64,000 bases of DNA from NCBI GenBank assembly GCA_902362705.1, contig CABIXK010000001.1, forward strand, positions 1 to 64,000, in the 5' to 3' direction. Each line of letters starts with the position of its first letter. Within the stretch, counting starts at the first letter, position 1. A model generated the notes under the pieces. It ran no database searches. It saw only the letters and a list, made by a program, of their open reading frames with translations, and was not told the origin of the DNA. The position numbers and the translations under genes are program-made. Origin of the DNA: Rikenellaceae bacterium (GTDB lineage: Bacteria > Bacteroidota > Bacteroidia > Bacteroidales > Rikenellaceae). Shown piece after piece: positions 1 through 64,000 of this stretch.

Positions 1-3
1 CCC

Positions 4-151
4 GCCGGCTCTGCGAGCCGGGAAGTCAAAAGTAAAAAGTGAGAAGTAAAAAGTGAGAAGTGCGGGGCAAACCGTCACCAGCGATGGGTGGCGCGTGGAA
101 CGAGCAGCCCTTCGCCGGGGGGTGGCTACGGGCTGCCGGCTCTGCGAGCCG
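4..151. repeat. Paired 17-bp palindromic repeat with short tandem repeat between
   Basis: The 17-mer gccggctctgcgagccg occurs identically at 4-20 and 135-151. Each copy can fold into a hairpin with a six-base stem (cggctc/gagccg). Between the copies the 14-mer agtaaaaagtgaga occurs twice in tandem (31-44 and 45-58). The stretch before the first gene holds nothing else that looks coding. It may be a REP-like intergenic repeat; its function is unknown. Confidence 0.6.
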
Positions 152-233
152 AGGTAAGCTCCCTTTTTTGCGTTTCCGCCTCTTTTGCGTCCCTTTGCCC
201 TACGGAACAGCAGATATTATGAATCGTCAAGCC

Positions 234-824
234 ATGAAAAATATCGTTTTCGATTTGGGTGGGGTAGTCTTCGCCCGCAACAAGAACACCTGCCGGCCGG
301 AGCTCATCGACTTCTTCAGCTTTGTCCGTGCCGAGAAGATGCCCGAGTTCTGGGAGGAGTACGACCGCGGCACGCTCACGCGCGACGAGGTGACCGACGT
401 GCTCTGCCGCCTGAAGGGGTGCGACCGCGACACGTGTGCGGCGCTGATCGACGAGGCGATCGACCGCCAGGAGCCCATCGCCCCCACCGAGCGGCTGATC
501 GGCGACCTGAAGGCGGCCGGATACCGCCTCTACGTCCTTTCGAACATGTCGCGCGAGTTCATCGACTTCCTGCGCCGCGTGCCCGTATACCGCCATTTCG
601 ACGGCGATGTCGTCTCGTGCGAGGAGCGCACCGTCAAGCCTGAGCCGCGCATCTACGAGATCCTGCTCGACCGCTTCGCGCTCGATCCCGCCGAGACGCT
701 CTTCATCGACGACCGGCCCGAGAACATCGCGGCCGCCGAGCGCCACGGGATCCGCGGCTGTCTGTTCGACCGCCGCGATCCCGAGGCCGCCTGCGACGCC
801 CTGCGGCGGATGCTGCTCGCATAG
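234..824 (+). CDS. HAD-superfamily hydrolase (haloacid dehalogenase-like phosphatase)
   Basis: A 196-residue HAD-fold hydrolase, probably a cytoplasmic phosphatase of a small phosphorylated metabolite; the substrate cannot be told from the sequence. All four HAD motifs are visible: motif I as VFDLGGVVF at the N-terminus with one nucleophilic Asp, motif II in LSNMS, the motif III lysine in TVKPEPRIY, and motif IV as FIDDRPEN. A helical cap lies between motifs I and II, as in subfamily I enzymes. The ATG at 234 puts motif I four residues from the start, as usual; an in-frame ATG at 219 is the alternative, and the much longer upstream reading frame is GC-driven. The gene is monocistronic and ends before a hairpin terminator shared with the converging gene. 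Confidence 0.88.
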   Translation: MKNIVFDLGGVVFARNKNTCRPELIDFFSFVRAEKMPEFWEEYDRGTLTRDEVTDVLCRLKGCDRDTCAALIDEAIDRQEPIAPTERLIGDLKAAGYRLYVLSNMSREFIDFLRRVPVYRHFDGDVVSCEERTVKPEPRIYEILLDRFALDPAETLFIDDRPENIAAAERHGIRGCLFDRRDPEAACDALRRMLLA

Positions 825-975
825 CGGCCTGCCCTGCGCCCTGCACTCGATCGTGCACTCCCTTCGGCTGCCTCGCCGGAGCACTCCATGCCGATGCCGG
901 TTCTCTCCGTGAGGCCGGCATCGTGCGTTTCGCGGCGCTTCCAACAGCATTGCAAACAGCACCACGGGCAATAAG

Positions 976-1012
976 AAAGGCCGGAACCCCCGTGCGGGGA
1001 TTCCGGCCTTTG
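976..1012. terminator. Bidirectional hairpin terminator between converging genes
   Basis: A stem of about 15 bp (aaaggccggaacccc with ggggattccggccttt, one bulged A) has an A-run on its left side and a T-run on its right. It can therefore serve both the HAD gene on the left and the leftward lipoprotein gene on the right. Confidence 0.75.
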
Positions 1013-1032
1013 CCGTCGGTGGCTGACGCGGT

Positions 1033-3582
1033 TTAGAGCGTGTCGAACGATACGAACTCGAACTCGGCGTCGCCGATCACCTTGTAGGTCAGCTGGTGCG
1101 TCGGAGCAGCGATCGAAGTGCCGGTGTAGATGCCCAACTGGATGTTGTAGAGCACCTCCACGCCCTCCACGGGCTTGGCTTCGGGATGCAGCTGCGTGAG
1201 CACGTGGCCGAGTACCTCGATCGTGCGCTCCTTGAGCAGGGCGGTTATCTGCTCGTCGTTCATCCCCTCGAACGCTGCGGCGTACTGCTCGCGGGCGCTG
1301 TTGGGACGCCAGTCGAGGTTGCCCTGGTAGGCCGAGGCACCCGAGTAGTAGTCGTTGTTGCCGTACGACGAGACATACTTGGCGCCGTCCTCTACGTTGG
1401 CCTTCACCCAGTCCACGCAGGCCTGGAAGTAGAGGGTCGAGAGCGGCTGGTTCTTGCCCGGCGTCAGTACGATCGTCACGCTGGGATCCCATACCCACTT
1501 GCCGTTGTTCTTGATGAACTGGTCGGTCTGCTCCACGATGCCTGCGTTCTTGACCCATGCCGAGCCGTCGAAGACATACTCGTCGGCGCGACGCTCGGTC
1601 GACTTGCCGTTGTAGTAGGCGTAGGCCACGTAGACGCTGGCCTCGGGCTGCGCGTAGGGCTGCTTGAGGCGGAGGAAGTCGGGCAGGTACTTCTCGGGAG
1701 CGTTCGACGAGCTGAAGTCCGAGCGCAGACCCATGGCCGTGTAGTCGGCCGGGTTCACGATGAGCGTGCCTGCGGCTGCGGCCCACTTCGAACCGTCGTA
1801 GTAGTATACGGCGAGCTTCTCCTCGGTGTCGACGGCGCGCGTCGCGAATGCGGCAGCAGCAGCCGTAGCCTCCTCGACGGAGGTGATTACCGTGTTGACA
1901 TACTTGCCGCCGCTGAGCGAGATGAGGTAGCCGGTGACGGTGATCTTCTTGCCGTCGAGCGCCTTGAGCGCCTCCTCGTCGGCGTAGCGGTAGATGCTGC
2001 CCTGGGCGGTAGCGGCGTCGTCGACCTTCACGTTGTAGTTGAAGAAGTTACCCGACTTCGATACCTTGAGCGTACCCGTGTAGGTCACGTAGCGGATGTA
2101 GGACGACTCGATGTAGTTGTCCAGGTCCTCGCCCGTCAGCGCTACGGCCGTAGGGAACTTGACATTGGCGGTGATCGCGGTGGCCGTCACGGTGGGCGAG
2201 CTCAGCTGCATGGTCTTGTTGTAGGCTTCGGCCTTGGCCTTTACGCTCACTACCGTGCCGGCTACGATGTCGGCGGCCGGCTTGCTCTTGGTGTAGACGT
2301 AGATCGAACCGGTGCCGTCGCAGAGCATGAAGCCCTGGGTCGTTACCACGGTCACCACGCCGCGCGTCGTGACGCTCTCCTGCGCGCCGTTGGCCAACAC
2401 GACACCCACGGGGATATAGCTCTCCGTAGCGCCATCGACCGTGAAGTCGGTGCACATGATGTTGACCGACGTGGTCTTGTAGACGCCGATGGTGTAGCCC
2501 GTGGCGGTCACTGTCTGGCCGGCCAGCTCGGGATCGATCAGCGAAGCGTTGGTGTAGGTCGGGCGGACCAGGATGGTCTGGTTGCCGTTAGCCACCTCGA
2601 TGTCGAAGTCGTTGTAACCCGTCTTGCTGTTGGGCGTCACCTTCAGCTTGCCGGTCACGGAGATGAAGGTCGGCTTGTAGTTCTTGGCGTCGATGTAGGC
2701 CTTGAGCTTGGCACCGTCGAAGGCGGTGGCGGCGGGGTAGGCGAACTTGTCGGCTTTGGCCTGGGCCTTGACCTCGGGCGAGCCGATCTGCCACATGCCG
2801 TTGTAGGTCGAGGCCGAACCGCTGACGTCGACCGTCTCGCCCACGGCGAAGTTGCTCGGCTGCTTGGCGTAGACCAGGATGGCCCCCGTGCCGTCGCCCA
2901 GCATGAAGCCCTGCTCGTAGGTAGCCAGCACCTGACCCTGGAGCGTGTAGGTGCCCTCGGCGGTCACGTCGCTCACCTTGTTGTAGGAGGGAACCTCCTC
3001 GCCGCCCGTCGTGGGCTCGTTGTCGGACCACTGGTAGGAAACCACGGCGTAGTCGCCCTCGGCGGCATCCTTCATGCCGGCCTTGAGCAGACCGGGGATG
3101 TAGCGCTCGGGCGCCTTCGACGGGGTGAAGTAGGCGGCGTTAACGTCGGCCCACACGCTCTGGTAGTCGGCGGCCGTGACGGTGTAGTCGCCCGCTGCCC
3201 GGATGGCCGAGAGGGCCTCCGGCAGATCGGTCACCGTGCGGCTGGTCACCTTCACCGACGAGGTGTTGTCGGCCGTGGGGTAGAGCGCTGCGAGGTAGTT
3301 GGGCAGGTACTTGGCGGCCGTGATCGTCTCGGAGAAGTGGCGGTCGGTGGCCAGGTAGCCCAGCTCCTTGCTCTCGCCGTCGGCCTTGGCCAGCGCCTTG
3401 TTGGCGCTGTTGTTGGCGATGGCCTTGTACTCCTCCTCCGTGAGGGTCATCTCGATGTTCTTGACGTCCTTCACGACGGTGCCGTCCTGCAGGCCGTCGA
3501 AGTTATCGTTGTAGTCGTCGCAACCCCCCCCCACGAACATCATGGCCAAGGCTGCTGCGTATGTCAAAATATGCTTGTTCAT
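1033..3582 (-). CDS. Large surface lipoprotein with two OB-fold-like repeats, partner of a TonB receptor
   Basis: An 849-residue predicted lipoprotein of unknown function. The N-terminus is a lipoprotein signal with a hydrophobic stretch followed by VGGGC and Asp residues, so the mature protein starts at Cys 21 or so. Two similar OB-fold-like segments are visible (about residues 207-275 and 400-470), each with a core of the form GxVxxxxxQGFMLxDGTGxIxVYxK. Segments ending in APERYIP and APEKYLP occur before and after them, suggesting an internal duplication. It lies 23 bp downstream of a TonB-dependent receptor gene on the same strand, so the two probably form one operon and one outer-membrane uptake or binding complex. 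The lipobox codons contain a nine-G run, discussed as possible phase variation. No enzyme motif was seen. Confidence 0.75.
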   Translation of the reverse strand: MNKHILTYAAALAMMFVGGGCDDYNDNFDGLQDGTVVKDVKNIEMTLTEEEYKAIANNSANKALAKADGESKELGYLATDRHFSETITAAKYLPNYLAALYPTADNTSSVKVTSRTVTDLPEALSAIRAAGDYTVTAADYQSVWADVNAAYFTPSKAPERYIPGLLKAGMKDAAEGDYAVVSYQWSDNEPTTGGEEVPSYNKVSDVTAEGTYTLQGQVLATYEQGFMLGDGTGAILVYAKQPSNFAVGETVDVSGSASTYNGMWQIGSPEVKAQAKADKFAYPAATAFDGAKLKAYIDAKNYKPTFISVTGKLKVTPNSKTGYNDFDIEVANGNQTILVRPTYTNASLIDPELAGQTVTATGYTIGVYKTTSVNIMCTDFTVDGATESYIPVGVVLANGAQESVTTRGVVTVVTTQGFMLCDGTGSIYVYTKSKPAADIVAGTVVSVKAKAEAYNKTMQLSSPTVTATAITANVKFPTAVALTGEDLDNYIESSYIRYVTYTGTLKVSKSGNFFNYNVKVDDAATAQGSIYRYADEEALKALDGKKITVTGYLISLSGGKYVNTVITSVEEATAAAAAFATRAVDTEEKLAVYYYDGSKWAAAAGTLIVNPADYTAMGLRSDFSSSNAPEKYLPDFLRLKQPYAQPEASVYVAYAYYNGKSTERRADEYVFDGSAWVKNAGIVEQTDQFIKNNGKWVWDPSVTIVLTPGKNQPLSTLYFQACVDWVKANVEDGAKYVSSYGNNDYYSGASAYQGNLDWRPNSAREQYAAAFEGMNDEQITALLKERTIEVLGHVLTQLHPEAKPVEGVEVLYNIQLGIYTGTSIAAPTHQLTYKVIGDAEFEFVSFDTL
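3524..3532. repeat. Nine-base G/C homopolymer in lipobox codons
   Basis: A run of nine C on the + strand (nine G on the coding strand) encodes the Val-Gly-Gly-Gly just before the lipid-attached Cys of the leftward lipoprotein. A gain or loss of one base here would abolish translation beyond residue 20. The present length keeps the gene in frame. Confidence 0.85.
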
Positions 3583-3605
3583 ATACTATAATGTACGGTT
3601 GGGGA

Positions 3606-6332
3606 TTAGAAGTTGACCTTGAGTCTTACGGTGAAGGTGCGGCCGAAGGCGTAGAACACGCCGTAGGCGGTCTGCCAGTTGGCCGGACCGTTGGCGGGCG
3701 TGTAGGCGTCGGTGATGTAGACCTGGTCGAAGATGTTGTTCAGGTTGCAGTAGATGCGTGCACGCACGTTGCCCATCTTGAAGCCGTAGCTTGCCGACAG
3801 GTCGAACTGGTTGCCCCAGGGAATGGTCCACGGCTCGACGACGTTGTAGTCCTTGTTGGCCGTCAGCGAGCTGGCGTTGACCGTGTAGTCGGAGAAGCTG
3901 CGGGCGAAGACCGTCCAGTCGAGACCCACACGCAGATCGCGGATCGGGCGCAGCGTGACGCCGAGCGATGCGGTGGTCTGTGCCGAGCCGCCGACCTTGA
4001 TGCCCTTCTGGTTGAGGTTGACCCAGGCGTGGTCCTCGGCCATGATGCCCGAGGCGACCTCGCCGTTCTGGAGGTTCTTGAGCGGCTGGCCCGACATGTC
4101 GTAGAAGTAACCCTTGGCGTTCGACGACCACTCCCAGTCGCCCCACGAGAGCATACCGTTGATCTCCAGCCAGCGCGACACGTTGCTCACGAAGTCGAGC
4201 TCGATACCCATGTGGCGGGCGTCGACGCCGGTGAGGTTGAGGTAGTAGCGCTCGCCCTCGCGCTCGCCCTGGCCGAAGGTGGCCGTGCGGCTCATCGTCT
4301 TGTCCATCCACATGGTGTAGTAGCCGTTGAGGTTGGCCGAGAAGTAGCGCGAGCGGAAGCCGTAGCCGAGCTCGGCCGAGAAGACCTTCTCGTTGGTGGC
4401 CGCGGGGTTGATGGCGTGGCTGTTCTGGCTGTTGAGGAAGACGCCGTAGGAGAAGAAGGGTGCGCGGCTGATGTAGCCCACGTTGGCGAAGACGTTCGAC
4501 TTGGGCGAGATGTTGTAGTTCACACCGCCCTTGACGTTACCGCCCAGGTAGTTCTTGTGCTCCGACTCGGCGTGCTGCGCGTCGTAGTAGAAGCGGTCGT
4601 AGCGCCAGTAGCCCGTGTTCGAGAGCGAACCCGAGACGAAAGCCGTGATCTTCTTCTTGCTGTACTCCAGCTGGGCGAAGACGCCCTCTTGGTGTACGTG
4701 GCCGTCGTAGTCGCGGTAGACGACGTCGCCCACGCCCAGCTTCTCGTACTTCCAGTCGGGGTTGGCCGCTGCGGCGTTGTTCTCGGGGTTGACCGTGCCG
4801 CGGTAGCGCGTGTCGACGAAGTACTGGCCGTTGTAGAGGTCGTTGATCTCGGCGGTGTGGTGGCCTACGTAGTAGCGCACGTCGACACCGGCCGTCAGCT
4901 CGAGGTGGTCGGCGATCTGGTTGGTGTAGGTCGAGATCATGCCGTACCACTCGTGCTCGTTCTTGTTCTTGGTCATCACCATCTTCGAACCGTCGGTGCT
5001 CTGCTCGTTGAGCTCCTGGATCTGGTCGTAGGCGAACGTGCCGTCGGCGTTGCGGAACGTGGTGGCCAGCACGCCGTTGTTGGCCGGGTACCACTGGCTG
5101 GCGAGCGACGAGGTCTGGCCTTCGCCGCGGTAGCCGTAGCCGCGGCCGATCGACATGTAGAGAGCCGTCGAGAGGGCCGACTTGTGGTCGATCTGCCACT
5201 GGTGGTTGAGCGAGATCTGGGGCTTGTGGTAGGCGTTGTAGTTCGACGTCTTGCGCTCGCCGTGCTTGCCGAAGCCGTAGGAGGGGTTGTAGCGGTAGGG
5301 GCTCTTGCCGTTCATGTAGTTGGTCACCTGCTGGTAGCCCTCGATCGAGAGGCCCGACAGCTGGTTGGGGCGCTGGTAGTGCTCCTGGGGCGAACCGAAG
5401 GCCGTGAGCGAGAGCTGGTGGCGGTCGTTGATGCGCTTGGAGATGTTGGCGAACCAGTTATAGGCGGTGTAGTCGGTGCCCTGGATGTAGCCGTCGGCCC
5501 AGCGCTTGGCACCCATGACCGAGATGGCCCAGCCGTTCTTCGTCAGACCCGACGATACGCTGAACGAGATGTTGTACAGACCGTCGTTGCCCATGCCGAA
5601 CGAGGCCGTGCCGCCGCGCTTGGCGTCGATGGTGTTGGTCACGATGTTGATCGAACCGCCGACCGAGGGGGTCGACACCTTCGAGGCGCCCAGACCGCGC
5701 TGCACCTGCATCGTGCGCGTCACGTCCGACAGACCGGCCCAGTTCGACCAGTAGACGTTGCCGCCCTCCATGTCGTTGACGGGTACGCCGTTGACCATCA
5801 CTGCGACGTTCTTGCTGTCGAAGCCGCGCAGACGGGTCTGCGCGTCGCCGTAGCCGCCGCCGCTCTTGGTCGAGTAGATACCCGGGGTCGACTTGAGCAC
5901 CTCGGGGAACTCCTGGCTGCCGAGTTTGTAGTCGATGTCGGCGGCCGTGATGCTCGATACGGCCACCGGGGTCTTGCGGGCCACGGCGATCGACGAGGTG
6001 ATGACCACGTCCTGCATCGTCACGGCGTCGGGCTTGAGCTGGATGACGCCCAGAGCCGTGCGGGCGCCCTGGACCGGCAGGCGCTGCGAGGTGTAGCCGA
6101 TGAAGGTGGCCTCCACGAACTCCGTCGGCTTGGTGAGCTTCAGCGTGAAGTTGCCGTTGGCATCCGTGCTGGCGCCCTGCGACGTGCCGGGAACGACGAC
6201 CGTGGCACCGATGAGCGGCGCGTTGTTCTCGTCGACGATCTTACCCGTCACTACCGACTGCGCGATAGCCGATGAGACGCCGAAAAGCAACAGCGCCGTC
6301 ACCAGAAGGAAATGATGTAAAGGTTTTTTCAT
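3606..6332 (-). CDS. TonB-dependent outer-membrane receptor with carboxypeptidase-like N-terminal domain
   Basis: A 908-residue outer-membrane receptor. It has a signal peptide (MKKPLHHFLLVTALLLFG, ending near AIAQ), a carboxypeptidase-regulatory-like domain (about 25-110, with GKIVDENNAPLIGATVVV), a plug domain (about 125-240, with SITAADI, LRGFDSKN and GGSINIVTN) and a long beta-barrel ending in aromatic/polar strands with terminal Phe (VRLKVNF). It imports an unknown ligand using energy from TonB-ExbBD. It differs from SusC proteins in the plug signature and has no SusD next to it; the following gene is instead a large lipoprotein with OB-like repeats. The ATG at 6332 gives a normal signal peptide. 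The substrate cannot be predicted. Confidence 0.88.
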   Translation of the reverse strand: MKKPLHHFLLVTALLLFGVSSAIAQSVVTGKIVDENNAPLIGATVVVPGTSQGASTDANGNFTLKLTKPTEFVEATFIGYTSQRLPVQGARTALGVIQLKPDAVTMQDVVITSSIAVARKTPVAVSSITAADIDYKLGSQEFPEVLKSTPGIYSTKSGGGYGDAQTRLRGFDSKNVAVMVNGVPVNDMEGGNVYWSNWAGLSDVTRTMQVQRGLGASKVSTPSVGGSINIVTNTIDAKRGGTASFGMGNDGLYNISFSVSSGLTKNGWAISVMGAKRWADGYIQGTDYTAYNWFANISKRINDRHQLSLTAFGSPQEHYQRPNQLSGLSIEGYQQVTNYMNGKSPYRYNPSYGFGKHGERKTSNYNAYHKPQISLNHQWQIDHKSALSTALYMSIGRGYGYRGEGQTSSLASQWYPANNGVLATTFRNADGTFAYDQIQELNEQSTDGSKMVMTKNKNEHEWYGMISTYTNQIADHLELTAGVDVRYYVGHHTAEINDLYNGQYFVDTRYRGTVNPENNAAAANPDWKYEKLGVGDVVYRDYDGHVHQEGVFAQLEYSKKKITAFVSGSLSNTGYWRYDRFYYDAQHAESEHKNYLGGNVKGGVNYNISPKSNVFANVGYISRAPFFSYGVFLNSQNSHAINPAATNEKVFSAELGYGFRSRYFSANLNGYYTMWMDKTMSRTATFGQGEREGERYYLNLTGVDARHMGIELDFVSNVSRWLEINGMLSWGDWEWSSNAKGYFYDMSGQPLKNLQNGEVASGIMAEDHAWVNLNQKGIKVGGSAQTTASLGVTLRPIRDLRVGLDWTVFARSFSDYTVNASSLTANKDYNVVEPWTIPWGNQFDLSASYGFKMGNVRARIYCNLNNIFDQVYITDAYTPANGPANWQTAYGVFYAFGRTFTVRLKVNF

Positions 6333-6474
6333 ACTTTGGTGAATTGGTTTGGATTGTGGTTTGTTTTTTTCTGTCCCGGTTTCCTCGGGGTATTCTCTTG
6401 TGCGTTATGCGGTTATGTAAAGCGAAGATGCCGGCTCCGCTTGCGGTGCGGGCCGGATGTGCTGTTCGCGTGCG

Positions 6475-6482
6475 CAAAATTA
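6475..6482 (-). promoter_or_regulatory. Possible -7 promoter box for the TonB receptor operon
   Basis: On the leftward strand this reads TAATTTTG, matching the Bacteroidetes -7 consensus TAnnTTTG. It lies about 140 bp upstream of the receptor start, giving a long leader. No good -33 TTTG was found at the right distance, so this is tentative. The remaining 240-bp gap before the AI-2E family gene shows nothing else. Confidence 0.3.
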
Positions 6483-6572
6483 AGCAAAATAATCGGTAAG
6501 TCAGCGGCTCCGGGCCTTAATTTTTACCGCGCGCCGCGTCGTGCGCGGCACGTATCTTGCCCCAGCCCGGGC

Positions 6573-7637
6573 ATGAACATTCGCGATTTTCGGGAGAAAT
6601 ACTGGCGCTACTCGCTCATCGTGCTCATCCTGGGGCTGGGGGCGCTGCTCGTGGCCGAGCTCTACCTTTTTCTGGGCGGCGTGTTGGGCGCCGTGACCAT
6701 CTATATCCTGCTGCGCGGGCAGATGCGCCGCCTGACGGCCCGCGGGTGGCGCCGCAGTCTGGCGGCCACCGTGCTGCTCTTGGAGGCGGTGGTGCTCTTC
6801 CTGATCCCCGTCACGCTCATGGGGTGGATGTTCGTCGACCGCATCCAGGATTTCGTGGCCGACCCCCAGGCCGTCGTGGGGCCGCTCAAGCGGCTGGCTG
6901 CGCTCGTCGAGCAGCGCACGGGCTACGACGTGCTGCACGGCGACAACTTCTCGTCGCTGGTCTCCGTCATGACGCGCCTGGCCCAGTCGGTGCTGGGCGG
7001 CATCGTCGACTTCGGCATCAACCTCATCGTGCTGCTCTTCGTGCTCTACTTCATGCTCGTGGGTGGCCCCCGCATGGAGGAGTACTGCCGCCGGCTGCTC
7101 CCCTTCAGCGCCCCGGTCTCGGTGCAGGTGCTGCGCGAGGTGCGCACGATCGTGCGCTCGAACGCCATCGGCCTGCCGCTGCTGGCTCTGGCGCAGGGCG
7201 TGGTGGCTTACGTCGGCTACGTGATCTTCCGCGCGCCCGAGCCGCTGCTGTGGGGCGTGGTGAGCTGCGTGGCGACGATCATCCCGGTCGTGGGCACGCT
7301 GCTCGTGTGGCTGCCCCTGGCCGGCTACCTCGCCCTGACGGGCCACTGGGGTGCGGCCGTGGGGCTGGGGCTCTACGGGGTCATCGTCATCGCCCAGACC
7401 GACAACGTGGTGCGCATGCTGCTGCAGAAGCGCATGGCCGACACCCATCCGCTCGTGACGGTCTTCGGCGTGGCGGCCGGACTGCCGCTGTTCGGTTTCA
7501 TGGGGGTGATCTTCGGGCCGCTCATGCTCTCGCTGCTGCTCTTCTGCATCGATCTGTTCAAGCGCTGCTACGTCGACGGGCAGCCCGGCGAGACGCTGCT
7601 CGCGGCCGAGGCGCGCGGCAGCCGCGAGGGAGGCTGA
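6573..7637 (+). CDS. AI-2E family (PerM-type) transporter
   Basis: A 354-residue polytopic inner-membrane protein of the AI-2E/UPF0118 family, whose members export or exchange small molecules and ions. It has two N-terminal hydrophobic helices, a third after RRSLAAT, a soluble middle segment (about 95-150), then further helices. Family features include the segment LRGQMRRLT, the PVVGTLLVWLP region and the C-terminal FGFMGVIFGPL motif. The ATG at 6573 is chosen because the upstream extension is arginine-rich and does not resemble the family. It is followed by a 312-bp GC-rich gap before the carboxyltransferase. The substrate is unknown; a quorum-sensing role is not implied by the family name. 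Confidence 0.85.
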   Translation: MNIRDFREKYWRYSLIVLILGLGALLVAELYLFLGGVLGAVTIYILLRGQMRRLTARGWRRSLAATVLLLEAVVLFLIPVTLMGWMFVDRIQDFVADPQAVVGPLKRLAALVEQRTGYDVLHGDNFSSLVSVMTRLAQSVLGGIVDFGINLIVLLFVLYFMLVGGPRMEEYCRRLLPFSAPVSVQVLREVRTIVRSNAIGLPLLALAQGVVAYVGYVIFRAPEPLLWGVVSCVATIIPVVGTLLVWLPLAGYLALTGHWGAAVGLGLYGVIVIAQTDNVVRMLLQKRMADTHPLVTVFGVAAGLPLFGFMGVIFGPLMLSLLLFCIDLFKRCYVDGQPGETLLAAEARGSREGG

Positions 7638-7949
7638 CGGGCGGGTGCTGCGGCTGCGCGGTAGCTGCTGCGGTGCGGTGGGGATGTGCGGTTGCGGGTG
7701 GTCGTGTCTGCCTGCTGTGCTCTGCTGGCGTCGGTCGTGCTGTCGTGCTCTGCCGGTTGCAGTCGCCGGCTGTGCCGCTGCCGCTCTGCGAGAGGCCGCG
7801 GCGCTCCGCCGCTTCTCGGGCGCCCCTTCCCGGGTCTGTTTTTGCCGATTGTTGCTTTTTTTTGTCCCGAAAGGTGGAATATCGAAATTAGTTTACTATC
7901 TTTGTTATCTGAATAACAATCGGAAAAGCATTTCTTAAAATAAAAGTAC
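7638..7949. other. Noncoding gap with weak hairpin and promoter
   Basis: No gene was recognised here. Around 7788-7820 an imperfect GC-rich inverted repeat (cgagaggccgcgg with ccgccgcttctcg) is followed by T-rich sequence, and may terminate the preceding transporter gene. The right end holds the promoter of the next gene. Confidence 0.4.
7897..7904 (+). promoter_or_regulatory. Promoter -7 box (TATCTTTG) for the carboxyltransferase gene
   Basis: An exact match to the Bacteroidetes -7 consensus TAnnTTTG, 45 bp upstream of the start codon in an AT-rich pocket. No TTTG at the preferred 19-21 bp spacing was seen. Confidence 0.55.
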
Positions 7950-9803
7950 ATGGCAAGAACTCTCAAAATCAGAGACCTCACGCTGCGCGACGGACAGCAG
8001 TCCTCGTTCGCGACGCGCATGAACCAGGAGCAGATCGACCGCTGCCTGCCGTTCTACAAAGATGCCAATTTTTATGCGATGGAGGTGTGGGGCGGCGCCG
8101 TGCCCGACTCGGTGATGCGCTACCTCAACGAGAACCCCTGGACCCGTCTGGAGACCATTCATAAGGCCGTGGGCGACGTGTCGAAACTCACGGCCCTCTC
8201 GCGCGGCCGCAATCTGTTCGGCTACGCCCCCTATACCGACGAGATCATCGACGGCTTCTGCCGCAACGCCATCCGGAGCGGTCTGGGCATCATGCGCATC
8301 TTCGACGCGCTGAACGACGTCGACAACGTGAAGTCGACGATCAAATACGTCAAGCAGTACGGCGGCATCGCCGACTGCGCGGTCTGCTATACCGTCGACC
8401 CGAAATATCCCGAGCCCTCCTTCTTCCAGAGACTGCTGGGCAAGAAGAAGCCGCAGCCGGTATTCACCGACGCCTACTTCCTCGACAAGGCCCGCCAGAT
8501 GGCTGCGCTGGGCGCCGACATGATCACGATCAAGGACATGTCGGGTCTGATTCCGCCCCGCCGCGTGGCCACGCTCGTGCGGCTGCTCAAGCAGCACCTC
8601 TCCATCCCGGTCGACTTCCACACCCACTGCACGCCGGGCTACGGTCTGGCCTCGGTGCTGGCGGCGATCGTCGCCGGCGTCGATGTCGTGGACGCCAACT
8701 GCTGGTACTTCGCCGGGGGCACGGGCGCTCCGGCCATCGAGCTGATCCATGTCTTCTGCAAGAAGCTGGGCATCGACACGGGCGTCAATATGGAGGCCGT
8801 GGCCAAGATCAACGTCCAGCTGCGCGAGATCCGCAAGGAGCTCAACCGCTCGGTGTTCAACACCGATAAGCCCGAGCCCAAGCCCTTCGACCCGCTCGCG
8901 GACAAGCTCCCCGCCGAGATCGACGCGCTCTTCGACGCAGCCATCAAGGCCGCGCAGGCCGACGACGAGCAGGCGACCATCGACCTCTGCCGCAAGATCG
9001 AGGCCTACTTCGGCTTCCCGGCCCCCAACGAGCTGGTGCAGAAGGCCGAGATCCCCGGCGGCATGTACTCCAACATGGTGGCCCAGCTCCAGCAGCTCAA
9101 GGCCGAGGAGATCCTGCCCCGCGCCATGGAGCTCATCCCTACGGTGCGCATGGACGCCGGTCTGCCGCCCCTGGTGACCCCCACCTCGCAGATCGTGGGC
9201 GCCCAGGCCGTCAACTGCGCCCTCGACGAGAAGGCCGGGCGACCGATGTATACCAACAAGAGCTCGCAGTTCGTGGGTTTGGTCAAGGGCGAGTACGGCC
9301 ATACGCCGGTGAAGATCGATCCCGAGTTCCGCTTCAGGATCTGCGGCGTCAGGGAGGAGACCCCCTACGACACGTCGAAGAACCAGCGCCAGCCCAACCC
9401 CGTGCTGCCCGAGGCGGGCGGCGTGAAGCTGGCCGAGACGGAGAAGGAGGAGCTGCTGCTCGAGCTCTTCCCGATGGTGGCCAAGAACTACCTCACGGCG
9501 CTCAAGAAGAAAGCCTACGAGGCGCAGAAGCCCGCCGAGGCTCCGGCCCAGGCCCCTGCGGCCGCGGTCAAGCCCCGCGCGCAGATCACCGGCAACACGG
9601 TCAACGCACCCCTGCCGGGCCGCGTGCTGGAGGTGCTGGTCAAGGTGGGCGACGAGGTGAAGTCGGGCCAGGAGGTGCTCGTCCTCGAAGCGATGAAGAT
9701 GGAGAACTCCATCACCACCGACTATGCAGGCCGCGTGAAGCAGATTCTCGTCGAGGCCGGCGAGACGGTGCCGACCAACGCCGTGCTGATCGAACTCGAA
9801 TAG
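7950..9803 (+). CDS. oadA: Biotin-dependent carboxyltransferase, oxaloacetate decarboxylase alpha / pyruvate carboxylase B type
   Basis: A 617-residue protein that moves CO2 between biotin and pyruvate/oxaloacetate. The N-terminal carboxyltransferase TIM barrel begins with RDLTLRDGQQS; a metal-binding HTHC motif and the catalytic-region segment TIKDMSG are also visible. A conserved carboxylase domain fills roughly 300-470, an Ala/Pro-rich linker about 535-550, and a C-terminal biotinyl domain carries EAMKMEN with biotin-accepting Lys 583, 34 residues from the C-terminus as usual. No biotin carboxylase or membrane beta subunit lies nearby, so whether it works as a sodium-pumping decarboxylase, a pyruvate carboxylase subunit or a methylmalonyl-CoA transcarboxylase part is open. 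In Bacteroidales this fits fumarate/propionate metabolism (inference). Confidence 0.9.
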   Translation: MARTLKIRDLTLRDGQQSSFATRMNQEQIDRCLPFYKDANFYAMEVWGGAVPDSVMRYLNENPWTRLETIHKAVGDVSKLTALSRGRNLFGYAPYTDEIIDGFCRNAIRSGLGIMRIFDALNDVDNVKSTIKYVKQYGGIADCAVCYTVDPKYPEPSFFQRLLGKKKPQPVFTDAYFLDKARQMAALGADMITIKDMSGLIPPRRVATLVRLLKQHLSIPVDFHTHCTPGYGLASVLAAIVAGVDVVDANCWYFAGGTGAPAIELIHVFCKKLGIDTGVNMEAVAKINVQLREIRKELNRSVFNTDKPEPKPFDPLADKLPAEIDALFDAAIKAAQADDEQATIDLCRKIEAYFGFPAPNELVQKAEIPGGMYSNMVAQLQQLKAEEILPRAMELIPTVRMDAGLPPLVTPTSQIVGAQAVNCALDEKAGRPMYTNKSSQFVGLVKGEYGHTPVKIDPEFRFRICGVREETPYDTSKNQRQPNPVLPEAGGVKLAETEKEELLLELFPMVAKNYLTALKKKAYEAQKPAEAPAQAPAAAVKPRAQITGNTVNAPLPGRVLEVLVKVGDEVKSGQEVLVLEAMKMENSITTDYAGRVKQILVEAGETVPTNAVLIELE

Positions 9804-9842
9804 GGCGCGCTCCCTGTCGATACGCTCCTGCGGGGACGATCC

Positions 9843-9866
9843 GGCGACGGGTCGCCCCCGTTTTTT
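9843..9866 (+). terminator. Probable Rho-independent terminator after the carboxyltransferase gene
   Basis: A short GC stem (ggcgac/gtcgcc) is followed by cccg and six T. The stem is small, so confidence is moderate. The remaining 220 bp before glutamine synthetase is GC-rich, and no clear promoter was found. Confidence 0.45.
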
Positions 9867-10088
9867 CTCTTCCGACGGGGTTGCCCGATGGGTGTGTCCG
9901 ATGGATTTTGCTCGACGGATTCCCCCTGCGGGTTTCCTGCCGGTTTTCCCCGGCGGGCCTGCCGGACGCTTCCCGACCGCTTCCGACGTTTTCCGCCCGG
10001 CGCCGGTTTTCCGCCCCGGCAACCGATCCGGCCCGCCCCGATCGGCAACCACCCGTAACCATCCGACCACCTATAACCACCGACCGCC

Positions 10089-11591
10089 ATGAATACCGAT
10101 CTGAATCCCAATCCGCTGGTGCGCTTCCTCGGCAAGCCGCAGCGCGAGTTTACCAAAGCCGACCTGGTGCGCTACGTGCGCGAAAACGGGATCGAGATGA
10201 TCAACTTCCGCTACCCGGGCGCCGACGGGCGGCTGAAGACGCTCAATTTCGTCATCCAGGACGAGGAGTACCTCGCCAGCATCCTCTCGTGCGGCGAGCG
10301 GGTCGACGGGTCGAGCCTCTTCCCCTATATCGAGGCCGGGGCCAGCGACCTCTACGTCGTGCCGCGCTACCGCACGGCCTTCCGCAACCCCTTCAGCGAG
10401 ATTCCCGCCCTTGACATCCTGTGCAGCTACTACACCAAGGAGGGCACGCCGCTGGAGATGGCTCCCGAGCAGACGCTGCGCAAGGCCTGCCGCGTGCTGC
10501 GCGAGCGCACGGGATTCGACCTGCACGTGATGGGCGAGCTGGAGTACTACGTGGTCTCGCCGCGCCGCGACCTCTTCCCGGCCGCCGACCAGCGGGGCTA
10601 CCACGAGTCGACCCCCTTCAACAAGGGTGCGGCATTCCGCGAGCTGGCCATGAAGTACATCGCCGCGGCGGGCGGCCGCATCAAGTACGGCCACTCGGAG
10701 GTGGGCAACTTCACGGCCGCCGACCGCCTCTACGAGCAGAACGAGATCGAGTTTCTGCCCACCGACCCCGAGGAGGCCGCCGACCAGCTGGTGGTGGCCA
10801 AGTGGATCCTCCGCACGCTGGGCGAGCGGCTGGGCGTCGACGTCACCTTCGCCCCGAAGATCACGGCGGGCAAGGCCGGCAGCGGCCTGCACGTCCACAC
10901 GCGCCTGATGCGCGACGGGCGCAGCGCCACGGTCGACGCCGGCGGTGCGCTCTCGGAGGATGCGCTGCGGGCCATCGCGGGCTACCTCGCCCTGGCCCCC
11001 TCGCTCACCGCCTTCGGCAACACCAATCCCGCCTCCTATCTGCGTCTGGTGCCCCACCAGGAGGCCCCCACCTCGATCTGCTGGGGCGACCGCAACCGCT
11101 CGGTGCTCGTGCGCGTGCCGCTGGGGTGGAGCGCCGGGGCGGGGGAGATGATCCGCGATGCCAATCCGCTGGAGCGGGCCGCGGCGCCCGACGTGGCGCT
11201 CAAGCAGACGGTCGAGTTCCGCTGCCCCGACGGGTCGGCCGACGTCTATCTGCTGCTGGCGGGCCTCGTCGTCGCCGCGCGCCACGGTCTGGAGATGGCC
11301 GACGGCGCGGAGTATGCCCGTGCGCGCTACGTCGGGGTCAACATCTTCGACGAGCGGCACCGCGAGGTCCTGGAGCGGCTCGACTCGCTGCCCGCCTCGT
11401 GTGCCGAGTCGGCCGCGCGGCTGCTCTCGCAGCGCGATGCCTACGAGCGCTACGGGGTCTTCGCGCCGCGCCTGGTGGACGGCGTGGCCGCGCGGCTCGA
11501 AGCCTTCGGCGACGGCGACCTGCGCAGCCGGCTTGGCGACGACACGGAGCGGATCATGGCCCTCGTCGACGAACATTTCTATTGCGGATAG
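10089..11591 (+). CDS. glnA: Glutamine synthetase, type I-like
   Basis: A 500-residue cytoplasmic enzyme making glutamine from glutamate, ammonia and ATP. The N-terminal beta-grasp domain (about 25-125) contains INFRYPGADGRLK and ERVDGSSLFPY. The catalytic domain has the metal/glutamate-binding ELEYYV segment, the histidine region GSGLHVHTRL, the ATP-binding NRSVLVRVP segment and the late EFRCPDGSADVYLLLAG segment corresponding to the Arg-Pro-Asp region of GSI. The adenylylation-loop tyrosine motif of enterobacterial GSI is not evident, so covalent regulation of that kind is unlikely. It is not the large GSIII (about 720 residues) common in Bacteroidetes. The ATG at 10089 gives a full-length N-terminus. 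The following gene starts 28 bp downstream. Confidence 0.88.
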   Translation: MNTDLNPNPLVRFLGKPQREFTKADLVRYVRENGIEMINFRYPGADGRLKTLNFVIQDEEYLASILSCGERVDGSSLFPYIEAGASDLYVVPRYRTAFRNPFSEIPALDILCSYYTKEGTPLEMAPEQTLRKACRVLRERTGFDLHVMGELEYYVVSPRRDLFPAADQRGYHESTPFNKGAAFRELAMKYIAAAGGRIKYGHSEVGNFTAADRLYEQNEIEFLPTDPEEAADQLVVAKWILRTLGERLGVDVTFAPKITAGKAGSGLHVHTRLMRDGRSATVDAGGALSEDALRAIAGYLALAPSLTAFGNTNPASYLRLVPHQEAPTSICWGDRNRSVLVRVPLGWSAGAGEMIRDANPLERAAAPDVALKQTVEFRCPDGSADVYLLLAGLVVAARHGLEMADGAEYARARYVGVNIFDERHREVLERLDSLPASCAESAARLLSQRDAYERYGVFAPRLVDGVAARLEAFGDGDLRSRLGDDTERIMALVDEHFYCG

Positions 11592-11618
11592 GGCGCGCCC
11601 TGTCCGTCGTAACCTTCA

Positions 11619-13595
11619 ATGCTGATGATGGAAGAACTGATCGAAATAGTAAAGCAGACCTATCCGACCCTGCCGGCCCTGCCGGGTAATTTCCGCGAAA
11701 AGCGGGCGCTGCTGGAGGCCGTGAACGTGCGGCTGGCGGAGGCGGGCCGCACGGCGGTCGACGAGCCGACGCTGAACGAGGCCGTTTTGGCGATCGCTCC
11801 CGGGGCCCGCTTCGAGAACGAATACTACCGTGGTGACGGTGCGACGGTCGCCGCGCTGCGGATGATCTATCCCGGGTGCGAGGCCGTTGTCGTACTCACG
11901 GAGGAGGCGCGGCGCGCGGCGCACGGGCAGATCGTCGGGGCGCTTGCGCGCATTCCGGCAGAGGATGGATGGTACAACATGATCGACCTCGGCCCGGTGC
12001 TCAAGGAGGCTGGGTTCGACTACAAGAGGCTCGGATTCAAGACTATGACCGCGGCTATGCAGCACGTCTTCGGCTGCGAGTGTCCCACCGCGGAGCGCCC
12101 CGTCGAGGGAAAACAGCCGCAGCGGTTCATCCGCATCCCGGTCGAGCGGCGCGCCGCGCCGCAGCAGCCCGGCCGTCGGGAGGCCCCGGCGGCGGACGAC
12201 CGCGAGGCGGTGTGCCGTGCGGTCTGCCGCATTCTCCACGAGGCGATGCCGCAGGGTGCGGGCTGCTACTCGATGACCCGTCTGGTGCCGGTGTTCCGGG
12301 CTGCGGGTTTCGACATCGCGGCCTATGGCCACAAGCGGGTGAAGGATTTTCTGGAGGGCTACTTCGGCGACGCCTTCCGCATGGAGGACCGTGGCAGCGA
12401 GGGGCATCCCAACATCTTCGCCTGGCTCCCGGTGGCCCGCTATGTCGGAGCGGCCGGAGGGACGGAGACTCCGAAGGGCGGCGCTCCGGCCCGTCCGGCG
12501 GCTCCGGCTCCGGCCCGTCCGGCCGGATCGGCGAAGGCGGCGCCGAAGAACAAGCGGCAGTCGGCCTTTGCGAAGATGATGGATTTCGCCTTCTTCAAGC
12601 CGCAGGGCGGTGAGAACGGCTGGACGGCGGCCATCCGGCAGCTTGCCTCGACGGCGCTCCGAGAGAACTGGTATTACGGCACGACCGATCCGGGAACCTA
12701 TCCGATTCTGAACAACTACCTGCTGATGACCTTCGAGCGGCTGCTGGCCGAGGACAAGGCCCACGAGGGGGATGCGGCCTGGAAGACCAAGATACGGGTC
12801 AGAACCAACGAAAGCCGGGACTTCTTCGTCGACCGCTGGAAGGAGAAGGTGCGCAACCGCGTCTATCCCGAGCGGGTGGCCGTCTTCAATACCGGGCTCG
12901 TGGATCATCTCTACGAACCCATCTATGCGGTGTTCCACAGCAACCTCAAGGCGGAGGACCGCCATCCGTGGATGTTCTGGCAGTTCGTGTGCAGCACCGA
13001 TACGGCGCGGCAGACGCTGACGCGCGTGTTCGGCACCGACCTGCCCGAGGCCGCCCACTACTACAATTCGACGCTCGATCTGGTCTACGACGTGCGCAAG
13101 CAGATCGGGTCGGTCAACTGGGACCACATCATCGACCACTGCGAGCGGCTGCCCGTGGAGTTCCTGCGCGACAACGGCCCCGACCGCTTCGACTACGACC
13201 GCCGCGATTCCTCCTTCTATCAGGATCTGGCCGCCGCCATCAAGAGCACGCCGCGCGTCTACAACCGCATCAAGAACCGCATAGAGGATGCGATGGACTA
13301 TGCTGTCAAGCGCGTGCGCTGGAACTTCAAGACCGCCATCCCGATCTACTATCCCGGGCGCGAGCAGATCTCGCTGCTGCTGCCGCTGGCGCTCGTCGAC
13401 GAGGATCGCATCGACGTGGCGCTCGTGCTCGAGGCGACGGGCAGCGATGCCTACATCGCCCATACGGTGCTGACGCTGAAGATGGCCTATACGAATGCCC
13501 GCCTGATCACGCGCCCCGACAGCGACTGGCTGACCTCCGAGACGATCCAGGGCAGCTCGTCGGAGGCGGAGATCGAGAGCGACATGGAGGAGTGA
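11619..13595 (+). CDS. Predicted RNA-binding protein with two LOTUS/OST-HTH domains and a DUF3825-like domain
   Basis: A 658-residue protein not tied to a known pathway. Two winged-helix segments match the LOTUS/OST-HTH pattern: about residues 98-153 (DGWYNMIDLGPVLKEAGFDY then LGFKTMTAAMQ) and about 196-260 (GCYSMTRLVPVFRAAGFDI then YGHKRVKDFLEGYFG). A Pro/Ala linker (about 280-318) leads to a C-terminal module (about 325-600) with FAFFKPQG, ALRENWYYG and VFNTGLVDHLYEPIYAVF, which I recognise as DUF3825-like. LOTUS domains are known or predicted to bind RNA, including G-rich RNA, and in animals occur in germ-granule proteins. Residues 1-95 resemble no family I can name. The close spacing after glutamine synthetase allows co-transcription. 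The C-terminal tail is acidic. Confidence 0.7.
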   Translation: MLMMEELIEIVKQTYPTLPALPGNFREKRALLEAVNVRLAEAGRTAVDEPTLNEAVLAIAPGARFENEYYRGDGATVAALRMIYPGCEAVVVLTEEARRAAHGQIVGALARIPAEDGWYNMIDLGPVLKEAGFDYKRLGFKTMTAAMQHVFGCECPTAERPVEGKQPQRFIRIPVERRAAPQQPGRREAPAADDREAVCRAVCRILHEAMPQGAGCYSMTRLVPVFRAAGFDIAAYGHKRVKDFLEGYFGDAFRMEDRGSEGHPNIFAWLPVARYVGAAGGTETPKGGAPARPAAPAPARPAGSAKAAPKNKRQSAFAKMMDFAFFKPQGGENGWTAAIRQLASTALRENWYYGTTDPGTYPILNNYLLMTFERLLAEDKAHEGDAAWKTKIRVRTNESRDFFVDRWKEKVRNRVYPERVAVFNTGLVDHLYEPIYAVFHSNLKAEDRHPWMFWQFVCSTDTARQTLTRVFGTDLPEAAHYYNSTLDLVYDVRKQIGSVNWDHIIDHCERLPVEFLRDNGPDRFDYDRRDSSFYQDLAAAIKSTPRVYNRIKNRIEDAMDYAVKRVRWNFKTAIPIYYPGREQISLLLPLALVDEDRIDVALVLEATGSDAYIAHTVLTLKMAYTNARLITRPDSDWLTSETIQGSSSEAEIESDMEE

Positions 13596-13654
13596 CGGAC
13601 GGCGGAGCCGTTCGGTATGTTTGAACTATCTATATTACAATAAAAAAATAAGTT

Positions 13655-15106
13655 ATGTCTGAAATCGTCAATTTGGAGCCGCGCGGCGTGTGGGAGCAGT
13701 TCGACGCCATCACGCGCGTGCCGCGACCCTCGAAAAAGGAGGGCAAGATCATCGAATACCTGGTCGCCTTCGCCGAGAAGCACGGCCTGGAGTATAAGAA
13801 GGACGCCATCGGCAACGTGGTGATCCGCAAGGGCGCCACGCCGGGCTTCGAGAACCGCCCGACGGTGATCCTCCAGTCGCACATGGACATGGTGTGCGAG
13901 AAGAACTCCGACGTGGAGTTCGACTTCGAGACCGACCCCATCCGCACGCGCATCGACGGGGGGTGGGTCAAGGCCGAGGGGACGACGCTCGGGGCCGACT
14001 GCGGCATCGGCATGGCCGCTGCGCTGGCGGCGCTCGTCGACCCCGCGATCGAGCACGGACCCCTCGAGGCGCTCTTCACCGTCGACGAGGAGACGGGCCT
14101 CACGGGCGCCTTCGAGCTGGGCGAGGGGATGCTCACGGGCAAATACCTGGTGAACCTCGATTCGGAGGACGAAGGCGAGCTGTTCATCGGCTGTGCGGGC
14201 GGCATCGACACCGTCGCCACGTTCCGTTATGCGATGGAGCCGGCGCCGAAGAACCATGTCTTCTTCCGCGTCGACGTGTCGGACCTGCTGGGCGGCCACT
14301 CGGGCGACGATATCGACAAGGGGCGCGCTAACTCCAACAAGCTCGTGGCGCGCCTGCTCTGGGAGGGCATGCAGTCCTACGAGCTGCGGCTGGCCTACTT
14401 CAACGGCGGCAACCTGCGCAACGCCATCCCGCGCGAGGCCTATGCCATCTTCGGCGTCCCGGCCCGTTTCGAGAGCGAGTTCCGCAAGCGCTACGAGCTG
14501 TTCGCCGCCGATCTGGAGGCCGAGCTCAAGCTCGCCGAGCCCAATTTCCGCATCACGCTCAACGAGATGCCCGAGGTCGACCGCGTGCTCGACGCGCGCA
14601 CGCAGTCGGGGCTGGTCTATGCGCTGGTGGGGGTGCCCAACGGGGTGGTGGCCATGTCGCAGGCCGTCGCGGGGCTGGTCGAGACGTCGACCAACCTGGC
14701 GTCGGTGAAGTTCGGGGGCGACGATAGCATCGTCGTCACCTCGTCGCAGCGCTCGTCGGTCGAGAGCGCCAAGACCTACGTGATGCAGATGGTCGAGTCG
14801 GTCTTCGCCCTGGCGGGCGCCGACGTGGCCCACTCGGACGGCTATCCGGGCTGGGCGCCCGACCCCGCGTCGCTGCTGCTGGAGCGCACGCGCGCGAGCT
14901 ACGTGCGGCTGTTCGGCACGGAGCCCAAGGTGCGCGCGATCCACGCCGGGCTGGAGTGCGGGCTCTTCCTCGAGAAGTATCCCGAGCTGGAGATGGTGTC
15001 GTTCGGCCCCACGCTGCGCGGCGTCCACTCGCCCGACGAACGGCTGGAAATCGCCACCGTGCCCAAGTTCTGGGCGCTGCTGGTCGACCTGCTGCGGACG
15101 ATCTGA
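13655..15106 (+). CDS. pepD: Aminoacyl-histidine dipeptidase (M20C peptidase PepD)
   Basis: A 483-residue cytosolic metallopeptidase that hydrolyses Xaa-His and other dipeptides. The N-terminus PRGVWEQFDAITRVPRPSKKEG is typical of the family. Zinc-site segments follow: SHMDMV, then ADCGIGMA, the catalytic glutamates in TVDEETGLTG, and NLDSEDEGELFIGCAGG. The dimerisation (lid) domain contains LLGGHSGDDIDKGRANSNKL, and the C-terminal part carries AGLECGLF and GPTLRGVHSPDERL, the last ligand region. The length and domain order fit the family. It stands alone between the LOTUS gene and a strong terminator. The short AT-rich leader may hold a promoter, but no clean -7 box was found. Confidence 0.93.
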   Translation: MSEIVNLEPRGVWEQFDAITRVPRPSKKEGKIIEYLVAFAEKHGLEYKKDAIGNVVIRKGATPGFENRPTVILQSHMDMVCEKNSDVEFDFETDPIRTRIDGGWVKAEGTTLGADCGIGMAAALAALVDPAIEHGPLEALFTVDEETGLTGAFELGEGMLTGKYLVNLDSEDEGELFIGCAGGIDTVATFRYAMEPAPKNHVFFRVDVSDLLGGHSGDDIDKGRANSNKLVARLLWEGMQSYELRLAYFNGGNLRNAIPREAYAIFGVPARFESEFRKRYELFAADLEAELKLAEPNFRITLNEMPEVDRVLDARTQSGLVYALVGVPNGVVAMSQAVAGLVETSTNLASVKFGGDDSIVVTSSQRSSVESAKTYVMQMVESVFALAGADVAHSDGYPGWAPDPASLLLERTRASYVRLFGTEPKVRAIHAGLECGLFLEKYPELEMVSFGPTLRGVHSPDERLEIATVPKFWALLVDLLRTI

Positions 15107-15134
15107 CGCGACGGCTCGATTCCGACCGATAGGG

Positions 15135-15172
15135 AGATCTCCCGGGGCATGCGCCCCGGGAGATCTTTTTTT
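15135..15172 (+). terminator. Strong Rho-independent terminator after pepD
   Basis: A perfect GC-rich stem (agatctcccggggc / gccccgggagatct) is followed by a run of T. Much of the stem sequence recurs in the terminator at 17255-17284. Confidence 0.9.
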
Positions 15173-15288
15173 GCGGGTGGGTTCATATAATGTGCGAATA
15201 TGAGTGATCGGGCTCCTGTCGATGCCGGAAAAAGGGGCGGCGGATGAAAAATAAGCGTGAATAATCGCCGGATGCTTGCATGTCTATT

Positions 15289-15296
15289 TATGTTTG
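15289..15296 (+). promoter_or_regulatory. Possible promoter -7 box (TATGTTTG) of the broken SusC-like gene
   Basis: This matches TAnnTTTG in an AT-rich stretch and lies 68 bp upstream of the start codon at 15365. No well-spaced -33 box was seen. Confidence 0.35.
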
Positions 15297-15436
15297 CATA
15301 TGTTTATTTGTTCGCATAAAGTGCGGATTGCGAAATTTTTTACTAACCTATCCAACCTAACTTTATGAAGAACATCTGCACTGTTTGCGGGAAGTCGCTC
15401 CTCGTGCTGCTCTGCACGGTCCAGGGAGCCTGGATT

Positions 15437-15445
15437 CCCCCCCCC
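15437..15445. repeat. Nine-C homopolymer in the signal-peptide codons of the SusC-like gene
   Basis: Nine consecutive C follow the hydrophobic core of the signal peptide. The present length puts the downstream receptor out of frame; eight C (or eleven) would restore it. Confidence 0.85.
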
Positions 15446-16046
15446 TTGCCGGGGAGCGGTCCGCATCCGGATCGAGGCGCAGGCGCAGCCCCGTAGGGTT
15501 ACGGGCCGCGTCGTAGACACGGCCGGCGAGCCGGTGGCCGGGGCCACGGTGATGATCGAGGGCACCACCTCGGGGATGATGGTCGAGGCAGACGGCAGCT
15601 TCGCCCTGCGGGCCGCCGAGGGGCAGAACCTGGTCGTCGGCATGCTGGGCTACGAGAGCCGCACCGTCCGCGTGACCGACCGCGAGGAGTATCTGGTGGT
15701 CCTGCGCGAGTCGGCCACCGAGCTGGAGGAGGTGACCGTGGTTGCCTTCTCGAAACAGAAGAAGGAGAGCATCATCAGCTCGGTCTCAACTATCCGGCCC
15801 TCCGAGCTGAAGGTGCCGTCGAGCAACCTCACCACGGTGCTCGGCGGGCGTATCGCCGGCATCATCTCGCAGCAGATCTCGGGCGAGCCCGGGCGCGACA
15901 ACGCCGACTTTTTCGTGCGCGGCATGACGACGTTCAACTCCAACGCCCGCGGCCCGCTGATCCTGATCGACAACGTGGAGCTCTCGTCGAACGACCTGGC
16001 GCGGTTGCAGCCCGACGACATCGCCTCGTTCTCGATCCTCAAGGAC

Positions 16047-16108
16047 GCCACCGCCACCGCCACGCCACCGCCACCGCCACGCCACCGCCACCGCCACGCC
16101 ACCGCCAC
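16047..16108. repeat. 17-bp tandem repeat array (3.6 copies) inside plug-domain codons
   Basis: The unit gccaccgccaccgccac occurs three times in full plus an 11-bp partial copy. The unrepeated gene would read Asp-Ala-Thr-Ala-Thr-Ala-Leu-Tyr here, so three extra units (51 bp) are inserted. Since 17 is not a multiple of three, any other change in copy number short of three would shift the reading frame. Confidence 0.85.
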
Positions 16109-17254
16109 GGCGCTCTACGGCGCGCGCGGCGCCAACGGCGTGATCCTCGTGACGACCAAGGAAGGGCGCGAGGGCAAGGCGCAGCTCAACGTGCGCTTCG
16201 AAAACTCCTTCTCGATGCCCACGCGCGAGGTGGAGGTGGTCGATCCTGCGACCTACATGCAGCTGTGGAACGAGGCCGTGGCCACGCGCAACCCCCTGGC
16301 GCCGCGTCCCTACTCGGACAAGAAGATCGAGATGACGCGCTGCGGCGGCAATGCGGCGGCCTATCCCGCGGTGGACTGGCTGGGCGACATGTTCAAGAGC
16401 TACACGACCAACCAGCGCGTGAATCTCAACCTGAGCGGCGGCGGCAAGGTGGCCCGCTACTACGTGGCCGGGTCGCTCGCCAACGACACGGGCCTGATGC
16501 GGGTCGACGAGCGCAACAACTTCAACAACAACATCTCGCTGCAATCCATCCAACTGCGCTCGAACATCAACATCGACGTGACGAAGTCGACCGAGCTGGG
16601 CGTGCGCTTCAGCGGCACGTTCGAGGACTTCTCGGGCCCGATCGACGGCGGCAGCACCTTATATAAGAAGGCGCTGGTGGCCAATCCCGTGCTCTTCCCC
16701 AAATACTACGACAAGCGGGCCGAGGAGGCGCAGATCGACCACATCCTCTTCGGCAACGCCGGCGAGGGAAACTACCTCAACCCCTATGCCGACATGGTGA
16801 AAGGCTACAAGGAGTACAGCCGCATGAACCTCGTGGCGCAGATGGAGCTCCGGCAGCGGCTCGACTTCCTCACCGAGGGGCTCAACGCCCGGGCGCTGCT
16901 CAACACCACGCGCTACTCCTATTTCGACGTGAGCCGCTACTACAACCCCTTCTACTACGCGCTGGGCAACTACGACCAGGTGGAGGACACCTATACGCTC
17001 GCGTGCCTCAACCCCGAGACCGGCACCGAGTACCTCAACTACGCCGAGGGGGCAAGGACATCCAGACTTCGACCTACTTCGAGGCGGCGGTCGACGTGCG
17101 CTTCCGCGTGACGGAGGTCTTCGGCGGCGGCGACCGCACGGGAGCCTCCGGGGCCGGGGCCTACGGCTGCGCGGCCGAGCTGACGCTGTGGGCCGATGCG
17201 ATCGAAGCGGCCGACGAGGCCGGCGAAGAGGCGCGCGACGCGTCGCGATACCGA

Positions 17255-17284
17255 TCTCCCGGGGCACATGCCCCGGGAGATTTT
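17255..17284 (+). terminator. Rho-independent terminator
   Basis: A perfect stem (tctcccggggca / tgccccgggaga) is followed by four T. It nearly duplicates the stem after pepD and marks the true end of the gene fragment fused to the broken SusC-like gene. Confidence 0.8.
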
Positions 17285-17347
17285 CGTTGAGGATGCGGCG
17301 ATTCCGGCTCTTTTTATTATATTCGTATTCTGAAAAGTCCGAATCGT

Positions 17348-19768
17348 ATGCCGAAAGGTCTCCTGCTTCTGTCGGTGCTCCTGCTCGCGTGGGGAGGGGC
17401 TGCGGCGCAGCCCCCCGACGACGAGTACTATCCCTACGCCTCCTACGAGGAGCCGGCGCGGAGGGTGGAGAGCGACACCGCGCTCTTCTATCGTGCCGTG
17501 CAGCGCCCCGCGGACCTCTACGGCGAGCTGACGGCCTTCGACCGGGCCGACGTGGCGTGGCGGCGGCGCGGCGTGGCCTACGCCTCGGCGCCGACGCTGC
17601 TCGACGGGGTGGCCGTCGCCGCGCGCCATGCTACGGCGCTACGGTTGCTGGGGGCCGAGGAGGTACGCACGCCGGGCGGCGCGGCGGGGATCGATGCCGG
17701 GGCTGCGGCAGGCGGCGGACGGGTGTTCCGCTTCGGGGCGGGGGAGCCGCTGAGGCCCTACCGCGCGGCGGTGCGCTACGTCGGGCGCGACTACCGTGCC
17801 GGCGCGCGCCTCTCGGCGCAGCGCGAGGCGGGGCGCGGATGGCGCCTGGCGGCCGCCGCCGACCTGCGCATGGGGCGCGACGGGCGCATCGAGGGGGTCT
17901 TCACCGATGCTGCGACGGCGGCTCTGAGGGCCGACAAGCGGTGGCGCTCGGGGCGCGGGCTCGCACTGACGCTGCTGGCGCCCCTATCGGTGCGGGGTAT
18001 GCGCCTCTCGTCGGTGGAGGAGGCCTTCCGCCTGACGGGTGACCCCTACTACAATCCCGCGTGGGGGCTGCAAGGGGGGCGGGTGCGCTCGTCGCGCGTG
18101 AGGCGCGAGTGGATGCCCGCGGCCGTGGGGCGGTGGAGCATGCCCCTCGGGGCGGCCGCGTCGCTCGAGGTGTCGTTCGGCGCCGAGGCGGGCGTGCGCC
18201 GATACAGCGCGCTGGGGTGGTACGACGCGCGCACGCCCATGCCCGACAACTACCGCTACCTGCCCTCGTGGACGGGCGACGGGGCCAACGAGGAGGCGTG
18301 GCGCCGCGCCGACCCGCGCTATACGCAGATCGACTGGGACGCCCTGATCGCCGCCAACCGTCTGGCGGGCGGGCCGGCGCGCTATGCGCTCGAGGAGCGA
18401 GTCACGCGGTCCACGGCCGCCGAGGCGCGCGCGTGGCTCACCGCGCGGCCGTCGCCCTATCTGACGCTGGGCTGCGGCGTGGAGCTCTCCTGCGTCTCGG
18501 AGCGCAGCTACAAGCAGCTGCGCGACCTGCTCGGGGCCCGATACCTGCCCGACATCGACCACTATCTGGTCGACGACGACACCTACGGCAATCTGCTTCA
18601 GAACGACCTGCGCCGCCCGGGGCGGCTTGTGGACGAGGGCGGCCGCTTCGGCTACGACTATGCGCTCCGAAGGCGGCGCGCTGCCGTGCATCTGGCCGTG
18701 GAGTGGCGGAGCGACCGCCTGCGCGCGGCCGCCGATGCCGTGTTCGGCGCGGCGAGCGTCGTGCGGCGGGGCTACTACGAGAAGGAGCTCTTCCCCGGCG
18801 CACGCTCCTACGGCCTGTCGCGCACGCTGCGCTTCGTGCCCTACGCCCTCGGTGCGGAGGTGGGGTGGAGCTTCTCGCCGCGCAGCTATCTCGCGCTCGC
18901 GGGCCGCATCGCCGCTGCCGAGCCCGCGCCCGAGGCGCTCTTCTTCCAGCCGCTCTACAACAACCGCACGGTCGACGACCCCGTGCCGGAGCGCCGCTTC
19001 GGCGTCGAGTTGCGCTACCGCCGCACGGCGCCCCGCGCGACGATCGAGCTGGCGGCTTTCGCCTCGGCGTCGTTCGATGCCATGCTCACGCGTCGCTACT
19101 ACGACGACCTGGCGGGGCGCTACTGCGATCTGGCGGCGCAGGGGATCGGGCGACTGGCGTGGGGCGCCGAGGCGGCCGTCGAGTGGCGGCCCGCCGACCG
19201 CTGGCAGGTGGCGGCGACCGCCTCAGGCGGGTGGTCGGGCTACATCCGCGATCCGCGCCTGACGATCCTCTCCGACAGCGACAATACGGCGGTCGACGTC
19301 GGGGCCGCGAGCCATCTGGGCGGCTGCCGCACGGGCGCCGTGCCGCAGATGATGCTCTCGGCGCGCGTGGTGCACTTCGCGCCCCGCGGCTGGGGATTCC
19401 GCCTCTCGGCCGGATATGCGGGGCTGCGCTATGCCGAGCCGACCTTCGTGCGGCGCACGGCCCGCGTGGCGCTGGAGGCCGGTACGACGCCCGAGGCCTT
19501 CGCGGCTCTGGTGGCGCAGGAGCGGCTGCCGGATGCAGTGACGCTCGACGCGGCGCTGTTCAAGAGCTTTTATTTCGGCCGTTCGCGCCTCACGCTCTCG
19601 TGCACGGCCGACAACCTGCTGGGCACGACCTGCCCCTACGACGGCTACGAGTCGATGCGCGTGGGGCGGCTGCGGAGCGGCGCCGACGAGGCGTGGCGTC
19701 CCCACGCCACGCGGTACAGCTATGCCGCACCCCGTTCGGTGACGCTCTCGGCGGCGTATGCCTTCTGA
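17348..19768 (+). CDS. Outer-membrane beta-barrel protein, TonB-receptor-like
   Basis: An 806-residue protein with a clear signal peptide (MPKGLLLLSVLLLAWGGAAA, cleavage near AAAQ) and alternating strand patterns to the end, closing with VTLSAAYAF, a typical barrel-terminal aromatic. Features such as LEVSFGAEAGVRRYSALGWYD, a glycine-rich turn pattern and a late DNLLGTTCPYDGYESMRVGR resemble TonB-dependent receptor barrels. The N-terminal plug signature is degenerate (only VAVAARHATALRLLGAEEV is suggestive), and no carboxypeptidase-like domain is present. It could be a receptor with an atypical plug or another large outer-membrane barrel; the ligand is unknown. It is preceded by a terminator, so it is probably transcribed alone. 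Confidence 0.7.
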   Translation: MPKGLLLLSVLLLAWGGAAAQPPDDEYYPYASYEEPARRVESDTALFYRAVQRPADLYGELTAFDRADVAWRRRGVAYASAPTLLDGVAVAARHATALRLLGAEEVRTPGGAAGIDAGAAAGGGRVFRFGAGEPLRPYRAAVRYVGRDYRAGARLSAQREAGRGWRLAAAADLRMGRDGRIEGVFTDAATAALRADKRWRSGRGLALTLLAPLSVRGMRLSSVEEAFRLTGDPYYNPAWGLQGGRVRSSRVRREWMPAAVGRWSMPLGAAASLEVSFGAEAGVRRYSALGWYDARTPMPDNYRYLPSWTGDGANEEAWRRADPRYTQIDWDALIAANRLAGGPARYALEERVTRSTAAEARAWLTARPSPYLTLGCGVELSCVSERSYKQLRDLLGARYLPDIDHYLVDDDTYGNLLQNDLRRPGRLVDEGGRFGYDYALRRRRAAVHLAVEWRSDRLRAAADAVFGAASVVRRGYYEKELFPGARSYGLSRTLRFVPYALGAEVGWSFSPRSYLALAGRIAAAEPAPEALFFQPLYNNRTVDDPVPERRFGVELRYRRTAPRATIELAAFASASFDAMLTRRYYDDLAGRYCDLAAQGIGRLAWGAEAAVEWRPADRWQVAATASGGWSGYIRDPRLTILSDSDNTAVDVGAASHLGGCRTGAVPQMMLSARVVHFAPRGWGFRLSAGYAGLRYAEPTFVRRTARVALEAGTTPEAFAALVAQERLPDAVTLDAALFKSFYFGRSRLTLSCTADNLLGTTCPYDGYESMRVGRLRSGADEAWRPHATRYSYAAPRSVTLSAAYAF

Positions 19769-19902
19769 GGCAGCGGCGGGGGAGGCGGGACTGCCGGCCC
19801 GGTCGAGCGGTTTTGGGAGAGCGGGCCGGTCTCGTGAGGGGCGATCCGGCGGGTCTCCGCGGGGCATGCTGTCGATTCGGCGATAAATAATCGGCTGTTT
19901 TC

Positions 19903-19933
19903 TTGGCCGTTTCGTTTCGATTTCGTAAATTGA
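19903..19933 (+). promoter_or_regulatory. Probable Bacteroidetes promoter for alanine dehydrogenase
   Basis: TTG at 19903-19905 and TAAATTGA at 19926-19933 are separated by 20 bp, close to the TTTG-N19-21-TAnnTTTG consensus. The start codon lies 28 bp after the -7 box. Confidence 0.45.
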
Positions 19934-19961
19934 GGGCACCAAACCCTAAAACTTTCAACCT

Positions 19962-21068
19962 ATGCTGATCGGTGTCCCCAAAGAGATCAAGAACAACGAG
20001 AACCGCGTCGGGCTGACCCCGGCCGGTGTGCAGGAACTCGTCCGTCGCGGCCATCGCGTCGCGGTGCAGGCTTCGGCCGGCGAGAACAGCGGCTTCACGG
20101 ATGACGACTACAAGGCCGTCGGGGCCGAGATCCTCCCCTCGATCGAGGCGGTCTACGCCGCGGCGGAGATGATCGTGAAGGTCAAGGAGCCGATCGCCCC
20201 CGAGTATCCGCTCGTGAGGCGCGACCAGGTGGTATTCACCTACTTCCACTTCGCCAGCAGCGAGCCTCTGACCCGCGCGATGGTCGCCAGCGGGGCGGTG
20301 TGCTGCGCCTACGAGACCGTAGAGCGCGCCGACCGCTCGCTGCCGCTGCTCATCCCCATGTCGGAGGTCGCCGGCCGCATGTCGACGCAGGAGGGGCGCT
20401 ACTTCCTCGAAAAGCCCCGCGGCGGCAAGGGCAAGCTGCTGGGCGGCGTGCCGGGCGTGAAGCCGGCGAAGGTCTTCGTGATAGGCGCGGGCGTCGTAGG
20501 CACGGCGGCGGCGCGCACGGCGGCCGGAACGGGTGCCGACGTGACGATCTGCGACATCTCGTTGCAGCGGCTCACCTACCTGGCCGACGTGATGCCCAAG
20601 AACGTCAAGACGCTCATGTCGTCGGAGTACAACATCCGCGAAGAGCTCAAGACGGCCGACCTGGTGATCGGTTCGGTGCTGATCCCCGGAGCGAAGGCCC
20701 CGAAGCTGGTGACGCGCGACATGCTGCGCGACATGCAGCCCGGCACGGTGATGGTCGACGTGGCCATCGACCAGGGCGGCTGCTTCGAGACGTCGCGCCC
20801 GACGACGCACGAGGATCCGGTCTACTACGTCGACGGCATCCTCCACTACTGCGTGGCCAACATCCCCGGGGCGGTGCCCTACACCTCGACCCTGGCGCTG
20901 ACCAACGCCACGCTGCCCTATGTCGTCCAGCTGGCCGACAAGGGGTGGCGCCGCGCCTGCCGCGAGAACCGCGAGCTGGAGCTGGGGCTGAACGTCGTCG
21001 GGGGCAAGGTGGTCTACAGACCCGTGGCCGAGGCCTGGGGGCTGCCCTGGGAGCCGATCGAGCTGTGA
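19962..21068 (+). CDS. ald: Alanine dehydrogenase
   Basis: A 368-residue cytoplasmic enzyme interconverting L-alanine with pyruvate and ammonia using NAD. The N-terminus MLIGVPKEIKNNENRVGLTP is characteristic. The substrate-binding lysine lies in MIVKVKEP and the catalytic histidine in FTYFHFASS. The Rossmann fold carries the NAD motif VIGAGVVGTAAARTAAGTGA followed by the Asp-ending strand VTICD. The late DVAIDQGGCFET segment is also conserved. Full family length. It stands alone with its own promoter and a GC-rich downstream hairpin. With glutamine synthetase in the same window it touches ammonia handling, but the two are not in one operon. Confidence 0.94.
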   Translation: MLIGVPKEIKNNENRVGLTPAGVQELVRRGHRVAVQASAGENSGFTDDDYKAVGAEILPSIEAVYAAAEMIVKVKEPIAPEYPLVRRDQVVFTYFHFASSEPLTRAMVASGAVCCAYETVERADRSLPLLIPMSEVAGRMSTQEGRYFLEKPRGGKGKLLGGVPGVKPAKVFVIGAGVVGTAAARTAAGTGADVTICDISLQRLTYLADVMPKNVKTLMSSEYNIREELKTADLVIGSVLIPGAKAPKLVTRDMLRDMQPGTVMVDVAIDQGGCFETSRPTTHEDPVYYVDGILHYCVANIPGAVPYTSTLALTNATLPYVVQLADKGWRRACRENRELELGLNVVGGKVVYRPVAEAWGLPWEPIEL

Positions 21069-21075
21069 CGGTGCG

Positions 21076-21102
21076 GGCGGGGCTTCCGGGCGGAGCCCCG
21101 CC
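21076..21102 (+). terminator. Possible terminator hairpin after alanine dehydrogenase
   Basis: A nine-base perfect stem (ggcggggct / agccccgcc) is followed by only a weak T-rich stretch (tgtcgttt), so intrinsic termination is plausible but not certain. Confidence 0.45.
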
Positions 21103-21173
21103 TGTCGTTTCCGGCGGACGGCGTTTTCCGATTCGGGATAATTTCACTATCTTAGCGCCCAAAATCAGCGTAT

Positions 21174-22187
21174 ATGGCAGGATCTAATTTCGTGGATTAC
21201 GTCAAGATATTCGCCCGCTCGGGCCACGGAGGCGCCGGGTCGGCCCACTTCCGCCGCGAGAAGTTCGTGGCGTTCGGAGGTCCCGACGGCGGCGACGGCG
21301 GCAAGGGGGGCAGCATCGTGCTGGTGGGCGAGCGGCAGTACTGGACGCTCATCCACCTCAAATACCAGCGCCACCAGTTCGCCGAGGACGGACAGTGCGG
21401 CTCGGGCGCCCGCTCGACGGGCAAGGATGCCCCCGACATCGTCATCCCCGTGCCGCTGGGCACGGTGGCGCGCCGCGTGGTGGAGCAGGAGGACGGCACG
21501 ACGACGACCGAATACGTGGGCGAGGTGACGGCCGACGGCGAGCGGCTGGTGCTGCTCAAGGGCGGCCGCGGAGGCCTGGGCAACTGGCACTTCAAGAGCG
21601 CCACCAACCAGACGCCGCGCTACGCCCAGCCGGGCGAGGAGGGCGACGAGGGTGCCTTCATCCTGGAGCTGAAGGTGCTGGCCGACGTGGGGCTGGTGGG
21701 CTTCCCCAATGCGGGCAAGTCGACGCTGCTGTCGGTGGTCTCGGCCGCCAAGCCCAAGATCGCCAACTACGCCTTCACGACGCTGGAGCCCAACCTGGGC
21801 ATCGTGGAGGTGCGCGACCACAAGTCTTTCGTCATGGCCGACATCCCCGGCATCATCGAGGGTGCGCACGAGGGCCGCGGCCTGGGCACGCGCTTCCTGC
21901 GCCACATCGAGCGCAACTCGGTGCTGCTCTTCATGATCCCGGCCGACAGCGACGACGTGAAGCGCGACTACGAGGTGCTGCTGGGCGAGCTGACGCAGTA
22001 CAACCCCGAGCTGCTCGACAAGGAGCGGCTGCTGGCCGTGACCAAGTGCGACATGCTGGACGAGGAGCTCATGGAGGAGATGCGCGGGCAGCTGCCCGAG
22101 GGTATTCCGTCGGTGTTCATCTCGTCGGTGGCCGGGCTCAACATCCAGCGGCTCAAGGATATGCTCTGGGAGGCGTTGCAGAAGTAG
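21174..22187 (+). CDS. obg: GTPase Obg (ribosome assembly / stress GTPase)
   Basis: A 337-residue GTPase needed for late large-subunit ribosome assembly and growth control. The glycine-rich Obg fold fills about residues 1-158 ([31 protein letters not shown]). The G domain follows: G1 as [10 protein letters not shown]2 region [13 protein letters not shown]3 as [17 protein letters not shown]4 as TKCDM in place of the usual NKxD (Thr for Asn, seen in some Obg), and G5 as SSVAG. The variable C-terminal domain is absent, as in many Bacteroidetes. The short leader contains TATCTTAG at 21148-21155, a near match to the -7 box. A strong terminator follows. Confidence 0.94.
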
Positions 22188-22210
22188 AGCGTCTCGGCCT
22201 ATTCGTGTAG

Positions 22211-22247
22211 CGGGCCCGCGACCGATGGAAGGTCGCGGGCCCGTTTT
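22211..22247 (+). terminator. Rho-independent terminator after obg
   Basis: A perfect 13-bp stem (cgggcccgcgacc / ggtcgcgggcccg) with a seven-base loop is followed by four T. The gene on the other side converges, and the stem may also help to insulate it. Confidence 0.88.
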
Positions 22248-22262
22248 GTCGTGCGCGTACGA

Positions 22263-23099
22263 TCAGGGGGTGAGGATGCGGCGCGCGGTGATGCGCAGCG
22301 AGTAGCTGCCGTTGAAGCAGTCGACGATGCCGCAGAGCGTCACGGGCCCGGCGGGCAGCGGCTCCTCGGCGTAGAGGCACGAGGCGGAGGTGCGGACGGT
22401 GAGCCGGCGCCCCGCGGCGTCGACGGCCGTGCGTTCGGTGGCGACGGGGCGCAGCGTTGCGGGGTCGAGGTCGCACCATGCGGCAGATTCGGTGAAGCGC
22501 AGGCCGTCGAGGCGCACGTAGGTGTCGATGCGCTCGGGCGTCCGGATCGCGTCGGCGGTGACGGGCCCGACCTCGGGCATGCCGGCGTGGCCTTCGCAGC
22601 GGAGGTGGCGCGAGATGCGATCGGCGGGGATGCGCGCGACGCCGTAGCGGGCGTCGGGGGCGCTGCCGAGCACGACGCGCCCGCCGTAGAGGCCCAGCGC
22701 CAGCCCGTCGCACTGCACGGTGACCGTGCTCCCGAGCGGGAAGAGATCGGCCAGCCGCGCGCGGTCGAGGGCGATGCGCAGGCCGCCCGTGTCGTCCTCG
22801 ATGACGATCTCGTGCGGGAACTCGCCGTAGCGGTCGTTGGCCGTGACGACGCCCCGCACGGCCAGCGGCTCCGCGACGACGTGGCCGGCGGCCGACGTAC
22901 AACGCTGCTTGAGCGCGCGGATCGAGCGCAGCGACCCCTCGGGCACCTCGCCCAGCGAGAGCGTCGAGGCGCGGTCGCAGCCGGCGGCGAGCAGCAGGCA
23001 GAGCAGCGTGCAGAGCCGCGCCGCCAAGCGGCGAGGCCGGAGCCGGGCGGCAGTTCGGGTCGGGCGGTCGTGGTGCGGGTGCGGAGCGGCTGGGCGCAT
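22263..23099 (-). CDS. DUF5689-type OB-fold lipoprotein
   Basis: A 278-residue predicted lipoprotein: an arginine-rich N-terminus, then RLCTLLCLLLAAGC, so lipidation at that Cys. The body has the DUF5689/OB-like pattern VRGVVTANDRYGEFPHEIVI with EDDTGGLRIALD, followed by LGSTVTVQCDGLALGLYGG. DUF5689 proteins are Bacteroidetes surface or periplasmic proteins of unknown function. An in-frame ATG further upstream (about 23279) would overlap the preceding gene by 128 bp and give a non-signal N-terminus, so 23099 is preferred. It is the last gene of a leftward operon after serB and a related lipoprotein (52-bp gap). The two lipoproteins look like paralogues from tandem duplication. Confidence 0.7.
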   Translation of the reverse strand: MRPAAPHPHHDRPTRTAARLRPRRLAARLCTLLCLLLAAGCDRASTLSLGEVPEGSLRSIRALKQRCTSAAGHVVAEPLAVRGVVTANDRYGEFPHEIVIEDDTGGLRIALDRARLADLFPLGSTVTVQCDGLALGLYGGRVVLGSAPDARYGVARIPADRISRHLRCEGHAGMPEVGPVTADAIRTPERIDTYVRLDGLRFTESAAWCDLDPATLRPVATERTAVDAAGRRLTVRTSASCLYAEEPLPAGPVTLCGIVDCFNGSYSLRITARRILTP

Positions 23100-23151
23100 C
23101 GTGTGCTGCGCCCCGCTCCCTGCCGCCGGCCGTGCCGGGGCGGACGGGCCG

Positions 23152-23913
23152 TTACTCTTCGCTGCAATCCCTTTCATCGCGCAGTTTGAGCAGGTATCGC
23201 CCGTGGGCGGTGTCGTATTGGAGGATGCCGCGCAGGATGCAGCGTCCCGCGGGCGGCTCGCGGCGGGCGAAGTCGGCATATTCGCTCACGTAGGTGTGGA
23301 TGGCGCGCCCGCTCTGGTCGACGAAGCGCCGGTAGCCGGCCCAGGAGGCCTCGTCGAGCTCCTCGGGCTCGTAGCGCAGCCCCTCGATGCGCACCAGCGT
23401 GCCGCACAGCCCGGGGGCGAGCTCCGCGAGCGGGAGGCGCGTGGCCTCGACCGGCCCGACGGACCCGGCGCGGCGGAGCACGGCGTCGAGCGCCGGACGC
23501 GAGGGGATGTAGTCGGTGGGGTAGCGGCTGCCCGGGGCGGGCGGAGCCCCCGCCTGGAGCACGCCGTAGGAGCTGCCCAAGGCCAGCCCCCGGAGCCGCA
23601 GCGTGACGGGGCAGCCGACGGGAAAGTCGACGTGGAGGCGGTCGACCGCCGCGCGGATCTCCATGCCGGCGCCCTCGTGCTCGATGGTAAGCGTGCGGTA
23701 GAAGTTGCCGCTGCGGTCGTCGGCCGTGATGCGGCCCGCGACGACGAGGTCGCCCTCGACGGTGACGCTCCCGCCCGCGTGGAGCCGCCGCAGCTCGGCG
23801 ATGGTCGTCGTGGCCGCCTCGGCCTCGGGCTCTCCGGGCAGAGGGAAGCCTCCGTCGTGGCAGGCGGCGAGCAGCAGCGCGAGGAGCAGGGTGAGGTGCT
23901 GGGCGGGGCGCAC
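23152..23913 (-). CDS. DUF5689-type OB-fold lipoprotein
   Basis: A 253-residue lipoprotein with the signal MRPAQHLTLLLALLLAAC and lipidated Cys 18. The OB-like core reads VEGDLVVAGRITADDRSGNF then YRTLTIEHEGAGMEI, and FPVGCPVTLRLRGLALGSSYG parallels the downstream lipoprotein. It starts only 4 bp after the serB stop codon, so translation is probably coupled to serB. The reason for placing surface lipoproteins behind a serine-biosynthesis gene is not known. Confidence 0.75.
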   Translation of the reverse strand: MRPAQHLTLLLALLLAACHDGGFPLPGEPEAEAATTTIAELRRLHAGGSVTVEGDLVVAGRITADDRSGNFYRTLTIEHEGAGMEIRAAVDRLHVDFPVGCPVTLRLRGLALGSSYGVLQAGAPPAPGSRYPTDYIPSRPALDAVLRRAGSVGPVEATRLPLAELAPGLCGTLVRIEGLRYEPEELDEASWAGYRRFVDQSGRAIHTYVSEYADFARREPPAGRCILRGILQYDTAHGRYLLKLRDERDCSEE

Positions 23914-23917
23914 GGCG

Positions 23918-25138
23918 TTATTCGATGCGTGAATCCTTCAGCCCGAGGAAGTAGAGGATGCCGTCGAGGCCGATGGTGGAGATCGACTGGCGCGCCGTGG
24001 CCTTGACCTTGGGCTTGGCGTGGAAGGCGATGCCGAGGCCCGCGAGGTTGAGCATCGGCAGGTCGTTGGCCCCGTCGCCCACGGCCACCGACTGGGCGAT
24101 GTTGATCCCCTCGAACTGGCACAGCAGGCGCAGCAGCTCGGCCTTGCGGCGGCCGTCGACCACCTCGCCCAGGAAGCGGCCCGTCAGGCGGCCTCCCTCG
24201 ACCTCCAGCTCGTTGGCGTAGACATAGTCGAAGCCGTACTTCTGGCGCAGGTAGTTGCCGAAGTAGGTGAAGCCGCCCGAGAGGATCGCCGTCTTGTAGC
24301 CCACGCGCTTGAGGATGGTCATCATGCGCTCCAGCCCCTCGGTGATGGGGAGGTTGTGGGCGATCTCCTCCATGACGGAGACGTCGAGCCCCTCGAGCAG
24401 CGCCACGCGCTCGGTGAAGCTCTCGCGGAAGTCGATCTCGCCCCGCATGGCGCGGGCCGTGATCTCGCGCACCTGGTCGCCCACGCCCGCACGCTCGGCC
24501 AGCTCGTCGATCACCTCGGTCTCGATGAGCGTCGAGTCCATGTCGAAGCATATCAGGCGGCGGCTGCGGCGGTAGATGTCGTCGCGCTGGAACGAGACGT
24601 CGACGCCCGTATCCGAGAGGTTCATGAAGCCCTCCTGCATGGCGCTGCGCTCCTGGTCGGTGACCGACCCGCGCACCGAGAGCTCGATGCACGACTTGGC
24701 CGGGCCGTCGCTCCCCTCCAGCGGCATGCGGCCCGTCAGACGGCGGATGGCGTCGATGTTGAGCCCGTGGTGCGCCACCACGCGCGTGACCTCGGCGATG
24801 TGGCGCGCCGTGACCTCGCGGCCGAGCAGCGTGATGATGTGGCGGTTCTTGCCCTGGCGCGCCACCCAGGCGTCGTACTCCTCCTCGGCGATGGGGGTGA
24901 AGCGGATCATCACGCCCAGCTCCGAGGCCTTGAACAGCAGCTCCTTCATGATGAAGCCCGACTTGTCGGCCGTGGTCTTGATGAGGATGCCCAGCGTGAG
25001 CGACTGGTGGATGTTGGCCTGGCCGATGTCGAGGATGAAGGCGTCGTAGCGCGCGAGGATCTCCGTGAGCGAAGAGGTCATGCCGGGCTTGTCCTCGCCC
25101 GAGATGTTTATCTGGATGATTTCGATGTCGTTCTGCAT
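23918..25138 (-). CDS. serB: Phosphoserine phosphatase with N-terminal ACT domains
   Basis: A 406-residue enzyme for the last step of L-serine synthesis (phosphoserine to serine). Two ACT-like regulatory domains occupy about residues 5-175 (IQINISGEDKPGMTSSLTEI and HIITLLGREVTARHIAEVT). The HAD catalytic domain follows: motif I CFDMDSTLIETEVIDELA, motif II AILSGGFTYF, a motif III lysine in DGRRKAELL, and motif IV AVGDGANDLPML. The ACT domains suggest feedback control by an amino acid, probably serine. Full length for the two-ACT form. It heads a leftward operon with two DUF5689 lipoproteins and has a promoter divergent from mscS. Confidence 0.94.
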   Translation of the reverse strand: MQNDIEIIQINISGEDKPGMTSSLTEILARYDAFILDIGQANIHQSLTLGILIKTTADKSGFIMKELLFKASELGVMIRFTPIAEEEYDAWVARQGKNRHIITLLGREVTARHIAEVTRVVAHHGLNIDAIRRLTGRMPLEGSDGPAKSCIELSVRGSVTDQERSAMQEGFMNLSDTGVDVSFQRDDIYRRSRRLICFDMDSTLIETEVIDELAERAGVGDQVREITARAMRGEIDFRESFTERVALLEGLDVSVMEEIAHNLPITEGLERMMTILKRVGYKTAILSGGFTYFGNYLRQKYGFDYVYANELEVEGGRLTGRFLGEVVDGRRKAELLRLLCQFEGINIAQSVAVGDGANDLPMLNLAGLGIAFHAKPKVKATARQSISTIGLDGILYFLGLKDSRIE

Positions 25139-25181
25139 GGTCTGATGTGCGTGGGGAATGGGGATTTCGTAAAAAGCATTA

Positions 25182-25219
25182 CAAAGTTAATAAACTTCTC
25201 TTTTTTTTGGCTACTTTTG
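25182..25219. promoter_or_regulatory. Divergent promoters of serB (-) and mscS (+)
   Basis: On the leftward strand TAACTTTG (25182-25189) lies 43 bp upstream of serB. On the rightward strand TACTTTTG (25212-25219) lies 25 bp upstream of mscS. Both match TAnnTTTG exactly in an AT-rich pocket; -33 boxes are weak. Confidence 0.55.
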
Positions 25220-25244
25220 CCGCGTAAACTTCATTCCGATAGCT

Positions 25245-26165
25245 ATGTTTTGGACCATCCTCCTCCAGGCCGACGCTCCGGCCGGCCCCCTGATGCTGCC
25301 CGACAGCGTGCAGAAAGCCAACTTCGCCCAGACGGTCGAGAAGCTGGCCAACCTCGATCTGCACGAGCTGCTGCGCTCGATGCTCTCCGAGACGATCTGG
25401 ATCCTCGTCAAGATCGCCGTGGCGCTGGCCATCTACTTCGTCGGCCGCTGGATCGTGAGGCGCATCCTGCGGCTGCTCGACGCCGCCTTCGAGCGCCGCC
25501 GCGTCGACGTGTCGCTGCGCCAGTTCATGCGCAATACCGTGAGCGTGGTCTTCTCGCTCATCCTCATCATGATCGTCGTGCAGACGCTGGGCGTCAACGT
25601 CACGTCGCTCATCGCCGTCTTCTCGGCCGCTACGCTGGCCATAGGTATGGCGCTGAGCGGCACGGCGCAGAACTTCGCCGGCGGCGTGATGATCCTCCTG
25701 ATGAAGCCCTACCGCGTGGGCGACTTCATCTCGGCGCAGGGCCAGTCGGGCACCGTGCGCGAGATCAAGCTCTTCTCGACGGTCATCACCACGGGCGACA
25801 ACCAGACCATCTTCATCCCCAACAACTCCATCGCCACGGCCATCGTCGACAACTACTCGACGGCCGAGCTGCGGCGCGTGGACTGGACCGTCTCGATCAG
25901 CTACGGCGACGACATCGACGTGGCGCGGCAGGCCATCCTGGAGATCCTGAAGGCCGACGCGCGCGTGCTGGCCGACCCGGCCCCCGTGGTGTGGGTGGCG
26001 GCGCTGGCCGACAGCTCGGTCAACCTCTCGGCCCGCGCGTGGACCCGCAACGCCGACTACTGGGATCTCTTCTTCGAGACCAACGAGAAGCTCTACAAGA
26101 CGCTTCCCTCGCGCGGCGTGCGCTTCCCCTTCCCGCAGCTCGACGTGCGCATTGAAAAAGAGTAG
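25245..26165 (+). CDS. Small-conductance mechanosensitive channel, MscS family
   Basis: A 306-residue inner-membrane channel that releases osmolytes on hypo-osmotic shock. Three transmembrane helices are visible: about 57-73 (ILVKIAVALAIYFVGRWIV), about 95-115 (VVFSLILIMIVVQTLG), and the pore helix TM3 with the small-residue pattern AATLAIGMALSGTAQNFAGG. The beta domain follows with PYRVGDFI and FIPNNSIATAIVDNYS, then a C-terminal alpha/beta domain. The N-terminus has an extra hydrophobic segment before TM1. The following DUF5606 gene starts 31 bp downstream, so they may share a transcript. Confidence 0.92.
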   Translation: MFWTILLQADAPAGPLMLPDSVQKANFAQTVEKLANLDLHELLRSMLSETIWILVKIAVALAIYFVGRWIVRRILRLLDAAFERRRVDVSLRQFMRNTVSVVFSLILIMIVVQTLGVNVTSLIAVFSAATLAIGMALSGTAQNFAGGVMILLMKPYRVGDFISAQGQSGTVREIKLFSTVITTGDNQTIFIPNNSIATAIVDNYSTAELRRVDWTVSISYGDDIDVARQAILEILKADARVLADPAPVVWVAALADSSVNLSARAWTRNADYWDLFFETNEKLYKTLPSRGVRFPFPQLDVRIEKE

Positions 26166-26196
26166 CAACGATTATCAATAAAGCAACGACACTATT

Positions 26197-26601
26197 ATGG
26201 AACTGAACGAAATTCTGGCCATCTCGGGCCAGCCCGGACTCTACAGATACGTGGCGCAGTCGACGCGCGGCGTGATCGTCGAATCGCTCGTCGACGGCCG
26301 CCGCATGAACGCCGCGGCCAATGCCAAGGTCAGCGCGCTGACCGAGATCTCGATGTTCACCGAGGGCGACGACATCGCCCTGGCCGACGTCTTCACCCGC
26401 ATCTACGCCCACACGGGCGGCAAGGAGGCGATCAGCCACAAGGAGGCGCCCGAGAAGCTCAAGGCCGCCTTCGCCGAGGTGCTGCCCGAGTACGACCGCG
26501 AGCGCGTGCACGTGTCGGACATCAAGAAGTGCTTCGCCTGGTTCAACGTGCTGGTGGGCGCCGGGTTCACCGAATTCAAACTGCCCGAGGAGAACGAGTA
26601 G
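26197..26601 (+). CDS. DUF5606 family protein
   Basis: A 134-residue soluble protein conserved in Bacteroidetes, function unknown. The start MELNEILAISGQPGLYRYVA is typical of DUF5606, with an N-terminal segment (to about residue 50) and a second helical domain (about 75-125, KCFAWFNVLVGAGFTEFK). It has no signal peptide or membrane segment. It is probably co-transcribed with mscS and ends before a clear terminator. Confidence 0.8.
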   Translation: MELNEILAISGQPGLYRYVAQSTRGVIVESLVDGRRMNAAANAKVSALTEISMFTEGDDIALADVFTRIYAHTGGKEAISHKEAPEKLKAAFAEVLPEYDRERVHVSDIKKCFAWFNVLVGAGFTEFKLPEENE

Positions 26602-26660
26602 CGCAGGGTGCGGCGGGCGCTGCGGCGATGCGCCGGCAGAGCGCCTGCGATGCAACGAAA

Positions 26661-26694
26661 AGACCGATCGGAATGCCGATCGGTCTTCTTTTTT
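26661..26694 (+). terminator. Rho-independent terminator after DUF5606
   Basis: An 11-bp perfect stem (agaccgatcgg / ccgatcggtct) with a four-base loop is followed by tcttttttt-like sequence. Confidence 0.9.
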
Positions 26695-26755
26695 GCCCCT
26701 GCGCCGGGACGCGGTCGGTCGTAATGCCCTTTATTTGCCGGAAATTCCAAGCGAT

Positions 26756-27958
26756 ATGGCAACGATAAAGGTAAAATTACGCAAGTCGACCGTGGCGGAC
26801 AAACCGGCGACGGTCTATTATCAGCTTTCGCACCGCGGCGAGCGCGTGCAGATCACCACCCGCATGCACCTGCCGCCCGAGGAGTGGGACGCCGCGAAGG
26901 GGCGGCCGCATCCCGGCACCGACCGTGCGGCCGCGGTGCAGGCGGGCATCGACGGCGACGTGGCCCGCATCCGCCGGATCGTGGGGCAACTGGAGCGCGC
27001 GGGGCGGAGGTTCGCCCTCGGGGAGGTGGTCGGGCTCTTCCGCGCGCCCGCGAACGGCAGCTCGCTGACGGCCTTCATGCGCACGCAGATCGAGGCGCTC
27101 AGACGCTGCCGGCGCTTCGGCACGGCGAAGAACTACGAGCGCACGGTCAGCAGCTTCTCGCAGTTCCTCGCGGGCGCCGAGCTGCCCTTCGAGGAGCTCA
27201 CCGAGGAGCTGGTGGGTGAGTATGAGGCCTACCTCGCGGCGCGGGGCGTCTCGCGCAACTCCAGCTCGTTCTACATGCGCAACCTCAGGGCCGTCTACAA
27301 CAAGGCCGTGCGGCTGCGGCTCACCCCGCAGAACAGCCCTTTCGAGGGGGTCTACACGGGCGTGGACCGCACGCGCAAGCGGGCCGTCGACAGTCTGCTG
27401 CTCGCGCAGTTGCGCCGCCTCGATCTGTCGGGCGATCGTGCGCTGGCGCTGGCGCGCGATCTGTTCCTCTTCAGTTATTGCACGCGCGGCATGGCCTTCG
27501 TCGACATCTCCTTCCTGCGCAAGTCGGACGTGCGCGACGGCGCGATCCGCTACGTGCGCCGCAAGACGGGCCAGCCGCTCTGCATCGGCATCGAGCCCGG
27601 GATCCGCGAGCTGATCGACCGCTATGCAGAGGCAACGCGCGAGACCCCCTACGTCTTTCCCATCCTCACGCAGACCGAGGCGCTGGCCGCCTACCGCCAG
27701 TACCAGGCGGCGTTGAGCTGCCACAACCGCCAGCTGCGCAAGCTCTCGCGCCTGCTGTCCGACGACTGCCGGCTCACCTCCTACACGGCGCGCCACAGCT
27801 GGGCCACGGTGGCCCGCAACTGCAACGTGCCCCTCTCGGTCATCAGCGCCGGCCTGGGGCATACGACCGAGCGCACGACTCAGATCTACCTGGCGATGCT
27901 GGAAAATTCGGTCATCGACACGGCCAACCGTACCATCATCGGCCTGCTGGAGGGGTAG
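26756..27958 (+). CDS. Tyrosine recombinase / integrase, Bacteroidetes type
   Basis: A 400-residue site-specific recombinase. It has an N-terminal arm-binding domain (about 1-95, ATIKVKLRKSTVADKPATVY), a SAM-like core-binding domain (about 105-200) and a C-terminal catalytic domain. Visible catalytic residues: Arg 244 in CTRGMAFVD, Arg 346 in TARHSWAT, His 369 in GLGHTTERT and nucleophile Tyr 378 in TQIYLAML. All are intact, so the enzyme looks active. Its base composition matches the high-GC chromosome rather than the low-GC region that follows. It could be an orphan invertase or shufflon-type enzyme or the integrase of an ameliorated element; no att site was identified. Minisatellite DNA follows it. 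Confidence 0.88.
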   Translation: MATIKVKLRKSTVADKPATVYYQLSHRGERVQITTRMHLPPEEWDAAKGRPHPGTDRAAAVQAGIDGDVARIRRIVGQLERAGRRFALGEVVGLFRAPANGSSLTAFMRTQIEALRRCRRFGTAKNYERTVSSFSQFLAGAELPFEELTEELVGEYEAYLAARGVSRNSSSFYMRNLRAVYNKAVRLRLTPQNSPFEGVYTGVDRTRKRAVDSLLLAQLRRLDLSGDRALALARDLFLFSYCTRGMAFVDISFLRKSDVRDGAIRYVRRKTGQPLCIGIEPGIRELIDRYAEATRETPYVFPILTQTEALAAYRQYQAALSCHNRQLRKLSRLLSDDCRLTSYTARHSWATVARNCNVPLSVISAGLGHTTERTTQIYLAMLENSVIDTANRTIIGLLEG

Positions 27959-27989
27959 GGCGGAAGGGTAGGGGCGACGGCCGCTTCCA

Positions 27990-28055
27990 CTGGAGCCGGG
28001 AGCTGGGATCGGAGCTGGGACCGGGGCTGGGACCAAGGCTGGAGCCGGGAGCTGG
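27990..28055. repeat. Degenerate GGAGCTGGGACC-type repeats after the integrase
   Basis: The 17-mer ctggagccgggagctgg occurs exactly at 27990-28006 and 28039-28055, and the sequence between is built of similar gagctgggacc/ggggctgggacc units. It is noncoding and lies directly after the recombinase stop codon. Confidence 0.7.
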
Positions 28056-28127
28056 AGTGTCCGACGCCTCTGCGCCGGCGCCCCAGCGCCCCGGCCCCCG
28101 CCACTACCCACGGCCCCCGCCGCACTC

Positions 28128-28211
28128 CGCACCCTCGCCGCACCCTCGCCGCACCCTCGCCACACCCTCGCCACACCCTCGCCGCACCCTCGCCGCACCC
28201 TCGCCGCACCC
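28128..28211. repeat. 11-bp minisatellite, seven tandem copies
   Basis: The unit cgcaccctcgc is repeated seven times in a row, with two copies reading cacaccctcgc, plus a partial eighth copy. The array lies in the noncoding stretch between the integrase and the low-GC island. Copy number is likely to vary between strains. Confidence 0.9.
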
Positions 28212-28288
28212 CTGTTGCCGAACGGCTCCGCACCGGGTGTGAACCGCGTGACGGGCTTTGCGGGCGGGGGAGAGGGCATGGCACGAAA

Positions 28289-28311
28289 AAAGGTCCTTCG
28301 AAAAGGACCTT
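28289..28311 (-). terminator. Rho-independent terminator of the ATPase/DUF4276 operon
   Basis: Read leftward, the stem (aaggtcc / ggacctt with extension) is followed by a run of six T. It lies 50 bp downstream of the leftward DUF4276-like gene. Confidence 0.8.
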
Positions 28312-28362
28312 ATGGAAGGGGATGCAGAATTTTTCGTTCTTTAATGTATGGACACTTCAACT

Positions 28363-28938
28363 TTATTGATTTCTGGAATTTACAAATCGATCAATGACCG
28401 TTTTTAAGTCTTGTTCGAATACCTGAAATGCTTTCAGCTGCCTTAACGGTGAAAAGTCGGTTATATTGTCTGCCACCAGATGCGTAGCAAAGTGGGGATT
28501 GAACTTATGCAGGTTTCTTCCTTTCAGTCCGCTTGCCGTTTTTAATAATTTGTGCAATAGCTCTTTCGGTTGTTTTTCTTGTTCGATATGCTTTATTTGA
28601 GGCAATTCAAGCAAACCTTTATAATGTCTGTTCCCTGCCGCTTTTTTTATGGCGTCCGTATCGAACAGCAGCCACGATTCCATCATCTTGATCGGAATGA
28701 CGCATATTGTTTTTTCGTTAGTTCCCTCGTCATTGATCCCTTCGCGGATCTCGCGTTTGCGTTGATCTAGAATTTTAATGTCCGTGGTTTCGGCATCCCG
28801 GTGGTAGAAAATCACATCGAACTGATATAGCTGTTTTGCTAATGCGAGTTTTTCCGATATGGTTTCTACTTTTTTAGGAATCGCCCTAAAATCGACCCAG
28901 TACCCTTTTATGGGTAGTTGGGGGTAGTTTGTATCCAA
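28363..28938 (-). CDS. DUF4276-like (RloB/TOPRIM-type) protein, possibly N-terminally short
   Basis: A 191-residue protein. The segments DVIFYHRDAE and VIPIKMMESWLLFDTDAIKK match the middle of DUF4276 proteins, which are TOPRIM-like and often sit beside AAA ATPases in phage-defence or restriction-associated operons (RloA/RloB type). The usual N-terminal EGxTE segment is absent, so the catalytic Glu of a TOPRIM fold is not seen. The only available start is TTG at 28938, right after an in-frame stop, overlapping the ATPase gene by 31 bp. Either the family variant is short or the gene has lost its 5' end. Translation is probably coupled to the ATPase. A terminator follows. Confidence 0.55.
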   Translation of the reverse strand: MDTNYPQLPIKGYWVDFRAIPKKVETISEKLALAKQLYQFDVIFYHRDAETTDIKILDQRKREIREGINDEGTNEKTICVIPIKMMESWLLFDTDAIKKAAGNRHYKGLLELPQIKHIEQEKQPKELLHKLLKTASGLKGRNLHKFNPHFATHLVADNITDFSPLRQLKAFQVFEQDLKTVIDRFVNSRNQ

Positions 28939-30383
28939 CTTTCGTCTTTACGTCTTTTCATAGAAGGTACATATTGATCGGACAGGGAGCCTCGTTTACC
29001 GTCTACATAACTCTCTATATCTCCGACATTTGTCGTTTCAGCCAGTTTGTGTTCGCTTCTCCATGTCGACGGGAGGGCAGAGAACGCCGTAACCAGTATT
29101 TTCCGAGAAAAATATTCATGATAGATCTGTTTGCTATCTGCAAAATACAAATCGTTATAAGGTATGTCGCTCGCAACGATAGTCGAATGGGTGTTTATAA
29201 TGACTTGTCGAAGCGGGTTGTCCATATCTACGGCAAAATTGGTATCTGTAGCTATTTCTTGTAACAAGTTGGTCATAGCTTTGATCTTCTTGGGATTGAT
29301 GCCATTTTCAGGCTCTTCCAAACAGATGACGCCATTGTTTGCGGAATCGACCTGAAGAATTACTAAACCCAAGAAACGTAATGTTCCGTCGGATAGGGAT
29401 TGCGCCGGAAGAGTGAGCCCGTTCCGAAATTTAGTCTCCAGGGTCAGCAGATCGCGTTTGTCGTCTCGATCGACCCAAAGCTCGGATATGTTCGGTATTA
29501 GATCTATGACTTTGTTTGTTACTTCCTGATATATATCACGGGTCGGATTTTGATTGTCAAGACGGTAAAGCGTTGCGGGTATATTGGCACCATTCGCCTT
29601 TATTTCCGCATTCTTTACTTCATAAATCGTATTGGGCTGTCGGAGCGCGGTTGGCTCTAGTTGCAACATCATCCAATCGCGCATTTCCTGTCTGACGAGA
29701 AATGCGGTGGGGGACTCTGCAGTTACCGTGGACAGAAGCGTTCGCGGCATTTTTTCCCGCTGAAACTCCATCGGGCGGCCACTTCTTTTGCGCCTTGCCG
29801 GGTTGTCTGCGGTGGCATTTTCAGCACCTCCCGTATCGAGGTGTAATTTGATCTTAACGTTGCCGTTTGTCGTGGAGATAAAAGAAGAGCTCTTCCGACC
29901 TGTGATCACAGAGGAAATCCACTCCTTTGACGGTGCGAAATATAACTGTTTTCGAATTTCTTTGATCGGAATAGGATCTAACGATTCGTATAATATCTGA
30001 ATCGGCTCTCCCAATTCCGAGTTATTGGTCGAACAAAGCTGTAGTTTGTATCGTACTGCTGTGGTAGAGGCATAGGCTTTCTGGCCCAAGTCATCGTAAC
30101 CCTCTTTGGGTATGATCATGTCTACTTCAAACGACATGGTGTCATATGACATGTCCCTATCTCGAAAGAAGATGTCTTTAATGTTGGAATTTTGCTTTTC
30201 GCTTCGGACCGATTTGGCCGCTTCGATCAATGTTTTATCGGCCAAATTCGACAGAAAAACCAAAGCATCGAAGAAATTGGATTTTCCGATGGCATTGGCT
30301 CCGATTATACACGTAAATGGACCGAAATATAATTGTGTATTGATAAGGCTTTTGAAGCCGTCTATTTTTATTCGAGTAATCAT
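28908..30383 (-). CDS. AAA/ABC-type ATPase (AAA_21/RloA-OLD-like)
   Basis: A 491-residue SMC/OLD-type ATPase. The N-terminus MITRIKIDGFKSLINTQ and FGPFTCIIGANAIGKSNFFD give the Walker A. The ABC-like signature is LSDGTLRFLGLVIL, Walker B is VICLEEPENGINP and the H-loop is IINTHSTIVASD. The insert between Walker A and the signature is long and poorly conserved, as in toxin or defence ATPases. No nuclease or TOPRIM domain is fused at the C-terminus; the next gene, overlapping by 31 bp, supplies a DUF4276-like protein. ATG 30383 is preferred to an upstream TTG. The low-GC composition and the integrase beside it argue for recent acquisition. A role in phage defence is inferred from family context. 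Confidence 0.8.
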   Translation of the reverse strand: MITRIKIDGFKSLINTQLYFGPFTCIIGANAIGKSNFFDALVFLSNLADKTLIEAAKSVRSEKQNSNIKDIFFRDRDMSYDTMSFEVDMIIPKEGYDDLGQKAYASTTAVRYKLQLCSTNNSELGEPIQILYESLDPIPIKEIRKQLYFAPSKEWISSVITGRKSSSFISTTNGNVKIKLHLDTGGAENATADNPARRKRSGRPMEFQREKMPRTLLSTVTAESPTAFLVRQEMRDWMMLQLEPTALRQPNTIYEVKNAEIKANGANIPATLYRLDNQNPTRDIYQEVTNKVIDLIPNISELWVDRDDKRDLLTLETKFRNGLTLPAQSLSDGTLRFLGLVILQVDSANNGVICLEEPENGINPKKIKAMTNLLQEIATDTNFAVDMDNPLRQVIINTHSTIVASDIPYNDLYFADSKQIYHEYFSRKILVTAFSALPSTWRSEHKLAETTNVGDIESYVDGKRGSLSDQYVPSMKRRKDESWIQTTPNYP

Positions 30384-30597
30384 AGGTAAATTTTGCAACG
30401 AGAATCTCCAAGATTTTCCAACTCCAATAAAGTCAAAATCCGCATAGACTAAAACGGCTACATATCAACAAGTTAATCGATTCGTCGGGTAACGGATTGC
30501 CTCCGTTTCCACCCGAATACGGTGGATAGTTCTATTCTTATGTAGGCTCCCATGTGGGGAACCGGCAGGAATACATGAGCCACTGAAAATTAACGAT

Positions 30598-31908
30598 ATG
30601 TATTGTTCGATCACATTCAAAGGTCGCAAAGACCCCCAGGACCCCAAGATGGTCAAACTGGAAATGATTTTCTACAAGACCGGTTACACCCGCATTCCCC
30701 GGGTCGTCAGTATCACCGGAGCTTACAAATGCTGGAACAACGAAACCCAGAGTTTTGAATCCGCTTCCAGTGAGTACCTCAAGAAAAACCAACTGCTGCT
30801 CGAACTCAAAGAGAAGTATATGTCCGTAGCTGAACGGTGGGAAAAGGACGGACGCAACTTCTCCGTGCTGCAATGGGCCGATTGCTTTAAACCCAAAGAA
30901 GAGGAAAAGGCAAAACATGAATCGAAAGTGCTGACCGTTCTCCAGCTTATCAACGCCAGAATCGAATACTTCGAGAACCACGAAAAATTCAAGAACGGCA
31001 AGCTCGTCAAGAGTGTCGGCACCGCCGGCATGTACAAGCAGTTCCGCACTTCACTATCGGCCTTCACCCAAAAGCAGTACAACAAAGACCTGTCCCGCTT
31101 TTACTTTACCGATATTACCCAGAAATTCCTTTTGGAATACATCGTCTATCTAGAGCGGCGCGGCATCGAAAATGGCAACCGTGCCGGGCTGCGCCAACTT
31201 CTTCGCATCTTCCGGGCATTAGTAAACTATGCCAAGGACGAACTCCACATGTACGGAGCCAACCCCACAATCTTCGAGGCGGCTACGGAAAAGATGGCGT
31301 GGGGGCAGTTCGAGTCCAAAGCCGTCAATCCGAACATCATCCGCCGGATGGAGTTCATGGACCGCAGCCTCTTTTCCGAGCAGGAGCAACTCTGTCTTGA
31401 CCTTTTCCTCTTCAGCTTTTACAGCGGCGGCATGGCCAACGTCGATGTCGTCAACCTAACATGGGACATGATTAACGAAAAGGAAGGCATGATTGTCTAT
31501 GAACGTACCAAATTCCCTAAGCTGGCCAAGCCCCTGCTCATCGACCGCCTCATCGTAATTCTGGAAAAATACAGAGGCAAAGGCATCGGCAACTATGTCT
31601 TCCCAGTCTATACCGAGAAACACATAACCGACAAACAGAAGATGGGACGCCGTAACAGCTTTTCAACCCTCGTCAGTGAGACTCTGGACAAAGTTTGCGA
31701 GATTCTGGGCATCGACGAGAAAATGACTTGGTACACGGCACGAGGCACGTTTATCTCCAGCGAACTTGATGCGGGTACTCCGATTACCCACGTCGCTGAA
31801 ATGGCCGGCAACAGCGCCCGAACCATCGAGAAACACTACTACAAGAATACCAAGCAGGAAGAACTGCGCCAGCGCATGAACGCCCGTTACGATAGTTGGG
31901 GGATATAA
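30598..31908 (+). CDS. Tyrosine recombinase of mobile-element type
   Basis: A 436-residue recombinase with an N-terminal arm-type domain, a SAM-like domain (about 150-240) and a catalytic domain. The expected first arginine is replaced by Gly 278 (FYSGGMANVD), while Arg 382 is present in YTARGTFIS. The His of the LGH motif is replaced by Asn 405 (MAGNSARTI), and the nucleophile is Tyr 414 or 415 in KHYYKN. From memory these substitutions are a recurrent subgroup in Bacteroides elements, so they need not mean inactivity. The gene has moderate GC, unlike the first integrase, and lies between leftward accessory genes. It is likely the integrase of part of the low-GC region, but no attachment site could be assigned. 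Confidence 0.85.
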   Translation: MYCSITFKGRKDPQDPKMVKLEMIFYKTGYTRIPRVVSITGAYKCWNNETQSFESASSEYLKKNQLLLELKEKYMSVAERWEKDGRNFSVLQWADCFKPKEEEKAKHESKVLTVLQLINARIEYFENHEKFKNGKLVKSVGTAGMYKQFRTSLSAFTQKQYNKDLSRFYFTDITQKFLLEYIVYLERRGIENGNRAGLRQLLRIFRALVNYAKDELHMYGANPTIFEAATEKMAWGQFESKAVNPNIIRRMEFMDRSLFSEQEQLCLDLFLFSFYSGGMANVDVVNLTWDMINEKEGMIVYERTKFPKLAKPLLIDRLIVILEKYRGKGIGNYVFPVYTEKHITDKQKMGRRNSFSTLVSETLDKVCEILGIDEKMTWYTARGTFISSELDAGTPITHVAEMAGNSARTIEKHYYKNTKQEELRQRMNARYDSWGI

Positions 31909-31966
31909 GTAATACATAGGCGCATACCCCAACCAAAAGTTATTTATTGGTTGGGGTTGCATAAAA

Positions 31967-33544
31967 TTATAAACAACTCGCTATTTTTTCGCTTAACTCT
32001 GCAATAAAGAACTTAAATTCTTTTTTATGTTTTTTTATAAGAGATTGAGGAACTATCGCTTTGTAATCACCTCCGATATGAACTTCATCATCTGGATTTT
32101 CAACTATTCTTTTCAAATGTTGAGCTAGATGTCCTATATTGGATATCACGTTTATCCGCTCTAAACTTTCTTTCATGGCAGGATATTCGTGTAACTCTAC
32201 ATTAGCATGATTAAAGTCAGTCATATCAACTGCAAACAAGGCATATCGTTCTTTTTCTTCGATCGATCGTTTTAATTGAGATGCACTCATCATTACCGAA
32301 TCAGATGTTACCCAACGTGATTTAACCTCAATATAGTAAAATGGCTTATTATCTATATATATGATAAAGTCTTGACCATCTTGCACATTTTCTGATTTTA
32401 CATGGAGTTCCTTATCTGATAATGTTTCTTTTAGTATTTCAAGAAGACTCGTTTCAACATATTCTCCCAACACTTTTTTATAGGTCCAATCCGCTGTTTC
32501 GTTTTGTTCGTTTATTAGAGCCTTTCGACCAAGTTCAATAATGCGGGAAAGATTCTTTTCATCAACTAAACCTGCTATTGTATTTAATGTATTCTTATCT
32601 TCAACTTGCATAATCCGGAATAAGTGACGCTTTTTGTCTTGATCTTGGATGACAGACATCATAATATTGGATTTGACGTTGTCCAATTCAGAGAACCAAT
32701 TTCTCCATAGAGGATCTTCCAACTGTTCAATGATTTCAATCACTGACTTCTGATGGGAATAATTGCTTATATTGTATGAAGTACGTTCATATATACGCTT
32801 GACTATTTCATTTGCCAAATGTTCGGGTTTCAACATCTTAGTTCCAATGAAATATGGCGCATAGGAAGCATTTACAAGTTCATGTTTAACACTACTACTA
32901 TTATCAATGGTTGTATCTCTAACAATAATATCATAGAGGTCTTTCAAACGCGCAGGCATATCCGAATCTTCTTTTTGGAGCATCTCTGCATAACAATAGA
33001 CGCCTATTTGGTTTGGATAAATTCTATAATATTGTAAAGTGCTGCACATGTCATCAAAGCCATATATCAATTCAATAAATTTCAAATGGGATTTGAATTG
33101 ATTAATGGCAATGTCGGACAAGCTCATTTCATAGAGTGCATTTGCAATTAGAGGGCGATAGAAAGTTCTACAATCATAAACGTTCTTATTCAACTTGACA
33201 TCGTTTGTTGTAGTATAATTATAATATTCGTCCAATAACGGTAAAATGCGAGCTTCGAATGCTGTACTGTTATTTTCGACAACTGCATGTAATAACTCCA
33301 TCAGCGCACTTACTGTTGAATGCGAAAAAACGGTCGTTTGAAAATCTTCTATTAGATACTCATTTTTATTGATAATAGATTTCTTTAAACTCGTCCGCAT
33401 CGCATCTTGACTATCTCTCAACTTTCCTATATAGTTGGCAAGACATTCTTTAACTTTTGCGTTACCAAACTCCTCAAACCTGAATAAATCCTTAAACTGC
33501 GGATGAATAAAGCGGCTGACTTCATCCGGAATAAGTTCTCGCAT
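31967..33544 (-). CDS. NO VEIN C-terminal (DUF3883)-like protein, probably 5'-truncated
   Basis: A 525-residue AT-rich gene product with a C-terminal nuclease-like domain. The segment DGQDFIIYIDNKPFYYIEVKS carries the spaced Asp and Glu-x-Lys of PD-(D/E)XK folds, and MSASQLKRSIEEKERYALFAV matches the helix-strand that follows in DUF3883 (NO VEIN C-terminal) domains. Such domains usually end large proteins with an N-terminal sacsin/HSP90-like ATPase, often in defence-related loci. Here the frame stays open upstream of the ATG at 33544 up to about 33610, where it collides with a truncated DUF5675 gene. So this is probably the 3' part of a longer gene. The central region is helical and unassigned. 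Confidence 0.6.
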   Translation of the reverse strand: MRELIPDEVSRFIHPQFKDLFRFEEFGNAKVKECLANYIGKLRDSQDAMRTSLKKSIINKNEYLIEDFQTTVFSHSTVSALMELLHAVVENNSTAFEARILPLLDEYYNYTTTNDVKLNKNVYDCRTFYRPLIANALYEMSLSDIAINQFKSHLKFIELIYGFDDMCSTLQYYRIYPNQIGVYCYAEMLQKEDSDMPARLKDLYDIIVRDTTIDNSSSVKHELVNASYAPYFIGTKMLKPEHLANEIVKRIYERTSYNISNYSHQKSVIEIIEQLEDPLWRNWFSELDNVKSNIMMSVIQDQDKKRHLFRIMQVEDKNTLNTIAGLVDEKNLSRIIELGRKALINEQNETADWTYKKVLGEYVETSLLEILKETLSDKELHVKSENVQDGQDFIIYIDNKPFYYIEVKSRWVTSDSVMMSASQLKRSIEEKERYALFAVDMTDFNHANVELHEYPAMKESLERINVISNIGHLAQHLKRIVENPDDEVHIGGDYKAIVPQSLIKKHKKEFKFFIAELSEKIASCL

Positions 33545-33552
33545 GATATTTA

Positions 33553-33912
33553 CTAAAATCTCATTGAATGCTTCTGGGCAAACGAGATCCTCTCGTAAGT
33601 GTAAACCTCCTCCGTATTGCCGCTGTGAATCAGAATCCCCAAGAAATGCAGCACATCGTGCAGATACGGCAGCACCCGCCGGAATCGCGGACTGTATTGC
33701 ATGGTCACTTTATACGTGCCGGCCGGAATTGCCGTGCGGGCATACACCTTCTCGCGACAGCGGCACGAACGCCCCGCCGACGTATCGGGACACCGCGCAG
33801 GCAATTCCCGCACGGTATCCTCGATGGTATGGCAAAAGAAACGACCGTCAACCGACAGGTCGCCGATGGTATAGTTTTCCGCCTTGTATTTGCGTCTGAG
33901 AAGCAGTTTCAT
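33553..33912 (-). pseudogene. DUF5675 family gene, 3'-truncated at an insertion/deletion junction
   Basis: The 119-residue product starts like DUF5675 proteins of phage and ICE lysis or structural modules (MKLLLRRKYKAENYTIGDLS, GRFFCHTIEDTVRE, TAIPAGTYKVTMQYSPRF) up to LHFLGILIHSGNTEE. The next family segment (usually a TxGCxLVG stretch) is missing; instead 17 unrelated residues lead to a stop. The divergence point, about 33600-33612, is where the NO VEIN-type gene becomes open in another frame, so two genes were fused by deletion or insertion here. Function of the family: unknown, often beside N-acetylmuramidases. Confidence 0.65.
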
Positions 33913-34028
33913 TCTTTGATGCTATTAGAGTTACATCAAAGAATAGCGGTTCGGCAGCCGGAAATGGTTATAGCAAAGCGCCCCCGGCACCGACAGTACC
34001 GAGGTCGCTCCTTAAATGAATTATAATC

Positions 34029-34295
34029 TTATTTCCTTCGGCGAGGTTCCACGAAAACGATTTTCCGTACATTTTTCGTCACGATATACTTCTTTAACGT
34101 GGGCGAATAAAGCCGTTTAGGCGGAATCTCCTTGACCGTCAGCGTCCCGAATCCCGACCACTTCACCGGTTCTCCGACATCGAGTGTCCGTTTGACCACG
34201 CTCACAGCCGTATCAAGTATCACGGCTATTTTCTCCTGCGAAACTGAAGAATCAAGCTCTTGCGAAATATCACGTATCAATTCCTTTTTATTCAT
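34029..34295 (-). CDS. HU/IHF-family DNA-binding protein
   Basis: An 88-residue histone-like protein. The N-terminal helices MNKKELIRDISQELDSS and VILDTAVSVVKRTLDVGEPV precede the conserved WSGFGTLTVKEIPPKR beta-arm region and a basic C-terminus. The arm is shorter than in housekeeping HU and lacks the usual RNPxTG motif, as in phage- or ICE-borne variants. The ATG at 34295 gives the standard HU N-terminus. It probably aids recombination or packaging of the surrounding element (inference). The 116-bp gap to DUF5675 holds only short imperfect inverted repeats. Confidence 0.8.
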   Translation of the reverse strand: MNKKELIRDISQELDSSVSQEKIAVILDTAVSVVKRTLDVGEPVKWSGFGTLTVKEIPPKRLYSPTLKKYIVTKNVRKIVFVEPRRRK

Positions 34296-34481
34296 AACAC
34301 CAATAGCAGTTTGTATATGTAATCTCAGCCTTGACCATCCAGTAACAATTTTTGAATAGACTGCCATTCTCAGTTTCTCGGGATATATGCTTTGATTCTG
34401 TAAATTACAAAAGTAGAAGGAGGTTGTTTCATTTTTGTTTTATAAACTTTTTGTTTTTACTAAAATCCGAAATAGAATCAC

Positions 34482-34547
34482 TTTTCATTAAATTTTCATT
34501 AAACTTTTTCAGCAGTAATCAGCTAATCATGATTTAATTTAACTTTG
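34482..34547 (+). promoter_or_regulatory. Promoter of the phoB/phoR-like pair with candidate Pho box
   Basis: An exact tandem repeat of the 11-mer ttttcattaaa lies at 34482-34503; in the reverse sense it reads TGAAA-N6-TGAAA. An exact -7 box TAACTTTG lies at 34540-34547, 24 bp before the response-regulator start. No TTTG -33 box is present, which fits an activator-dependent promoter. The same spaced TGAAA motif occurs upstream of the TonB and mgsA operons. Confidence 0.55.
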
Positions 34548-34571
34548 CAAATTAAAAACCGCTGAAACACA

Positions 34572-35267
34572 ATGGAAACAGATAAGAAAATCTTGGTCGT
34601 CGATGACGAGGAAACCCTCTGCGAGGTGCTGCGGTTCAATCTGGAAGCAGCGGGTTATGCGGTCGATGTGGCTTACAGCGCCGAAGAAGCTCTGACGCTC
34701 GACCTGAGCCGGTATGCTCTTATTCTGCTCGACATCATGATGGGTGAAATCAGCGGAGTGCAAATGGCGCGCATCCTCAAGAACAGCAAAACGACCGCCT
34801 CGATTCCCATTATCTTCTGCACGGCGAAAGATACGGAAGAAGACATGGTGTCGGGACTCGATCTGGGTGCTGACGACTACATTACGAAGCCCTATTCGGT
34901 CAAAAACGTACTCGCAAGGGTCCGGAGCGTCTTGCGAAGAACGAAAAGTGCGATTCCGTCGAACGAGAGCAGAATCGACAATCTTGTTTGCGGCGGTCTT
35001 GTCGTGGATCGGAACAAAAAAGAATGCCGCCTCGATGGTCGGGTGATTCCGATGCCCCGCAAAGAGTTCGAAATTCTGGCGATGCTGCTCGAACATCGAG
35101 GGCAGGTATTTTCCAGGGAACAGATTATCGCCAGGATATGGCCCGAAGAGGTCGTGGTGCTCGACCGCGTTGTAGATGTGAACATCACACGCTTACGCAC
35201 CAAACTGGGCGATTACGGCAAACATATTGTGACCCGTTCGGGATACGGCTATGGCTTCATGGAATAA
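34572..35267 (+). CDS. PhoB-like response regulator (OmpR/PhoB family)
   Basis: A 231-residue two-component regulator. The receiver domain (1-120) starts KILVVDDEETLCEVL with the acidic pair, the phosphorylated Asp in LILLDIMM, Thr in FCTAKD and Lys in YITKPYS. The C-terminal winged helix (about 135-230) has the PRKEFEILAMLLEHRGQVFS transactivation/positioning region and VDVNITRLRTKLGD recognition helix, ending GYGYGFME. It overlaps the downstream kinase gene by 17 bp. Its neighbours are all phosphate-acquisition genes, so control of a Pho regulon is the natural inference. Related KDP- or RprY-type regulators cannot be excluded from sequence alone. Confidence 0.85.
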   Translation: METDKKILVVDDEETLCEVLRFNLEAAGYAVDVAYSAEEALTLDLSRYALILLDIMMGEISGVQMARILKNSKTTASIPIIFCTAKDTEEDMVSGLDLGADDYITKPYSVKNVLARVRSVLRRTKSAIPSNESRIDNLVCGGLVVDRNKKECRLDGRVIPMPRKEFEILAMLLEHRGQVFSREQIIARIWPEEVVVLDRVVDVNITRLRTKLGDYGKHIVTRSGYGYGFME

Positions 35268-36684
35268 ACCGACCTATCACCGCCGGCTCTTCTTGTGGCT
35301 GCTCGTCTATTCGTGGACGATGGTGCTCTGTTTCGCCGCCTTCCAGTATCATCGCGAACGGCGGTTCAAGGCGGAGGAACTGAATAGTCGCCTGCAAATC
35401 CTCAACAAATCATTGCTTGCGGAAACCGACCACGCTGACACGGCATTCCGTTTCGACAGTCTGCCAGCGATAGAGGGCTTGCGTGTCAGCGTCATCGATT
35501 TGCAGGGGCGGGTCATTTACGACAATTCGCTCGATTCGCTGCCTGCCGAGAACCATCTCGAACGTGAAGAGATTGCCGGAGCCCTTGCAAAAGGTAGCGG
35601 ATACACCATTCGGCGGCACAGTGAGAGCACGGGCGAGACCTATTTCTATTCTGCCCGCAAGGGAAACGAGTGCATTGTCCGCACGGCCGTACCTTATTCC
35701 GTATCACTCCGGATACTGCTTCAGGCGGATTACGGCTTTCTCTGGTTCATGATCGGCGTGACATCGGTTATGAGCCTGCTCGGTTATTTCGCCACCCGTC
35801 GGGTAGGACTTCATGTTTCACGCCTCAACCGGTTCGCTGAAAAGGCCGAACGCGGCGAGCGAATCTTTGATACCGATCCCTTCCCGCACGACGAACTGGG
35901 CGACATTTCCAACCATATTGTGCGGCTCTATGCACAACTGCAAGAGGCTATTGCCGACCGCGACCGCCAGCATCGTCTCGCCCTGCATGAAGAACAGGAG
36001 AAGATACGGATCAAAAAACAGCTTACCAACAACATCAACCACGAACTGAAAACGCCAGTGGCAGCCATGCAGGTATGCCTCGAAACGCTGATGACCCACA
36101 AGGAACTCGCGCCGGAAAAACGCGACGAGTTCATCGCACGCTGTTATGCCAACAGCGAACGTTTGAAAAATCTGCTGGCAGACGTATCGCTCATCACCCG
36201 CATGGACGACGGCGGCGATGCCATCGCCAAAAACGAAATCGATTTGCAGGAGGTCATCGCTGACGTGTGTGACGAATACGCCTTGGCGGCCCGCAACAAA
36301 AATGTCGCACTGGTCGATGCCGTTTCCGAACCACTTCCGGTTTTGGGGAATGCCACGCTATTGGCATCCGTTTTCCGCAATCTGCTTGACAATGCGTTGG
36401 CCTATTCGGGATGCCGTCGCATCGAAATACGCCTGCTCGCGTCGGATGAAAACATCATCTCGCTTTCCGTTGCCGATGACGGATGCGGAGTCGCCGAGGA
36501 ACATCTGCCTCGGCTTTTCGAGCGATTCTACCGCGTGGACAAGGGGCGTTCACGGCAGGCGGGAGGAACGGGATTGGGGTTGTCCATCGTCAAGAATGCC
36601 GTCTTGTGGCACGGCGGTAATATTACGGTGGAAAATCGATCCGGTGGCGGACTGCTCTTTCACCTCACTTTCATGAAAAAATAA
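35251..36684 (+). CDS. Sensor histidine kinase, PhoR-like
   Basis: A 477-residue membrane kinase. TM1 is about 11-30 (LFLWLLVYSWTMVLCF), a periplasmic sensor spans about 31-150 and TM2 about 158-177 (FLWFMIGVTSVMSLLGYFA), followed by a HAMP-like linker. The HisKA segment NNINHELKTPVAAM carries the phospho-acceptor His. The catalytic ATPase has N box FRNLLDNALAYS, G1 DDGCGVAEEHLPRLF, F box ERFYRVDKG and G2 GGTGLGLSIVKN. It is translationally coupled to the response regulator. The periplasmic domain of about 120 residues gives no family match I can name. The signal is presumably phosphate limitation, by context only. Confidence 0.88.
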   Translation: MASWNKPTYHRRLFLWLLVYSWTMVLCFAAFQYHRERRFKAEELNSRLQILNKSLLAETDHADTAFRFDSLPAIEGLRVSVIDLQGRVIYDNSLDSLPAENHLEREEIAGALAKGSGYTIRRHSESTGETYFYSARKGNECIVRTAVPYSVSLRILLQADYGFLWFMIGVTSVMSLLGYFATRRVGLHVSRLNRFAEKAERGERIFDTDPFPHDELGDISNHIVRLYAQLQEAIADRDRQHRLALHEEQEKIRIKKQLTNNINHELKTPVAAMQVCLETLMTHKELAPEKRDEFIARCYANSERLKNLLADVSLITRMDDGGDAIAKNEIDLQEVIADVCDEYALAARNKNVALVDAVSEPLPVLGNATLLASVFRNLLDNALAYSGCRRIEIRLLASDENIISLSVADDGCGVAEEHLPRLFERFYRVDKGRSRQAGGTGLGLSIVKNAVLWHGGNITVENRSGGGLLFHLTFMKK

Positions 36685-36724
36685 CCCGAGCGAGAACCGT
36701 TCATATTCCGCACGATACAAAAAG

Positions 36725-36760
36725 AAAGGCGATGAATCTCCCGGGAAGTCCATCGCCTTT
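36725..36760 (-). terminator. Terminator hairpin between the converging kinase and lipoprotein genes
   Basis: A ten-base perfect stem (aaaggcgatg / catcgccttt) has a 16-base intervening loop that itself contains a short palindrome. Read leftward it is followed by ctttttg, so it best serves the leftward lipoprotein gene. Confidence 0.65.
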
Positions 36761-36783
36761 CGGCATCATGTCCGCAGTCGATC

Positions 36784-38271
36784 CTAATAGTCCGCGTGCT
36801 GCGGATCGAAATTCGTCCAGCCATCAAGCCAGTTGTCGGACGCATCCTTGAACGCTCCGATATAACCTCCAAGACCATCGGACAGCACGGTCGCCGGACA
36901 GCAATTCTGACCGACACCGAACGGGTCGGCCAAACCGAGTTCCGCTTCGGTCATCATCTTGTTGGAGGGATTCGAAAGGAAGAACGTATGCGAGAACGAT
37001 TTGCAGTTCCGGTCTTCCGTCCCCGTTGCAAAATCGAAGAGGTAATCCTCATAGAGTTTGTTTTTGTCGGTGCCGACAACCCCCATTCCTGCAAAAATGA
37101 TACGTTCAAGGGTGAGTTCCCACTGTTTGGCATACTGCACGGTATTGCCTTTTTCGCCGTCGAGAATCAATCCGATGGGATAACCGATCGCCAATGCGTT
37201 TTCGATACGGAGCTTGCTGCTGCGACGAATCTGCATGGCTGCCTGGAATTTACCCAGCTTCGAACCGTTGTTCGGATAAAGGTCGCCGGCTGTGATATAA
37301 TCCGCACTGTTCTTGAAATCGCTGTTTTTGACCGTCATGGGACCGACGAAGGTTACATGTTTGAATGTGGCCGACGTGAACGGAGTTGTTTCCGCACCGC
37401 TGGCGTTGTTGTCACTCTCAAAACCGTTGCTCTGCGAAATGTCGGCGATACGGGGATCGCGCACCGAGAGACAGTACTCCACATTGCCGGAGAAACCATT
37501 GTCGGTATCGAACTCGTCATCCCATCCTTTGAATGCCACGAGATAGCGACAATCCGCAGAACCTCCGAACCACTCGAACGAATCGTCATTGGAATAGGAT
37601 ACCTGAATGTGGTCTATTGTCGTGCCGCTGCCCACGGAACCGAAGGTAACACCGTTGATTTCCTTGTCGGTGTCGAAAGGATAACCGGCGAACTCCACCC
37701 GGATATATCGATAGATACCCGAATTGTCCTTGTCATTGTTGCCGCCGTGCTTCGTCGTCGGTCCGCCCTCGATCTGCATGGTCTGCTGATTATTGCGGGC
37801 ATTGCCGCAGATAATCAGACCGCCCCAGTCGCCGGGACGCCGTTGTCCGGCAGGTTGAGCGGAAGTCATGACGATGGGAGCCTCTTTCGTCCCCTTCATC
37901 TCGACGTAGCCGCCGGGTTCCACGATAAGAGCGGCCATCGTCTGCCGGTCACCTTTGATAATCGTTCCGGCAGGAATGCTGAGTTTGGCACCCGCATCCA
38001 CATATACCCAGCCTTTCAGCAGGTAAGTGCCTCGTTCAAGCACCACGTCACCGGTGAAGTGGAAATGCTGCGTACCGTTGCCCAACTCTTTGCCCTCGTT
38101 GAAAAGGATTCCGCTGCTGTAAGCCACATTGCCTTTGTAGGTCACTTCCGGATCGACCGGAAGAACCGGTTCGTCATCGGAGGAACAGGAACCCAACATC
38201 AGTCCCATTCCGAGAGCAACACCCGCCAAGACGAGTTTGCTCGTGTGCATCATGTTCATTTTCATACTCAT
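36784..38271 (-). CDS. Lipoprotein of the phosphate island, partner of TonB receptor
   Basis: A 495-residue lipoprotein: signal with VLAGVALGMGLMLGSC, then SSDDEP at the mature N-terminus, typical of surface-exposed lipoproteins. The body shows Gly/Asn-rich repeating strands (LKGWVYVDAGAKLSIPAGT, IYRYIRVEFAGYPF, IDHIQVSYSNDDSFEWFGG), suggesting a right-handed beta-helix. Several such Bacteroidetes proteins are annotated only as hypothetical. It starts 14 bp after the TonB receptor gene, so the two are one operon. A role in capture or processing of an organophosphate or phosphate source is inferred from location. The ATG at 38271 is chosen because upstream codons overlap the receptor gene and encode no signal. 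Confidence 0.72.
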   Translation of the reverse strand: MSMKMNMMHTSKLVLAGVALGMGLMLGSCSSDDEPVLPVDPEVTYKGNVAYSSGILFNEGKELGNGTQHFHFTGDVVLERGTYLLKGWVYVDAGAKLSIPAGTIIKGDRQTMAALIVEPGGYVEMKGTKEAPIVMTSAQPAGQRRPGDWGGLIICGNARNNQQTMQIEGGPTTKHGGNNDKDNSGIYRYIRVEFAGYPFDTDKEINGVTFGSVGSGTTIDHIQVSYSNDDSFEWFGGSADCRYLVAFKGWDDEFDTDNGFSGNVEYCLSVRDPRIADISQSNGFESDNNASGAETTPFTSATFKHVTFVGPMTVKNSDFKNSADYITAGDLYPNNGSKLGKFQAAMQIRRSSKLRIENALAIGYPIGLILDGEKGNTVQYAKQWELTLERIIFAGMGVVGTDKNKLYEDYLFDFATGTEDRNCKSFSHTFFLSNPSNKMMTEAELGLADPFGVGQNCCPATVLSDGLGGYIGAFKDASDNWLDGWTNFDPQHADY

Positions 38272-38285
38272 TTGAATTAAAAGGT

Positions 38286-41039
38286 TTATAAATTGTATCC
38301 TATGGTTATATTGAAATTGCGTCCGGGTCTGTACCTGCGTGTCGTCTCCTCGATGGTTCTGCTTTTCCCGTTTTGTACGACATCTTCCATCTGCTTGAAC
38401 AGACAGGGTTCCGCAAGGAGGTCGCGCACGGCGAATTTGAGTGTCCATTTGCCCAACCGCTTCGCCACCGAAAGATCGAGGCTGTTTCGGGGCATTTCAT
38501 ACGAGTTGGGGATGTTTCGGGCCGTACCGTCCGAAGCCGTACCGTAACGGTTGCCTACGCCGATGATCCGTTTGCCGATACGGTTGTATAGGATAGCTGC
38601 ATTCCAGCCGTGTTCGGAATTGGAATAGAACAGCCCTGTATTGATCAGATAAGGGGATTGTCCCTGCATGGGGCGGTCGATGTCGTTCGTTCCTTTCTCG
38701 AAAAGCACCTTGCTTCGGATAAATGCGCCGTTGAAAGAGAGGGAGAAATTCCTGAGCCCTATGAAATCGAGACTTTTGCGGATATCTACCTCCACCCCGT
38801 AATTGTCGGCGTCTCTGGCATTGACAAAAGAATAAATGAGGTCGGTACCGCCCGCAACGGTATAAGTCCATTCAATCGGATCGGTGAAATGCTTGTAGAA
38901 CAGCGCCACCGAGATCTGCTCGCCTCGCGACGGGTACCATTCCCAACGCAAATCGACATTGTCGATGTAGGCAGCCCGCAAATCGGGATTGCCCATCACG
39001 CTGCTGCCCAAGTCGAAATCATAGAAGACCGAAGAAGACAATTCGCGGAACTCGGGCCGGTTCGTCGAACGACCGTAAGCCCCACGCAGTTGGTGCTTGT
39101 CGGAAATGCTGTAAGTAAGATTCACCGAAGGGAAAAGGTCGGAATAATCATAATCGGTACTTTGCAGACTTTCTTCCCACTGGCGCGTATTCATCTCCAA
39201 TGTTTGTCGGCTGTATTCATATCGCACGCCGGCATAGAGACGGAACCGCCTCCACGGAATGTCGATACCGACGTAAGCAGCCCCCATGCTCTGGCAGGCA
39301 TTGTAGTTATTGAGAAAATTCACCTCTTCATAGAGGTAGAGTTTGTCCGCACCGTAATTTGCATCCGTCAGAACTTCACCCTGCACATTCGGATTGAACA
39401 GGAATCCTTCGGGCAGTGCGTTGTCAGGCTGCCATCCGTACTGGAACTGACGAGTACGGTAGGAACGGGTGCGGTACTCTCCGTAAACGCCCGTTTTCAG
39501 GGAAGGTGCAACCGCACCGAAATCGAAGTCATGGCGATAGTTGCCTCCGACAGAAGCCGTATGCTCGTCGAGACGGGTGAACTCGCGGCTGATGCGGTAG
39601 ATGCCCATCGTCTGCTCGGTGCGATCCGTCCGCTGAATCAGCCGGCGGTCCGGAAGATTCCGCTGCGCAAAGGCATAGCCTGCACTCCAGTCGAGGTGAT
39701 CTCGGTCGAAAGAGTGCCGTCCGGTAAGCTGCGTATTGAAAGTGGGACGCGAAGCGTGATAATACTCCATATCATTGATATTGTCCGACTGGGCATTGAA
39801 TCCGTTGCGGTCGGAATACCGGTCTTTGATCGTCTGATTGAATATGTTTTTCCATTCGAAATAGTGCCGGTCGTCACGTGGACGGAAAGAGAGGTTCAAC
39901 ATTCCGCCTATGCGGTTTTCGCGGGTGTATTGATTATCGACGGCTTTTCGCAAAGGCACACACTTGTCGTTACCCGCATCGAATGGTCCGTAAAGCGAAT
40001 TTTCCATGTCGAGCAAAGTCCGGTGACTGTTCGAGAAATTGGCGGCCCCGAGCAGACCGAATCGCGCGCCGCCGTTCAACTGCCACGTTTGTGTATAACT
40101 TACATTCAGTTTGAGGTCGGGGAGCGGACGGACTGCTTTGACTCGCCAATCATTGTTGAACCCGCTTGCCACGGGGTCGATGCGCGGATTTTCACCTGCA
40201 AAACCGGGATAGGCGGTCATCGTTCCTTTCATGCCGCCTCTCAGATGGGTCGGGCTGCTTTCCGCTTCGCGGAACGACCGGAAGTGAGTCCGGTCGTTGA
40301 CGCCCAATCCGACTGAGATGTCGAATGCGCGGTCTTCGGGTTGTCTTTTCGTATTCACGAGAACGAACCCTCCGGTGAAATCCGCCGGATATTCGGGCGC
40401 AGGACTTTTGACGATTACCATGTTGTCGAGCTGGCTGCTCGGAATGATGTCGAAAGAGAACGCCCGCGAATCGGCTTCGGAACTCGGCACCGCACTTCCG
40501 TTCAGCCACACATTGTTGTAGCGTTGCGAAAGCCCGCGGACCATGACGAATTTTTCATCGATAATCGAGATGCCCGGAATGCGCTTGATGACCTCGGAAG
40601 CATCTTTGTCCTGCGTCTTGGCGATTTCTTGCGCCGATACGCCGTTTTGCACGACCGCACTTTTCTTCTGTTCCTGAATCTGGGCGACTTCGCTGTTTTT
40701 TCGCGCGACGGCCCGGACCGTGACGGAACCCAGCAACTGCGCATCGGGTTGCATCGCAATATCGAGCACCAGGGTATCGCCGGCGACCTGCACATTGTCC
40801 GACACGAAATCCTTATATCCCACATAAGTCGATACAATGGAATAACAGCCTGGCTCAAGGGTCAGCGCATAACGACCCTCCGCGTCGGATACACCGCCCA
40901 AAGTAGTGCCTTTTACATAAACGGCGGCCCCGATAAGAGGCTCGCCGCTCTCTTTATCGGTTATCATCCCGGTGAGGACGGTGGCACTTATCGACGAATA
41001 TGCGAACAAGCCCACTATAAAAAGTACAATTTTTCTCAT
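38286..41039 (-). CDS. TonB-dependent receptor of the phosphate island
   Basis: A 917-residue outer-membrane receptor. It has a signal peptide (MRKIVLFIVGLFAYSSIS), a carboxypeptidase-like domain (about 20-105, GMITDKESGEPLIGAAVYVK), a plug domain (about 120-240, QKKSAVVQNGVSAQEIAKT, RIPGISIIDEKFVMVRGLSQ, GGFVLVNTK) and a barrel ending NFNITIGYNL. The plug style (VVQNGVSAQEI, MVRGLSQRYNN) is that of receptors paired with beta-helical lipoproteins rather than SusC. It lies divergent from mgsA, with a candidate Pho box in its promoter. The substrate is unknown; a phosphorylated compound is plausible by context. Confidence 0.87.
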   Translation of the reverse strand: MRKIVLFIVGLFAYSSISATVLTGMITDKESGEPLIGAAVYVKGTTLGGVSDAEGRYALTLEPGCYSIVSTYVGYKDFVSDNVQVAGDTLVLDIAMQPDAQLLGSVTVRAVARKNSEVAQIQEQKKSAVVQNGVSAQEIAKTQDKDASEVIKRIPGISIIDEKFVMVRGLSQRYNNVWLNGSAVPSSEADSRAFSFDIIPSSQLDNMVIVKSPAPEYPADFTGGFVLVNTKRQPEDRAFDISVGLGVNDRTHFRSFREAESSPTHLRGGMKGTMTAYPGFAGENPRIDPVASGFNNDWRVKAVRPLPDLKLNVSYTQTWQLNGGARFGLLGAANFSNSHRTLLDMENSLYGPFDAGNDKCVPLRKAVDNQYTRENRIGGMLNLSFRPRDDRHYFEWKNIFNQTIKDRYSDRNGFNAQSDNINDMEYYHASRPTFNTQLTGRHSFDRDHLDWSAGYAFAQRNLPDRRLIQRTDRTEQTMGIYRISREFTRLDEHTASVGGNYRHDFDFGAVAPSLKTGVYGEYRTRSYRTRQFQYGWQPDNALPEGFLFNPNVQGEVLTDANYGADKLYLYEEVNFLNNYNACQSMGAAYVGIDIPWRRFRLYAGVRYEYSRQTLEMNTRQWEESLQSTDYDYSDLFPSVNLTYSISDKHQLRGAYGRSTNRPEFRELSSSVFYDFDLGSSVMGNPDLRAAYIDNVDLRWEWYPSRGEQISVALFYKHFTDPIEWTYTVAGGTDLIYSFVNARDADNYGVEVDIRKSLDFIGLRNFSLSFNGAFIRSKVLFEKGTNDIDRPMQGQSPYLINTGLFYSNSEHGWNAAILYNRIGKRIIGVGNRYGTASDGTARNIPNSYEMPRNSLDLSVAKRLGKWTLKFAVRDLLAEPCLFKQMEDVVQNGKSRTIEETTRRYRPGRNFNITIGYNL

Positions 41040-41064
41040 ATCGGTTTCTTTCTGTTTGACGATG

Positions 41065-41099
41065 CAAAAATGCCCGTTGTTTATTTCAGGAATATTTCA
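41065..41099 (-). promoter_or_regulatory. Candidate Pho box and -7 box of the TonB receptor operon
   Basis: Read leftward, TGAAA (41099-41095), six bases, TGAAA (41088-41084), eleven bases, then CATTTTTG (41072-41065), a near match to the -7 box. The start codon lies 25 bp further. The geometry is the same as at the mgsA promoter. Confidence 0.5.
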
Positions 41100-41200
41100 A
41101 AAACATATACTTAATATGAAATCCTGGAATCGCCCCGAATCGGGCGAAATCACTACATATTTATTTGATTATTATCGATTTAATTATATCTTAAATTTTT

Positions 41201-41235
41201 TGAAATCTTTTTGAAACAGAATAAGGTTTTTTTTG
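41201..41235 (+). promoter_or_regulatory. Candidate Pho box and -7 region of the mgsA-pit-porin operon
   Basis: TGAAA (41201-41205), six bases, TGAAA (41212-41216), eleven bases, then TTTTTTTG (41228-41235), which keeps the TTTG part of the -7 box. The GTG start of mgsA lies 23 bp further. Spacing and orientation match the divergent TonB promoter. Confidence 0.5.
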
Positions 41236-41258
41236 CGCACAAATAAACCTGACAAAGC

Positions 41259-41705
41259 GTGAAAGAGAAATTGACAATCGCCCTTGTTGCGCACGACCAC
41301 CGAAAAGCGGATATGGTCGACTGGGTGAAATTGAATGCCGCTTATTTATCGAAGCATAGTTTGGTATGCACAGGAACCACCGGCTCTTTAATCAAAGCGG
41401 CAATGGAAGAAATGGGCATTCGGTCCGATATGAAATGTATGCACTCCGGACCGATGGGCGGCGATGCCGAAATTGCGGCAATGGTCGTTCGAGGTGAGAT
41501 CGATTTCGCGGTTTTTCTGATCGACGACCTCAATCCTCAACCACACGAGGCCGATATTCAGATGCTTTTGCGGCAATGCAGGTTGCATAACGTTCCCATC
41601 GCCTGCAACCGCATCAGCGCCGACCTGATCCTCGCCAGCACCTTATGGTCCAATCCCGACTATCGTCCGATAGCGCAAAGTTACATCCGGTTCGACCGGA
41701 AATAG
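41259..41705 (+). CDS. mgsA: Methylglyoxal synthase
   Basis: A 148-residue cytoplasmic enzyme converting dihydroxyacetone phosphate to methylglyoxal and free phosphate. Family motifs are all present: VAHDHRKADMVDW at the N-terminus, CTGTTGSLI for phosphate binding, the catalytic-Asp segment SGPMGGDAEIAAMV, FLIDDLNPQPHEADI, and CRLHNVPIACN. GTG is the start codon. It opens an operon with a PiT phosphate transporter 52 bp downstream and an OprP-like porin. In E. coli the enzyme is strongly inhibited by phosphate, so placing it in a phosphate-responsive operon makes metabolic sense: it would free phosphate from sugar phosphates when phosphate is scarce (inference). Confidence 0.93.
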   Translation: MKEKLTIALVAHDHRKADMVDWVKLNAAYLSKHSLVCTGTTGSLIKAAMEEMGIRSDMKCMHSGPMGGDAEIAAMVVRGEIDFAVFLIDDLNPQPHEADIQMLLRQCRLHNVPIACNRISADLILASTLWSNPDYRPIAQSYIRFDRK

Positions 41706-41757
41706 TACGACAGAGTGATTCAATGGTAAAATAGTTTTCAAAGCTAAAAACAGATAA

Positions 41758-44070
41758 ATGATGGATATCTTATTTCTATGCGTGGTCGTCTTTCTCTTTT
41801 TACTGGCGATTTTCGACCTCTTCGTCGGCGTGAGCAACGACGCCGTGAACTTTCTCAACTCTGCTATCGGATCCAAGGCGGCATCGTTCAAACGGATTCT
41901 CCTCGTTGCCTCCGTTGGCGTCTTCATCGGTGCGGCCATGAGCAACGGCATGATGGATATCGCCCGCCACGGCATATTCCGACCTGAACAATTCGCATTC
42001 TACGACCTAATCTGCATCTTCATGGCGGTGATGGTCACCGATGTTATTCTGCTTGATATTTTCAATACGTTGGGAATGCCTACTTCCACAACGGTGTCGA
42101 TGGTCTTTGAATTGCTCGGTGCCACATTCGTCGTTTCGCTAATGAAAATGGCATCCGATACGACGGAGCTCGGCTTCGCTGATCTGCTCAATACCGAAAA
42201 AGCGCTTTCGGTGATCCTCGGTATCTTCCTTTCTGTTGCCATTGCTTTCTTTTTTGGAACGGTCGTGCAATTCCTCACCCGCATGATTTTCTCGTTCAAC
42301 TACCAATGCAGGCTGAAATGGAAAATCGGTATTTTCGGCGGACTGTGCGCTACGGCCATCGTCTATTTCCTGCTTATCAAGGGAGCCAAAGACCTCGCTT
42401 TCATGACGCCGGAGGTCAAGGGCTGGATCAAAACCAACACACTCGCCATCATCGGGGTATGTCTGGCAGGATTCACGATAATCATGCAATTGCTGCACGC
42501 CATGCGGGTGAACGTCCTGAAAGTAATCGTCCTGATGGGCACCTTTGCCCTCGCCATGGCATTCGCGGGCAACGATCTCGTGAACTTTATCGGGGTACCG
42601 CTTTCCGGTCTCGCCTCTTATCAAGATTACACGGTGAACGGCATGGGGGATGCGCACGGTTTTCTGATGGATTCGCTCAACGGACCAGCGAATACACCAA
42701 TCGGATTTCTCATCGGTGCGGGTGCGATTATGGTACTCTCGCTCGCCACATCGAAAAAAGCACGCAACGTCACCAAAACGGAAATCGGATTAGGCAGCCA
42801 GAACAGCGGAGACGAAATGTTCGGTTCCTCGCGTCTTGCACGACGGCTGGTACGCTGGGCGCTTTCGGTTTTTTCATGGATACGGCGTGTAACGCCTTGC
42901 CGTATCCGGCATTGGTTCAACCGTAGGTTCGATGTCGATGATACCGTAATGGAACAAGGGGCGGCATTCGACCTCATACGCGGCTCGGTGAATCTCGTCC
43001 TTGCAGGTGCCCTTATTGCATTAGGAACCTCGCTCAAACTGCCGTTGTCCACCACGTTCGTCACGTTCATGGTCGCCATGGGTACTTCGCTCGCCGACCG
43101 TGCGTGGAGCCGTGAAAGCGCCGTATTCCGCATTACGGGCGTGATTTCGGTTATCGGCGGCTGGTTCCTCACGGCAGGAGCCGCATTCATCGGAGCCGGA
43201 ATCATCGTCTTCTGTATGCACACGGGCGGCGTATGGGCGATGTTCGCACTTGCGGCACTGACCGTATTCCTGCTCATACGAAGCAATCGACGCTTCCGTG
43301 CCAAAAATACCGAAGAAGCGGGCGATGCCCTGTTCCAGACCATTCTCGCTACCGAAGACAACACCAATACGTGGAACCTTCTGCTTCTTTACATCACCGA
43401 ACAACAACGCAAGTTTCTGCTTTTCGCCCGTGTTAGCTACGGCTCAATCACCGATGCCTTTATCGACGAGGCGGTACGAAAGCTCGACAAGACGGAAGAC
43501 AGCCTGTTGTGGCAAAAACGCATGTTGAAGAACGCCAGGCGGAAGGAAACGCTATGCCTGCGTCGGGTAAGCCGTGAGGCAGCCATCGAGAAAAGCGCAT
43601 GGTTTCATCTGGCTAACAATTGTTGCATGTCGATACTCTATAACCTGCGGCGCATCAACGAAGTCTGCAAGGAACATGTCGCCAACAATTTCTTCCCGCT
43701 TTCGCCGCACTATGTCGCCGATTTCGAAGCGGTACGCACCGAGGTCGTCGCCCTGTTCGACGATACGCTCACTATGCTTGGGAACTCCGCAATCGACAAT
43801 ATTTCCGTGTTGCGCCAACGCTGCGACGAAACCAAAAGCCGGATTTCCGGCATGTATCACCAGCTCCACGACCGCTTACATGAGGGCGACCCGTCTGCGA
43901 TGACCGTCTTGTACGTCTATCTCAACCTGCTTCAGGAAACACGGGAAATGGTGTCCAATCTGCGCAAATACCTGCGGGCGTATGCCAAACTGCACGACAC
44001 GGAATTTTCCGGACATGCGATACCCGAAAATGGTGAAATACAGAACTTAAAAACGATTGACCATGAATAA
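41758..44070 (+). CDS. PiT-family inorganic phosphate transporter with PhoU-like C-terminal domain
   Basis: A 770-residue inner-membrane phosphate symporter. Two inverted PiT signatures are visible: GVSNDAVNFLNSAIGSKAAS near the N-terminus and FAGNDLVNFIGVPLSGLAS in the middle, with about ten to twelve transmembrane helices. After the last helix (about 510) a soluble helical tail of roughly 240 residues follows (LLYITEQQRKFLLFARVSYG, HLANNCCMSILYNLRRINE, YHQLHDRLHEGD), resembling PhoU/DUF47-type helical bundles. Such a fusion could join transport to PhoU-like control of the PhoR kinase (inference). It overlaps the porin gene by 8 bp and follows mgsA. Confidence 0.9.
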   Translation: MMDILFLCVVVFLFLLAIFDLFVGVSNDAVNFLNSAIGSKAASFKRILLVASVGVFIGAAMSNGMMDIARHGIFRPEQFAFYDLICIFMAVMVTDVILLDIFNTLGMPTSTTVSMVFELLGATFVVSLMKMASDTTELGFADLLNTEKALSVILGIFLSVAIAFFFGTVVQFLTRMIFSFNYQCRLKWKIGIFGGLCATAIVYFLLIKGAKDLAFMTPEVKGWIKTNTLAIIGVCLAGFTIIMQLLHAMRVNVLKVIVLMGTFALAMAFAGNDLVNFIGVPLSGLASYQDYTVNGMGDAHGFLMDSLNGPANTPIGFLIGAGAIMVLSLATSKKARNVTKTEIGLGSQNSGDEMFGSSRLARRLVRWALSVFSWIRRVTPCRIRHWFNRRFDVDDTVMEQGAAFDLIRGSVNLVLAGALIALGTSLKLPLSTTFVTFMVAMGTSLADRAWSRESAVFRITGVISVIGGWFLTAGAAFIGAGIIVFCMHTGGVWAMFALAALTVFLLIRSNRRFRAKNTEEAGDALFQTILATEDNTNTWNLLLLYITEQQRKFLLFARVSYGSITDAFIDEAVRKLDKTEDSLLWQKRMLKNARRKETLCLRRVSREAAIEKSAWFHLANNCCMSILYNLRRINEVCKEHVANNFFPLSPHYVADFEAVRTEVVALFDDTLTMLGNSAIDNISVLRQRCDETKSRISGMYHQLHDRLHEGDPSAMTVLYVYLNLLQETREMVSNLRKYLRAYAKLHDTEFSGHAIPENGEIQNLKTIDHE

Positions 44071-45079
44071 ATACACGCTGATTTTACTGATTGCCATCCA
44101 GCTTATCGGCGGATTGCAATCGCAAGCTGCCGATTCGGTATCCTATCGGCCGGATGTACATGCTACGATTCGGGGTAAATACGAATACCAGCCTCAAATC
44201 GCTAAAGGTCGTTTTGAGGTGCGCAATGCACGTGTGAGTATCGGTGGCAAGGTGCTCCCGATAGTGGGTTACAAGGCAGAAATCGATTTGTCGGATGAAG
44301 GAGCTATCAGGATGCTCGATGCCTACGTCCGAATCGAACCGAAAGAACACCTGAAACTGACCGTCGGACAAATGCGTGTCCCGTTTACGATAGATGCCCA
44401 CCGTTCGCCACACCTGCAATATTTCGCCAATCGGTCGTTTATTGCCAAACAGGTCGGAAATGTTCGGGATGTGGGAGCCTCTGTAGGCTATACCTTTTTC
44501 GGACGTAGTCCGCTCACGCTCGAAGCAGGAATCTTCAACGGCTCCGGTCTAACAGACCAAAAGAATTTCTGGACCTCCAATTATAATTTTTCATTGAAGG
44601 CACAGATGACGGTCGCACGACATTTTAACCTGACAGCCAGTTTCCAGCGAGCCAATGCGGGCGACACGAAAGTCAACATGTACGACATAGGCGGATATTA
44701 CCAATCGAATCGGTGGCATGTGGAGGGCGAATACCTCCGCAAACATTATGCGAACGGCAGCTTCCCGTCCGTCAATGCGGTCGATGCTTTCATCGCATAC
44801 CGTCTTCCGCTGAAAAAAGTATTTTCCGCCCTCTCTTTTCTGGGACGCTACGACTACATGTCCGACCACAGTAAAGGGAAACGGAACGAAGCGGGAGCAT
44901 TGACAGTCGATGATCCGCGAAGGCATCGCCTTACCGGAGGTATCACTTTGAGTTGGGGAACCCCGAAATTGCAAGCAGACATACGCATCAACTACGAGCA
45001 ATATTTCTACAAATCCGGCGCCGTTCCTTTAATCTCCGAACACAACAAGTCTGTGGTCGAATTCGTGTGCCACTTCTGA
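44063..45079 (+). CDS. Phosphate-selective porin O/P-like outer-membrane protein
   Basis: A 338-residue outer-membrane porin. Signal peptide MNKYTLILLIAIQLIGGLQS, then the OprO/OprP-like pattern: RFEVRNARVSIGGKVLP, YKAEIDLSDEGAIRMLDAYV, LTVGQMRVPF with IDAHRSPHLQYFANRSFI, and closing strand VVEFVCHF with terminal Phe. It is shorter than Pseudomonas OprP (about 410 mature residues) but typical for Bacteroidetes members. The ATG at 44063 overlaps the transporter stop, so translation is coupled. It would let phosphate or polyphosphate cross the outer membrane for the PiT carrier. It ends 4 bp before the converging DUF6549 gene. Confidence 0.88.
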   Translation: MNKYTLILLIAIQLIGGLQSQAADSVSYRPDVHATIRGKYEYQPQIAKGRFEVRNARVSIGGKVLPIVGYKAEIDLSDEGAIRMLDAYVRIEPKEHLKLTVGQMRVPFTIDAHRSPHLQYFANRSFIAKQVGNVRDVGASVGYTFFGRSPLTLEAGIFNGSGLTDQKNFWTSNYNFSLKAQMTVARHFNLTASFQRANAGDTKVNMYDIGGYYQSNRWHVEGEYLRKHYANGSFPSVNAVDAFIAYRLPLKKVFSALSFLGRYDYMSDHSKGKRNEAGALTVDDPRRHRLTGGITLSWGTPKLQADIRINYEQYFYKSGAVPLISEHNKSVVEFVCHF

Positions 45080-45083
45080 CAAG

Positions 45084-45680
45084 CTATCGACTGATCCGTA
45101 TATACTCCGAATACCGAATCTCCGCATACGGGTTATCGCTTGAAATGGTCTGATGCACGGCCTTTACCCGCTTCCAGAACCACCAGCCCTTATATTCTAC
45201 CCACACCGCTTGATGCAGTGTTACCGGCACCCGGATTTCGCCTCGCAGCCGGTTGTCCTCGAGGATTCCCGTAAGCTGGATGTGCGGCGTAATCATCTCC
45301 ACCCTCTGGAGCAGAATCGGCACCGTATCCCGCACAACCACCGTGTCCCGTATCACGGCGTCTATCGGTCCGGCGACCTCAACCTCATGCCGTGCCGCCG
45401 CTTCGAGGTGTTTGATTTTCACACCGAGCCGCCTGATTTGCTCGGCATCCTCGGCACGCAGCCGCTTGTATTCGTCCACCCGCAACCGCAGCGCGTTCAC
45501 ATCCACAGCCATCGTTGTCGAATCCACACGGATGCGTTTCATATCAGACAGCAACGATTCGGTATTGCTGCGGTAACAGTTGCGTTCCTCCTTGAGATAG
45601 CTGTTGCGCTGCCATAGGAATGCGGCAGCCCCACCGAGCAACAGCACGGCGAGGCTCAGGCACAGGGTACTTTTACGCAT
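45084..45680 (-). CDS. DUF6549 family phage/ICE protein (spanin- or tail-associated-like)
   Basis: A 198-residue protein with an N-terminal membrane anchor (LCLSLAVLLLGGAAAFLW), a coiled coil (about 30-100, LLSDMKRIRV to QIRRLGVKIKHLEAAAR) and a beta-rich C-terminus (RDTVVVRDTVPILLQRVEM, VWVEYKGWWFWKRVKAVHQT). This order matches DUF6549 proteins of Bacteroidetes phages and integrative elements. The exact role is unknown; an inner-membrane spanin-like lysis role is one possibility. It overlaps the preceding small gene by 8 bp and is the last gene of the leftward module before the phosphate island. Confidence 0.65.
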   Translation of the reverse strand: MRKSTLCLSLAVLLLGGAAAFLWQRNSYLKEERNCYRSNTESLLSDMKRIRVDSTTMAVDVNALRLRVDEYKRLRAEDAEQIRRLGVKIKHLEAAARHEVEVAGPIDAVIRDTVVVRDTVPILLQRVEMITPHIQLTGILEDNRLRGEIRVPVTLHQAVWVEYKGWWFWKRVKAVHQTISSDNPYAEIRYSEYIRISR

Positions 45681-45885
45681 GGCGGACCGATTCTGCGGGG
45701 ATGAACCACTCGTATTCCTCTTGGTATGGGTCTTTGAGGAACACCATATATCCCTTGCATCCGCGACGTTCGGGACCGGTCAGGTCTTCCGACACGATAC
45801 CCGTTTCCCCGACCAGTTCTTCCAGCATCATCTCCGTAAGCTGGGACGATGCCACTATCTTCACTTTTGAATTTCTTGCAATCAT
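45673..45885 (-). CDS. Small hypothetical protein of the phage-like module
   Basis: A 70-residue soluble protein (MIARNSKVKIVASSQLTEMM to EEYEWFIPAESVRHA) with a compact beta-barrel-like pattern, perhaps an SH3-like fold (VGETGIVSEDL, GYMVFLKDP). No named family is recognised. It overlaps DUF6549 by 8 bp and belongs to the same leftward operon. Confidence 0.6.
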   Translation of the reverse strand: MIARNSKVKIVASSQLTEMMLEELVGETGIVSEDLTGPERRGCKGYMVFLKDPYQEEYEWFIPAESVRHA

Positions 45886-45939
45886 AACGCTTTGTATTTG
45901 ATGAATAGCAATTTAGATTCCTTCCGGTTTCTCAATCAT

Positions 45940-46230
45940 TTATCGTTTTTGCTTTAAGAGTTCCTTGATGTCCTCCCGCATTTCCCGGATATCGGTCTGC
46001 AAGGAGGTAAATTGGGTCATCGTCGCCTCGAACACTGCTTTGTCGAGTTTGATGGCGTCGATGCGTTCGTATTGGTCCTGCACTTTTACCTCCAACATCT
46101 GGCAGCGGCGTGTCAGTTCGTTGATATGCTCGGTGTTGCTGACATGCTGCACGTAGAGGGTCACGACGAACGAGACGATGACCAATATCGTCCGCAGATT
46201 GTCGCTGATGAAGTTTCTTACTTGTGTCAT
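45940..46230 (-). CDS. Small membrane protein with coiled coil (holin-accessory-like)
   Basis: A 96-residue protein with one transmembrane segment near the N-terminus (TILVIVSFVVTLYVQHV) and a long heptad-patterned helix (INELTRRCQMLEVKVQDQYE to IREMREDIKELLKQK). This resembles small phage proteins encoded next to holins, such as hemolysin XhlA-type. Its ATG overlaps the stop of the preceding 58-residue gene (ATGA), so they are translationally coupled. Confidence 0.65.
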   Translation of the reverse strand: MTQVRNFISDNLRTILVIVSFVVTLYVQHVSNTEHINELTRRCQMLEVKVQDQYERIDAIKLDKAVFEATMTQFTSLQTDIREMREDIKELLKQKR

Positions 46231-46403
46231 GATGGGTTTTGTATTAAGACGGAAAAAGCATTCGTGATGGCTTCCATAAGTCGGGCGGCGACCTCGGAAT
46301 CCCGCAGTAGTCCATATAACAGCAACCCGAGGATAACGAGGATGTAAAGCACCCGTTCCGCCGTGCGGCGGTTGAGCTTCGGTCGGTTTCTATTTTCACT
46401 CAT
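46227..46403 (-). CDS. 58-residue membrane protein, holin-like candidate
   Basis: A short gene between the terminase small subunit and the coiled-coil membrane protein. The product begins MSENRNRPKLNRRTAERVLY, has one hydrophobic segment (ILVILGLLLYGLL) and ends near LIQNPS. It overlaps the upstream gene by 8 bp and the downstream gene by 4 bp (ATGA), which is strong support for being translated. Small size, a basic N-terminus and one membrane segment next to a coiled-coil membrane protein fit a holin or holin-like role (inference). Confidence 0.65.
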   Translation of the reverse strand: MSENRNRPKLNRRTAERVLYILVILGLLLYGLLRDSEVAARLMEAITNAFSVLIQNPS

Positions 46404-46926
46404 GGGGCGTCGTGGGTTGCGGTACGATGACGTTGAAGACTACGCCGCCCTCACCGCCGTCGATACGGAGTTTGGTCTCCTGAGAGCACTTGATGGGATA
46501 CAGCTCCATGAGGGCTTTGGCGGCATTGACGGCTACGGCACGCAATGGTGCCGGGGAAAGCGGTACGCCGAATTTGTCGGTGTACTCGGCCAAGGAGGTT
46601 TCGCTCATCACCGCTTTGAGTGTCTCGGCCACCTGCAACCGGGTGGCGATGGTCTCGACGTCGAACTGCACGCTATCGATCATCTCCCGGATGCGGGCCG
46701 AGATATGCGGACGCCCCAGCAGCAGGCGGCTGGCGATGGGTACGTTCTTGCCCTTGCCGAACACTTCCTCGTAACACTTGCGGTGGTTGCCGGCATAGAG
46801 CGGACCGCCGGAGACGTACAGCTCGCAGAACTTGTTCTCTTCCTCGGTCAGCGGCTTGTCCGCCAAAGGGACAGGCATCGCCGGCAGCACCTCGTTCGTC
46901 TTATCGTTATCTTTCTTTTTCATCAT
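46396..46926 (-). CDS. Terminase small subunit-like protein
   Basis: A 176-residue protein. The segment PLTEEENKFCELYVSGGPLY then AGNHRKCYEEVFG is the helix-turn-helix opening of small terminases (the usual form is LTxKQxxFxxxYxxxGN-A). ARIREMIDSVQFDVETIATR and the SPAPLRAVAVNAAKALMELY helix also fit. It would recognise phage DNA for packaging by a large terminase, but no large terminase, portal or capsid gene is in the window, so the module is incomplete or belongs to a satellite or integrative element. Confidence 0.7.
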   Translation of the reverse strand: MMKKKDNDKTNEVLPAMPVPLADKPLTEEENKFCELYVSGGPLYAGNHRKCYEEVFGKGKNVPIASRLLLGRPHISARIREMIDSVQFDVETIATRLQVAETLKAVMSETSLAEYTDKFGVPLSPAPLRAVAVNAAKALMELYPIKCSQETKLRIDGGEGGVVFNVIVPQPTTPHE

Positions 46927-46991
46927 GTTGTCATTTGAAAAAGGCCCGGAGAAGTTCCGGGCCGGAGTTCTTTCTATTAAAGAATAGAGGA

Positions 46992-47258
46992 TTACTTATT
47001 CGGCGGTTGAATAAAATCCGCCTTTCTGGAGATAAGTTGCTCCATCAGTGTCTGGTAAAACACATCGGCCAGCGCGTCGGCACACGCCTCGGCATCTGCC
47101 AGCGAGTTGATGAGCCGCATGTTGAACACCACGTTCAGGTCATACCCTGTAATGGCGGCCATCAGTTCGTTGCCGTCGTAGTTCAGCACCCCGTAGGTCA
47201 TGCGGTCCTCCACCCGGAACGTGACCCGCTCTATCTTGTCGTCTTTCTTCTCTTCCAT
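46992..47258 (-). CDS. Hypothetical phage/ICE protein
   Basis: An 88-residue soluble protein beginning MEEKKDDKIERVTFRVEDRM with a strand-rich first half and a helical second half (LADAEACADALADVFYQTL). No family recognised. It starts 4 bp after the exonuclease stop codon, so it is part of the same operon. Confidence 0.6.
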   Translation of the reverse strand: MEEKKDDKIERVTFRVEDRMTYGVLNYDGNELMAAITGYDLNVVFNMRLINSLADAEACADALADVFYQTLMEQLISRKADFIQPPNK

Positions 47259-47262
47259 AGAT

Positions 47263-48036
47263 TCAGATTTTGAAATGGTCCCTCGTTTTCAGCGTTCGTT
47301 GCTGCGAAACATCCGTATCCCCGTTCTGCCGCAGACGGCGGCTGCACAGGGCGGCCACCTCGCGTGTGGCCGTCACGTCGGCATCGGCGTCGTGTGCGTC
47401 GTCCAGCTCGATACCGAGACGTTCGGCTACCAGCTCCAGTTTGTATGACGTGACCTGCTGGTCCGCAGCCAGACAGAGCCGTGCCAAGTCGATGGTGTCG
47501 AGGTAATGGGGCTGGAAGTTCCCGAAAAAGTCCGTCGTGCCGGCGAATACCTGCGCGAACTCTTTCTGCAACCCGGCATAAGCCATCATCTGTTGCAGGA
47601 AACCCGAGTCGAACGGGATGTTCTGCCCGATGAGCACGGGTTTGTAACGGGGTCCCTTGCTCAGGGTATGCTTGCGGGCGAAGTCGATGACATCTGCCGC
47701 CACCTGCTTCAAGGGAACGCCCCGTGCCCGCAACAGGTCCATCGTGATGTCGGTGTAGTTCAGTGCGGCGGCCTCATAGTCCATCGGCTCGGTAGAACTC
47801 TCTTGGTCGACCTCCCGCCGGGTTTTGAGCACTTTGCGTTTGGGTGCCCCGCCCAACGTCTGTTTGTCGTAAGGGGCGATGTAGTTCGCATAGCGGCCCA
47901 GCACCTCGAAGGTGTCGAGCCGGACGGCCTGCATGGCTATCTGCGTGCAGGCGCAGCGCGTGCAGTCCAGACCGCCGGTCTCGAAGTCGAGGACGACGGC
48001 CGTATAGATTCCTTGTTCTGTCTTGGGTGTTGCCAT
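47263..48036 (-). CDS. DnaQ-like 3'-5' exonuclease (DEDDh)
   Basis: A 257-residue exonuclease. The three Exo motifs are clear: Exo I VVLDFETGGLDC (Asp and Glu), Exo II LIGQNIPFDSGFLQQM (Asp), and Exo III DAHDADADVTAT (His and Asp, DEDDh class). Between Exo I and II lies an element-specific insert (about 65-100, RKVLKTRREVDQESSTEP). Located 22 bp downstream of the dnaE-like gene, it probably served as its proofreading subunit. All catalytic residues are intact although the neighbouring polymerase gene is broken. Confidence 0.88.
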   Translation of the reverse strand: MATPKTEQGIYTAVVLDFETGGLDCTRCACTQIAMQAVRLDTFEVLGRYANYIAPYDKQTLGGAPKRKVLKTRREVDQESSTEPMDYEAAALNYTDITMDLLRARGVPLKQVAADVIDFARKHTLSKGPRYKPVLIGQNIPFDSGFLQQMMAYAGLQKEFAQVFAGTTDFFGNFQPHYLDTIDLARLCLAADQQVTSYKLELVAERLGIELDDAHDADADVTATREVAALCSRRLRQNGDTDVSQQRTLKTRDHFKI

Positions 48037-48057
48037 ATTATCCGAATAAGTTGGTTT

Positions 48058-51000
48058 TCATACGATATGAATGATTGTTGATTTGGTACTTTGCAGGTTG
48101 TTTGTGCCGGAATAGTCGCTGTACCTGACCATTCCCGACACGATGACGATACGGTCTTTCAGGGCGGAGATTTTCTCCCGGTGGGTTTCGCAAGTCTCGC
48201 TCCAACAGACCATTTCCACCACGTCGTTGTTCTGTTGCAACGTCAGCTTGGCGAACCGCTTGCGTTCGCTGGTTGCCCGGTCTTTGTATGTGTGCTCGGT
48301 CAACTCCGTGACGGAGGCGCATACGGCGGCACGCCGTCCGTCGCTGGCCGGGTTGAGCACGTCGTGAAGGCTCAGGTAGGAGGCTTTGCCTTTCACGAGC
48401 GCACGGGCTTCGGATGCCTCGAAGATACGGCGGTAGTCCACCGAACCGATGCCCGATACGGCAATCTGCTGGCGGCTCCAGAAGTAGTGCCGCCCGACTA
48501 ACTCCTCCGGAAAGTCTTTTTCCGAGAGCGTAAAGCCCAGCTCGGCCGCAGCACGGACAAGCAGGCCGTAACGTTCCGTCACCGTACCGATGCCTTCCAC
48601 TTTGTCGAAGCATCCGGCCAGAATCATGTTCCGCACATGCCGGGCATTGACCGGAACCCGCACAGATTCTTCGGCGTTGTCGGGGTCGTCCCAGTAAGCG
48701 TATTTCTTCAATTTGTACCGGAATATCCGGTGGATGAAGTGCTCGATGGAGGTGTAAGGGCCGTTTTTCTCGCGTTCTTCGACGATGCAGGCAACGGCTT
48801 TGGCCCCGAGCTGTTTGATGCGGCCGAGCGACCAGAAGATCTCATCGGTGCCGTAGTCGGTGAAGAATACCTGCCGGGAGGTATTGATTTCGGGCGGCAC
48901 GATGCGGGCTTTCGAGCAGAGTTCCATCTCGGCCATCAGCAGCGGGATTTCCTTGTCGTCGGCCCACTGTAACGCCACGGTGTAGAAGGCCGTCGGATAG
49001 TTGGCTTTGAGGTAGGCTCCCACGTAGCTGGTGACGGCGTAAGCGGTGGCATGGCTGGCGTTGAAGAGGTAACCGCCGCCGGCCTCAATCATTCCCCAGA
49101 TGTGTTCCGCGTCTTCTTTGGGACACCCTTTGGCGGCAGCTCCCGTCATGAATTTCTCCTTCATGGCGCGGATGACGTCGATTTTTTTCTTGGAGATGAG
49201 TTTCAGCAGCCGAACGCCCTCAGCCAGCGAGAAACCGCCGACTTCACGCGCCATCTGGGCGAGCTGTTCCTGAAAGACCAGTACGCCGTAAGTGTTTTTC
49301 AGGGCGTCGTAGGTTCCCCATAAGTAAACGGGTGCCACCTCCTCACGGCGGCAGAGCAGGTATTTTTCCGCTGAACCGGAATCGAGCGTTGCCGGACGGT
49401 ACAACGCTCCGGCGGCAATCAGGTCACCGATGCTCTGCGGCCGCATGTCTTGCAGGAAACGGGTCATGCCCGGTGAGGAGAACTGGAAGACGTTCTGCGT
49501 GTAGCCTTCCGACAGGATGCGGTACGTCTTCCCGTCGTCCAGTCCGCTGCGCACGATTCCCTCGAAGGAGAGCCCCGCACCGTATTCTCGGTTGCAGATG
49601 TCGATGACGGCTTGTATTTTAGACAGTTCCTTGATGCCGAGACAGTCATTTTTCAGCAACCCGACCTCGTCGATGGAGTATCCGTCCAGCTCGGAAATGA
49701 GCAGGTCGTCCACTTTTTTGATGGGCGTGTAGTCGAAGCATTCCATCGGCTTGCCGTCCTGCTGTTTGGGCGTGATGATGATGGCCGAGGCATGGACGGA
49801 ACCGGAACGCGGCTGACCCATAAGCGGGCGGATGTCCTCGATGACCCTCGGGTACCGTAAAATGAAGTCCCGGACTTTCTTGTTGGTGGTGGCCAGCTTG
49901 AACAGGTCGGTCCAACTCATGTTGTCGTCCCCGAAGATGGCCGTGATGTAGTTCACCACACTGACCGGCACACGGTGTACGCGGCTGACGTTTTTCAGCA
50001 CGGCTTTCATTTTCAGGGTGGTGAGCGTACCGGCGGAGAAGACCTGCTGCCGCCCGTCGGTGTTGTATCGCTGCTCCAAGTATTCCTTGACCTCCTGCCG
50101 GGGTCGGACTGGAAGTCGATGTCCACGTCGGGAAGCTGCCCGCCGGGACCTTGGCGGTAGCCGTCGCCCGAAAAGCTGTCCGTTATCAGGATGCGCTCCG
50201 GAAGTTTTTCCTGCTGGATGTGTACGATTTTCATAGGAGGTCGCTTTGCAGGTTAAACAACAGGTCGCGGTTGTCGAAAAGCACGTCGTCCGCCTCCCGG
50301 AGCTGGTCGGCATAGACCGTGAGGCGGTTCCCGTCACGGACAATCACTAATTCGGCGTCCCGGTCGAGCCGCAGGGTGACGCCATTGTCGAAGCGGATAC
50401 GGACGGCACGGTCCGACAGCACGCGGTCGGTCAGGCGGGTTACACGGTCGGGATAGAGACCGGCACGTTCGGGCAACAGGAAACGCTCGAAGAGCAGGTC
50501 GTACCGGATGGGGTCGATGAGCGTGATGCCTAACAGGTACAGCACGAGCGACCCGCCGGCGGAACCGCGCCCGCACCCCACGAGGATGCCGTTGCGGCGC
50601 GCCCAGTTTACCGTGTCGTACTGCAGAGCATGTAGTCGATGTTGTCGGTCGATTCGAGGATATAGACCTCTTTCTCCAACCGCGTGCGGTACTCCTCCGC
50701 ACGCTCACGGGGCACGAGCCGCCGGAAGCCGTCCTCCAACAGTTGCCGGAACATGGCATAACGGTCGCCGTAACGTTGCTGTTCCTCCGCCGTCATGTCG
50801 TAACGGGGCATGTAGTTCCGTTCGGTCTGGTAACGGGCTTCGGCTCCCTCGGCGATTTCCACCGTGTGGCGGCACATCCGCTCGAAAAGCGCGTCCGTGT
50901 TCCACCGCTCGCCGTCGAAGAGCGCGCAGACGGCGGCATAGTGTTCGTCGATGTCCTTGAAGTATTGGTCGTCGCTTTGGGCATGGGCGGCACCCGTGGC

Positions 51001-51610
51001 GATTTTGTTGAGCACGGTTTTCGTGCGGGCATCGTCTCTGTCCGGATAGTAGCAGTCGGCGATGAGTACCGGCTCGACCAGAAAACTGTCGTTCCGCTCG
51101 TCGTAGAAGGTGTGGAAGAAATGGGCGGTCGCCTTCAGCACCTCGGCATCCAGACGTTCGGCCTTGTACTCCGACAAATCCACCTGGTAGAATACATTGT
51201 CGAAGGTTTCCCGCAGGGCTTTCACCGCAGGCAGGTTCTTTTCCATCCAGAACGGCGAGAGTTTGCCGAAGACCAATACATTCCCTTCTCCCCGGCGGAG
51301 CAGTTCGGGAAGCGGAACGGTCGCATCCACAGCATCCACCATGACGGCTTTCTGGATGCGCAGCAGGTTCCTGAGTCCGCGCTGGCTCTGGCAGTAGATT
51401 TTCACCTCCACTTTTTCGCCTTCGTGCGCCAGTGTGCAGGTGTATCCGATGACGGGACGGATGCCGGCCTTGTCGCAGGCTTTCTGGAATGCCAACGTGG
51501 CGCCCATCGTGTTCCGGTCGCAAATGCCGAGGGCGGTATGGCCCATCCACACGGCTTTCCGCACCCACCGCGACACGTCACCCGAGGCGTTGAGCAGTTC
51601 GTAGGGAGTT
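48058..51610 (-). pseudogene. Phage/ICE-type DNA polymerase III alpha gene (dnaE), truncated and frameshifted
   Basis: Pieces of a DnaE-like polymerase occur in order on the leftward strand. The first (from about 51610, open as TPYELLNASGDVSRWVRKAV) holds most of the PHP domain (LGICDRNTMGATLAFQKACD) to NIDYML, but lacks the 5' start. A missing base near 50630 separates it from the palm segment [17 protein letters not shown] and [15 protein letters not shown]. That frame ends at 50231 with an ATGA overlap to [20 protein letters not shown], followed by the catalytic LPDVDIDFQSD. A further one-base loss near 50104 leads into the long 3' frame (RQEVKEYLEQRYN, DYTPIKKVDDLLISELDG, FNASHATAYAVTSYVGAYLK) with the fingers and OB domains. 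The ATGA overlap might be a natural split; the two single-base shifts are not. Confidence 0.75.
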
Positions 51611-52013
51611 TCAGCGCGATGCGAAAGTTTCCGAACAACTCGACACCATCGAGCGGGCAGAAGCCGAAAGGCAACCCGTACCGCAACTGAACATCACGGT
51701 ACCGAACTACGCGAACGAGGTTATCCGCCCCATACTGAAAATGGTGGCCGAAGCACTTCCTGAGTACGGGTTCACAGTGCCGCCCTCCAAACAGTGCAGA
51801 CCAGTCAACGGACTGTTCCAAATCCGAATCCCGAAAGCATGTATCGGCGGCCTCTCGTATCCGACCAAGAACGACCATAAACTCTATTTCGCCCCGCTGT
51901 TTCATCGAAAAGCAGGCGAAAAGCAGGAAGTGAAGACATTGGAGCAACTGGTAGGCATGCTCCGCGCAGAACTCAACAAGCGGGGACTGCTGATTCTCCC
52001 GAAACATCTTTAA
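51603..52013 (+). pseudogene. 5'-truncated hypothetical gene at a junction with dnaE
   Basis: Open reading starts right at the junction with the leftward dnaE fragment and has no start codon before residue 40 or so. The product includes REFQRDAKVSEQLDTIERAE, NITVPNYANEVIRPILKMVA and a C-terminal KTLEQLVGMLRAELNKRGLL helix. An internal ATG exists at 51741, but the coding pattern clearly extends upstream of it. No family is recognised. It is followed 11 bp later by another rightward gene. Confidence 0.55.
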
Positions 52014-52024
52014 CCCATCAAATC

Positions 52025-52687
52025 ATGACACAAGAAGAGTTCAAACGACAAACGGAACGGGAAATCCGATGGCGAATCTTCTTTCACTTCCTCCCGTGGA
52101 TGGTCATCGTACTCATCCTCGGCATCGGACTACTCAAAGATTGCACCCGCACGCGAGGCCCGATAGACGACAGCATCAACCGCTCGCAGGAGGTGGTGCG
52201 TCACCTCGAAGTATGCGACACCACTCGCAACGGCTTCCGCGTGGTATACGTTACCAACGATGCCGTAACGATGGAACGACTGAATGAAATCCGGCTTCGT
52301 CAGCCGCTTAATCAGGCATTCCGCAAACTGCAAGACAGTGCGGCTTCTTACTTCGGCGGGAGTCTGCTTCAAACCGACATCTACGACTTTGCGGCATACG
52401 CCCGCCGCTTCGATGTGGACGATGACGTGCGGATGCAGAATATCTTCGTATTCGGTATCGAGAAGCAGAAATTATACGTTGGGAAGAACCCGCGGATAGA
52501 AAATTATGCTACATGGATCAATCCTGCCACCGAACAAGGAGTGCAGTACATCAATGCCGACGATATTTATTTCCGTATAGGAAAAGGCGAAAGAGTCTAT
52601 CGGTACTGGAAATGTCTCGGCAACCACTCAACCTCCACTGCCGACGAACGTTTCAGTCATTTTTCCGAAGACGAAAGACTATGGTAA
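52025..52687 (+). CDS. Hypothetical membrane-anchored protein
   Basis: A 220-residue protein with a cytoplasmic N-terminus (MTQEEFKRQTEREIRWR), one transmembrane helix (HFLPWMVIVLILGIGLL) and a soluble domain of about 170 residues with mixed helices and strands (RLNEIRLRQPLNQAFRKLQD, MQNIFVFGIEKQKLYVG). No family recognised. It is probably co-transcribed with the truncated gene before it. The 160-bp AT-rich gap after it holds no clear feature. Confidence 0.6.
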   Translation: MTQEEFKRQTEREIRWRIFFHFLPWMVIVLILGIGLLKDCTRTRGPIDDSINRSQEVVRHLEVCDTTRNGFRVVYVTNDAVTMERLNEIRLRQPLNQAFRKLQDSAASYFGGSLLQTDIYDFAAYARRFDVDDDVRMQNIFVFGIEKQKLYVGKNPRIENYATWINPATEQGVQYINADDIYFRIGKGERVYRYWKCLGNHSTSTADERFSHFSEDERLW

Positions 52688-52861
52688 CAGTCCCCGCTTC
52701 TCTCTGTAAATAGCTGTTTTATTAGCCTGAAAATAGTCCTAAATTTATTTGATTACTCCGAAATGAAAATATAAATTTGCGATATATTTTAGATAATAAT
52801 GACTGATTTCCATTTTGTTAATTGACCGTAAAACCAGATTGGAATAATATGAAAACAGAGT

Positions 52862-53380
52862 ATGATATCAGAGCGAACGCAATTGAAATTTGCGACCTCG
52901 GCAAGAACCGGCGAGATCATCGGATTCGTATCGCGCCACTCGAAGACCAAGCAACTGCGAGGAGTACGTGAGGATTCACCTTACAAGAAGAAAATTTGTG
53001 TATTGTCTGAAGACCTGAAAGGCAAAGTCCAGCCGAACATATTGTATTCAGTCGAACTCAAAGCAATGCACTCACGCAACGGTTTTGTCGTAGTAGCGGC
53101 TACACCGCTTCTTTTCAAGGCCACGATCGACACCCTGGTGATACCGGGTGAAACCTATCGGGTAACCGTCAACTTCGGAAACAAAACCGTTTACTTCGAT
53201 CCGCTGAGAGGTAATTCATACTCCAGCAACACAGTATCGGGAGTTGTCTCCCTGTTACAACGCCGCACCGACATCGAAAATTTGGAAGGCGTAATCAACA
53301 GCTTCAAATCCGCTGCCGCAAAACTTCTGCGGAGAATGGCCGACGACGGATTCTGCACACCGGCCATTCCCGATTTGTGA
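52862..53380 (+). CDS. Hypothetical element protein upstream of RNase H-like gene
   Basis: A 172-residue soluble protein with TGEIIGFVSRHSKTKQLRGV and REDSPYKKKICVLSEDLKGK, then a helical C-terminus (ISTLxx replaced here by LQRRTDIENLEGVINSFKSA). Proteins of this kind occur beside RNase H-like genes in Bacteroides integrative elements (from memory, no name). An ATG 13 bp earlier in another frame starts MKTEYDIRANAIEI, which could be the ancestral N-terminus separated by a one-base change. Its stop overlaps the RNase H-like start (TGATG), so the two are coupled. Confidence 0.55.
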   Translation: MISERTQLKFATSARTGEIIGFVSRHSKTKQLRGVREDSPYKKKICVLSEDLKGKVQPNILYSVELKAMHSRNGFVVVAATPLLFKATIDTLVIPGETYRVTVNFGNKTVYFDPLRGNSYSSNTVSGVVSLLQRRTDIENLEGVINSFKSAAAKLLRRMADDGFCTPAIPDL

Positions 53381-53772
53381 TGCGCCCAAAACGTGGAATA
53401 GCCACCGATGGGGCGCATTCTATGAAAAGAGGAGTTACCCGGTACAGAGCCGTTGATTTGGCCACCGGCGAACTCCTCTTTGAACAGAATATCGGAAACC
53501 AGACCATCAATATCGGTGAGTTTGTGGGCATCGTTGAAGCCGCAAAATATATCATCGAACACCGTTTCAATCCGGCAATCATCTACACCGATAGTCTTAC
53601 CGCCCTGACGTGGTTCAACGAGAAACGAACAGCATCGCGCAAAAGGAACGCCGCTCTCAAAAAAGCGGAAATCTTCCTCAAAGCGATGGCCTCCGAAATT
53701 GACAAAATCGAAGTGCTCCACTGGAACAATTCCCTTTGGGGCGAGACACCCGCTGATTTCGGCGAAAAATAA
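53380..53772 (+). CDS. RNase H-like protein
   Basis: A 130-residue RNase H-fold protein. First acidic residue in GIATDGAHSMKRGVTRYRAV, Glu in INIGEFVGIVEAAKYIIE, Asp in IIYTDSLTALTWFNEKR, and the last acidic residue in TPADFGEK, so the DEDD set seems complete. It would cleave RNA in RNA-DNA hybrids or act in element replication or transfer. It is shorter than RNase HI (about 155 residues) and lacks the basic handle region. Translation is coupled to the preceding gene (TGATG). Confidence 0.75.
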   Translation: MRPKRGIATDGAHSMKRGVTRYRAVDLATGELLFEQNIGNQTINIGEFVGIVEAAKYIIEHRFNPAIIYTDSLTALTWFNEKRTASRKRNAALKKAEIFLKAMASEIDKIEVLHWNNSLWGETPADFGEK

Positions 53773-53791
53773 CAATTCAACCTCGTGACTT

Positions 53792-53998
53792 ATGGCGAAA
53801 CTCAAAAAAGACCTTCACAAATACATCGAACTTCGGGAAGAGGACTACCTCAGGTTAGTCGAAAACACGATGGTCGTCGAAGCTATGAAGCTGGCCGGAG
53901 TAGAAAAACTTCCCCTATGGAAAGCCGTCCGCCGAATCTTGGAAGACCAACGCATCGAAATACACGTCAAACCCGTCAATCGACGATACGCCGATTGA
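53792..53998 (+). CDS. Small hypothetical protein
   Basis: A 68-residue, highly charged helical protein (MAKLKKDLHKYIELREEDYL, VEAMKLAGVEKLPLWKAVRR). It starts 19 bp after the RNase H-like gene and ends the rightward operon before a hairpin. No family recognised. Confidence 0.6.
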   Translation: MAKLKKDLHKYIELREEDYLRLVENTMVVEAMKLAGVEKLPLWKAVRRILEDQRIEIHVKPVNRRYAD

Positions 53999-54048
53999 CC
54001 CAAAAACCGGTTCACTTCAAAAACGAACAGGTCTGTAAAACATCAAAA

Positions 54049-54082
54049 GCCCTCGAAAACAACATTTTTTCGGGGGCTTCTT
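54049..54082 (+). terminator. Terminator hairpin ending the RNase H-like operon
   Basis: A 12-bp stem (agccctcgaaaa / ttttcgggggct, one G-T pair) surrounds a short loop and is followed by T-rich sequence. Confidence 0.65.
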
Positions 54083-54083
54083 T

Positions 54084-54550
54084 CGTCCATGTATCTCTTA
54101 ATGAGTTCGATACTCCTTTCACTTTTGCCGGAAAGTGAAAATCGGCACAAAAATCTGACAATTAACGTCTTATATTGAATAACTCTGTATATCTTTGTAC
54201 TCGAAACAAATTCTAATATTAACCGGCTCATGTACGGCTGTATGTTAGGAATAGCACATACCCATACAATTAACACCTGATAAACAGGGAATTGATATTA
54301 AAGTTGAATAGTCACTAAGATCTATGCAAAGATAATAATTATATTTTGAATTTGGAATGATCTTTAGTATTTATAATGTTATATGAGTAGGTGAATGCAA
54401 TTGATTAGGACTTGTTTTTGTGAAAATGAAATAAGTGGCAGCTGTGCTTGATCAACTTGCAAGAACTTCTGTTTCCTTTCATTGGATATAAATAAAAACC
54501 TTACATATAATTGATACATAAGTTTTTTTTGTTGTCCTTTTTCTCAAAGA
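54084..54550. other. AT-rich stretch without recognised genes
   Basis: About 470 bp of very AT-rich sequence with many stops in all frames. No tRNA or conserved repeat was seen. Base composition returns to the chromosomal level just after it, so the right edge of the accessory region may lie here. Confidence 0.6.
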
Positions 54551-54661
54551 CCCTTTGAAGCGGGAAACGAGAATGGTAGTTACGAAGTGTTGCAGCGATG
54601 CTGTGCCCGCTTGAGAGAGACGTTGCGCGAGCTGGGCGTGTTGGACGAGCTGCGGGGGTAG
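54551..54661 (+). pseudogene. 3' fragment of an unidentified gene at the island edge
   Basis: An open stretch of 36 codons with chromosomal GC ends in TAG. It reads GSYEVLQRCCARLRETLREL then GVLDELRG, an amphipathic helix typical of a protein C-terminus. No start codon precedes it before the AT-rich DNA. It looks like the tail of a chromosomal gene cut by the arrival or loss of the neighbouring element. Confidence 0.4.
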
Positions 54662-54803
54662 GGGCGTAACACCGTGCTGACGTCATGGTCGAAAGACTCT
54701 TTTTGCCGGTCCAGATCCTGCCTGGACGATACTGCTGCTGTTCGAACGCTGTCACCTACAAGAAAATATCAGACGCCCGAAGCGGCAAATACCCGAAAAT
54801 TTC

Positions 54804-54811
54804 TATCTTTA
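54804..54811 (+). promoter_or_regulatory. Possible -7 box (TATCTTTA) for the TPR regulator gene
   Basis: A one-base variant of TAnnTTTG, 20 bp upstream of the ATG at 54832. It overlaps an earlier in-frame ATG at 54811, which argues for the later start. Confidence 0.4.
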
Positions 54812-54831
54812 TGATCGAATATTGCACGATC

Positions 54832-56562
54832 ATGAAGCGTTTTCCTATTTTTATAACTCTTGTTTCGACATCTCTGTTCGTTGCCTGCACCGATTCGGGG
54901 CAAGCTGCAAGCGCATTGAACCGGGCGGAGTCATTGATGGCGGATCGGCCGGACAGTGCCAAAATCATATTGGAGTCCATCGACCCGAAGGCCCTGCATA
55001 CCCGAGCGGGCAAGGCCCGTTTCGCCCTGCTGTATTCCCAGGCGCTGGATAAGAATTATATCGATGTGGACCGGGACACCTTGATCTCCCGGGCGCTGAA
55101 GTATTACCGGCATCGGGGCAATGCGCATGACCGCGCGCTGGCCTATTACTACTCCGGCCGCGTTTACGAAAATGCCGCGAAGGTCGATTCGGCGATCCTG
55201 CTGTTCAACCAGGCGGAGCAAGCGGCCCTCAAGACGGACGATTGTTATCTGAAAGGATTGATCGCCAATGTTCAGGCCGGTCTGTATGCCTCGCAGCGCT
55301 ACCTGGATGCGGCCCGAAAGAGATACCTCGAAGCGGCCGTCTGTTATGCGAAGACGGGCCATGAGCAGAACCAGCTGCGTTCGTTGATAGGCGCCCTTTC
55401 GTCGATGCCTCCCGACAGGCAGTATGCCGGTCGGCAGCATTGTCTGATTCGAGCCGAGAAGCTGGCGGTCGCGACCGGCGACCGATCGGCCCTGCTCTAT
55501 CTGGCCCGTTATCGGGCCCATCTTCAGAAAAACGCCGGAGACTATGAGGGTGCTTTAACGACCCTGCGAAAAGGGGTTGCGGAGTACGCCGGTGGCAAGA
55601 CTCCGAAGTCGTATTATTCCATCTTGAGCAGCATCCATATCAAGCGCCGGCAGCCGGATTCGGCATCCGTATACCTCGAACCCCTGCTTTCGGATGCCGG
55701 GGCAGCACCCCGGGACCGGATCGAGTATTGCTACATGCGAAGTCAGATCTGCGCGTTGAACGGGCGATACGACGAGGCACTGGTCTTTTGCAACCGGGCC
55801 TTGTCGATCAGCGACTCCCTCTATTTTGTCGAGAAAGAACGCGCCATACCCGAGCTGAAGGCCAAATATCGGAACGAGCAGCTGGCCCTCCGCAACGAAT
55901 ACCTGCGTCAGATCGGCAAATATCGAGCGGTCGTATATGCCGTCGTGTCGATTCTTATGGTGTTCGTGTTTTTGTGGCGGCTGAATCTGCGGCGGAAAAA
56001 GATCCTGCGCCAGAAGCAGGAGATCGAAGAGTATCTCAATACCATATCGCGTCTGAAGGGCGAGTATGAGATGCTACGCACGCAGCGCGACGATCGGTCG
56101 GCGGGTGGGGAGTCGCATCCGATGGACACGGAGATCGTGGCCCGGCGCATCGATTTTCTGAAGCAGATACTCGACATCGCATCCAATTTCAAGCACGACA
56201 AGGAGAAGTTTCACGAAAAGATTGAAGGGCTGCTGACCAAGGGCGGGAGCGGCGCGAACAGAAAAGAGCCGAACGAGATTTTTCCGATATTCCAGGACCT
56301 GCTCGACTCCCGGCAGCCGGGCATCGTAGCCTACGTCGGGTCGAGATACCCTCTCTCCGAGCAGGAGCTCGCGCTCTATTGCATGATCTGCATGGGCATT
56401 TCGAAATCGGCGATTTGCTTCGTGCTGGAGAGCAAAAGCAAAACTTACTACAACTACAGAAATCTGCTGCGGAACAAACTCGCCATCACAAACGACGAAA
56501 TGACGATCCCGCAGCATTTCGAACGCATGTGTTCGGAGTACCGAGCGAGCCTGCGGAGATAG
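54832..56562 (+). CDS. TPR-containing membrane-bound regulator
   Basis: A 576-residue protein. Signal/lipobox MKRFPIFITLVSTSLFVAC suggests export of the N-terminal half, which is built of tetratricopeptide repeats (about 25-340; DRALAYYYSGRVYENAAKVD, GRYDEALVFCNRALSISD). A transmembrane helix follows (about 365-385, VVYAVVSILMVFVFLW), then a coiled coil (RQKQEIEEYLNTISRLKGEY) and a C-terminal helical domain (YPLSEQELALYCMICMGISK then KTYYNYRNLLRNKLAI) that resembles a LuxR-like helix-turn-helix. Bacteroidetes regulators of this layout are common next to peptide and GLPGLI loci. It probably senses an envelope signal and controls the genes to its right (inference). Confidence 0.72.
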   Translation: MKRFPIFITLVSTSLFVACTDSGQAASALNRAESLMADRPDSAKIILESIDPKALHTRAGKARFALLYSQALDKNYIDVDRDTLISRALKYYRHRGNAHDRALAYYYSGRVYENAAKVDSAILLFNQAEQAALKTDDCYLKGLIANVQAGLYASQRYLDAARKRYLEAAVCYAKTGHEQNQLRSLIGALSSMPPDRQYAGRQHCLIRAEKLAVATGDRSALLYLARYRAHLQKNAGDYEGALTTLRKGVAEYAGGKTPKSYYSILSSIHIKRRQPDSASVYLEPLLSDAGAAPRDRIEYCYMRSQICALNGRYDEALVFCNRALSISDSLYFVEKERAIPELKAKYRNEQLALRNEYLRQIGKYRAVVYAVVSILMVFVFLWRLNLRRKKILRQKQEIEEYLNTISRLKGEYEMLRTQRDDRSAGGESHPMDTEIVARRIDFLKQILDIASNFKHDKEKFHEKIEGLLTKGGSGANRKEPNEIFPIFQDLLDSRQPGIVAYVGSRYPLSEQELALYCMICMGISKSAICFVLESKSKTYYNYRNLLRNKLAITNDEMTIPQHFERMCSEYRASLRR

Positions 56563-56587
56563 GGCGTCTCGTCGCCGCCGTGGTTCG

Positions 56588-56617
56588 AGTCCGTGAATGA
56601 AAATTCACGGACTTTTT
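56588..56617 (+). terminator. Rho-independent terminator after the TPR regulator
   Basis: A perfect 11-bp stem (agtccgtgaat / attcacggact) with a GAAA loop is followed by five T. The next 190 bp contains an AT-rich promoter-like region (TATATTTTG near 56769) before the DUF3244 gene. Confidence 0.88.
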
Positions 56618-56807
56618 CGTGTTGCGCAGTTGTCGGCCACGCCGTTTCGACCGCGAAACGGAGGCTGGGGCGCCATAGGGTAATTAAAATTATTTAATAG
56701 TAATATTTTTAGGGATTTGTTGTTTGCGTTCGGGATATGTCCCATCGCACGATTTTGTCGTCTGTATTATATTTTGTAATAAGTCAAATCATATAAAAAA
56801 TTTACTC

Positions 56808-57206
56808 ATGAAACATCTTGTTCTTTCGCTCGCAGCGCTCTTCGCCTTTGCCGGATCCGGCAATGCACGATCATCCGAAACCGCCCCGAAGGGGGATTCC
56901 GATGATATCGTAATACTCACGGAAATCAAACCGGGCGAAGAGACGCCGGTCCGTACCCGCTCCGCCGTGCCCGACGTCTCGGCCTACATCGATTACGAGC
57001 TGGCGCAGCTGGAGATCGCATTCAACACCTGCGTAGGTAAGGCACGAATAGAGATCGTCGACGGTTGGGGGCGGTGCGTCCACTCCTCTTCGTGCGATAC
57101 CGAAATGGAGCCCGCGGTCTGGATCTCGCTGCCGTCGGTCGCGGCCGATTACGTTTTGAAAATCGATACCTCCTCGGCCGTATATACGGGAGCTTTTTCG
57201 CTCTGA
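56808..57206 (+). CDS. Secreted DUF3244-type protein
   Basis: A 132-residue protein with signal MKHLVLSLAALFAFAGSGNA and one beta-sandwich domain. AYIDYELAQLEIAFNTCVGK, ARIEIVDGWGRCVHS, PAVWISLPSVAADYVLKID and the closing VYTGAFSL match the strand order of DUF3244 (the family consensus ends in a Gly-x-Phe-x-Leu strand). DUF3244 proteins are small Bacteroidetes exported proteins, often beside TPR regulators and GLPGLI genes. It has two cysteines (in NTCVGK and RCVHS plus one in SSCDT, three in all), so not all can pair. Role unknown. Confidence 0.75.
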   Translation: MKHLVLSLAALFAFAGSGNARSSETAPKGDSDDIVILTEIKPGEETPVRTRSAVPDVSAYIDYELAQLEIAFNTCVGKARIEIVDGWGRCVHSSSCDTEMEPAVWISLPSVAADYVLKIDTSSAVYTGAFSL

Positions 57207-57317
57207 CTCCGATCGGCGGGCCGGCCCGCCGCCCGGAGCGCGGCGTGTTCTTCCTCGACGCCGGGGTATCCGGCAGGAATACGCCATCTGGGAGGGTTGC
57301 ATTTAGTTTAAAAAATT

Positions 57318-58213
57318 ATGAAGAAAATCCTCTTTTTCCTGCTTTTGGCCCTCCTGGCGGGCCGGGCATACGGGCAACGGAACAACGACTTCGAGTCGCT
57401 GACCCTCATGGCCGACAAAGACGACATAGCGGCTTGCGGCTTCGTCCGTTCCGCACAGCCGCCCGTCGACACCTCTCGGCTGCGCGTCGTCTACCGGCTG
57501 ACCTACCGCGCCGCGCCCGACGCAAAACCCCGTGAAACGGAGTGGCTGCTGGCCATAGGCGCCCGCCATACGGACTTTCGCAGCTGCGCCTACGCGCGGG
57601 CCGACACCCTGGCTTCGGCCAGCCGCAAGGGCGGTTTGCCCGGCCCATGGTGCCGTTCGAGCCGCTCGGCGAAGTCCTGCGATCGATCGCGGAGGGACGG
57701 TTCGAAGTCTTGCAGCGCATTCCGTTCGAGCGGCGCCATGTCGTCCGCTACGACGAGAGCGCCGCAGCACCCGAGTGGCGGATGCTCGGCCGAACTGACA
57801 CGGTCGGCGGATACCTCTGCCATGCCGCCGCGACCACCTATGGCGGCCGGGAGTGGACGGCATGGTTCGCCCCCGCGGTGCCGACGGATGCCGGACCGTG
57901 GAAATTGTTCGGACTGCCGGGGCTGATCCTGCGGGCCGGGGACGCCACGGGCTCCTACGCCTTCGAGCCGGTGAAGATCGAGCAGGCTGCGGTGCCCATG
58001 CCCGGCTGCGGCGTCCCGATCCGCACGGAGAGCAAACGCAAATGGCTGCGCATGGAGTGCGGCTTTCACGGATCGCCCGCTTTCTATTTCAGCGCCGGCG
58101 GCAAGCATCTGTTCTACATGCGAGGCTCGAAGGTGCCGCTCGGCGGCGAGTGGCGCATCACCTATAACCCCGTGGAGTTCGATATGGCGGAAACCGAAAA
58201 GCCCGTAGAGTAG
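57318..58213 (+). pseudogene. GLPGLI family gene with one frameshift
   Basis: The first part (from ATG 57318) encodes signal MKKILFFLLLALLAGRAYG and an N-terminal domain up to RADTLASASRKGG. The rest continues in the -1 frame as ARPMVPFEPLGEVLR through YGGREWTAWFAP, the family signature GPWKLFGLPGLIL, and the C-terminal RITYNPVEFDMAE. The shift lies in ggcggtttgccc near 57628-57642 and needs one added base to be repaired. GLPGLI proteins (TIGR01200) are exported Bacteroidetes proteins of unknown function, repeatedly linked to double-glycine leader peptides. A paralogue at 60513 is intact. A sequencing error would equally explain the break. Confidence 0.75.
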
Positions 58214-58236
58214 GTAAATTTCAAAAAATTGATTTT

Positions 58237-58455
58237 ATGAAAAGATTTCGGAACCAGCGCTTGACCAAAGCCGAAATGAATCGCCTGCATGGCGGTCTGT
58301 CTACCAAATTCTGTTCGTGCTACTCCTTGGACGGGGAGCAAGAGTATCTGACATGGTTCCTGCCTGCCGATGCGTCTGCGGAGGAGATCATCGCCTCCAT
58401 CGACGTCCATTGTCAGGATGGGAGCCGGGGTACCTGCACCAACGTTTCGGCATAG
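58237..58455 (+). CDS. Double-glycine leader peptide precursor with four-cysteine core
   Basis: A 72-residue precursor. The leader MKRFRNQRLTKAEMNRLHGG ends in Gly19-Gly20 and matches the Bacteroidetes GG-leader pattern (Leu-Ser/Thr-Lys-x-x-Met-x-x-Val/Leu-x-Gly-Gly, TIGR04149-like). The 52-residue core has Cys 26, 28, 59 and 67, an acidic helix between (PADASAEEIIASID), and a Gly/Ser/Thr-rich tail. Four cysteines allow two disulfides. It lies 23 bp after the frameshifted GLPGLI gene and 34 bp before the VKOR fusion, so it is in one operon with them. The C39 ABC exporter downstream is the expected leader peptidase. Confidence 0.78.
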   Translation: MKRFRNQRLTKAEMNRLHGGLSTKFCSCYSLDGEQEYLTWFLPADASAEEIIASIDVHCQDGSRGTCTNVSA

Positions 58456-58489
58456 ACTTTAGGAGTGGTTTCAATTTAAAACAACGCAA

Positions 58490-60016
58490 ATGCCTCTTTT
58501 GCTCCATTTGTTCCTCTCCCGCATCGGGATCCGCATCAGCCTGCTTCGGATCCGGGAGGCGTATGCCCGCCATGCGCTGCCGCACAGCGTGCGGGCGCTG
58601 AGCGACACGCTCGATGCGCTGCGCGTGCCCAATATGGTGTGCCGGCTGGAGTTCGGGCAGCTCTTCGAGATCGGAGGCCCCTTTCTGGTCAAGGCCGGCG
58701 AGGCGGAGTACCCCTTCCTGCTGGTCGAGCGGCTCGACCGCGAGCGGCAGACGATTGCCCTGCGCACGGCCGAGGGCCGATACGCCGAACTGCCGTTCGA
58801 CGCCTTCCGCGCCGTATGGGACGGGACGGTGCTGCTGGCCGAGAAGGGCGACGAGATCGTCGAGGAGCCGTGGCCGCTCTATCGGGTCCGGCAGGGGCTG
58901 GATGCGCTCGACCGAAGGTGGGGTCGTTGGCTCGCGGGGCTGCTCGTCGTGGTGGCGGCCGTCGCGGCGCTGCGGGCGCCCGAGTTTGCGGAGCTGCGCT
59001 ATCTCGTGAAGGCGGCGGGCCTCGCCCTCTCGTTCGCGGTCGTCGTCAAGGCGTCGTTCGACCCGCATCTCGCGCAGGGCTTCTGCCGCCTGGGCCGGCG
59101 CTCCGACTGCAACGAGGTCTTCCGCGCGGCCGGGGCCAAGCTCTTCGGGTGGGTGTCGCTCGGCGAGCTGTCGGCGGTCTACTTCGCCGCCTCGATCCTT
59201 TGGGGGTTGTTCGTCGCCGCGGACCCCGGCGCCCTCTTCCCGTGGCTCGATATGCTCGCTTTGTCGACGGTCGGCTACTCGCTCGTCTGGCAGATGCGCC
59301 ACCGCAGGTGGTGCCCGCTGTGTCTGGCCATCGACGCCGTGCTGGTGGCGGACGCCGCGCTCGAGGCGCTGCTCGGAGCGCCGTGGCGGCCGGTGCCCGA
59401 TGCGGCCTTCGCGGTCGACGCCCTGCTCTTCGGCCTGCTGTTCGGGGCCGGCGTGCTGGCGCTCCGCAGGATCGTCGTCGCGGCGGAGCGCGTGCGGGAG
59501 ACGGATCGGCTGAAGTACAAGCACGAACGGCTGCTGAGCGACAGCGCGCTATTCTGGCAACTGCTCGAACGGCAGCCGAAAGCGGCCGCGGAGTGCAGCT
59601 CCTGCATGCCGATCACCAACTACGCCGAGGCGGAGCACACCCTCACGGTGGTGATGAATCCCTCGTGTCCCAAGTGCGCCGAGGTCCATCGGGCGCTCGC
59701 CGGCTTGGAGGGCTACCGCATCGAGCTGCTCTTCGCCGTGAACGAGGGCGACGGGCGGTCGCGCGACGCCGCCCTGCGCATGATCTCGTCGGGCATCTCG
59801 GACGAGTGGCCCCAGACCGAGCGCATCGTCGGCGCGTGGTACGAGCGGCACGAGTTACCGCCTGGTCAGGCGGTTCACCCGCTGGCGGGCGAGGACCTCG
59901 ACCGGCACCGCGACTACTGCCGGGCGGTCGGGATCACCGGCACGCCGACGATCCTCGTCGACGGCCGGCGGCTGCCCGATCTGTACGACGCGACGGATTT
60001 GAAATATCTGTTGTAA
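58490..60016 (+). CDS. C39-like / vitamin K epoxide reductase / thioredoxin fusion protein
   Basis: A 508-residue inner-membrane protein. Residues 1-125 resemble a peptidase C39 fold (HSVRALSDTLDALRVPNMVC, GGPFLVKAGEAEYPFLLVER) without the catalytic Cys-Gly-Pro start, so it may only bind leaders. The VKOR domain (about 135-330) has several membrane helices, a loop cysteine pair in GFCRLGRRSDCNEV and the active CxxC in WCPLCLAIDAVLVAD. The C-terminal thioredoxin/DsbA-like domain (about 360-508) has CPKC in VMNPSCPKCAEVHRAL and the cis-Pro loop GITGTPTILVDG. Such proteins oxidise cysteines and hand electrons to quinone. Sitting between two cysteine-containing GG-leader peptides, it probably forms their disulfides (inference). 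Confidence 0.87.
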   Translation: MPLLLHLFLSRIGIRISLLRIREAYARHALPHSVRALSDTLDALRVPNMVCRLEFGQLFEIGGPFLVKAGEAEYPFLLVERLDRERQTIALRTAEGRYAELPFDAFRAVWDGTVLLAEKGDEIVEEPWPLYRVRQGLDALDRRWGRWLAGLLVVVAAVAALRAPEFAELRYLVKAAGLALSFAVVVKASFDPHLAQGFCRLGRRSDCNEVFRAAGAKLFGWVSLGELSAVYFAASILWGLFVAADPGALFPWLDMLALSTVGYSLVWQMRHRRWCPLCLAIDAVLVADAALEALLGAPWRPVPDAAFAVDALLFGLLFGAGVLALRRIVVAAERVRETDRLKYKHERLLSDSALFWQLLERQPKAAAECSSCMPITNYAEAEHTLTVVMNPSCPKCAEVHRALAGLEGYRIELLFAVNEGDGRSRDAALRMISSGISDEWPQTERIVGAWYERHELPPGQAVHPLAGEDLDRHRDYCRAVGITGTPTILVDGRRLPDLYDATDLKYLL

Positions 60017-60172
60017 CGGACACGCGCTGTCCGACCGCTATTCGCCGCGGCCCTGCCCGCCGCGGTGAATAGGAAGCCTTCCCGCGAGAAGGCCGCATCG
60101 AAGTTTGACTAAAAATTAAAAGGGCATTGCATAAGTGATTTATTTTGCCGACCTTACCGATGGATGCGCGGC

Positions 60173-60217
60173 GAACGGCGGTTGCGGGCCACCCGTCGAG
60201 AAGCAAAAGTCCGAACC
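60173..60217 (+). promoter_or_regulatory. Conserved upstream element of leader-peptide genes, copy 1
   Basis: A 45-bp block (from gaacggcggttgcgg to aagcaaaagtccgaacc) recurs at 63904-63948 with only three differences, each about 30 bp before a GG-leader peptide start. The block is probably transcribed leader or promoter DNA. The wider 234-bp gap also shares weaker similarity with the gap before the third peptide gene. Confidence 0.65.
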
Positions 60218-60250
60218 AATCAAATCTAAACTTTAAAAACTACTATTATT

Positions 60251-60457
60251 ATGAAAACGATGAAGAACTTCGCTGCACAGCAGCTCTCGAAGAAGCAGAT
60301 GAACGAAGTAAAGGGCGGCGATGGCCACAATCCGAATCAGTTATGGGAATGTCACTGGGAAGGTGGTATGACGATCATCGCAGAAAAGGATTTCCCGCAA
60401 CTGGAGGAAGATATGTATATATCCGGCATAGAGGAGATTAACTGCAAAATGATATAA
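60251..60457 (+). CDS. Double-glycine leader peptide precursor with two-cysteine core
   Basis: A 68-residue precursor. The leader contains FAAQQLSKKQMNEVKGG, the textbook Bacteroidetes GG-leader motif, with cleavage expected after Gly 23. The 45-residue core has Cys 34 and Cys 65, three Trp/aromatic positions near the first Cys (LWECHWEGG), and an acidic middle (LEEDMYISGIEEIN). The two cysteines can form one disulfide closing a loop of 30 residues. It is followed by a strong hairpin and a GLPGLI gene. Its own upstream block is conserved with the next peptide gene. Confidence 0.82.
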   Translation: MKTMKNFAAQQLSKKQMNEVKGGDGHNPNQLWECHWEGGMTIIAEKDFPQLEEDMYISGIEEINCKMI

Positions 60458-60463
60458 AATCCC

Positions 60464-60499
60464 TTACCGGCCGACCAGTTATTTCGGGTCGGCCGGTAA
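60464..60499 (+). other. Strong intra-operon hairpin after the leader peptide gene
   Basis: A perfect 13-bp stem (ttaccggccgacc / ggtcggccggtaa) with a ten-base loop, 6 bp after the peptide stop. On the + strand it is followed by A, not T, so it is not a standard intrinsic terminator. It may protect the 3' end of the short peptide mRNA or lower downstream expression, as in many peptide operons. Confidence 0.7.
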
Positions 60500-60512
60500 A
60501 AAACACAAGATT

Positions 60513-61460
60513 ATGGTTCAACGTTTTTTTCTTTTATGCTGTCTGCTGACTTCCCTGGCCGGATATGCCCAGAATCGGAGCCAATACACGCGCCGCATTT
60601 TTCTGGCTTCCGCCTCGAAATATGCGCCGCGCCCTTGGAATCTCCGCGACAGCCTGATCCGGGATACCTCCGTTTGCCGGGTCTATTATCGGCATCGGTT
60701 CGTGATGGATACTATGCAGCATAAGGAGGTAACCACCGTGATGGTGTGCGACATTGGAGAGAGCTACACGTCGTATTTTAGTCTGGCCCTGCGGCTCTCC
60801 CATGTGATTTTTACGAAAGTGAAGGCCGAGGCGGAGAAGATGGGCCGCTATGCCGGCATGAGCGTGCGTTATACGCCGACGGAAAGCGAACGGGAGCTGA
60901 AAGAGTTCGCAGGTGATGCCGGAACGGTCAATAGCGAAATATGGCTCGATCGGTCGCAGTGCACGCTGACAGAGCGGGCGGCCGACTATGCAGAAGAAAA
61001 CATGGCTTATGAATATGAAGAGCCGCAGCCCGTACTGGGTTGGAATGTATCCGGGGAGCATCGGCAAATATGCGGATACGATTGTATCAAGGCAACTATC
61101 CGATTCCGCGGCCGGGAGTGGACAGTGTGGTTTGCGCCGGAGATACCGCTTCCCTATGGTCCATGGAAATTGGGCGGTCTTCCCGGGCTTATCCTCGAGG
61201 CTGAAGACTGCCGAAAACACTTCGTATGGGAGTGCTGCGGCATTGAGCAGGAGGTCCGGCCGATGGCACGTTACGTCATTCCTACCCGCAAGCTGACCCG
61301 CAGCAAGTTTAATGACTGGATGACCCGGTTCCATCGTTTCCCTTACGAAGTCATTGACGGTGGAAGAGGAACGACGCTTATTCAAACCAACACCGCGCAG
61401 GGCTTGAAAGCGATGGACAGCGATTGGACGCTGCCTTATAACCCCATAGAACTCGAATAA
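60513..61460 (+). CDS. GLPGLI family protein
   Basis: A 315-residue exported protein: signal MVQRFFLLCCLLTSLAGYAQ, a strand-rich first half (VCRVYYRHRFVMDTMQHKEV, YTSYFSLALR), a middle with GYDCIKATIRFRGREWTVWF, the defining GPWKLGGLPGLILEAED, and C-terminal LPYNPIELE. The paralogue at 57318 shares the Gly-Arg-Glu-Trp-Thr and Pro-Trp-Lys segments. It lies between a GG-leader peptide and the C39 exporter (17-bp gap), suggesting a periplasmic or surface role in handling the peptide. Molecular function is unknown. Confidence 0.85.
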   Translation: MVQRFFLLCCLLTSLAGYAQNRSQYTRRIFLASASKYAPRPWNLRDSLIRDTSVCRVYYRHRFVMDTMQHKEVTTVMVCDIGESYTSYFSLALRLSHVIFTKVKAEAEKMGRYAGMSVRYTPTESERELKEFAGDAGTVNSEIWLDRSQCTLTERAADYAEENMAYEYEEPQPVLGWNVSGEHRQICGYDCIKATIRFRGREWTVWFAPEIPLPYGPWKLGGLPGLILEAEDCRKHFVWECCGIEQEVRPMARYVIPTRKLTRSKFNDWMTRFHRFPYEVIDGGRGTTLIQTNTAQGLKAMDSDWTLPYNPIELE

Positions 61461-61477
61461 AATAAAGCCCTCCGACC

Positions 61478-63748
61478 ATGTCTTTCCCCCACTACAAGCA
61501 ACTCGATGCGATGGACTGCGGCCCGACGTCGCTTCGAATCGTCGCGCAGCACTACGGGCGCCACTACTCGCTCCAAAGCCTCCGAGATCGGTGCCACATC
61601 ACGCGCGAGGGGGTCTCGCTGCTGGGGATCAGCGACGCTGCCGAGACCATCGGCCTGCGCACAACGGGCGTGAAGATCACCTGGGAGCAGCTGCGCGATG
61701 AGGCGGTGCTGCCGTGCATCGTGCATTGGAACCAGCAGCACTTCGTAGTGGTCTACCGCATCGCCCGGCGTCGGGGGAGGTGGTGGGTGTGGGTCTCCGA
61801 CCCGGCGCAGGGGCTGCTGAAGTACGACGAGGAGCAGTTCCGCCGGGCATGGGAGCAGAGCCGTGCGACGGTGCCCCTCGCCTCCCTGCTTCCCGGGCCG
61901 CAGGAGGGGCCGCCCGCCGTCCTGCCCGTCTCGCCCGGCTCGGCCCGAGGCAAGGGCATCGCCCTGCTGTTGGAGCCGACGCCGGAGTTTTACAGAGAAA
62001 AAGGCGACGAGGACAAGCGACTGCGGTTCGGCCAGCTGCTGCACTACCTGCGGCCCTACAAGAGCTACCTCGTGCAGCTTGCGCTGGCGATGCTCACGGC
62101 CAGCCTGCTGAGCCTCATCCTGCCGTTCCTCACACAGTCGGTCGTCGACAAGGGCATCGGCACGGGCAACCTCTCGTTCGTCGTGATGATGCTCGTGGCG
62201 CAGGTGGTGCTGGTGCTGGGCCAGCTGGCCAACAACCTCATCCGCTCGTGGCTCATGCTGCACATGACCACGCGCATCAGTATCTCGCTCATCTCCGATT
62301 TCCTCTCGAAGCTCATGCGCCTGCCCATCGCCTTCTTCGACTCGAAGATGGTGGGCGACATCATGCAGCGCATCGGCGATTACAACCGCATCCAGACCTT
62401 CCTCACGGGGTCTTTGCTCAGCATGGCCATGGCCGTCGTCTCGTTCGCGATCTATGGCGCCGTGATGGGCGGCTACGATCTGACGATCCTCGGCATCTTC
62501 CTCCTGGGCAGCGCGCTCTACGTGGGTTGGATCCTTCTGTTCATGAAGCGGCGGCGCAAGCTCGACTACATGCGCTTCCAGGAGGCCTCGGCCAACCAGA
62601 GCAACATCGTGCAGCTTATCAACGGCATGCAGGAGATCAAGCTCAACAACTGCGAGAAGCAGAAGCGCTGGGAGTGGGAGCGCATCCAGGCGCGGCTGTT
62701 CCAGGTCTCGATCAAGGGCCTCGTGCTGGGGCAGACGCAGGAGGTGGGCGGCACGTTCATCGACCAGACCAAGAACGTGGTGACCTCGTTCCTCGCCGCC
62801 TCGGCCGTTATCGAGGGCGAGATGACCCTCGGCATGATGATGGCCCTGCAATACATCATCGGGCAGCTCAACGCCCCGCTCTCGCAGTTCATCCAGTTCG
62901 TACAGGCGACGCAGGACGCCAAGATTTCGTTGGAACGACTTTCTGAAATTCAGGAGAAGGACGACGAGGAGCCAGCCGGCGAGGAGCGCCTCCGCGAGAT
63001 CCCCCGCCACGCCGACATCGAGTTCCGGGGCGTGACGTTCCAGTACGACGGACCCCACTCGGCCAAGGCGCTGGACGACGTGTCGGTGACGATTCCGGCT
63101 GACCGGGTGACGGCCATCGTCGGGGCCAGCGGCTCGGGCAAGACCACCATGCTCAAGATGATGCTGGGCTTCTACGCCCCCTCGGCGGGAGAGGTGCTGC
63201 TCGCCGGGCGCAAGATCGCGCACTACAGCGCCTCGCGCTGGCGCCGCGCCTGCGGCACGGTCATGCAGGAGGGCTACGTCTTCTCCGACACCATCGCGAA
63301 CAATATCGGTGTTTCGGACGAGCGGCCCGACATGGAGCGTGTGCGGCGCGCCGCGGCGATCGCCAACATCGACGCCTTCATCGAGGAGCTGCCGCTGGGC
63401 TACAACACCAAGATCGGCGCCGACGGCCACGGACTGAGCGTCGGGCAGAAACAGCGCCTTTTGATCGCCCGCGCGGCCTACAAGGATGCCGAGTACCTCT
63501 TCTTCGACGAGGCCACCAACTCGCTCGACGCCAACAACGAGCGCACGATCATGGAGCGACTGGAGCGGCTGTTCGAGAACAAGACCGTCGTGGTCGTCGC
63601 ACATCGACTTTCGACCGTAAAGAAAGCTGACAACATTGTTGTCCTCGACCATGGCCGCATCGTCGAGCAGGGCACGCACTCAGAACTTACCGCCAAACGC
63701 GGATACTACTACGAGCTGGTCAAGAACCAGTTGGAGTTGGGAAATTGA
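61478..63748 (+). CDS. Peptidase C39-containing ABC transporter (leader-cleaving peptide exporter)
   Basis: A 756-residue exporter. The N-terminal C39 cysteine peptidase (1-150) starts HYKQLDAMDCGPTSLRIV with catalytic Cys 14, His in HWNQQHFVVVYRI and Asp in VSDPAQGLL. The membrane domain (about 185-470) has six helices and the C-terminal ATPase has Walker A GASGSGKTT, Q-loop region, signature LSVGQKQRLLIARA, Walker B EYLFFDEATNSLD and H-loop VVVVAHRLS. All catalytic residues are present. It would cleave the GG-leader peptides and export the cores. An acidic linker (EKDDEEPAGEERL) joins the domains. It is co-transcribed with the GLPGLI gene. Confidence 0.95.
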   Translation: MSFPHYKQLDAMDCGPTSLRIVAQHYGRHYSLQSLRDRCHITREGVSLLGISDAAETIGLRTTGVKITWEQLRDEAVLPCIVHWNQQHFVVVYRIARRRGRWWVWVSDPAQGLLKYDEEQFRRAWEQSRATVPLASLLPGPQEGPPAVLPVSPGSARGKGIALLLEPTPEFYREKGDEDKRLRFGQLLHYLRPYKSYLVQLALAMLTASLLSLILPFLTQSVVDKGIGTGNLSFVVMMLVAQVVLVLGQLANNLIRSWLMLHMTTRISISLISDFLSKLMRLPIAFFDSKMVGDIMQRIGDYNRIQTFLTGSLLSMAMAVVSFAIYGAVMGGYDLTILGIFLLGSALYVGWILLFMKRRRKLDYMRFQEASANQSNIVQLINGMQEIKLNNCEKQKRWEWERIQARLFQVSIKGLVLGQTQEVGGTFIDQTKNVVTSFLAASAVIEGEMTLGMMMALQYIIGQLNAPLSQFIQFVQATQDAKISLERLSEIQEKDDEEPAGEERLREIPRHADIEFRGVTFQYDGPHSAKALDDVSVTIPADRVTAIVGASGSGKTTMLKMMLGFYAPSAGEVLLAGRKIAHYSASRWRRACGTVMQEGYVFSDTIANNIGVSDERPDMERVRRAAAIANIDAFIEELPLGYNTKIGADGHGLSVGQKQRLLIARAAYKDAEYLFFDEATNSLDANNERTIMERLERLFENKTVVVVAHRLSTVKKADNIVVLDHGRIVEQGTHSELTAKRGYYYELVKNQLELGN

Positions 63749-63903
63749 GATAGATGCCGGATCGCGGTCCCGACCGCCGTGACCGACGAAAAAGCCTTCC
63801 TGCGAGGAGGCAAAACCGAGCCCGCCAGCTCACAAGTTTTACAAAAACGCAGAAAGGCAGTGCAAAAGTAGCAAACTTTTTTGAGAGGCGGAAGCCTGTC
63901 GAA

Positions 63904-63948
63904 GAACGGCGGTTGCGGACAACCCGTCGACAAGCAAAAGTCCGAACC
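63904..63948 (+). promoter_or_regulatory. Conserved upstream element of leader-peptide genes, copy 2
   Basis: 42 of 45 bases match the block at 60173-60217, including cggcggttgcgg, acccgtcga and aagcaaaagtccgaacc. It precedes the third peptide gene by 30 bp. Confidence 0.65.
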
Positions 63949-63978
63949 GTCAAAACCTAAACCTTAAAACCTACGACT

Positions 63979-64000
63979 ATGAAATCGATGAAGAACTTCG
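63979..64000 (+). CDS. Third double-glycine leader peptide precursor, partial (window end)
   Basis: Only the first seven codons are in the window (MKSMKNF). They match the start of the two-cysteine precursor (MKTMKNF) and follow the same conserved upstream block, so a third GG-leader peptide gene very probably begins here. Confidence 0.6.

Follow-up and report, generated by a model that had tools for sequence, protein, structure and literature searches.

The nearest known system to the locus analyzed here, judged from its published description, is that of the bacteroidetocins. Like this locus, it comprises Gly-Gly leader peptides of Bacteroidetes with paired cysteines, a thiol oxidoreductase and a C39-ABC exporter, and its description already put forward an oxidoreductase serving Gly-Gly peptides in Bacteroides (Coyne et al., 2019, PMC6671954). 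That account places the oxidoreductase in most, not every, published locus and reports it as required for full activity, with disulfide formation as the role that its authors propose (PMC6671954). The oxidase here also shares with bacterial VKOR-thioredoxin fusions a VKOR profile, four VKOR cysteines and a C-terminal thioredoxin domain, but differs from them in having a C39-like N-terminal domain, an extra helix and reversed charges; additional N-terminal domains are mentioned for VKORs of Bacteroidetes and some others (PMC4555120). In HlyB and other type I transporters, C39-like domains (CLDs) likewise have a C39 fold that lacks the catalytic cysteine and are reported to tether substrate (PMC6363468), whereas the domain here is on an oxidase and the exporter has a C39 domain of its own with the MDCG motif. 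Disulfide formation by a VKOR in two compartments has a precedent, going by the title of Hibender et al. (2017), in the VKOR of Aeropyrum pernix. Unlike the locus here, that VKOR is archaeal. We know of no leader guidance or link to a peptide exporter for it. Finally, the PRE2 leader resembles the TIGR04149 GG-Bacteroidales precursors of radical-SAM-modified RiPPs (E 2.6e-4), but PRE2 (20.8 bits) and PRE1 (12.4 bits) are both under the 25-bit cut-off, and neither the ORF list nor the profile searches showed a radical-SAM gene within 54832-63748. Note that for bacterial peptides with disulfide bonds, oxidation is generally placed outside of the cytoplasm. Our literature search found nothing directly on a C39-VKOR link, GLPGLI or an inverted VKOR; what appears to be new, as read from sequence, is the C39-like domain and inverted charge of the fusion, the swapping of cassettes where the leader ends and the prediction of a PRE2 miniprotein.

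The window, a stretch of 64,000 nucleotides from an Alistipes-like gut bacterium, carries Gly-Gly precursors with even cysteine counts together with one exporter and an oxidase (Table 1). The initial annotation had listed two complete precursors with four and two cysteines, the start of a third, a C39-peptidase ABC exporter and two GLPGLI genes, all of which are present. Specifically, the exporter matches all three domain profiles (Peptidase_C39 E 1.1e-29, ABC_membrane 6e-26, ABC_tran 2e-28), the third precursor start lies behind a repeat block like that of PRE2, and both GLPGLI genes match TIGR01200, the first with 95.7 bits (cut-off 50) on one of the two ORFs that its frame break separates. 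Features added to that inventory are the C39-like N-terminal domain of the fusion, the DUF3244 gene and, in relatives, HlyD and TolC genes 3' of the exporter. The TPR protein scores 77 of 940 bits against the BT3442-family profile, far below the cut-off, and its relatives stand at the head of the locus in L001, L003, L005 and L042. An exact TAnnTTTG -7 motif was absent within 160 nt 5' of eight starts.

Table 1. Features of the precursor locus in the window.
Feature	Position	Strand	Evidence
TPR protein, possible regulator	54832..56562	+	TPR motifs; weak BT3442/SusR-type match
DUF3244 protein	56808..57206	+	PF11589, E 5.8e-5; 23.4 bits, slightly short of the 25-bit cut-off
GLPGLI gene no. 1, frame broken	57318..58213	+	TIGR01200 E 3e-27 on downstream ORF
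Precursor PRE1, 72 aa, 4 core Cys, divergent leader MKRFRNQRLTKAEMNRLHGG	58237..58455	+	
C39-like/VKOR/thioredoxin oxidase, 508 aa	58490..60016	+	VKOR E 2e-7, Thioredoxin_4 2e-5
C39-like domain lacking the catalytic Cys, about residues 1-125	58490..58864	+	Profile match to exporter peptidase domain
VKOR domain, residues 172-289	59003..59356	+	PF07884
Thioredoxin domain, residues about 381-503	59630..59998	+	PF13098, PF13462, PF01323; DsbG/ScsC-type folds
Repeat block before PRE2, 77 nt	60173..60249	+	84% identity with 63904-63980
Precursor PRE2, 68 aa, 2 core Cys, leader MKTMKNFAAQQLSKKQMNEVKGG, core predicted beta-beta-alpha-beta	60251..60457	+	
13-bp stem-loop between PRE2 and partner gene	60464..60499	+	
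GLPGLI partner no. 2	60513..61460	+	TIGR01200 E 6e-41, 140.7 bits
C39-ABC exporter (PCAT), MDCG motif intact	61478..63748	+	Peptidase_C39, ABC_membrane and ABC_tran matches
Second repeat block and third precursor start	63904..64000	+	Repeat identity; start ATGAAATCGATGAAGAACTTCG at 63979-64000

Precursors without cysteines, or with odd counts at random, had been named initially as what would speak against a disulfide-bonded family. When 129 precursors were counted (two, P0181 and P0182, were unparsed), the majority count was even in 39 of the 44 core clusters found with precursor and leader queries (binomial 1.4e-7), a figure that includes one cluster with zero cysteines and one tie scored as even. 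Five clusters have an odd majority, one of them a consistent three-cysteine family, and a Gly-Gly peptide with zero cysteines lies beside a VKOR relative and a PCAT in L067. Among 73 full-length two-cysteine cores the first cysteine occupies one of positions 3-11, and 94.5% have their last cysteine at most 10 residues from the C terminus. One core family of 19 proteins, including seven with four cysteines, eight with only the second and fourth, two with only the first and third and two with three (by eye), is informative in regards to pairing, as 17 of its members fit predicted bonds 1-3 and 2-4. The PRE2 core is predicted to be a beta-beta-alpha-beta miniprotein, and a PDB fold search with this model gave no match at E <= 0.001 (best 0.54). 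PRE1 has relatives in P0147 and P0149. In viral contigs 299 stretches fit the precursor pattern and none was confirmed. Overall the cores are mostly acidic (median charge -3), in which they differ from many membrane-active bacteriocins.

The precursors also go together with the fusion. Among 180 genomes of the genus a VKOR occurs in five, in each case as this fusion and in each case with precursors, while precursors occur in six genomes, five of which carry the fusion (Fisher 4e-9); the exception, G064, has three two-cysteine precursors and no VKOR. This co-occurrence, the lack of which would likewise have counted against the initial proposal, is partly circular because most of the loci that went into the precursor profile had been identified via the fusion.

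Sequence comparison revealed that the leader is nearly constant while the cores differ strongly. Relatives carry the precursors as an array of cassettes, each with constant leader, variable core and exported partner, and an exported-type partner gene stands behind each of 17 tabulated leader-matched cassettes (the table leaves out the 8-Cys peptide of L042). GLPGLI proteins, suggested initially as uncharacterised partners, are one of two alternative families of exported partners that follow precursors, the other being TlpA-like. Comparison of G171 with Alistipes muris, where homology stops at most 2 nt from the leader end at three places, shows at the sequence level that cassettes have been exchanged at this point between two relatives. 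In addition, one identical core occurs under three leaders (P0055-P0057) and under a fourth in L004. The latter is a hybrid at whose crossover the window and G171 have about 26 nt in common; we considered an assembly join, for which ~26 nt is short, yet L004 comes from a MAG. Our case for exchange accordingly draws on the comparison of G171 with an isolate, Alistipes muris DSM 112343, and on the one core with several leaders.

What the peptides do we can only infer. The cores may serve extracellular competition against close relatives, and their cognate partner may protect the producer or aid folding in the envelope, both of these being less certain steps of our scheme. A strong alternative, which we rate slightly short of even odds, is that the partners serve maturation, as a foldase, isomerase or chaperone, and not immunity, and that the peptides may have a signaling or surface role instead of being toxins. 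A WCxPC motif is kept in 9/9 TlpA-like partners and therefore a redox or folding role fits these better than immunity; acidic cores that are predicted to fold also favor this alternative, as does the report that bacteroidetocin producers are self-inhibiting and lack an immunity protein (PMC6671954). However, core and partner co-diversify, with their similarities correlating after removal of near-duplicates (Mantel test, rho 0.32, 17 of 10000 permutations; this second test omitted the near-identical cassettes G070_2, G070_3 and G064_1), although a leader control also correlates, more weakly (353 of 10000). Also against maturation factors, partner genes without an adjoining precursor occur in G171, G064, G065 and G488, as with orphan immunity genes, and the GLPGLI partners had no thioredoxin domain in profile searches. 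GLPGLI has only weak links in the PDB (PNGase F-II, E 0.006; 'Glpgli family protein' 7zgn, E 0.027).

The oxidase itself passes the VKOR profile (31.7 bits versus a cut-off of 27.5), and cysteines 199, 207, 275 and 278 of the VKOR domain and 393 and 396 of the thioredoxin domain are invariant in 14/14 aligned proteins, which bears out the intact redox cysteines noted at the outset. Its N-terminal domain gives a C39 profile E of 0.055 in the window copy and of 9e-6, above the cut-off, in L001; against exporter peptidase domains hhalign gave a probability of 96.4 (E 1e-9), and the fold matches include the ComA peptidase 3k8u (TM 0.71 on target). The catalytic cysteine is missing from this domain in 12/12 aligned fusions and the histidine in 11/12. 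L015 and L016 are C39-like/thioredoxin relatives without VKOR. Leader residues V/L-4, M-7 and L-12 coincide with the positions at which LahT150 is described as holding V-4, L-7 and L-12 (PMC6363468).

The fusion has one more membrane helix than ordinary VKORs, and its charges are reversed. In 58/58 parsed long fusions K+R is higher on the VKOR-catalytic side (median 10 versus 2), while this was the case for 0/8 parsed ordinary VKORs (median 3 versus 11), one of the eight being a tie and the other seven opposite to the fusions; this reading is by charge alone and on related sequences that are not independent. Because the PDB gave no VKOR, its six sequence matches to the fusion being DsbC- or ScsC-type throughout (best E 0.006), the control VKORs were drawn from 80 Bacteroidota genomes, 18 of which gave a match. 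Helix parsing failed for 12 of 78 sequences, which were dropped (L083, L086, L087, L090, L091, L098, the window copy, P0021, P0043, G324, G509 and G517). Fusions were separated from ordinary VKORs by length (>480 aa), which gave P0043 and G509, both truncated, the wrong label before they were dropped. Outside of the parsed count, the window copy has charges of 15 versus 2 and the single-domain VKOR L087 also appears reversed by eye. By the charge rule the active sites of the fusion are thus predicted to face the cytoplasm. The annotated idea of a peptide family with a dedicated oxidase is supported in part, by the mostly even cysteine counts and the tie to the fusion, but the charge rule points away from the ordinary, envelope orientation.

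From the charge pattern together with the C39-like domain we infer a leader-docked oxidase that acts before export, a reading to which we give a probability of about 0.5. Specifically, the pseudo-C39 domain of the fusion would dock the common Gly-Gly leader in the cytoplasm, the cytoplasm-facing VKOR and thioredoxin domains would then close the core disulfides, and the C39-ABC exporter would likely remove the leader and export the core, with release via a PCAT-HlyD-TolC system.

It is rather unlikely, though a good deal less so than the alternatives that follow, that the oxidase instead faces the periplasm like known bacterial VKORs, with cores oxidized after leader removal and the C39-like domain being a relic or an exporter tether. 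Bacterial VKOR/DsbA pairs are stated in general terms to work in the envelope (PMC11208910), the thioredoxin domain resembles periplasmic DsbG/ScsC/BdbD folds in a fold search, and for bacteroidetocins the disulfide step is ascribed to the oxidoreductase in passages that name no compartment (PMC6671954). Against this orientation are the charge pattern of the fusions, opposite to that of the ordinary VKORs, and the extra helix, which places the C39-like domain on the active-site side. Moreover, the exporter's own C39 domain in PCATs removes the leader in the cytoplasm, so that the leader to be bound by the C39-like domain would already be cut off there.

That the locus is a plain bacteroidetocin (class IIf) cluster with extra genes we consider improbable. 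The paired cysteines, thiol oxidoreductase and C39-ABC exporter would suit it, but the ORF list and profile searches found no counterpart of the five-TM gene of the published bacteroidetocin description among the genes of 54832-63748. Relatives of this locus have arrays in which one leader carries several unrelated cores, each with an exported partner, and these cores are mostly acidic whereas A and B of the bacteroidetocins are described as somewhat basic (PMC6671954). The C39-like domain on the oxidase is a further difference, stated of this locus alone. A decaying or misassembled locus that is not a working unit is very improbable: the frame-broken first GLPGLI gene, a split polymerase gene in the window and the hybrid MAG contig L004 would suit it, but the fusion, exporter, PRE1, PRE2 and second GLPGLI gene are all intact, the protein cluster of the fusion is found on 334 contigs and the isolate A. 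muris DSM 112343 carries an intact relative.

If leader-docked oxidation before export is true, then a leader-recognizing cytoplasmic oxidase would be a general route to disulfide-locked miniproteins of many core sequences, and it would account for one leader carrying dozens of unrelated cores; we propose that the cores are free to diversify because oxidase and exporter both read the leader only. The oxidase could also become a production tool. A disulfide synthase that is guided by the leader and lies on the membrane's 'wrong' side, combined with leader-recombined core cassettes that have their own partners, would constitute a mix-and-match miniprotein arsenal of Alistipes, a picture that we hold tentatively and with a little less confidence than the oxidation route itself. 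The spread of the fusion cluster points to exported gut peptides in large number, most of them without a name.

The gene set described in the initial annotation, with two Gly-Gly (GG) leader precursors having four and two cysteines (PRE1 and PRE2), the start of a third, a C39-peptidase ABC exporter (PCAT), two GLPGLI genes, a VKOR-thioredoxin fusion and a TPR protein, is present on the plus strand, and the closest named loci are from Alistipes. A 77-nt block upstream of PRE2 is repeated at 84% identity upstream of the third precursor start. The first GLPGLI gene is frame-broken, and since the PHP, alpha NTPase, finger and HHH matches of a DNA polymerase III alpha-type gene are spread over separate ORFs, this break may reflect faulty sequencing and not decay of the gene. 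An Rfam DUF805b RNA motif (37.1 bits) ends ~20 nt 5' of a GG precursor start, as does a second (38 bits) in the distant locus L075; at gathering score the motif is absent from loci L038, L003, L005, L042 and L043.

Coordinates of features in the window and in fetched loci of relatives (L-numbers)
Feature	Position	Strand	Sequence
TPR protein	54832-56562	+	window
DUF3244 protein	56808-57206	+	window
GLPGLI gene no. 1, frame-broken	57318-58213	+	window
PRE1, 4 Cys	58237-58455	+	window
VKOR-thioredoxin fusion	58490-60016	+	window
PRE2, 2 Cys	60251-60457	+	window
GLPGLI gene no. 2	60513-61460	+	window
C39-ABC exporter	61478-63748	+	window
Third precursor, start only	63979 onward	+	window
DNA polymerase III alpha-type gene	48058-51576	-	window
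DUF805b motif	58184-58216	+	window
DUF805b motif	1828-1860	+	L075
C39-like/Trx-like gene	12378-13580		L015
C39-like/Trx-like gene	1724-2695		L016
Four-precursor array	10492-12611		L062
8-Cys GG precursor	4043-4303		L042
Barrel-type gene	5340-7979		L001
Barrel-type gene	5289-7976		L005
Barrel-type gene	11722-14373		L043

Even cysteine counts, as the initial annotation expected, also prevail in relatives. A profile built from 12 precursors matched 167 proteins, 120 of them among the matches listed, and a second query, limited to the leader by masking the core, matched 41; combined, these gave 129 proteins among the matches listed, 127 of which were parsed into 44 core clusters. The majority count per cluster among these matches was two in 28, four in 10, three in 3, one in 2 and zero in 1, and so even in 39/44 (P = 1.4e-7), with truncated cores kept (the zero-cysteine cluster is a 19-residue truncated core) and a two-member cluster tied between two and three entered as even. 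Within the leader-only set (39 parsed), 31 proteins have two or four cysteines, 7 an odd number and 1 none. When a 19-member core family was sorted by eye, seven members had four cysteines, eight the second and fourth (the window-type core), two the first and third, and two had three; this paired loss suggests 1-3 and 2-4 bonds. Among the 119 full-length cores in the matches listed, net charge is negative in 97, zero in 11 and positive in 11, making them predominantly acidic. The PRE2 core is modeled as beta-beta-alpha-beta (pLDDT 85-89 from residue 31; leader low), with none of the solved folds compared being close.

Co-occurrence of oxidase and precursors, also proposed initially, was borne out when 180 genomes belonging to the same genus as G001 were screened, G001 being the genome nearest to the window (22% of words in common). 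The fusion profile matches nine genomes, of which five have a full-length fusion and four (G008, G010, G073 and G064) C39-like or Trx parts only; G070 has such a partial copy beside its full-length one. Pfam VKOR occurs in the same five genomes and no others. The precursor profile matches six, namely all five VKOR-fusion genomes plus G064, which lacks VKOR (Fisher p 4e-9), an association that is partly circular since this profile was drawn mainly from loci reached via the fusion. Across the order, the fusion profile matches 12/393 genomes. Among 11 sites of fusion-profile matches outside the genus, examined with wide flanks, PCAT is seen at six (L058, L059, L062, L064, L066 and L067), and seven GG peptides with four or six cysteines lie beside fusions (one each at L059, L061 and L064, four at L062); one GG peptide at L067 has none. 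Three GG peptides from genomes not among the listed fusion matches have three (L076), two (L077) and five (L078). G488, from another family, encodes two four-cysteine precursors with near-identical leaders and different cores. A TlpA-like gene comes after each of them and PCAT and HlyD come next, whereas the fusion of G488 sits at the edge of a different contig. HlyD and TolC genes lie 3' of the exporter in relatives. L062 holds a leader-sharing array of another kind, in which four precursors (4-6 Cys) neighbor PCAT, HlyD and a C39-VKOR-Trx fusion. In L042 (G065) a different GG precursor lies 3' of the exporter, and after it come two proteins 472 and 447 aa long.

The fusion itself has three domains, with an N-terminal C39-peptidase-related domain preceding VKOR and thioredoxin. 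Pfam detects this domain at E 0.055 in the window copy and above cut-off in the L001 copy (E 9e-6), and hhalign aligns it with exporter peptidase domains (probability 96.4, E 1e-9). A structure model (14 sequences, mean pLDDT 76, pTM 0.46) matched PCAT1, the ComA peptidase 3k8u (TM 0.71 on target, 2.6 A) and DsbG/ScsC/BdbD. The catalytic cysteine is missing in 12/12 aligned fusions and the histidine in 11/12, with MDCG kept in 6/6 exporters. The available portion of one report describes LahT150 holding leader residues -4, -7 and -12 in a groove remote from the active site, and assigns a substrate-tethering role to C39-like domains that lack the Cys (PMC6363468). The present leaders carry V/L-4, M-7 and L-12, and by this analogy we infer that the C39-like domain docks the leader. 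L015 and L016 encode VKOR-less C39-like/Trx-like proteins beside TPR and DUF3244 genes, with no precursor recognized nearby.

An extra helix (~147-163) precedes the five VKOR helices, thus placing the C39-like domain, both VKOR cysteine pairs and the Trx domain on one side. To decide which side this is, we compared K+R between the two sides for a set of 78 proteins that comprised 21 VKORs drawn from a scan of 80 Bacteroidota genomes, 10 fusions from Bacteroidales, 46 relatives and the window copy; 66 passed automatic helix parsing and 12, including the window copy, failed. The catalytic side is richer in 58/58 parsed long fusions (median 10 vs 2), which given their kinship are not 58 independent tests, whereas in eight ordinary VKORs it is poorer in seven and tied in one (median 3 vs 11; Mann-Whitney 5e-6). 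Seven distant fusions (21-28% identity) show the same pattern, as does the window copy counted separately (15 vs 2). Overall, the VKOR is predicted from sequence to be inverted, with active sites facing the cytoplasm, although the short non-catalytic loops of the fusions are a counter-point. A further counter-point is the parse-excluded single-domain Bacteroidota VKOR L087, which has an extra N-terminal helix, a K/R-rich Cys loop and no C39-length domain, and by eye looks reversed in charge. A precedent for the inversion has reportedly been described in an archaeon.

Precursors occur in cassettes of constant leader, variable core and partner gene. A GLPGLI or DUF4369/TlpA-like gene is next in 17/17 tabulated leader-matched Alistipes cassettes, PRE1 being left out because the oxidase gene follows it. 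Stems of ~9 bp or more, varying in sequence, occur in 16/19 precursor-partner gaps (these 17 plus two of G488; none in G198_1, G064_3 and G488_1). The block preceding precursors has six copies in G171. Long blocks of G171 match Alistipes muris DSM 112343 at 92-97% identity; matches stop at 3443, 10112 and 13038 of locus L038, within 2 nt of leader ends, and resume later. Two cassettes are common to both, another cassette stands in place of the first, and A. muris lacks at least three. A single identical core carries three leaders in precursors P0055-P0057 and a fourth in L004, which is window-like up to mid-leader and G171-like beyond, a hybrid arising by recombination or assembly.

On visual inspection, partner N termini resemble signal peptides or lipoboxes. 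The similarity between cores correlates with that between their partners across 17 cassettes (rho 0.37, 1 of 10000 permutations), 14 without near-duplicates (0.32, 17 of 10000) and 11 GLPGLI-only (0.46, 4 of 10000), with a leader control of 0.30 (353 of 10000). This pairing, together with orphan partner genes, favors immunity against the cognate peptide; WCxPC, kept in 9/9 TlpA-like partners, favors a folding role. Inside the L001, L005 and L043 arrays, a GLPGLI gene is followed by a gene for a barrel-type outer-membrane protein with a carboxypeptidase-regulatory domain and a weak Plug match; none is found at window positions 56562-63748.

The PCAT1 pathway is reportedly of a width that would admit a small folded protein. 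In our proposed mechanism, the C39-like domain would catch the leader-bearing precursor in the cytoplasm, where the thioredoxin domain would close its cysteine pairs and be re-oxidized by VKOR and quinone. The exporter C39 domain would then cleave after GG, the core would be released through PCAT-HlyD-TolC, and the partner would encounter its own peptide in the envelope.

The nearest known system is that of the bacteroidetocins, whose locus, in the available portion of its report, combines a five-TM protein and a C39 exporter with a GG peptide and an oxidoreductase, deletion of which attenuates activity (PMC6671954); thus the chemistry proposed initially is not new. The main text of a Bacteroidales RiPP cluster survey mentions neither VKOR, thioredoxin nor GLPGLI (PMC10352776), and our search on the C39-VKOR link, GLPGLI and inverted VKOR, whose coverage excluded most subscription journals, found no work on the link. 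Relative to the literature found, three features are new: a C39-like domain combined with a predicted inversion, exchange of cassettes at leader boundaries, and partners from two families that can stand in for each other.
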